From contig JAVCCG010000043.1 of assembly GCA_030765605.1 (NCBI GenBank), positions 1-26,108 of the forward strand: DNA of 26,108 nt. The letters run 5' to 3'. The notes under the pieces are model-generated. The model did not search any database. It was not told where the DNA came from and saw only the letters and a program-made list of their open reading frames with translations. Origin of the DNA: Candidatus Alcyoniella australis (lineage in GTDB: Bacteria; Lernaellota; Lernaellaia; JAVCCG01; Alcyoniellaceae). Position numbers and translations under genes: made by a program. Of this stretch, positions 1 through 26,108 are shown in pieces (the first letter of the stretch is position 1; each line of letters starts with the position of its first letter).

Positions 1-1641
1 GCGCGCAAAGACCTCGCGGTCGATGAAATGGTGGTAGCCGCCGGTGTCCGAGCCCCAGACCGGGAACCCCAGAAACGAGCTTTGCAACAGGCTGATGATC
101 GCCGAGCGCAGGCCCAAATCGGTGCTCGCGCCCTCGGTGGTCACCGCGCGCGTATCGCCGCCCCAGGGAATGCCGTACTGCTGCGATCCGGCCCAGCTCG
201 AGCGGATGATGTTGACGAAATCGTCGCCCCAGGCTTGCTGCATCGCGTCGTGGAACGTCTTTTGGTAGAGCAGCGGGTAGACGTTGCGCACCTCGAATCC
301 GCTGCGGCCGTCGTAATAATAATCCCAGGGCATGGACGGCTGATCCTCCTCGCCGCGATCGAGCTTCCAGCCCTGGATCCCCTGGCTGGTGACCCACTGC
401 ACGATCTCGTCGCTAAGCCACTGCACGGCCTCGGGATTGGTGAAGTCCAGGTGCGGGTTGCCCTCCTTGACCAGGTAGCCGTTGTGCTGCGCGACCCAGC
501 CCATCTGGCCCGGCTGGTCGCCCACGGCCCAGGGTCCGGCCCACAGCGCGAAGTGGTAGCCGCGCTCGAACAGCGATTGCATCATCGAGTCCGGGTTGGG
601 GAAGCGCACCAGGTCCCAAGCGAACTGCGAATAGCCCGCCTCGCCCGGGCTCCAGGGCCGGTCGACCCAATAGTTGCCCGCCGGGATATCGAGCTGCTCG
701 TACATCAGCAGATCCTCGGCCAGTTGGTAGTTGACCATCACGCCGTCGAGCTCGGCCTGGCCGATGTAGTGATCGTCGCGCCAGCGCCAGTGCAGGAACG
801 CCCATTTCGGCGGCAGGAACGGTCGGCCGGTGAGCGCGGTGTACTCGTTAAGAATTTGATCGTGGGTCGGGCCGTAGAACAGGTAGTAATCCAGCAGCGG
901 ATTGCGTTCGCCGCTGAAGAATTCGAACCACACGCCCTCCGGGTCGCGGCGGCCCACGTCGAACTCGCCGGGGAAGGTCGTATTGACGTACAGCCCGTAG
1001 CCCGCGCTCGAGTGATAGAACGGCGCGTAGATTCCCAAGGTCGGCAAAATCACCATCGGCCAGTTCTGGCCGCGGCGGTTCAGGCCGCCGATCTCCTGCG
1101 GCAGATCCTCGCTGTTGACCGGGTCCCAACAGATGCGCTCGGACAGGCCGTAGATCGCCTCGTCGGGCTCCAATGCCATGGCGTGCCCGGCGGTCAGCCA
1201 GCCCGAGAGGTCGTCGAGCTGCGCGCTGACGTGCACGGTCCTCTCGGTGGTGAACTCGATTTGCAGCGCCATGTTCGAGCCCTCCGAGGTGCGGTAGTAC
1301 AGCGCGGCCGACCGGCCGTTGTCGTCAACCTCAAATCCGAGCAGCATGTCGGGGAAATGCTCGGCCCCCAGGCGCTTGTAGCCAAGCGAACACCACTGGC
1401 CGAACCCGCGCGAGGCCGCAATCCGCTCGCCTGAAGGCGATTGCAGCTCAATGCCCAACGGCTCGAGCTCGATCAGCAGCCGCGCCTGGTCGGTCTGCAA
1501 CAGCAGCGTGCCCTCGTCGGCCTGGTCGTCGTCGTCGTCGTCCACAGCCGCGTCGTCGTCATCGTCGTCAGCCTCGCAGGCGGCAAACGAGCAAGCCGCG
1601 ATTACGACCAGCAGCAACAGCATCAACCCCCAACGCTCCAT
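1..1641 (-). CDS. GH31 family glycosidase lipoprotein (3' end cut by window edge)
   Basis: The visible 547 residues start at ATG 1641, preceded by GGAGGT at 1645-1650. The start MERWGLMLLLLVVIAAC is a lipoprotein signal with lipobox IAAC (Cys17), followed by two runs of six Asp split by AAV, a surface-type linker. The body matches glycoside hydrolase family 31: an N-terminal beta-sandwich, then the (beta/alpha)8 domain with the nucleophile motif GWKLDRGEE (Asp428) and the acid/base motif PWGGDTRA (Asp496). The 68-residue spacing is close to that of known GH31 enzymes, and the motif WGSDTGGY follows. Family members cleave alpha-glucosides, alpha-xylosides and related glycans; the substrate cannot be told here. 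The enzyme is probably anchored in the cell envelope. The reading frame is still open at base 1, so the C-terminal beta domains lie outside the window. Family assignment is firm; specificity is unknown. Confidence 0.9.
   Translation of the reverse strand, partial: MERWGLMLLLLVVIAACSFAACEADDDDDDAAVDDDDDDQADEGTLLLQTDQARLLIELEPLGIELQSPSGERIAASRGFGQWCSLGYKRLGAEHFPDMLLGFEVDDNGRSAALYYRTSEGSNMALQIEFTTERTVHVSAQLDDLSGWLTAGHAMALEPDEAIYGLSERICWDPVNSEDLPQEIGGLNRRGQNWPMVILPTLGIYAPFYHSSAGYGLYVNTTFPGEFDVGRRDPEGVWFEFFSGERNPLLDYYLFYGPTHDQILNEYTALTGRPFLPPKWAFLHWRWRDDHYIGQAELDGVMVNYQLAEDLLMYEQLDIPAGNYWVDRPWSPGEAGYSQFAWDLVRFPNPDSMMQSLFERGYHFALWAGPWAVGDQPGQMGWVAQHNGYLVKEGNPHLDFTNPEAVQWLSDEIVQWVTSQGIQGWKLDRGEEDQPSMPWDYYYDGRSGFEVRNVYPLLYQKTFHDAMQQAWGDDFVNIIRSSWAGSQQYGIPWGGDTRAVTTEGASTDLGLRSAIISLLQSSFLGFPVWGSDTGGYHHFIDREVFAR
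1525..1570 (-). repeat. GAC/GAT triplet repeat encoding an Asp-rich linker
   Basis: Two blocks of GAC/GAT codons, six each, are separated by GCG GCT GTG. They encode the two six-Asp runs just after the lipobox of the GH31 lipoprotein. The tract is prone to slippage, so its length may differ between strains. Confidence 0.85.
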
Positions 1642-1785
1642 CACCACCTCCGATCGCATCAATATACAACCATCGCGATGCCCGATGTATCCAGCGGTTG
1701 ACCTGTACCATCGGCCGGGGCTAATCTCGATTTTAATTGCAACCAAGCTAGATATTTCGCCGAACAAAATCCTTGGAGGGAAGCA
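1642..1785. promoter_or_regulatory. Divergent intergenic region between GH31 and SRPBCC genes
   Basis: These 144 bases separate two divergent genes and must hold both promoters. On the minus strand TATATT at 1666-1661 could be a -10 box, although it would leave a leader of only about 12 bases before the GGAGGT and ATG 1641. On the plus strand TTGACC at 1698-1703 is a good -35 match, but the best -10 at 18-base spacing, TAATCT at 1722-1727, matches poorly. The plus-strand gene has a clear ribosome site, GGAGGG, at 1774-1779. Neither promoter is convincing. Confidence 0.3.
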
Positions 1786-2214
1786 ATGGCGCAACGGGCC
1801 GAAATGTCGATCGAGATCGACGTACCGCCGAAGAAGGTCTACGAGGTAATTTCCGACTTCGCGGCTTACCCCGATTTCCTCAGCGACGTGGCCAGTACGT
1901 CGATCATCAGCCAGGACAAGGACGAGTGGGAGGTCGAGTTCGGCGTCAAGATCATCAAGCAGATCAGCTACACGCTGCGCCTGTGGGGCACGCCGGGCAA
2001 GAGCCTGGACTGGAAACTGGTCAAGGGCTTCATGAAGAAGAACGACGGCGGCTGGGCCCTGGAGTCGCTGGACAAGGGCAAGCGCACCAAGGCGACCTAC
2101 TTCGTGGACGTTGAGTTCGGCTTGATGGTGCCCAAGAAGATCGTCAACACCGTGATGCAGGCCAACTTCCCCACGATGCTCAAGGCGTTCAAGAAACGCT
2201 GCGAAGAGGGCTAA
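1786..2214 (+). CDS. SRPBCC (START/polyketide-cyclase-like) family protein
   Basis: This is a 142-residue soluble protein with no signal peptide. The opening MSIEIDVPPKKVYEVISDFAAYPDF..S is the hallmark start of the SRPBCC/Coq10-RatA fold: a first strand, then the helix pair carrying the 'V..V..DF..YP.F' pattern. A basic, amphipathic C-terminal helix (about residues 118-142, NTVMQANFPTMLKAFKKR) closes the hydrophobic pocket in this family. Members bind hydrophobic ligands; some act in quinone function or polyketide cyclisation, many have no known role. The start ATG 1786 follows GGAGGG at a normal spacing. It stands alone on this strand and is followed three bases later by a hairpin. Fold assignment is good; ligand and role cannot be inferred. 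Confidence 0.85.
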   Translation: MAQRAEMSIEIDVPPKKVYEVISDFAAYPDFLSDVASTSIISQDKDEWEVEFGVKIIKQISYTLRLWGTPGKSLDWKLVKGFMKKNDGGWALESLDKGKRTKATYFVDVEFGLMVPKKIVNTVMQANFPTMLKAFKKRCEEG

Positions 2215-2217
2215 CCG

Positions 2218-2236
2218 GGGCACCTTCGAGGTGCCC
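2218..2236. terminator. Hairpin directly after the SRPBCC gene (GGGCACCT-TCG-AGGTGCCC)
   Basis: An 8-bp perfect stem with a 3-base loop begins four bases after the stop codon at 2212-2214. There is no T-run behind it, so it is not a classical intrinsic terminator. It may stabilise the mRNA 3' end. It is also the palindromic head of the repeat unit described separately. Confidence 0.5.
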
Positions 2237-2297
2237 GGCTTAGAGCCGGAGCAAAGCTCGCATACTTCTCTGGTTATGAACCCACCACCCATTCCGC
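2219..2297. repeat. Imperfect direct repeat, copy 1 (79 bases, palindromic head)
   Basis: This unit starts with the palindrome GGCACCT-TCG-AGGTGCC and ends with AACCCACCACCCATTCCGC. Copy 2 follows immediately and shares the head, the middle AGCTCGC-TACTTCT-TGGT and the tail; copy 1 has about 14 extra bases after the palindrome. The copies differ at scattered positions, so this is an older duplication and not an assembly duplication. Confidence 0.8.
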
Positions 2298-2362
2298 GGC
2301 ACCTTAGAGGTGCCAGCATAGCTCGCGTACTTCTTTGGTCATTAACCCACCACCCATTCCGC
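2298..2362. repeat. Imperfect direct repeat, copy 2 (65 bases, palindromic head)
   Basis: The unit begins with GGCACCT-TAG-AGGTGCC (2298-2314, 7-bp stem, 3-base loop) and ends with the same AACCCACCACCCATTCCGC tail as copy 1. It lies between the convergent SRPBCC and YfhO-like genes. A further palindrome, CCGCG-T-CGCGG at 2359-2369, overlaps its end. Confidence 0.8.
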
Positions 2363-2383
2363 GTCGCGGAGAGGGTAGCTGGG

Positions 2384-4243
2384 CTACGAGTTTGGTCCGC
2401 TCGCGAGTTTTGTGGCAGCTCCAAGCTGCCTTCGTGTTCGGCGCCAAAAGACCAGCCAAGCTGCCAGCGCCAGCCAGGTCAGGCCGCTGATTATCAATCC
2501 GATTAACGTAGGCCACGGCCGGTAGATCAGCCGCACATCGAACGCTCCGGCCCGCTCGATCTTGAGCGTCAGCAGGTCCGCGTCGGTCAACGTTACGCCC
2601 GCGGGCTGATCCACGCGCCACCAGCGGTCGCGGTTTTGATTGATCGTCACCAGCGCCGGTCCCGCCAGCATTCCGCTGATCCGGATCGAGTTCGAGCGCA
2701 GTTCAAGAGCATCGACCACGCCTGCTGCGGGCGGGTCGACAAACGCCTCGCCGCGGTAGAGCGCGTTGGCCGCGATCTTGTCGTTAAGGTCGATCACGTA
2801 GCGCGGCTGCGCGTGCTCGGGCAGCAATACGTCGCCGTCCCAGTCGATGGTTCCCACGTTGCGCAGCAGGTTGAAGTACTGGTGCGAGCGCGGGCTGCGC
2901 GGCGATCCGCGCCCCATCTGCGTATCGCCCGACACCTGGTAGAACTCGGGTTCGCGGGCCTGATCGGGCAGCGGGTTGGTGAAGAACTCGTCGTAGATCG
3001 GCCGATGCAGGTAGCCGATCCAGAGCACCGCGACCACGGCCAGGGCTGCCGCGGGCACGGTGAGCTGCCGCGACCAGCCGGCCGAGCGTAGCGAAGGCAC
3101 GCCGCCCGAGGCCAGCACAACAACCGGCCAGAGCAGGAAGAAGTTAAACAGCTGGAACGGCATGTGCATCGAGCTGAAAAACGGCACGCGCCACAGCGCG
3201 GCGAACAGGTCGATCGGGGCGAAGGGCCCCAGGCAAATCCAGGCCGCGATCAACAGCAGCAGCAGCTCGTTGGCGCTGCGTTTGATGCCGGAGAACAGCA
3301 CTCCGGCTGCGGCCAGGCCCAGGCCCAACGGCCCCACGCTTAGCGGCCAGTTCATCAGATCGCGGTAGCCGCACAGCGCCAGGCCCATCTCGCGCAGCCC
3401 CATGTAGAACTGCGGGGTGCCGCCGCGGGTCAGCTCGGCGTAGAGGTCGTACGACTCGACCGTGCGCGAGTTCTGCCGCAGGATCTCGATCATCGGCGCC
3501 AGCCGTCCGGCCATCAACAGCGCGGCCAGCCCCAACCCCAGCCCCAGTCCCAGTGTGCGCCAGGGTCGCACCCGGCGATCGACAATCGACTGCGACAGGT
3601 CCAGCAGCAGCGCGGCCAGCCCGAGGAAGAGCACAATTACCTCGAAGCCCAGACCAAGCTGAGTCAGAATCAGCGCCAGGGTCAGGCCCAGGCCGATGAT
3701 CGCCGCGCGGCGACGCGGGATCAGCTCGATAAACAGAAACGCCCAGGGCGTGAGCAGGAATAAAAATTTGACGTAGAAACCGAAAGCCATACGTCCAGTG
3801 GTCCAGCCCGAAAGCACCAGCAGAGCGCCCGCAGCCGCGGCTCCGGCCGGATGCGCTCCGCGCCGCAATCTGCAGAACAGGTAGGTCCCCCAGGCGCCGA
3901 GCAGGTGCAGCAGCAGCAGGTTGAGCTTCATGCCCAGCCGCTCGCCGAGAACCAGGGAGCTGAGCACCAGCGGCGAGAGTGAGCCGTCCTGTGGATTGCC
4001 GATTAAGGGGTAGCCGCCGCCGAGGAAGTAGGTGCGCAGGGGGAAGGCCCCTTGGTCGAGGATCGCTTGGCGGAATAGGTGGTCGTAGCTGGCGATCTGC
4101 AGCCAGTCGTGGGAGCGGAACGCCTCGGGGTTGAGCTGGGCGTCCCAGGGCAGAAATACGCCGCCGACGAAGAGCGTCACCACCACGGTCAGCAGGGCCA
4201 GGGCGATGTAGTCGTTGCGCTCGAGGGTCTGCCGGGAGGGCAC
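2384..4243 (-). CDS. YfhO-like multi-spanning membrane protein (GT-C fold type)
   Basis: This 619-residue protein has roughly a dozen hydrophobic segments, starting near residues 12-30, and a C-terminal extracytoplasmic region (about 420-575) before a last membrane helix near 578-600. The first periplasmic loop ends in a Gly/Pro-rich stretch (GGGYPLIGNPQDGSLSPL), and the late soluble part contains NQNRDRWWRVDQPAG. Both are typical of the YfhO/bacterial membrane protein family, which has a GT-C glycosyltransferase architecture and, in Firmicutes, is tied to glycosylation of cell-wall polymers. The GTG start at 4243 abuts the TAG of the upstream gene, so the two are one transcription unit. The last 15 or so codons run through a palindrome of the local repeat family (2414-2430), which may have replaced the original C-terminus. 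Function as a glycosyltransferase is family inference. Confidence 0.75.
   Translation of the reverse strand: MPSRQTLERNDYIALALLTVVVTLFVGGVFLPWDAQLNPEAFRSHDWLQIASYDHLFRQAILDQGAFPLRTYFLGGGYPLIGNPQDGSLSPLVLSSLVLGERLGMKLNLLLLHLLGAWGTYLFCRLRRGAHPAGAAAAGALLVLSGWTTGRMAFGFYVKFLFLLTPWAFLFIELIPRRRAAIIGLGLTLALILTQLGLGFEVIVLFLGLAALLLDLSQSIVDRRVRPWRTLGLGLGLGLAALLMAGRLAPMIEILRQNSRTVESYDLYAELTRGGTPQFYMGLREMGLALCGYRDLMNWPLSVGPLGLGLAAAGVLFSGIKRSANELLLLLIAAWICLGPFAPIDLFAALWRVPFFSSMHMPFQLFNFFLLWPVVVLASGGVPSLRSAGWSRQLTVPAAALAVVAVLWIGYLHRPIYDEFFTNPLPDQAREPEFYQVSGDTQMGRGSPRSPRSHQYFNLLRNVGTIDWDGDVLLPEHAQPRYVIDLNDKIAANALYRGEAFVDPPAAGVVDALELRSNSIRISGMLAGPALVTINQNRDRWWRVDQPAGVTLTDADLLTLKIERAGAFDVRLIYRPWPTLIGLIISGLTWLALAAWLVFWRRTRRQLGAATKLASGPNS
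2414..2430. repeat. Palindrome GGCAGCT-CCA-AGCTGCC inside the 3' end of the YfhO-like gene
   Basis: This has a 7-bp stem and 3-base loop, the same geometry as the palindromes at 2298-2314 and 12407-12423. It encodes residues R-Q-L-G-A-A near the C-terminus of the YfhO-like protein. Confidence 0.7.
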
Positions 4244-5449
4244 CTACTTGGCCTTGATCGTCTTCTCGGTCTTGGCGAGCTTGCGGCGCAACGACTTGGC
4301 GGTCTTGGTGTCGCCGTGGGGAGACCCTTGGAGCTTGACGAATTGGCGGAAGTCGTCGCGCAGTTGGGCGATCAGCTCGTCGCGCCGATCATAGAGCCGC
4401 TTGAGCGGCCGCTTGATTCGCTTCTCCTGCAAATAGGCGACGAGCAGCGGCAGCACGATCGTGGTGTCGGCGTAGCAGACCACGGCGTTGGGCAGCATCT
4501 CCGGGTCGATCTTGCTCCAGGAGACCGCCTCGTGGGGCGTTGCGCCGGAGAGCCCGCCGGTGTCGGGCCGCGCGTCGGTGACCTGAATGAAGTAGTCGTG
4601 ACCCTTAAGCTTGAACCCGAGGATCTCCTGCAACTGCGGCTCGGTCTGCAACATAAAGTTCTTGGGCGATCCGCCGCCCCAGATCACCACCGCGCTTTTG
4701 GAATAGTGTTTCTTGGCCTCGTAGACAATGCCCGTGGTCTCGTTGACGTCGATCGCCGGGTCGATCTGGATCTTGCCGCCGACCAGGTTCCACGAGGCAA
4801 TGTCCATGCCGATGGTCGAGTCGCCAGGGCTCGAGGTGTAGACCGGCACGCCGCACTCGTGGGCCGCGACCAGCATCGAGCAATCGGTCTTTACCTCCCG
4901 CTCGAGCATTTTTTCCTTGGCCCATTTGCCCAGCAGGTAGTGCAGTCGGGCGGTTCCCAGCCGGGTCTCGAGTTCGGGATTATTGAGAAATCCGGTGGTG
5001 TCGTTATCGGTGTTGATCAGCACGCGATAGTCCATCAGCACGTCGTAGATCCGCACCACGCCCTCGCGGTGCAGCTGGCAGTCGTTGACGTGCGGCGTTC
5101 CGCGGTGCAGTTCGTAGCCCAGGGCGAAGTGCAGATCGTGATACAGGTTGGCGCCGGTGCTGACGATCCAGTCGATCAGCCCGGCCCTGATCAGCGGCAC
5201 GATGCAGGTTCCGCCGAGCCCCGCCGGGGTCAGCGCGCCGGTGAACGACATGCCGATCACCACATTCGGGTCGGAGAGCTTGGCCTCGAACAGGTCGCAA
5301 ATTTCGCGTATTCTTGCGGAGTTATACGCCTGGAAGGCCGTCTGGATCAGCTCGGCGACGCTCAGGCCTTTCCGTAGCGGCTCGCTGGTGATCCGCGGAC
5401 CCGCGAGCAGCGCGGTTCTCATTACGCTCGGTTTTCTGCTGCCGCCCAT
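4244..5449 (-). CDS. Deoxyhypusine synthase-like protein (bacterial DHS family)
   Basis: The protein has 401 residues from ATG 5449, chosen because AGGGAAGGGA lies just upstream; an in-frame ATG at 5539 would add 30 poorly conserved residues. The DHS fold is recognisable along the whole length: SFTGALTPAG near residue 68, STGANLYHDLH near 97, the Rossmann segment VVIWGGGSPKNF near 254, and GATPHEAVSWSKI near 302. Lys313 in that last motif aligns with the lysine that forms the enzyme-substrate intermediate in human DHS. In eukaryotes and archaea DHS uses NAD and spermidine to modify initiation factor 5A. Bacteria lack that factor, so the bacterial homologues probably act on free amines in polyamine synthesis. 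A basic tail (about 343-401, rich in K/R) is additional. The YfhO-like gene follows without a gap. Family is certain; substrate is not. Confidence 0.88.
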   Translation of the reverse strand: MGGSRKPSVMRTALLAGPRITSEPLRKGLSVAELIQTAFQAYNSARIREICDLFEAKLSDPNVVIGMSFTGALTPAGLGGTCIVPLIRAGLIDWIVSTGANLYHDLHFALGYELHRGTPHVNDCQLHREGVVRIYDVLMDYRVLINTDNDTTGFLNNPELETRLGTARLHYLLGKWAKEKMLEREVKTDCSMLVAAHECGVPVYTSSPGDSTIGMDIASWNLVGGKIQIDPAIDVNETTGIVYEAKKHYSKSAVVIWGGGSPKNFMLQTEPQLQEILGFKLKGHDYFIQVTDARPDTGGLSGATPHEAVSWSKIDPEMLPNAVVCYADTTIVLPLLVAYLQEKRIKRPLKRLYDRRDELIAQLRDDFRQFVKLQGSPHGDTKTAKSLRRKLAKTEKTIKAK

Positions 5450-5659
5450 TTGCGTCCCTTCCCTGATGTTGCCTGCGAATTTTAACGCAACGTCCGGCCG
5501 TTGACCAATCAATGAGCTATGCGGTGAACCATGCATCACGACGCGCGTACCGTGCGCCGTAACGCGATCGGTATTCCGATTTGGCTAAGCAGGCCGTCGA
5601 TAATCGGATTTTGGCCGCAGCACGGATCGTTGGATTACGACCATGGCGCTGCGCGAGTT
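5450..5659. other. Intergenic region between SufB-like and DHS-like genes
   Basis: About 210 bases lie between two genes on the minus strand. A small inverted repeat ATCGG-TATT-CCGAT is present around 5567-5580 but has no T-run. I see no convincing promoter, tRNA or small gene. The upstream in-frame extension of the DHS-like gene occupies 5450-5539 if the longer start is used. Confidence 0.4.
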
Positions 5660-6598
5660 TTACGGCCGCTTTAGCAGCCCGTCGATGATCAGGTCGGCGG
5701 CGTCGTCCTCGTTCAGGCCGCGCGCCATCAGCGTCTCGAGCTGTTTGCTGTCCACGCTGCCGATGGCCGCCTCGTGGGTCACGTGGGCCTTGGGGTGACG
5801 GACTTCGACCACCGGCACGGCCATGGCCACGGCGTGGTCCATTACGATCTCTTTGCAGTCCACGTGTCCGCGGCAGCCTGCGGCAGTGGCGGTCAGCGTA
5901 TTGCGGATCTCGGCCCGGGCGTTGTCGCGCACCGCGATGTGCGAGGTGAGCACGCCGCGCGCGTCCTCGCCCACCAGGTGGCCGATCTCGTTGAGCCTAA
6001 TCCGGTCGTGGCCGAAGCCCTTGATCCGCGCTGTCATCTCCATCACCGAGCGCGCGTGGCAGGTGGTCTCGTACTCGATGTCCAGCTCGCCCACGCGCCC
6101 CTTGACCAGTTCGAACTCGGTTTTAAAGCGCGCGCCCTCGTGCAAGGTGACCTTGGCCTTGGGCACCACCCGCGTGCCGCCGGAATCGCCGTGCACGTGG
6201 CGCTCGAGGTACGAGTAGCTCGCATTGCGCCCCACCGAAATCTCGGCGTCCATCAGGTGCTCGATCTGCTTGGCGTTGGGAAAAGTGCAGTGCGCCAGCA
6301 CCGCGACCTGCGCGCGGTCCTCGATATTGACGTGCATCACGATCCGCTGCACGCCGGTCTCGGGCATCAGGCCGAAGCACATGTGCACCGGCTTCTCGAT
6401 CTGCGTCCCCTCGTGCACACGCATCCAGATCTCAACGCCCTGGTCCAGTTGTTCGGCTTTGATCTCGAGTCCGGGGACCATTTTCGAGCCGAGCACCTCA
6501 TTGCCGTGCACCACCACGTAGGCCGCATCCTCGGCCAGGTCGTCGTGGCGCTGGTAGTCGATCGATTGGTAGATGCGCTCGATGGTCTGCTCGCTCAT
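5660..6598 (-). CDS. SufB/SufD-family Fe-S assembly scaffold, short SmsB type
   Basis: The protein has 312 residues from ATG 6598, whose first bases overlap the TGA of the sufC-like gene (ATGA), so the two are translationally coupled. It lacks the long N-terminal region of classical SufB and has the length of the archaeal/anaerobe SufB partner. The parallel beta-helix core ends in a well-conserved block: Cys248 in GHVDCKEI and His275-Glu276 in HVTHEAAIG, which line up with E. coli SufB Cys405, His433 and Glu434, the residues used to build the cluster. It ends with the typical helix pair TLMARGLNEDDAADLIIDGLL. With SufC it should form a C2B2 complex that assembles Fe-S clusters. No sufS, sufU or sufD is present nearby, which fits the minimal SMS-type system. 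The longer upstream ORF start is rejected because it lies inside the sufC-like gene. Confidence 0.88.
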   Translation of the reverse strand: MSEQTIERIYQSIDYQRHDDLAEDAAYVVVHGNEVLGSKMVPGLEIKAEQLDQGVEIWMRVHEGTQIEKPVHMCFGLMPETGVQRIVMHVNIEDRAQVAVLAHCTFPNAKQIEHLMDAEISVGRNASYSYLERHVHGDSGGTRVVPKAKVTLHEGARFKTEFELVKGRVGELDIEYETTCHARSVMEMTARIKGFGHDRIRLNEIGHLVGEDARGVLTSHIAVRDNARAEIRNTLTATAAGCRGHVDCKEIVMDHAVAMAVPVVEVRHPKAHVTHEAAIGSVDSKQLETLMARGLNEDDAADLIIDGLLKRP

Positions 6599-7329
6599 TG
6601 CCCGGCCCCCTTGATCGGCGCGTTTTTGTGGTCGCACGGCCGACAGCGGTCCTTGAAGTACAGCCCGATCTTGTCCACCGATCCGCGGTCGATCAGCTTG
6701 CCGCAGCACATCAGGAACGCGTGTTCGGCCTGTTCGAGCACGGCCAGCGAGTGGGTGATCATGATTACGGTGGCGCCGTCGGTCTTGAGCGTACGCAACG
6801 CGTCGAAGATCCGCTGCAGCGCGTCGACGTCGATCCCCGAGTCCGGCTCGTCCATCAGCACCAAGCGCGGCCGCATCGCCAAAATCGAGGCCAGCTCGAT
6901 CCGCTTGCGCTCGCCGCCGCTGAGCGTCTTATCCGCGGCGCGCCCGGCGTAGAGTGCCGGGTCGAGCCCCACGGCCTCGAGCGAGCGGTTCAGCATTTCA
7001 TCGGACTTGTCGCGGGCGGCGGCCAAAATGAAGCTGCGTACGCTCAGCCCCTCGAAGCGCGCCGGTTCCTGCCAGCCCAGGGTGATCCCGCGCCGCGCGC
7101 GTTCGTCGATGGGCAGCCCGCGTAGCGACTCGCCGTCAAAGGTCATCTCGCCGCTGTAATCGCGATAGCCGCTCAGACCCATGATCGTATTGGCCAGGGT
7201 CGATTTACCCGCGCCGTTGGGGCCGATAATCGCGTGCACGTGCCCCTCCCAAAACTCGACCGACAGCCCGTCGAGCACCGGCTTGCCGCCCAGTTTCAGC
7301 GCCAGGTCTTTGATCTCGAGGATCGCCAT
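6595..7329 (-). CDS. sufC: SufC-like ABC ATPase of the Fe-S assembly scaffold (SmsC type)
   Basis: This 244-residue cytoplasmic ATPase carries a complete ABC domain: Walker A GPNGAGKST (36-44), Q-loop around GWQEPARF (85-92), signature LSGGERKR (136-143), Walker B LVLMDEP (156-162) and the H-loop His193 in MITHS. EPDSGIDVDAL after Walker B is characteristic of SufC rather than of transporter ATPases. There is no transmembrane partner; the next gene, overlapping by 4 bases, is the SufB-type scaffold. Beyond the ABC fold the C-terminus adds about 35 residues containing MCCGKL and a CxxC pair (Cys229, Cys232), not found in E. coli SufC as I remember it. The start ATG 7329 has GGAGAGG seven bases upstream. 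Confident family call; the role of the cysteine tail is unknown. Confidence 0.92.
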   Translation of the reverse strand: MAILEIKDLALKLGGKPVLDGLSVEFWEGHVHAIIGPNGAGKSTLANTIMGLSGYRDYSGEMTFDGESLRGLPIDERARRGITLGWQEPARFEGLSVRSFILAAARDKSDEMLNRSLEAVGLDPALYAGRAADKTLSGGERKRIELASILAMRPRLVLMDEPDSGIDVDALQRIFDALRTLKTDGATVIMITHSLAVLEQAEHAFLMCCGKLIDRGSVDKIGLYFKDRCRPCDHKNAPIKGAGQ

Positions 7330-7421
7330 AACCTCTCCATCAATATTTCTTGGCGTGCGCCGGATGCGCAGCGTCAGGTTCGATTATCAGCCCATTAGCG
7401 ATGCTGAAAATATGATATCGA

Positions 7422-8222
7422 TCAAAGTTCGAAATACGCGCCAACGGCGCAGGGGGCGTAGGCCTCGCCGAACTGCTGCTCGAACAGCTTGGTTGCCCGC
7501 GCACCGGTGCAGTGGCAGGGGCTGATCCGTTCGACCCCCAGCTCGCGCAGCCGGACCGCGATTTGTTTGACCTCGTCGGACGAGGCCTTGCCCAAATGGA
7601 ACCCGCCGAGCACCAGCAGCGGCTTGCCGTGCGCCAGCTTGCGCGCCTGCTCGACCATGTTGTCCACGCCCGGATGCGCGCAGCCGCAGATCAGCACGAA
7701 TCCCTGGTCGAGTTGCACTATCAGACCCTGCTCCGCCACCGGTCCCTCAAGTACGCCGGTGGTGAACATGCCGGGGCGGACCTCGGTCGATTCGGCCACA
7801 CGGTGCGGTTTGTGCCCGCGCTGCTCCAGCGTGGCGGCCAGCGCCTCGCTTTGCGGCTGGGGCAGATAGATCTCCAGCCCTTCGCACTGCCCCGAGAGGC
7901 CCAGCAGTCCGCCGCGGTGATCGGAGTGCATATGCGAGATCACCACCGCGTCGATGCTCGTGGGGTCGATGCCCATTTGGTCCATGTTGAAGCGTAGCGT
8001 GCTCCAGTCCGCGCCGGTGTCGAACAAGATCCGCTGGGACCCGACCTGCACCAGGCAGGAGAAGCCCCACGAGGCGCTCAGTCCGTCGTGAGCATTGTTG
8101 TCGAAAACTATCCACAGCCGCAGCTGCGGATCATCATTTGTCGGTTTGGCTTGTGCGTTCATTATTCCAATCAATAGCAGCAGCGTCGTTGCAAACAAAA
8201 TCGTCGCCGCCTTGCGGATCAT
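7422..8222 (-). CDS. Exported MBL-fold metallohydrolase (MJ0296-like, CHCTG subfamily)
   Basis: The 266-residue protein begins with a cleavable-looking signal peptide (MIRKAATILFATTLLLLIGIMNAQA), so it should act in the periplasm. The metallo-beta-lactamase motif SHMHSDHRGG gives His97, His99, Asp101 and His102; His183 in CGCAHPG, His209 in GGFHLG and His237 in SPCHCTG complete the metal-site pattern. The GGFHLG...ISPCHCTG pair marks the subfamily often annotated as dihydropterin/ribofuranosyl-aminobenzene phosphate synthase, a cytoplasmic archaeal activity; an exported member probably does something else. Its ATG overlaps the TGA of the upstream DsbA-like gene by four bases (ATGA), so it is the last gene of that operon. 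The active site looks intact. Substrate unknown. Confidence 0.85.
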   Translation of the reverse strand: MIRKAATILFATTLLLLIGIMNAQAKPTNDDPQLRLWIVFDNNAHDGLSASWGFSCLVQVGSQRILFDTGADWSTLRFNMDQMGIDPTSIDAVVISHMHSDHRGGLLGLSGQCEGLEIYLPQPQSEALAATLEQRGHKPHRVAESTEVRPGMFTTGVLEGPVAEQGLIVQLDQGFVLICGCAHPGVDNMVEQARKLAHGKPLLVLGGFHLGKASSDEVKQIAVRLRELGVERISPCHCTGARATKLFEQQFGEAYAPCAVGAYFEL

Positions 8223-9067
8223 TGATAGATTTTCCCCGTGACTCTGTTGTACTCCTCAAGCAGAACGTCGATCAAGCTTTCGCGGTCGAGGAAGCCCTGG
8301 TAACGCCGACCGTTGATGAACAGCGTGGGCGTGGCGTTGACGCTGTTGGCGTAGCCCTCGCGCTTGCTCTGGGCCAGGCGTTCGCGGAGCGCCGGGTCGG
8401 CGAAGTCGCGGGCGAAACGTTCGATGTCCAGGCCCACGGCCGCTGCCCACTGCGGCAGCTTCTCAACGCTGAACTCGCTGTAGTGCTCGTAGGCGTAGAG
8501 GTAGTACTCGTACATCTTTCCCTGTTCCAGCGCGGCCATCGCCGCTAGGCCGCCCTCGACCGATCCGGCATGTCCCTTGAGCGGGAAGTTTTTCAGCCGC
8601 AGCTCGACCTTGCCGTGCAGCCCGCCGACGCTCACCTCGCGGTAGAGCCAGGGCAGGGTGCGCGAGCAGTAGGGGCAGCGCAGGCAGAGGTAGATGGTGA
8701 GCTTGACCGGCGATTGCGGATCACCGGCCAACGCCGCGCTCGATAAATCAAACTGCGCTGGCTTGAGCGTGGGCGACATGCTCAACGCGCGCTTGTTCAG
8801 CGCGGCCTCGATCTGCCGTTGGTCGTCGTCCTCGGCCGCCAAACGGCAGACGAATTGCTCGATGCGCACGGCCAGCTCGCAACGCGGCGATTGTTCCAGG
8901 CATTGGGCAATGGTCATATCGCAACAATCGTAGAGGTGTTGCGTGGTCAAGATCTGGTCGACTAGGCCGCGCTGCTCGGCGGTTAGCTCGGCGCAGTAAT
9001 CCGCTGCCGCGGCCGAGGCGCAAAGCGCGCACAACAGGCAGATCGCAATCAACAAAGCTCGTCTCAT
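8219..9067 (-). CDS. Periplasmic DsbA-like thiol oxidoreductase with Cys-rich N-terminal domain
   Basis: The 282-residue protein has a signal peptide (residues 1-22). After an N-terminal region of about 95 residues with six cysteines in the mature part (25, 48, 49, 56, 63, 74), a thioredoxin/DsbA domain starts near residue 105: LTIYLCLRCPYCSRTLPW holds the CxxC pair Cys131-Cys134, an inserted helical domain follows, and NATPTLFINGR supplies the cis-proline loop (Pro247). This is the Thioredoxin_4/DSBA-like layout. It should oxidise, reduce or isomerise disulfides in exported proteins. The extra cysteines resemble the metal- or disulfide-holding N-terminal domains seen in some relatives. The ATG lies one base after the stop of the MauE/DoxX-like gene, suggesting that membrane protein recycles it. 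Fold is certain; direction of electron flow is not. Confidence 0.88.
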   Translation of the reverse strand: MRRALLIAICLLCALCASAAAADYCAELTAEQRGLVDQILTTQHLYDCCDMTIAQCLEQSPRCELAVRIEQFVCRLAAEDDDQRQIEAALNKRALSMSPTLKPAQFDLSSAALAGDPQSPVKLTIYLCLRCPYCSRTLPWLYREVSVGGLHGKVELRLKNFPLKGHAGSVEGGLAAMAALEQGKMYEYYLYAYEHYSEFSVEKLPQWAAAVGLDIERFARDFADPALRERLAQSKREGYANSVNATPTLFINGRRYQGFLDRESLIDVLLEEYNRVTGKIYQ

Positions 9068-9068
9068 C

Positions 9069-9524
9069 TCACTTACTCCAAATTCGGTCCAATCCCAGTG
9101 GGCGACGATCGAACGCCAGCACGTACAGCGCCGGGAGCAGCAGCGCCGCGTCGCGCACCACGGTCAGCGGCGTGATGGTCTCCCCGGCCTGGGCCGAGGC
9201 AAAGCAGCCGCAGCCGGTGTCCAGCCCCTTGGCCAAAGCGATTACCAGTGCAACGCTGAACATCAGCAGCATCGCGCTGACCAGCAGCGCTGCGGCGCGC
9301 GTGCGCAGACCGAGCACGATCAGCAGCCCGGTCGCCAGTTCGACCCAAGGCAGCACCACGGCGAAGATGTTGATTAGCCACAGCGGCACGATACCGTAGG
9401 TAGCAATCGAGAGCGCGAACTCGTCGGGATGCGCGATCTTGTACCAGCAGGCCGCGAGGAACACGCCGCCGAGCAGCAGCCGCAAAGGCAGCGCAATCCA
9501 GGCGTGTCCGCGCCAGTCAGCCAT
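9069..9524 (-). CDS. MauE/DoxX-like redox-associated membrane protein
   Basis: This small integral membrane protein (151 residues from ATG 9524) has four hydrophobic helices, about residues 9-26, 39-62, 68-90 and 116-136. The first helix carries the family pattern LRLLLGGVFLAACWYKIAHP, and the third loop holds the conserved GCGCF (TGCGCFASA), a cysteine pair likely to exchange electrons with periplasmic thioredoxins. Relatives include MauE, needed for disulfide formation in methylamine dehydrogenase, and DoxX-type proteins. The start codon sits eight bases inside the end of the rhodanese-like gene, and the DsbA-like gene begins one base after its stop, which supports a functional trio. A longer ORF start at 9548 adds only MLRTKGAT and has no advantage. 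Confidence 0.85.
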   Translation of the reverse strand: MADWRGHAWIALPLRLLLGGVFLAACWYKIAHPDEFALSIATYGIVPLWLINIFAVVLPWVELATGLLIVLGLRTRAAALLVSAMLLMFSVALVIALAKGLDTGCGCFASAQAGETITPLTVVRDAALLLPALYVLAFDRRPLGLDRIWSK

Positions 9525-10068
9525 CGTCGCGCCCTTGGTCCGCAGCACGCAGGGCAGGCGCGCCGTGGCGCACGAAGTAGACGTTCTTCAGACCCGCGCC
9601 GGAAAGCTCGCGCGCCAGCTCGCGCCCTGAGTCGGGCTCTGCGCCGTTGCCGAAGACCACGATCCGCTGTGCGCGCGAGCGGGCCAGCTTCTCCAGGTCC
9701 TGTTCAGGCACCGGCTCGAGCCAGTCGAAAGGTACGTTCAGCGCGCCCTCTGGATGCCACGCGGCAAAGTCCTCGGGAGTTCTGGCGTCCACCAGCAAAT
9801 TATGCCCCGGACGCGCATCGACCTGGGCGGCATCAAGCGGCTCGGCCTGCCCCACGGGCTCGGGGCAGGGCACGAACACTTGGTACTCATGATCAGCCAC
9901 CAGCGGCAGCGAGTGCTCGCGTAGCCCGTTGAACCCCAGGGCCAGGGCCGCGCTGATCAGCACGATCAGCAGCGCGTCGCGCACGATGGCGGCCGGGCTC
10001 AGCGGCTTACTCCACGCACGACGAGCTCCCGCGCGCCGCGTCGTCTTGGCGCAATAGCTCGCGCACAT
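9517..10068 (-). CDS. Membrane-anchored rhodanese-like domain protein lacking the catalytic cysteine
   Basis: The 183-residue protein has one hydrophobic helix near residues 29-48, then a periplasmic rhodanese domain (about 75-175): VDARTPEDFAAWHPEGALNVPF is a textbook rhodanese motif, and LARELSGAGLKNVYFVRHG is its closing half. The active-site loop, where family members have a cysteine after the beta strand (consensus V-[YF]-C-xx-G-x-R-S), reads VVFGNGAEPDSGRE, with Gly140 at the cysteine position. The fold is intact but sulfurtransferase chemistry through that residue is not possible. The first 60 bases overlap the end of the TPR/barrel gene; ATG 10068 has only a weak AGGA, and GTG 9984 just before the helix is an alternative start. 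Its 3' end overlaps the MauE/DoxX-like gene by eight bases. Confidence 0.78.
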   Translation of the reverse strand: MCASYCAKTTRRAGARRAWSKPLSPAAIVRDALLIVLISAALALGFNGLREHSLPLVADHEYQVFVPCPEPVGQAEPLDAAQVDARPGHNLLVDARTPEDFAAWHPEGALNVPFDWLEPVPEQDLEKLARSRAQRIVVFGNGAEPDSGRELARELSGAGLKNVYFVRHGAPALRAADQGRDDG

Positions 10069-11551
10069 CGTCCTGATAGCCGCTGTCGCTCGTCAGCCCG
10101 TAATCCAGCGGCACGTGTCGCAATCCTTTGGCGCGCCGCGGCCGCCAGGGGTTGAACTCACCGCGCCACGAGAGGCTCAGCCGCGCCTCGTGGTTCACGA
10201 ACGAGTAGCGCTCAACCGTGCTGTGGCGGTCGGTGTAGCGGTAGCTCAGACCCAGGCGCAGCCCCTTGTACGAGGGGCTGTACAGCGCTGGCGCCACGCG
10301 TAGCATGCTGTCGCGCCGCGCGTCGTCGGGCTCGAAATAGTCCTCGGAGCTTTGGTAGTCGTCGAGGATTCCGGCAACCGCCACGCGCAGCAGACCGTCG
10401 CGATAATAGGTCCAGCTCGGCGCGATCAGCAGCGAGCCGCCCAGCAGGTCGTAGGCCTCGATCCGCGCATTAAAAACCCGGCCCGAGGCCACGGCGCTCA
10501 GCGCCAGTCCGGCCGGCAGACCCGCGCGGATTGCCGCGCCCAGGTCGTACTCAAAGCGCGTGCGCGCCCGCTCGCGGAAAAAACGCCTGCCGCCGCCGCC
10601 GAAAACCAACAGCCACGACCAGGGCTCGAACTCGAGCTCGCCGCGATGGGCCTCGATGTACCAGCGCGGTCCCGGGTCGTAGACGTCCGCGCCGCGCAGC
10701 ACGGTGTTCTCGTTGGCGTAGTACAGGCCCAGGCGCGCGCCCGCGTTGCCGACGATCAGTCCCGCGCGTCCGTTCAACACGTAATAGCCCGCGTCGTCGG
10801 CATCGGGCTGGGTGTAGGCCTTGAGCCGCAGGCTGTACTCGGCGCTCGGCCGCAGCAGCCGGTGCAAGGGCCAGGTCAGCCGCGCGTCGTGGCGCAACGC
10901 GACGAAAGCCGATTCGACCTCGTCCTGCTGGTCCTCGGCCACCGATGATTGCAGCGCGTTGGACTCCCAACCGCCTCCGGCCTCGAGGGTCAGCACCAGT
11001 GGGACTATCCAGCCGCGGTCCAGGCTGCGCAGATAGTCCAGCAGGTCGCGGTCCTCCTGGTACATCCGTTTGGCCTTGCGCGCGCTACGCAGATTATCCA
11101 AAGCCGGTTCGTCCTCGCCCGCGAGCCGATTGAGCATAGCGCGCAGCAGCAAGGTCCGCGCCCGCAGCGGTCCCTCGTCCGCTAAAGCCGCCGCGTCCAG
11201 TGCGTCGCGCGCCTGGTCGAGTTGGGCGTCCTGGATCTGCAGCCAGGCAATCCAGCACGCGCTTTGGGCATCGCCCGTATGGGCCAGGTGTTCGTTGAGA
11301 GTACGCAGCGCCCAGAAGCGGTTGCCCTCGGCCAGGTAGGACGCGGCCAGCAGCCGCGCCAGCGTTCCGTCGTCGGGGTCAACGGCCAGCGCGGGTTTGA
11401 GCAGGTTGATCGCCTGCCGCGCTTGGCCCTGATCGAGCAGTGTGGTCGCACAGTCGAACACGTCGCCTTGGCAATCGTCGGCAGCGGCCGCGGCGCAGCA
11501 CACCAACAGCGCGGCCATTAGGACGATCAGGCACAGACCGCGCGCGTTCAT
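10007..11551 (-). CDS. Exported TPR protein with C-terminal outer-membrane beta-barrel
   Basis: This 514-residue protein has a signal peptide (residues 1-24), a helical N-terminal part with TPR-like repeats (about 30-170, with the alternating A/L/Y pattern of TPR helices, for example GQARQAINLLKPALAVDPDD) and, from about residue 185, alternating aromatic/hydrophobic strands rich in Tyr, Arg and Gly that look like a 12-to-16-strand beta-barrel. LTLEAGGGWESNA is typical of the first strand in such TPR-barrel proteins, which sit in the outer membrane and act in secretion or surface display. The barrel does not end in Phe/Tyr: a 40-residue soluble tail follows. The gene is third-to-last in overlap distance from its partners: it starts eight bases after the FGE-like lipoprotein gene and overlaps the rhodanese-like gene by 62 bases. 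The barrel call is by eye. Confidence 0.72.
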   Translation of the reverse strand: MNARGLCLIVLMAALLVCCAAAAADDCQGDVFDCATTLLDQGQARQAINLLKPALAVDPDDGTLARLLAASYLAEGNRFWALRTLNEHLAHTGDAQSACWIAWLQIQDAQLDQARDALDAAALADEGPLRARTLLLRAMLNRLAGEDEPALDNLRSARKAKRMYQEDRDLLDYLRSLDRGWIVPLVLTLEAGGGWESNALQSSVAEDQQDEVESAFVALRHDARLTWPLHRLLRPSAEYSLRLKAYTQPDADDAGYYVLNGRAGLIVGNAGARLGLYYANENTVLRGADVYDPGPRWYIEAHRGELEFEPWSWLLVFGGGGRRFFRERARTRFEYDLGAAIRAGLPAGLALSAVASGRVFNARIEAYDLLGGSLLIAPSWTYYRDGLLRVAVAGILDDYQSSEDYFEPDDARRDSMLRVAPALYSPSYKGLRLGLSYRYTDRHSTVERYSFVNHEARLSLSWRGEFNPWRPRRAKGLRHVPLDYGLTSDSGYQDDVRELLRQDDAARGSSSCVE

Positions 11552-11558
11552 CCGGCGG

Positions 11559-12365
11559 CTACTCCGGGATCCAGCAACAGCGGAAGCCGACGGCCAGCGG
11601 GGCCCAGGTCTCGGGCACGTAGTCGCATTGGTGCAGCTTGGCCGAGTCGCGGCAGTTGTAGGCGCCGCCGCGCACCTTGGTCACGTTGCCCGCCGCGACC
11701 TGCTCCCAAAGATTGCCGTTGAGGTCGTAGACGCCGAAGCCATTGGTGCACTCGGGGAACGATCCGCTGGGCGTCAGGTGCTGCTTATTATCGCCAAAGG
11801 CGTCGATGCCGTTGCAGGAGTAGGGGTCGTAATCGTCGCCGTAGGCATAGTCCGTGTCGTACGGCCCGCGGCAGGCGAATTGCCACTGCTGGGGCGTACA
11901 CAGTTGTTTGCCCGCGGCAACGCAGGCCTGCTGGGCCGACTCGTTGTTCAGCTCTTTCCAGGGCAGCACTCCGACGCGCGAGGTCGCGTACGATTCGTCA
12001 ACGCCGAAGTCCTCAGCCGTGGCGTCGGGCCGCGACGCCTCGTAGATATCAATGCAATAAGAGTCGAGCACCGAGGCCGAGCCTTGGGGGCAATCCAGCG
12101 GCTCGTCCCCGGCCGCGGGCTCGCAAAGGTGGCCGCGGCAGAGGAAGCCGATTCCGCAGTCCTTGTCGTTGTCGCACTCGTAGACGCATTGACCCTGAGC
12201 GTCGCAGACCTTGGGCTCTTCGCAGTCGCCGTTGTCAAAGCACTTCTCGTCAACCGCGCAGCCGGACCCAAAGAGCTGAAGCAGCCCGACGCACAACGCT
12301 GTCAGCGCGACGAGCAACACGACCGGCGCGGCCACGATCAGCCTGTGTTTAACGCATGAACGCAT
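11559..12365 (-). CDS. Cys-rich lipoprotein with formylglycine-generating-enzyme-like (SUMF1) domain
   Basis: This 268-residue protein has a long hydrophobic leader (residues 10-32) ending in LFGSGC, a plausible lipobox with Cys36. Then come two tandem six-cysteine-type repeats (about 37-81), each of the form C-x4-DC-x5-C-x5-C, familiar from delta-proteobacterial and myxobacterial surface lipoproteins. The C-terminal domain (about 90-268) is FGE/SUMF1-like: SYCIDIYEAS, AGKQLCTPQQWQFACRG, GVYDLNGNLWEQV and RGGAYNC...GFRCCW follow the family order. True FGE has two active-site cysteines five residues apart; here the matching region has YNC and a second cysteine nine residues on, so catalytic activity is doubtful. 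Many bacterial paralogues are structural or ligand-binding. It opens the envelope operon, behind a hairpin terminator for the upstream gene. ATG 12365 has no strong ribosome site. Confidence 0.8.
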   Translation of the reverse strand: MRSCVKHRLIVAAPVVLLVALTALCVGLLQLFGSGCAVDEKCFDNGDCEEPKVCDAQGQCVYECDNDKDCGIGFLCRGHLCEPAAGDEPLDCPQGSASVLDSYCIDIYEASRPDATAEDFGVDESYATSRVGVLPWKELNNESAQQACVAAGKQLCTPQQWQFACRGPYDTDYAYGDDYDPYSCNGIDAFGDNKQHLTPSGSFPECTNGFGVYDLNGNLWEQVAAGNVTKVRGGAYNCRDSAKLHQCDYVPETWAPLAVGFRCCWIPE

Positions 12366-12400
12366 GGTACGAAGCAGAATACTCCAACGACCGGTCTGCG

Positions 12401-12423
12401 GAAAAGGGCAGCTCTAAGCTGCC
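12401..12423 (-). terminator. Intrinsic terminator after the B12 radical SAM gene
   Basis: On the minus strand the palindrome GGCAGCT-TAG-AGCTGCC (12423-12407) is followed by CTTTTC. The stem begins at the last base of the stop codon region of the radical SAM gene. The T-run is short, so it may be a weak terminator, but it marks a likely break between the radical SAM pair and the envelope operon. It has the same geometry as the palindromes at 2298-2314 and 2414-2430. Confidence 0.55.
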
Positions 12424-14015
12424 TACTTCTCGTACCAGCTGGGTTTCCACAGGCTGCTCACTGCGGCGAAGCCCGAGAAGGTCTTGCGGCCGAGGATCGC
12501 GTGCCAAAGGTCGAGCAGCAGTACGCGGGTGATGCTCAGCGCAAACCACCAGTGCAAACGGCGGCGGATCTTGATCCGGCTGAACATCCCGCGCAGATAG
12601 CGCAACGGCTGCTTGGTCACGAACTCGAGGGTGATTTGCTCGGTGCCCTTGGCGATCTGTTTGCGGCTGATGTATTGCGAGGCCATCACCGGGTAGAACA
12701 TGTCGAACTTGGAGAAGTCCTTTTCCTCGAGCAACGGCGAATCTTTGTACTGCTCCCACAACTCGGTGCCCGGGTAGGGCATCAGCGGGTGGAACGCGGC
12801 GAAGTCCAAATGCGTGCGCCGCACGTACTTGCCCAACGAACGCAGGCTCTGCTCGGTCTCGGTGGGGATGCCGGTCATCCAGGTGGCCTGACGGAAGACC
12901 GTGGGGTACTCGCGTTCGAGCAGATGGCAGACCTCGAGGATCGAGTCGCGCCGCGCGTCGGTCTTGCCCACCAGTCTCAGGTCCTCCTCGGTCTCGCGCT
13001 CGGCTCCGAGCAGCACGTGCGAGAGCCCGGAGTCGACCATCGTGCGCAGCACTCCGCTCTCGTGCTGTTGCAGCAGGATGTCCGGACGGCAGAACGCCCA
13101 CCAGCCCAGCTTGTATCCGCGCTCGAGTATCCCGCCGCAGATCTGCTCCATCAGCGTTGAATCGTAATTCCAGGTGGCGTCGACCCAGAACAGGTAGCGG
13201 ATCTTGTATTGGTTGTAGAGCAGGTCGATTTCTTGGAGCACCCGCTCGCCGGACTTGGCGCGAATGCGCGGGGTGAGCTGCTCCTGGCCGTTGACCAGAT
13301 GGTGCTCGCCCTCGAGGTATGACCACGAGCAGAAGTTGCACTTGTAGGGGCAGCCGCGCTGGGCCTGGATCGTGATCGCCCGCGGCCAGAGCATGCCGAA
13401 CGGCGCGTACTTGTCGATCGGCGTGAGGTCGTAGGCCGGGATCGGCAGGCTGTCCAGCGGCTGGATCAGCGGCAGCGGCTCGGTCTTGACCACCTGTTGG
13501 CCGTCGAAGTACGCCAAGTTGCCCACCTGCCGCAGATCACCGCCGTCGCGCAGCGCGCACAGCAGTTGGCGCAACGCCTCCTCGCCCTCCCAGCGGATGA
13601 CAAAGTCGAGCTCCGGGTAGTTCGACAGCGAGTAATCGGGCATCGCGGAGTGGAAGTGCCCGCCGCCCACAGTGACGATCTGCGGGTCGATCTGCTTGGC
13701 CAAGCGCACCAGGCGCATGCCCTCCTTCATGTAGCAGATCATGTCGCCCACGCCGATCACGTCGGGTCGTTTTTCGCGCACGATGCGTTCGAGTTTTTTC
13801 CAGCCGATCTTCAGCGGCGGGCAGTCGAGGATTTCGACCTGCACTCCGGTCATCTTTTCGCGCAGCCAGGCGGCCAAACAGGGGAAGCCCAGGGGCAGCA
13901 GGAAATTGTCCGACTCGTTGATGATCGGCCACAGGTAGGACGGCGGCCTGACCAGCAGAACCTTAATCAGCTCTTTGCCGAACAACGGGCTGCGTTCGCT
14001 ATCAGTTGATCGCAT
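12423..14015 (-). CDS. B12-binding-domain radical SAM protein
   Basis: The protein has 530 residues from ATG 14015, supported by GGAGG eight bases upstream and a 14-base overlap with the preceding radical SAM gene. Residues 17-150 form a cobalamin-binding-type Rossmann domain (KVLLVRPPSY, PLGFPCLAAWL, DVIGVGD, VGGGHFHSAMPD). The DxHxxG motif that supplies the lower cobalt ligand in classical B12 proteins is absent; the site reads DMICYMKEG. The radical SAM domain (about 213-440) has the cluster motif RGCPYKCNFCSW (Cys222, Cys226, Cys229). A basic, hydrophobic C-terminal tail (about 455-530) resembles the membrane-associating tails of the BchE-like group. Such enzymes often methylate or rearrange unreactive carbons. 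Its substrate may be shared with the coupled SPASM enzyme upstream. Longer ORF starts are rejected because they read inside the neighbouring gene. Confidence 0.88.
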   Translation of the reverse strand: MRSTDSERSPLFGKELIKVLLVRPPSYLWPIINESDNFLLPLGFPCLAAWLREKMTGVQVEILDCPPLKIGWKKLERIVREKRPDVIGVGDMICYMKEGMRLVRLAKQIDPQIVTVGGGHFHSAMPDYSLSNYPELDFVIRWEGEEALRQLLCALRDGGDLRQVGNLAYFDGQQVVKTEPLPLIQPLDSLPIPAYDLTPIDKYAPFGMLWPRAITIQAQRGCPYKCNFCSWSYLEGEHHLVNGQEQLTPRIRAKSGERVLQEIDLLYNQYKIRYLFWVDATWNYDSTLMEQICGGILERGYKLGWWAFCRPDILLQQHESGVLRTMVDSGLSHVLLGAERETEEDLRLVGKTDARRDSILEVCHLLEREYPTVFRQATWMTGIPTETEQSLRSLGKYVRRTHLDFAAFHPLMPYPGTELWEQYKDSPLLEEKDFSKFDMFYPVMASQYISRKQIAKGTEQITLEFVTKQPLRYLRGMFSRIKIRRRLHWWFALSITRVLLLDLWHAILGRKTFSGFAAVSSLWKPSWYEK

Positions 14016-15090
14016 GGAACGTGACCTCCATCTGCAGTTTACGCGCCCAGTGTTCCAGGCGCATGCCCCAGCGCCGGGCGCTGATCGCGTCGGCGAGGAA
14101 GCTGGGGTAGGCCAGCAGCGGCAGCGGTTTGGCCGAGCGGCACGAGTAGCAGTCCAATCCCGGGTAGCGGCCACGCTCGAGGTGCCCGCGGCGTACGCGG
14201 GTCATAATCGGTCCGGTCCAGAACTCGTGCAGCGTGGTTTGAAACAAGTTGGCCAACGGCTTGCCGCCAAGTCCGGCCGCGCAGCACGGGTAGAGCCCGC
14301 CGTCCGCGCGGACCAGGGCCGGTCCCTGCCACAGAAACGGGCATGGTCCGCTCGATGCGTGCTCGTTTTCGCGGATCGCCGCGCGGTCGGCCAGGCTGCC
14401 GAACTCGTCGCTGACGATCCGCACGTCGTCGATTCCGCGCTCGCGCCAGTAGCTGCGCAACGAGCCGGCCTCGGCCAGGTTGCGACTGTCGGCGACCATT
14501 TTGACAAAGGCCAGCGGCCGCCTGCGATCGCCCTGGGCGATCTGTATAAAGCGAATGATGTTGCGCACGGTCTCGGCGTAGCGCGCGCCGGGGCGCGCTT
14601 GCTCGTAGACCTCGGGCTGCAGCGAGTCCACCGAAAAGGTGATCGCGCTCAGTCCGGCGTCGATCAGCTCGCGGCAGGCGCGTTCGTCCAGCAGTGTGGC
14701 GTTGGTCGAAACGTGGGTTCTGATTCCCACATCGCTGCAAAGAGCGATGCGCTCGGACAGCAGCGGATCGAGCAGCGGCTCGCCCATGCCGAAAAGGTTG
14801 ATCAGGTTGATTCGGCCCTGGCCCTGCTCGACCAGCGAGCGAAACGGCTCCATCGGCAGCACGCGCTCGCCGATGGCGTCGTAGCGGCGGAAGCAGCCGC
14901 GACAGCGAAGGTTGCAGCGGGTGGTGGTCTCGACCGTGACCACCGACGGGCCGCTGCGCGGGGCGGGCTTGCGCAGCAGGAAATCGCTCATCAGCCGCAG
15001 GCGGCCTCCGATGTTGCGAGGTCCGTTCATCGAGGCGATGCGTCCCGGATCGTCATAGCCTTTTGTACTGCGCCCCGATGAGTGTGGCAA
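14002..15090 (-). CDS. Radical SAM/SPASM domain protein
   Basis: This radical SAM enzyme has the cluster motif TTTRCNLRCRGCFRR (Cys59, Cys63, Cys66 when counted from the TTG at 15090), FGMGEPLLDP as the GGEP-like SAM-binding motif, and a C-terminal SPASM-type cysteine region: GPCPFLW, GGLYPCCAAG and GLDCYSCRS. SPASM enzymes hold one or two extra 4Fe-4S clusters and often modify peptides or proteins, but many act on other substrates. Two starts are possible: TTG 15090, ten bases after AGGAG, or ATG 15030 (342 residues), which has no clear ribosome site. Its end overlaps the B12 radical SAM gene by 14 bases, so the two are co-translated. A related radical SAM gene lies divergently next door. 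No short Cys- or Gly-rich precursor peptide gene is visible nearby. Confidence 0.87.
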   Translation of the reverse strand: MPHSSGRSTKGYDDPGRIASMNGPRNIGGRLRLMSDFLLRKPAPRSGPSVVTVETTTRCNLRCRGCFRRYDAIGERVLPMEPFRSLVEQGQGRINLINLFGMGEPLLDPLLSERIALCSDVGIRTHVSTNATLLDERACRELIDAGLSAITFSVDSLQPEVYEQARPGARYAETVRNIIRFIQIAQGDRRRPLAFVKMVADSRNLAEAGSLRSYWRERGIDDVRIVSDEFGSLADRAAIRENEHASSGPCPFLWQGPALVRADGGLYPCCAAGLGGKPLANLFQTTLHEFWTGPIMTRVRRGHLERGRYPGLDCYSCRSAKPLPLLAYPSFLADAISARRWGMRLEHWARKLQMEVTFHAIN

Positions 15091-15153
15091 GCGGCGGCGT
15101 CTCCTGGGATGCGGTGACCCAGCATGCTATTTTGGGCGCTGACGGAGTGTAAT

Positions 15154-16131
15154 TTGAGACCAAGACAGCTGGTAAAAGCGGCAGCCGGATTTGCCTCGGC
15201 CAAGCTTTGGGGCCGCAGAATTCCCCTGGCCGTGGGTTGGGATGTGACCCATCGCTGCAACCTGCGTTGCCTGTATTGCGGGTTCGAACGGCTCGACCCC
15301 GGCGAGCTGGATACGGCCCGGGCGTTGGAGCTGATCGACGCGATGGCCGACGCCGGATGCGTCAGGCTGCATCTCTCGGGCGGGGAGCCGATGCTGCGCG
15401 ACGACATCGGCGAGCTGATCGGCCGCGTGCTACAGCGCGGCATGGCCTGTGCGCTGAACACCAACGGGTTTCGCATTGATTCGCGCATCGACCAGGTGCG
15501 GCACGTCGATGCGATCCGTCTAAGCTACGACGGGCCGCGCGAGGTGCACGACCAACTTCGCGGCCAAGGCGCGCACGCGCAGATGCTTGCCGCGCTTGAG
15601 GCGGCGCGCGATGCGGGCACGCGCGTGGTGCTCAACGCCACGCTCAACGCGCGCAACGTCGGGATGCTCGACGAGCTGCTGGCATTCGCCGCAGCGCAAC
15701 GCACGCCGATCAAATTCCAGCCGGTGGTCCCCGGCCTGGCCTACGGCAAGGGGCTCGACGGTCTGGAGCCCGAGCAGCCGCAGCTCGAGGCCGCGGTGCG
15801 CCGACTGCTGCTGCTCAAGGCGCGCAACCGGCTGATCGTCAACTCGCGGGCCAATCTCGATTACTACCTGCAACGGCCCGATCCCGGCGCGCTGCCCTGC
15901 GTGGCGGGCAAGCTCTACACGCGGGTCGATCCCCTGGGACGGCTCTATCCGTGTTCGATGATGCGCCGCGAGCCGCTGATGCGCGATGCGTTGCAGCTCG
16001 GATTCCGCCGGGCCTTCGAGGACCTGCCCGCGGTGCGCTGCAGCGACTGCATCTGCCCGCCGACCCTTGAGTTGAACATGCTCTACGATCTGAACCTGCG
16101 CTCGCTGCTCAATCTGCGGAAATATTTGTAG
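15154..16131 (+). CDS. Radical SAM/SPASM domain protein (divergent)
   Basis: The start is taken as TTG 15154 because GGAG sits six bases upstream; the in-frame ATG at 15124 adds ten residues with a poorer site. From TTG the protein has 325 residues. WDVTHRCNLRCLYCGFE carries the CxxxCxxC cluster motif, LHLSGGEPMLRDD is the SAM-binding GGEP motif, NTNGF follows, and the C-terminal part has SPASM cysteines (LPCVAGKLYTRVDPLGRLYPCSMM, then VRCSDCICPP). The order is the same as in PqqE/heme d1-type and peptide-maturing SPASM enzymes. It is transcribed away from the other SPASM gene and meets the GT-C gene tail to tail, overlapping it by 23 bases. Target unknown. Confidence 0.87.
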   Translation: MRPRQLVKAAAGFASAKLWGRRIPLAVGWDVTHRCNLRCLYCGFERLDPGELDTARALELIDAMADAGCVRLHLSGGEPMLRDDIGELIGRVLQRGMACALNTNGFRIDSRIDQVRHVDAIRLSYDGPREVHDQLRGQGAHAQMLAALEAARDAGTRVVLNATLNARNVGMLDELLAFAAAQRTPIKFQPVVPGLAYGKGLDGLEPEQPQLEAAVRRLLLLKARNRLIVNSRANLDYYLQRPDPGALPCVAGKLYTRVDPLGRLYPCSMMRREPLMRDALQLGFRRAFEDLPAVRCSDCICPPTLELNMLYDLNLRSLLNLRKYL

Positions 16132-17782
16132 TCAAACCGATCCGCTCCAAGGGCTGCACCTCGCGCATGCCTGGAGCCAGAGGCCGGTCATTGCGCAGGA
16201 ACACCACCACCTGGCCTTGCTTGCTGCTGATCGCGACTTTGCGGTAGTTGCCCGCCAACCAGTCGCGGAAATCCTGATCGGACCGGGCAATGCGGAACAG
16301 GGTCGGATCGTCGAGCATGGCGCAGGGCGCGGCAACGATCAGTTGTTGGGCCGGGCAGGTCTCGAAGACCTCGCGGCCGAGGGTTTCCATGAGCAGCGCG
16401 GCCAGGACCCGTTTGGCCGGATCGCGCTGCAACGCCTCGCGCGTGTGCAAAGTATGCTGATACAGGCCGACGATCCCCTGTGGCAGGTGCGGCAGATGCG
16501 GGGCGTAGAGTTCCTCGCCGTAGTGTGTTTGCGGCGCAGGGCACGAGTATGAGAGCGCGGCGAAAAAGTCCGCGGTCTGGGCCAGGGTGTAGGGTCGGTA
16601 GAAGTCGTTTATCGCGCTGTGCACGCAATCCTCGCCAGGCATCAGGCGCGTGTTCAGCGCGCCTTGGACGTCCAGGGGGTGCTCCGTGCGCAGGGACGTA
16701 CGCAGGCCGTAGGTCCCGAGCCAGACCACGACGATCAGCCCGCAGGCGGCCAGCGTCCGAAGGTTCCGCCGTGAGTCGGGCAGACGCCTGACGATGCTCT
16801 GGATCGCCGTGGCCAGGCCCACGCTGACCAGCGGCGCGCCCACCAGCAGCTCGAGGGTGAAGTGCTGCCAGAACAGCCGGTTCAATCCAATGAGGAAGTA
16901 GCTGATGTGCAGCGCGATCACCAGCGAGCAGGCCAGGGCGAACCCGCGGTGCTTGGAGCGATAGAGTCGAATAAATCCGGCTGCCAGCAGTGCGAACCAT
17001 AGGACCAGGACCACTGCAAACCAGGCGTGGGGTTCGATCGGCATCGGCAGCTTGGGCCCGTATTGCAGCGGCACGATGCGCCCCATGATCCAGGCGTTGT
17101 GCGCCACGTCGAACAGCCGCGTGGGGCCGTAGGCCAGGCTCCAGGCCGCCAGTGCGCTCAGGCCGGCGATCGCCGGGACCGTCAGCTTGTCGGCCCTGCG
17201 CGCGACGAGCAGCCACGCCAGACAGACCGCGCCCCCTGCCACCGCCAGCTCGAGCTGATTGGCCAGAGCCAGGCCGAGCATCACGCCGCCGAGCACGCGC
17301 CGCCGGGGCTTGAGAAACAGCGCGGCCAGCGCCAGCAGCAGCAGGGCGTACGACAGCGCGTTGGGCCGATACTGGTAGAGCCGGTCGGCCACCTCGGCGA
17401 TAAACATCAGCGACAGCGGCGCCACGGCCACCGCCAATCCCGGCCGCTCTCCTCCCAGGCGTCTGATCGTCCAGAGTACGGACAGGGCCGCAAACAGCAT
17501 GCACAGCATGCCCAATCCGCGTTGGGCGTAGGGCAGCAGTTGCGGGTCGAACCAAACGATCGGCCTGCTCAGCAGCTGAAACACCGGCTCGATGTAGTAG
17601 CAGATGAAATCCTGGTGCAGCAGCTGACCCGAGGCGAGGTTGAACACCACCTGGCCGCGGAACGACTCGTCGATGTCCCAATTCGCGCCCAGTCCGCCGC
17701 AGATCAGGTAGAGCGCGAACAGCGACCAGCCGACCGCCGTGGCGGCGATGAAGCTGCTCTGGGATGGTCGGTGGTAATTCAT
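16109..17782 (-). CDS. GT-C type membrane glycosyltransferase-like protein
   Basis: This 557-residue integral membrane protein starts at ATG 17782 (TTG 17788 is possible). It has about ten to twelve membrane helices in the first 360 residues and a soluble, probably periplasmic, C-terminal domain of about 190 residues. After the first helix comes ANWDIDESFRGQVVFNLASGQLLHQDF, the acidic first loop (DxDE) that holds the catalytic Asp in ArnT/PMT-type GT-C enzymes, followed by YYIEPVFQLLSRP, the place of the usual 'KPPL' segment. The family transfers sugars from polyprenyl-phosphate carriers at the outer face of the inner membrane. It is divergent from the next GT-C gene, with an AT-rich 80-base region between. 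Family call is by pattern; donor and acceptor are unknown. Confidence 0.75.
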   Translation of the reverse strand: MNYHRPSQSSFIAATAVGWSLFALYLICGGLGANWDIDESFRGQVVFNLASGQLLHQDFICYYIEPVFQLLSRPIVWFDPQLLPYAQRGLGMLCMLFAALSVLWTIRRLGGERPGLAVAVAPLSLMFIAEVADRLYQYRPNALSYALLLLALAALFLKPRRRVLGGVMLGLALANQLELAVAGGAVCLAWLLVARRADKLTVPAIAGLSALAAWSLAYGPTRLFDVAHNAWIMGRIVPLQYGPKLPMPIEPHAWFAVVLVLWFALLAAGFIRLYRSKHRGFALACSLVIALHISYFLIGLNRLFWQHFTLELLVGAPLVSVGLATAIQSIVRRLPDSRRNLRTLAACGLIVVVWLGTYGLRTSLRTEHPLDVQGALNTRLMPGEDCVHSAINDFYRPYTLAQTADFFAALSYSCPAPQTHYGEELYAPHLPHLPQGIVGLYQHTLHTREALQRDPAKRVLAALLMETLGREVFETCPAQQLIVAAPCAMLDDPTLFRIARSDQDFRDWLAGNYRKVAISSKQGQVVVFLRNDRPLAPGMREVQPLERIGLTTNISAD

Positions 17783-17862
17783 AATCAAGGCTAGTCCTGA
17801 AATTCTTGATCTTTAATCGATTAGCTGTCAACCTTTACAGGGCAAAAGTATAATAAATCACG
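17783..17862. promoter_or_regulatory. AT-rich divergent promoter region between two GT-C genes
   Basis: On the plus strand a perfect TATAAT -10 box lies at 17849-17854, with CTGTCA (17825-17830, four of six consensus bases) 18 bases upstream as -35. Transcription would begin about 17861-17863, at or just before the ATG at 17863. No ribosome binding site precedes that ATG (nearest AGGG is about 20 bases away), which fits a leaderless transcript. The region is far richer in A and T than its flanks. Confidence 0.6.
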
Positions 17863-20800
17863 ATGGTTCCAGCACAAACACCCCGGCCGGACAAACGTCT
17901 TCTGTGGTTGTTGCTGTTATTGATTCTAACAGCGACGGTGCTGTTCTATCGCCTGCCGGTGCTCAGCGAATCGTTCTGTAACCCGGACCTGGGCACACCG
18001 GCCTACGCCGCGCGACTGGTCGGCCAGGGACGTTGCCCCTACAGCGAGGCCACGGTCACCAAGCCGCCGGGCAGCGTGTTGATCTTCGCACTGGGTTTCA
18101 AGCTGTTCGGGCCGCGGCTGCTGCCGATCTACATCTTCGCCCTACTGTGCGCCGTGGGGGCCTGTCTGGCGCTTTACCGCATCGCCGAGCAGGCGCTGGA
18201 CCGTCGCAGCGGGCTGCTGGCAGGCGGAGCCTACGCGCTGTACCAGGCCGAGCTGATGTCAGGCTCGATCTGCCCCAATTTCGAGAGCTGGGCGATATTG
18301 CCCTCGCTGCTGAGCCTGATGCTGCTGCTAAACCGGCGGGTCGGGGTCTGGCACCTGCTCGGGGCCGGGGCCTGCGTTGCTGTGGCGCTATGGATGAAGC
18401 AGGTAGCGCTGCTGTTCGTAGTTGCGGCGCTGCTGCTGGCGTTGATCAGGCGCGATAGATCCCGCACGCGTCCGGCCGCCCTGGGGCTGGTGCTGGTCGG
18501 GCTGGCAGCCGGATCGCTGCCGTTCGTGATCGCCATGGCCGACCTGGGTTGTCTGGGCGCGATGTTCGAACAGTTGGCGCCGGGCCGGCTCTCCAACTAC
18601 TTCGCCATCGGCAGCGCCAGCCGCGGGGAGTTCGCCCTGGCGCAGCTCGGGCGGTTCCTCTCCTCGAATTTCTGGCTGGTCTGCCTGGCGGCCGTGGGCC
18701 TGGCGACCTCGCTGTTTTGGCCGGCCTGGCGGGCCGTGGGGCGGGCCCGGATCGGCGTCTGGATCTACTGCGTTGCGGCGTTGGGCGCCACGTTGGCCGG
18801 CGGCCGCTTCACCAGCCACTACTTCGTGCTGCTGCCGCCCTACCTGTGCCTGCTCGGCGCGCTGACCCTCGGATTGCTGCTGCGGGCCGCTCCGCGTCGG
18901 CTCGGAGCGGTGCTGCTGGCATTGGCTTGCCTGGGGTTGGGTCTGGACAACCGGCCCGAGACGCGGCTGGCCGCGCTGTCGTTAAACGGCGTGTGGTCAG
19001 ACGGCAAGCCGTTGACCCGACGGATCTTCGAGCTCAACCACGCGGCGCAGCTCGAGCCGCAGCAGGTCAACGAGATGCTCGGCCACTTGGAGTGGCAGCC
19101 GACGTTGCGCAAGGTCGGCCGACGACTGAGCGCGCACCTGCGCTCCGGCGAGACGATCTGGTGCTACGACTACCTGCCCGAGCTCTACCTGTTCTCCGGC
19201 GCCCTGTCGCCGACCCGCTTCCAGGAGAACTTCGACGTGGTCTCCGGCGAGGAGATCGCGCACCCCAACTACGGTCACTGGCAAAGCGCGATATCGCCCG
19301 AGCTGCAATCCAACCGCGAACAGCTGCTCGCCCAGCTCGCCGCCGATCCGCCGCGCTTCATCGTGCGGCTGGCCTACGACTGCCCGCAGGAGTACGACGC
19401 CCCGACCGCCAAACCCGCCGACTGGCCGCGCAACGCCTGGGGCGACCCGCTGGCCCTTTGCCAGCCGCGCGCCGCGCTTTTCGATGAGCTGGAGAGCCTG
19501 TTGCAGCGCGACTACGTTGCCTTCGACCTGCCGGGGAACAACGTGGTCGAGGTTTTCGAACACCGGCCGCAGATCCCGTACGCGACGCGGCCGCGGGCGC
19601 AATCGGAAGGCTGGCTGATCGAGCCCTGGCTGCCTCCCGGCGAGCTGGCAGCGGCCACGGACGTGGCAATCGATTCCGACGGCGCACTCTACGCGGCCGA
19701 GGCCTGGGACACGATCAGCCGCATCAAGTTCGGGGATCGCGGCGCGCGTGCGAGCAACGCAGTGGACGATCCGTCGACGCCGCAGGTCGAGCGGCTGCGC
19801 GCCTACTCGCTGGAGGCCGATCCGGGCGGCGGACTGTGGGCCTACAATTTTGTCCTGGGCGAGATCTACCGGCTGCGGCGTTCCGAGGCGGGGAACCTGA
19901 CCGTCGAGACCCTGGCCTTTGACGAGCTGACCACGACCATGGAGAGCACCCTGGCCGTGCTTTCCGACGGTACGCTGCTGGTCGGCGTCAACCGTCCGGG
20001 CAGCCGATCCGAGCTGTGGCGTCTGGGCCGCGAAGACCGCACGTTGAAACGGCTGGCGCAATACGACGGGACGCTCAAAGCTTTGGTCGACGACGGAGGC
20101 GATGCGGCTATTTGCGGCCTGGACCGCGAGCTGTATCGCTGTGACCCGCAAACCGGCGAGCTGGGTCCGGCGCTGTGCGAGCTGCCCGAACCGCTGTCGC
20201 ACAACGGCCTGGCAATGGGGCTGCGAGGCGAGCTCTACGCCTCCACCGGCGACTGGCAGGAGCGCGGCTGGCTGTTGCGCCTGGTTCCCCAGCGCGACGG
20301 CCTGCGGGTCGAGCGCATCTATCGCACTCCCGGCCCGGGGATCCAGGGGATCTGTCTTGACGGCGACGCGCTGCTCGGAGTCAGTCGGCTCTCGGGCGAT
20401 CTGTACCGCGCGCCCCTGGAGCGGATCGACGCCAACGCCGACTACCGCTTGATCGTGGGCAACGGGATCGCCGTGCCGCAGATGCTCGCCGCGCGACGCT
20501 CCGGACTGGGCCAACGGATGCTCTACGTGGTCGACGGCGAGAGCGGACGGATCATGGCTCTATCCGATCCGCGGAATGCGCCGCGCGAGCTGGCCCGGGA
20601 GCCGCTGTACAACCACATCGGCTCGCGGATGGCGATCGATGGCAGCGGCAGACTGCTGTTCACGGTCTGCGCTCCGGGATTCGAGTCGCAGCACGGCCTG
20701 TACCGTCTCGATCCGGGGACCTACCGGCCGCAGCGCCTGGCGCTGGAGCCCCCGGATCACGAGCCCGCGCGACCGTGCTCCGCGGCCGTCGGACTCGAGG

Positions 20801-21321
20801 GCGAGACGCTGGTGGCCGACACGAAAGAGAACGGGCGAATCCTCAGTCTGACTCCCACGGGCGAGGCCCAAGTGCTGGTCGACCGCGGTCAGGCCCCCTC
20901 GCTGCGTTTCCCAACGGGGCTGCTCGTCGAGCCCGACGGCTCGCTGCTGGTCAGCGTCAGCCTCGGCGACACGCCGCGCTTGGCCGGGGTGCCGCGCTGC
21001 GATACGGTGTTGCGCCTGCAGCGCGACGCCGAGGGCCGCTGGAGCGAGCATTCGGTGTTCAGCGGCGTGGGCCGACCGGGCCCCGAGCGCCAGTCGCGGC
21101 TGGTCAACGACTTCGTGGCGGGCCCCGAGGGCACGCTGTACGTGGCCACGGACGAACAGTTGTTCGCCGTGTCCGCGCCCTACGAACCGGGCAGCGAACG
21201 GATGATCGCCGACGGATTCGGCTATGCCCTGGGCCTGGCCTTGGACCATGACGGCGGGTTGCTGCTCAGCGACGGCCGCAACAGCGCGATCTGGCGGCTC
21301 GAACATCCGGAGCTCCGGTGA
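17863..21321 (+). CDS. GT-C membrane glycosyltransferase-like protein fused to a C-terminal beta-propeller
   Basis: This 1152-residue protein has two parts in one unbroken frame. Residues 1-370 contain about ten membrane helices in the GT-C pattern: first-loop motif SFCNPDLGTPAYAARL, then CPYSEATVTKPPGSVLIF, the 'Y-x-D/E...KPPG' signature of lipid-linked sugar transferases. Residues about 400-580 are a soluble domain like those of the neighbouring GT-C proteins. From about residue 600 to the end, some eleven repeats of about 50 residues follow the pattern D-x-DG-x-LY-V/A-A-D...I-x-R-L (for example VAIDSDGALYAAE, ALDHDGGLLLSDGRNSAIWRLE), as in NHL/SMP-30 propellers. The propeller should be periplasmic and could bind glycan or protein. 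The next GT-C gene starts within its stop codon (GTGA). The Asp of the usual DxD in loop 1 is reduced to PDLG. Confidence 0.82.
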   Translation: MVPAQTPRPDKRLLWLLLLLILTATVLFYRLPVLSESFCNPDLGTPAYAARLVGQGRCPYSEATVTKPPGSVLIFALGFKLFGPRLLPIYIFALLCAVGACLALYRIAEQALDRRSGLLAGGAYALYQAELMSGSICPNFESWAILPSLLSLMLLLNRRVGVWHLLGAGACVAVALWMKQVALLFVVAALLLALIRRDRSRTRPAALGLVLVGLAAGSLPFVIAMADLGCLGAMFEQLAPGRLSNYFAIGSASRGEFALAQLGRFLSSNFWLVCLAAVGLATSLFWPAWRAVGRARIGVWIYCVAALGATLAGGRFTSHYFVLLPPYLCLLGALTLGLLLRAAPRRLGAVLLALACLGLGLDNRPETRLAALSLNGVWSDGKPLTRRIFELNHAAQLEPQQVNEMLGHLEWQPTLRKVGRRLSAHLRSGETIWCYDYLPELYLFSGALSPTRFQENFDVVSGEEIAHPNYGHWQSAISPELQSNREQLLAQLAADPPRFIVRLAYDCPQEYDAPTAKPADWPRNAWGDPLALCQPRAALFDELESLLQRDYVAFDLPGNNVVEVFEHRPQIPYATRPRAQSEGWLIEPWLPPGELAAATDVAIDSDGALYAAEAWDTISRIKFGDRGARASNAVDDPSTPQVERLRAYSLEADPGGGLWAYNFVLGEIYRLRRSEAGNLTVETLAFDELTTTMESTLAVLSDGTLLVGVNRPGSRSELWRLGREDRTLKRLAQYDGTLKALVDDGGDAAICGLDRELYRCDPQTGELGPALCELPEPLSHNGLAMGLRGELYASTGDWQERGWLLRLVPQRDGLRVERIYRTPGPGIQGICLDGDALLGVSRLSGDLYRAPLERIDANADYRLIVGNGIAVPQMLAARRSGLGQRMLYVVDGESGRIMALSDPRNAPRELAREPLYNHIGSRMAIDGSGRLLFTVCAPGFESQHGLYRLDPGTYRPQRLALEPPDHEPARPCSAAVGLEGETLVADTKENGRILSLTPTGEAQVLVDRGQAPSLRFPTGLLVEPDGSLLVSVSLGDTPRLAGVPRCDTVLRLQRDAEGRWSEHSVFSGVGRPGPERQSRLVNDFVAGPEGTLYVATDEQLFAVSAPYEPGSERMIADGFGYALGLALDHDGGLLLSDGRNSAIWRLEHPELR

Positions 21322-22868
21322 GCCGCGCGGAATCGGCTCCTCAGGCGGTCCGGGCGCTGCACCTGGCGTTGGTTGCCGCGCTGCTGCTGGTGACGCTGGG
21401 AGCGCACGTCGCGCTGCATCGCGCCCCGCCCTACCTCGACACCTGGGATCACGCCACTGTCTCGCGCATTTTGCTGCGCGGCGGGGAAATCTATTCCGAC
21501 GCGTTTGACGAGACCGGCCCCGGCATTTACTGGATTACATCCGGGGCAATGGCCCTGTTCGGCGATCGCATCGCCGTGCTGCTTTATGCGGCCACCTGCG
21601 CGGTGCTGCTTAACATCGTGTTGCTGTTTGCCGCCGGAGTGCGCCTGGGAAGACCAAATATCGGATTGCTCAGCGCGCTGATCTACGCGCTTTACCATCC
21701 ATTGATCCAGGGAACCGCCTGGCAGTCCGAGTCGATCATCACGCCGATGATGCTCGCGGCGTTTGTCCTCTTACAATCCTCGAGCCGTATGCGAACCGCC
21801 GCGGTCTGGGCCGGGCTGGCGCTGTTCATTGCCACGCTCACCAAGCAGACAGCGTGGATCGCGACGATTGCGCTTGTCGCGCTGTTGACGGTGCGAGCAT
21901 TGCGCAGCAGGGAGCGCGGGGCGTCGCAACAGCTTCTCGGAATCGGGTTGGGATTATGCCTGCCGTGGTTGCTGGTTCTGGGCACCAGCCTCGCCCGGGG
22001 TACGTTGGGGACGTTTCTCGATGGCTACCTGTTTCCGCTGCTGCACTATGGAACGGCCTATTACGTCTCGCTGGCCACGGACTGGCATTTCTGGCTGTCG
22101 CTGCCACTGTGGTGGATGGTCCTTTCTAGCCTGCTGCTTTTACGCGGCCGAACGCTGCCCGGTCTTGATCGCAGCTTGCTGCTGACTTTTTTGGCGGCCG
22201 CGGTTCTCATGGCCCTACCGGCGCTTTTTCCATACCACCACCTGCCGTTTCTCACTTTTGCCTCGCTGGGTTTTTGTTTGGCGATCTTTCCTCCAGCCTC
22301 GAACCGCAGGCGCTTGACGCTCGTGGCGGGAATGGTTGCCTGCGTCTGCATTGCCGTTTGGCTCGTTCCGCGAGACGCTTTGCTCAACGAGCTTGTGCCG
22401 CGAGGCGAGGACTTGCGCGGACAGGTCGTCAAGCGCGTACGCGAGCTAACCCAGCCGCACGATACGATCGCCGCCATTCCCTATGATTCGTACTACTACT
22501 ACCAAAGTGAGCGTATGCCCCCGGGGCGACACACCTTCCTGCTGCCTTGGACCACTCCGCCGTTCGTACTCGACGAATTTCTCAACGACTATGACGCGCA
22601 TCCGCCACAGGCGATCGTCTATACGTTCTACCAGGTGTGCAACACCAATCGCGTGTTGCCCAAGCAATACCTCGCGCCGCTACTGGAGCTGATCAGCGAG
22701 CAGTACCGCATTGACAGCGTCTATCAAAACGGCGCGGTGCTGTTGACGCCCAACAACGGCGAGCCCGACATGCGGGTGCGCGCGCTGCTGTTCTCGGACG
22801 TGCAGTGTCTGGATCTGGGCCCGGAGGTGCATGCCGGGGAGTTCACGCTGGATCTCGTGCTGCGCTGA
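21318..22868 (+). CDS. GT-C type membrane glycosyltransferase-like protein
   Basis: The GTG start at 21318 overlaps the TGA of the fusion gene (GTGA), so translation is coupled. The 516-residue product has about ten membrane helices up to residue 350, then a soluble domain of about 165 residues. The first loop reads LDTWDHATVSRILLRGGEIYSDAFDETGPGIYW: WDH holds the acidic residue typical of GT-C first loops and DETGPGIYW sits where 'KPPL' usually stands. The soluble domain starts with a typical VKRVRELTQPHDTIAAIPYDSYYYYQSERMPPGR, a segment seen in ArnT-like transferases of polysaccharide clusters. It probably cooperates with the fusion protein. Its stop lies one base from the stop of the convergent radical SAM gene, leaving no room for a separate terminator. 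Confidence 0.78.
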   Translation: MSRAESAPQAVRALHLALVAALLLVTLGAHVALHRAPPYLDTWDHATVSRILLRGGEIYSDAFDETGPGIYWITSGAMALFGDRIAVLLYAATCAVLLNIVLLFAAGVRLGRPNIGLLSALIYALYHPLIQGTAWQSESIITPMMLAAFVLLQSSSRMRTAAVWAGLALFIATLTKQTAWIATIALVALLTVRALRSRERGASQQLLGIGLGLCLPWLLVLGTSLARGTLGTFLDGYLFPLLHYGTAYYVSLATDWHFWLSLPLWWMVLSSLLLLRGRTLPGLDRSLLLTFLAAAVLMALPALFPYHHLPFLTFASLGFCLAIFPPASNRRRLTLVAGMVACVCIAVWLVPRDALLNELVPRGEDLRGQVVKRVRELTQPHDTIAAIPYDSYYYYQSERMPPGRHTFLLPWTTPPFVLDEFLNDYDAHPPQAIVYTFYQVCNTNRVLPKQYLAPLLELISEQYRIDSVYQNGAVLLTPNNGEPDMRVRALLFSDVQCLDLGPEVHAGEFTLDLVLR

Positions 22869-22869
22869 G

Positions 22870-24327
22870 TTAAATTTTCCTGCGCAAGCGGCCACGCAGT
22901 CCGCTGATCAGCCCTTCGAGCAGCACGTAGAAGCCGATCGCCATGTTCTTCGGGGTGATGATCCCCAGGCGTAAGTGGCGCAGGATCATTCGCGGCCGCA
23001 CGTAGAAACGCCACATCGCCCAGTGCTGAAAGAACTTCAGCCGCCGGGCGCTGAGCCCCTGGGGCACGAAAATCAACCCCTGGTCGTCGGGGTCGTCGTA
23101 CCAGCTCGAGAAACGCTCGAAGCGATCGGACGACATCGTGCCCCGCTCTCCCAGGCTTTGCAGCAGTTCGGTGCCCGGATAGGGGACCGCCAGGTTGAAC
23201 TTGGCGATGTCGCAGTCAAGCTCAACGGCGAAGCGCGCAGTGCTGCGGATCGTGGCCTCGGTCTCGCCGGGCAGGCCGATAATGAAAAAGCCCACCGTGT
23301 GCAGGCCCAACTGTTTGCAGGCGGCCATGGCCCGGCGCGACTGCTCGATGGTCTGGCCCTTGTGCACGCTGTCGAGCACCTGCTGGTCGCCGGACTCGAA
23401 CCCGAGCATCACCGTGGTCAGCCCGGCCTCGGCCAACGGCTGCAACACCTCGATGTCGGCCTGATCCACGCGCAGCTCCGTGGCGAAACGCAGCTTGCCG
23501 ATCAGCCCGCGCTGCCGCAGCTCGTCGGCGAACAGGTTGCCGAAGTCGCGTCGCGGCGGAAAGCAGGCGTCGATGAATCCCAGGGTGCGCAGGCCGAACT
23601 CGTCGTGCACCCACTGGAAGTAATCGGCGACCCGTTGCGGCGAGAGCGCGCGGAACTCGGCTCCCATCTCGCGCTGGGCGCAGAACGAGCAGTGGAACGG
23701 ACAGCCGCGCGAGGCCAGGGCCGGGATCGCGATGTCGTCAAACCCCAGCAGCGGAGCCGAGCGGTAATTATTGAGGTCGAGCAGGTTCCAGGCGGGAAAC
23801 GGCAGCAGGTCGAGATCCGTGGCCTGTTGCACAACGGGATTGACCCGCGGCCCATCGGGACCGGCGTAGGTCAGCCCGGCCACGTCCTCCAACGCCTCGC
23901 CTGCGGCCAGACGGTCGGCCAGCTCGCACAGCGGCCCCTCGCCCTCGCCGCGAATCACGTACTCGGCCACGCCGCTATGCACCAACTGCTCGTGGAACAG
24001 CGTGGCGTGCAGGTTGCCCAGCACAAAGCGCAGGGGACGATCCGCGCGTTGCCGCGCCGCGGCGATCAGTCGCTGTACCGCGCCCACGGCAGTGGTCAGC
24101 AGCGAGATGCCGATCAGGTCGGCCTCGGACTCGATCAGGCTGCGCACCTGCTGGTCGAAACTCGGGCGATCGGCGAAGTGATCGACGATTTGCACCTCGT
24201 GACCGGCCTGGATCAGGCTCGCGGCGAGGCTCGCAATGCCGTAGGGCGGGATCGGCGTGTGGAAGTGGCGGTATCCGCCGCAGATCAGCCGCAAATCGCA
24301 CAGCGGATTGACCAGCAGGATCTTCAC
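22870..24327 (-). CDS. B12-binding-domain radical SAM protein (BchE-like tail)
   Basis: The start is GTG 24327, which overlaps the TGA of the U32 gene before it (GTGA); AGGA lies nine bases upstream. The product has 485 residues: a B12-binding Rossmann domain (KILLVNPLCDL, PIPPYGIASLAASLIQAGHEV, LGNLHATLFHE, YVIRGEGE), a radical SAM domain with RGCPFHCSFCAQ (Cys209, Cys213, Cys216), GFESGDQQVLDSVHKGQ and AVPYPGTEL, and a basic C-terminal region (WRFYVRPRMILRHLRLG) of the BchE/P-methylase-like group. No DxHxxG motif is visible in the B12 domain. Tight coupling to two U32 proteins suggests a shared pathway. A longer ORF start at 24990 is rejected because it reads through the U32 gene in another frame. 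Confidence 0.88.
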   Translation of the reverse strand: MKILLVNPLCDLRLICGGYRHFHTPIPPYGIASLAASLIQAGHEVQIVDHFADRPSFDQQVRSLIESEADLIGISLLTTAVGAVQRLIAAARQRADRPLRFVLGNLHATLFHEQLVHSGVAEYVIRGEGEGPLCELADRLAAGEALEDVAGLTYAGPDGPRVNPVVQQATDLDLLPFPAWNLLDLNNYRSAPLLGFDDIAIPALASRGCPFHCSFCAQREMGAEFRALSPQRVADYFQWVHDEFGLRTLGFIDACFPPRRDFGNLFADELRQRGLIGKLRFATELRVDQADIEVLQPLAEAGLTTVMLGFESGDQQVLDSVHKGQTIEQSRRAMAACKQLGLHTVGFFIIGLPGETEATIRSTARFAVELDCDIAKFNLAVPYPGTELLQSLGERGTMSSDRFERFSSWYDDPDDQGLIFVPQGLSARRLKFFQHWAMWRFYVRPRMILRHLRLGIITPKNMAIGFYVLLEGLISGLRGRLRRKI

Positions 24328-25133
24328 GGCCGCGCATCCTGCGCCGCCGGGTCGAGCAGCTCGACCCAGGCCGGGCTGTCGATCCCCGAGGCTTGCGAGC
24401 GGAAGAACAGGCCGCTGGTCAGGCGCGAGGGCGCGGGCCGTTGCCCGTCGTAGACCTCGGCCAGCCCTTGATACTGCTCTTGGTCGACCCCCAGCCCCTC
24501 GATCACGGCCCACTGCACTCCCGCGTTTTTCAGCCGCTCGATTATGCCGTAAGCCTGCACCGGCCGCGAGGAGTAGAGTGTGTTGCCGCGCAGCTCGATG
24601 GCGGCCGGATAGCCCTCGACCTCGAGCCGCTGCTCGCATTGCTCGCAGCCCAGGTGCAATCGCGTCAGGCAGCGCGGCGTTGTGGCCAGCGGCAGCCGTC
24701 CGTGCACCACGACCTCCACCGGCAGTTGCGCGGCCAAGGTCTCCACAGTGCGGATCGTCGGCGGGAACACACGCAACAGCTCCGCGCCGATGCGCTCGAC
24801 GATGGTTTGGCCTGTGGGCAGGTTGCCGATGTATCCGCCGTAACCCAGCCGCACCCGGCCCGCCAGCAGCCGTCCCAAGCCCAAGTCGCCCACCAGCACA
24901 CCCGCAAAGGCCTGTGCCGCGTCGAGGGTCAGCTCGGCGATGCGCTCGAGCTCGGATTGGCGCACCAGGCTCGGGGTGCACAGCCAGCACGGCGCTGCGC
25001 TGTGTTGCGCCGCGGCGACGAACTCGGCCAGCCGGTTGCGATAGCGCAGCGCGCAGAAGCGCTCGCCCAGGTAGACCCGGTCGGCGTCCCGCATGGCGGG
25101 CCCGAGGTCAATCTGTTGGAAGGCGACGCGCAT
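24324..25133 (-). CDS. U32 family protein, UbiV-like
   Basis: The start is ATG 25133, inside the end of the first U32 gene (overlap 26 bases), giving 269 residues; the ORF itself runs further upstream but those codons are out of frame with the known family start. DADRVYLGERFCALRYR matches the UbiV opening with its first cluster cysteine, and VEVVVHGRLPLATTPRC...LGCEQCEQ supplies three further cysteines (R-C, then C-x2-C), the same order as the four 4Fe-4S ligands of E. coli UbiV. The end, YSSRPVQAYGIIERLKNAGVQWAVIEG, is the typical barrel closing. UbiV works with UbiU in oxygen-independent hydroxylation during ubiquinone synthesis. An analogous hydroxylation is plausible here, but no quinone gene lies next to it. 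Confidence 0.82.
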   Translation of the reverse strand: MRVAFQQIDLGPAMRDADRVYLGERFCALRYRNRLAEFVAAAQHSAAPCWLCTPSLVRQSELERIAELTLDAAQAFAGVLVGDLGLGRLLAGRVRLGYGGYIGNLPTGQTIVERIGAELLRVFPPTIRTVETLAAQLPVEVVVHGRLPLATTPRCLTRLHLGCEQCEQRLEVEGYPAAIELRGNTLYSSRPVQAYGIIERLKNAGVQWAVIEGLGVDQEQYQGLAEVYDGQRPAPSRLTSGLFFRSQASGIDSPAWVELLDPAAQDARP

Positions 25134-26108
25134 TTTTAAAGGCCCGGGCGACTTTGCGGGTGCGGTCCACGGCAAACGAAATTCCCTTGGGCGAGAGGTA
25201 CGGTGCCAGCCCCAGGGCGAAGTCCCACGGATCGCCCTCGAGCTCCAGGGTCTGCTCAAGATCGGTCGATCCCGCGTAGAACCCCGGCGTACTGCGCGGG
25301 GCCGCAATGAACAACGGGTTGTGTTGCGGCTGCGGCGGCAGAGGGTCTCCGGCGGCCAGGGCGTCGACGGCCCGGCGCAGCACTTTGAGCACCTCAATCG
25401 AGTAACGCACGCTCTTCTGTCGGCCCTCGACCTTGATGCAGTCCACGCCGCCCTCGAACATCCGCTGCAACAGCGGGTAGGCGTTGAGACAGCGGCTGCG
25501 CATCGGCGTGCGTCCCGCGCCGGGCATGCGCTCGATCAGCAGCGCGTCGCGGCACGGCGCCAGGCACATCTCGCCGTAGAGGTAGCTGGAGAGTCGGCAC
25601 TGCCCATGGTAGTTGAAACAGAACCCGCCGTAGACGAACAGCTCGATCTCGATTGCGGCGCGGCGTTTGATCTCCAGCGCCTCATCCAGGCTCAGAATCC
25701 GCTCGAGGATGATCCGGCTCGCGCCCAGCCCTTTCCAGAATTCGGCGGTCTGGTGGTTGAGGGTGCGCCCCAGGATCGAGACGTGCAGCTCGGCCTGCGG
25801 CAGGTCGCGCTGCAACAGCGCGGCAAGCCCCGCGTCGCTGACAATGAGCGCGCCCACCCCGCCGCGCACCAGCTCGCCCGCCAGATCGAGCAGCACGGGG
25901 AGCTGTTCGTCGTGATAGATCGAGTTGAGCGTGACGTAACAGCGGCGGCCCGTGTCGTTGATCATCGCCATTGCCTGCCGCGCCGAGTCGAGGTCGAACT
26001 CGACCGAGGTCGGCAACAGGGAGAAGCGCTGCCCAACGGAAGTCGGGGGTTGCACGCCGAAGTAGATCGCGTCGGCCCCGTGCCGCAGCAGCGCTGCGAC
26101 CTGGCTGA
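25108..26108 (-). CDS. U32 family protein, UbiU-like (5' end beyond window)
   Basis: The frame is open to the right edge, so the first residues are missing; the visible part starts in LLRHGADAIYFGVQ, the standard U32 first strand. GTG 26055 is therefore an internal codon, not the start. The cluster region reads YGGFCFNYHGQCRLSSYL, EMCLAPCRD and SRCLNAYP, followed by GGVDCIKVEGR. The spacing C-x6-C, then C, then C before the helix, matches the four 4Fe-4S cysteines of UbiU. Family members in bacteria hydroxylate ubiquinone precursors, tRNA or rRNA under various conditions; they are not proven peptidases in these roles. It is the first visible gene of an operon with the UbiV-like gene and the B12 radical SAM gene. 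Confidence 0.87.
   Translation of the reverse strand, partial: SQVAALLRHGADAIYFGVQPPTSVGQRFSLLPTSVEFDLDSARQAMAMINDTGRRCYVTLNSIYHDEQLPVLLDLAGELVRGGVGALIVSDAGLAALLQRDLPQAELHVSILGRTLNHQTAEFWKGLGASRIILERILSLDEALEIKRRAAIEIELFVYGGFCFNYHGQCRLSSYLYGEMCLAPCRDALLIERMPGAGRTPMRSRCLNAYPLLQRMFEGGVDCIKVEGRQKSVRYSIEVLKVLRRAVDALAAGDPLPPQPQHNPLFIAAPRSTPGFYAGSTDLEQTLELEGDPWDFALGLAPYLSPKGISFAVDRTRKVARAFKNARRLPTD

Follow-up and report, generated by a model that had tools for sequence, protein, structure and literature searches.

GT-C glycosyltransferases make glycoproteins and the glycans of cell surfaces across all domains of life; how they choose their acceptors is often unknown. Extra domains on these enzymes, such as CBMs and TPRs, have so far been a way into this question. 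In the GT136 enzyme ORF12, the C-terminal CBM binds the acceptor LPS and is dispensable for activity; in EmbC and AftD, the CBMs are in contact with the acceptor polysaccharide (PMC11127046). Given the dispensability of the GT136 module, acceptor-binding modules can be accessory parts of the enzyme. Within the membrane domain of ArnT, roles have been described for the residues D55, K85, D158, K203 and Y345 (PMC7801869). The gene analysed here joins a GT-C glycosyltransferase to a long series of beta-propeller blades. Both parts are very common; the combination of a GT-C with a double propeller is real and well formed, and apparently undescribed.

The window, that is the whole stretch of DNA analysed, is the entire contig G000:C43 with 26108 bases, which belongs to a 98% complete genome of 4.29 Mb (G000) from the phylum Ca. 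Lernaellota. The gene (17863..21321, plus strand) starts with ATG, is open across 1152 codons and codes for a protein of 1152 aa. It is one intact frame, in which a GT-C membrane domain, a soluble domain and the propellers follow each other. The GC contents at codon positions 1, 2 and 3 were ~0.70, 0.49 and 0.87, respectively, and remained steady over the full frame. The codon use of the GT-C half and the propeller half correlated with 0.88, and each half correlated with the other genes of the window with 0.91-0.94.

The ArnT/PMT-like membrane domain proposed in a preliminary description of this DNA was recovered by both profile and fold comparison. It spans aa 11-380 (17893..19002, plus strand) and contains a Pfam PMT_2 match at aa 67-216 that passes the cut-off, with an E-value of 4.5e-13. 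In the full-length AlphaFold2 model, the GT-C half reached a pLDDT of ~90. Alignment of the modelled residues 5-571 with yeast and human STT3, AglB, PMT, PglB and ArnT yielded Z-scores of 21-26 at an rmsd of 3.6-4.7 (VIA-align). The likeness to ArnT (GT83) and PMT (GT39) is a fold match only, with no PDB sequence match to either at E-values up to 1. The PMT_2 match and the model together showed the features of the GT-C superfamily fold, a multi-helix membrane domain with the active site in external loops. The adjoining soluble alpha/beta domain, likewise anticipated, covers aa 386-571 (19018..19575, plus strand) and aligned to the soluble parts of OST, ArnT and PglB up to aa 568-572. This domain of the GT-C family, predicted to be periplasmic, is kept in the stand-alone orthologues, which end here.

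The residues D42, K67, E141, K179 and H319/Y320 were near-invariant in an alignment of 12 GT-C family members and are candidates for catalysis and donor binding. Their spacing from D42 through K67, E141 and K179 to Y320 (25, 74, 38 and 141 residues) is similar to that from D55 through K85, D158 and K203 to Y345 in ArnT (30, 73, 45 and 142 residues). Assigned to ArnT D55, K85 and K203 by this spacing and not by structural superposition of residues, D42, K67 and K179 provide the acidic residue of the first external loop and the donor-phosphate lysines of GT-C enzymes. Since this aspartate and the donor-binding lysines are conserved, the GT-C enzyme of the fusion is probably active. The gene product would be an inner-membrane glycosyltransferase that uses a polyprenyl-phosphate-sugar donor, with a predicted active site facing the periplasm. 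Homology to the ArnT/OST topology supports an extracytoplasmic, periplasmic placement of both the active site and the propellers, for the latter in agreement with the preliminary description.

The remaining ~575 residues (aa 578-1152) comprise 12 blades of the NHL/SGL type, one more than had been counted before. A blade HMM built from the protein's own blades matched 12 times between aa 598 and 1148, with a total of 221 bits and a mean spacing of ~48 aa (41-64 aa), and had no match on the GT-C half. The score on the fusion protein is circular, as these blades had served to train the HMM; the independent test is the finding of known propellers elsewhere. In unrelated genomes, the blade HMM recovered proteins with Pfam assignments to SGL, Vgb lyase and NHL at E-values down to 2e-16, which argues against a chance origin of the repeats. 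Pfam itself detected only one NHL repeat, at aa 1119-1145 (E 3e-4, or 2.2e-5 when the last half was scanned alone).

Propeller 1 (blades 1-6, aa 578-857; 19594..20433, plus strand) was assigned by sequence, with six blade-HMM matches between aa 598 and 852 and an alignment to six-bladed SGL/NHL proteins. Propeller 2 (blades 7-12, aa 858-1152; 20434..21318, plus strand) also had six matches and was modelled. The full-length model gave a pLDDT of only ~40 for the propellers because one alignment row covered them. As an alignment of all 12 blades spread the homologues over both repeat halves, only aa 858-1152 were folded separately, with 21 additional alignment rows. The resulting AlphaFold2 model had a pTM of 0.77 and a pLDDT of ~90 for blades 8-12, blade 7 being uncertain. 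Six-bladed propellers led its structural matches with Z-scores of 19-20 over 218-246 residues: the lactonase RPA3624, Pizza6, DFPase, nidogen, LRP6 and hetero-Diels-Alderases. Foldseek matches included TRIM NHL domains, PknD, the propellers of the heparin-sensing protein BT4663 and virginiamycin B lyase. NHL/SGL propellers have repeated four-stranded blades of ~40-50 aa, six to a ring; propeller 2 fits this pattern by its blade matches and its model, and for propeller 1 it is predicted from the sequence. The NHL/SMP-30-like fold expected earlier was borne out for propeller 2 by structure prediction, the check proposed for it, which also recovered the GT-C fold of the first half.

One large or two smaller propellers had both been considered for these repeats. 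The 12 blades and the match of the second half to six-bladed rings favour two smaller ones, and most simply the blades form two six-bladed propellers. A single 12-bladed ring is possible in principle, since known propellers range from four to twelve blades (PMC6805158). From the strand order, GWLIEPWLP (~aa 583) and YRLIVGN (~aa 861) may be the closing strands of the two rings.

The metal ligands of SGL enzymes are Glu, Asn and Asp (and Asn) located just before the blade-core Gly. At these positions, aligned by motif and not by structure, the two propellers carry T, Y, S, L, N, Q and Q, S, C, T, N, L. Of the ligand set that characterizes SGL/SMP-30 enzymes such as gluconolactonase and DFPase, N781 and N1082 alone are kept. 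The missing Glu/Asn/Asp set makes catalysis of the SGL/DFPase type unlikely, suggesting that the propellers are probably binding modules. No direct homologue of the propeller half was present elsewhere in its own genome or in viral contigs, and a single-sequence search of 386 genomes revealed no convincing one; a profile search returned general NHL/SGL propellers only.

The distribution of the fusion was assessed in seven Ca. Lernaellota genomes and in the wider set of 386 genomes. Four orthologues of the GT-C half in the genomes G003, G004 and G006, one of them (C148 of G006) truncated at its 5' end, shared 36-42% identity and ended at the residue where the propeller starts in the fusion. The fusion is thus not conserved in these relatives. 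Among the 48 listed matches to the GT-C family at an E-value of 1e-10 or better in the 386 genomes, only the frame in the window exceeded 830 aa, and no GT-C/propeller fusion occurred at the other places matching the GT-C family. A contig search with the full 1152-aa protein gave no match; with the GT-C alignment, relatives of ordinary length were obtained. Many long frames in relatives look like upstream open frames and not like further fusions. Three or more membrane-like segments were present in only one of the 37 NHL/SGL-propeller ORFs checked, the fusion gene itself. No fusion of a GT-C with a propeller or NHL domain was found in the literature. The rarity suspected in the preliminary description therefore stands and, in a small sample, the fusion is so far unique to one genome.

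Other soluble domains are fused to GT-C proteins in this phylum. All seven genomes, of 4.3-5.3 Mb, contain 33-76 PMT_2 matches each. The genome with the propeller fusion also encodes a GT-C fusion with a sulfatase domain (PF00884, E 1.7e-25; L040:3-2852, minus strand, G000:C38) and one with an FGE-sulfatase domain (PF03781, E 2e-17; L041:1154-3643, minus strand, G000:C6). Contig G006:C298 encodes tandem GT-Cs of ~1200 aa, each with a PGA_cap domain (capsule synthesis, PF09587; L071:3023-6634 and L071:6694-10284, plus strand), and a GT-C protein in G002 has a weak C-terminal TPR match. This lineage thus habitually fuses soluble domains to GT-Cs. Throughout the phylum, the counts per genome of both PMT_2 and B12-binding matches were very high.

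NHL/SGL propellers elsewhere include binders of proteins or RNA, sensors and catalysts. By analogy to the CBMs fused to other GT-Cs, the double propeller most likely binds the acceptor (probability roughly 0.5). Of the two roles considered in the preliminary description, holding the acceptor or sensing the product, this precedent favours the first. Two six-bladed NHL/SGL-type propellers, joined to the end of the soluble domain and placed in the periplasm, would then form a non-catalytic module which takes hold of the acceptor (either an exported protein or a glycan of the cell surface) and offers it to the transferase. Such docking would parallel the role of the CBMs in EmbC, AftD and the GT136 enzymes. 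The fusion gene shares its contig with a second GT-C gene and a glycoside hydrolase gene, which provides a glycan context. The hydrolase gene (GH31; 1-1647, minus strand; PF01055, E 6.8e-36) is cut by the contig end.

The second GT-C gene (21318..22868, plus strand; 516 aa) follows the fusion gene with a GTGA overlap, its GTG at 21318-21320 and the TGA of the fusion gene at 21319-21321. The coupling noted earlier was thus confirmed, as was the class of the second protein: PMT_2 matched with 27.9 bits (cut-off 26.1), and hhalign (98.6%) showed homology to the GT-C half along the entire protein, making it a paralogue. It is probably translated from the same message and may act on the same acceptor. 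Orthologues of both genes were adjacent or near each other in three of the seven genomes, and co-directional and overlapping only in G000. This lends modest support to the two-transferase machine envisaged in the preliminary description. In its full form, this idea sees a double-propeller docking platform on one GT-C, translationally coupled to a second, with the propellers gripping the acceptor, a polymer or a protein, for decoration by both enzymes. Such a periplasmic machine, a GT-C architecture not described before, seems doubtful on present evidence.

An alternative role for the propellers is that of a protein-protein scaffold, for example one which keeps an envelope protein or the second GT-C next to the first GT-C and thereby lets the two transferases work as one machine. 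The paralogy and GTGA overlap of the second gene and the neighbourhood of the pair in three of seven genomes are consistent with this role, and the TRIM NHL and LRP6 propellers among the fold matches bind macromolecules. In the relatives, however, the pair occurs without a propeller. The two orthologues are convergent and ~10 bases apart in G006, separated by ~2 kb with an opposite-strand gene (without match to the propeller) between them in G003, and on different contigs in G004. Because neighbouring pairs exist without it, the GT-C pair does not need the propeller, and we regard a scaffold as unlikely.

Downstream of the second GT-C gene lies a convergent gene for a B12-binding radical SAM protein (22870..24990, minus strand; PF02310, PF04055). 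Six of the seven genomes have a gene of this kind near the GT-C family or near its partner, as a neighbour in G001, G002, G003, G005 and G006. All seven genomes have 45-74 B12-binding domain matches each, so the association with GT-Cs is suggestive and not proven. In G002 and G005 (L013 and L015), the B12-binding radical SAM gene ends 3-4 bases upstream of a GT-C gene of the same family, possibly as a conserved operon. The window contains four radical SAM genes (12423-16131 and 22870-24990), two of them B12-binding and one with SPASM. Further genes in the window are FGE-like (11559-12365), Suf-like (5660-7329), a U32 peptidase (25108-26055) and, in a bacterium, a member of the deoxyhypusine synthase family (4244-5539, minus strand; PF01916, E 3.5e-66). 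A divergent multi-pass membrane protein of ~559 aa without Pfam family is encoded at 16109-17788 (minus strand). It has a GT-C-like layout and N-terminal DIDES stretch; profile comparison detected no significant homology to GT-Cs.

The propellers might also be a second enzyme of the SGL/DFPase/Vgb kind, editing the glycan product of the transferase as a lactonase, hydrolase or lyase. The lactonase RPA3624, DFPase and virginiamycin B lyase are among the best fold matches, and other GT-Cs of the genome carry enzyme domains (sulfatase, FGE-like), but the loss of the metal-ligand set described above makes an editing enzyme improbable. Similarly improbable is a sensory or regulatory part which switches the transferase in response to periplasmic conditions or product, as the extracellular propeller of the kinase PknD might suggest. 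PknD and the heparin-sensing BT4663 propellers are indeed among the Foldseek matches; however, no output domain is attached, so that the GT-C itself would be the output, and in GT-Cs whose extra domains have been studied, these serve to bind the acceptor (PMC11127046).

The restriction of the fusion to one of seven phylum genomes, and its absence from all other GT-C family places in the 386 genomes, could point to a metagenome-assembly artefact or to a functionless accident of a single strain, yet this is very improbable: the frame is intact, the contig contains no Ns, codon use is continuous, no membrane or signal segment was found in the propeller half itself, and the flanking GT-C and its paralogue neighbour each other without a propeller in two relatives, so that a false insert would have to be joined precisely and in place at both ends, in frame at one and with a clean GTGA overlap at the other. 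An assembly join, the doubt raised in the preliminary description should the two halves always be separate genes, is hence unlikely given the synteny on both sides, even though the GT-C half always stands alone in the relatives.

If the double propeller does bind the acceptor, it would add a new type to the acceptor modules of GT-C enzymes. With 33-76 GT-C genes per genome, several of them fused, the phylum may be a rich source of natural domain combinations. ArnT (GT83), PMT (GT39) and STT3/AglB/PglB (GT66) resemble the fusion protein in the membrane fold, the soluble C-terminal domain, the candidate catalytic Asp of the first external loop and the donor-binding lysines; they differ in lacking a significant sequence match in the PDB search and in the two propellers, which the fusion protein adds. 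The six-bladed fold itself is shared with PknD of Mycobacterium tuberculosis, DFPase, TRIM-NHL proteins and Vgb, and in PknD the propeller likewise lies outside a membrane protein; the partner domains differ, and the SGL/DFPase metal ligands are not kept in the fusion protein. TMTC1-4, members of the GT-C/PMT clan, also continue from a GT-C membrane half into a long lumenal repeat domain (PMC7801869), but these eukaryotic ER proteins carry helical C-terminal TPRs, whereas the repeats of the bacterial fusion protein are propeller blades. EmbC, AftD and the GT136 enzyme ORF12 from Citrobacter youngae resemble it in joining a GT-C to a beta-rich module in the periplasm, which in their case binds or contacts the acceptor glycan; their module is a CBM, with an Ig-like fold in GT136, whereas that of the fusion protein is a double NHL/SGL beta-propeller.
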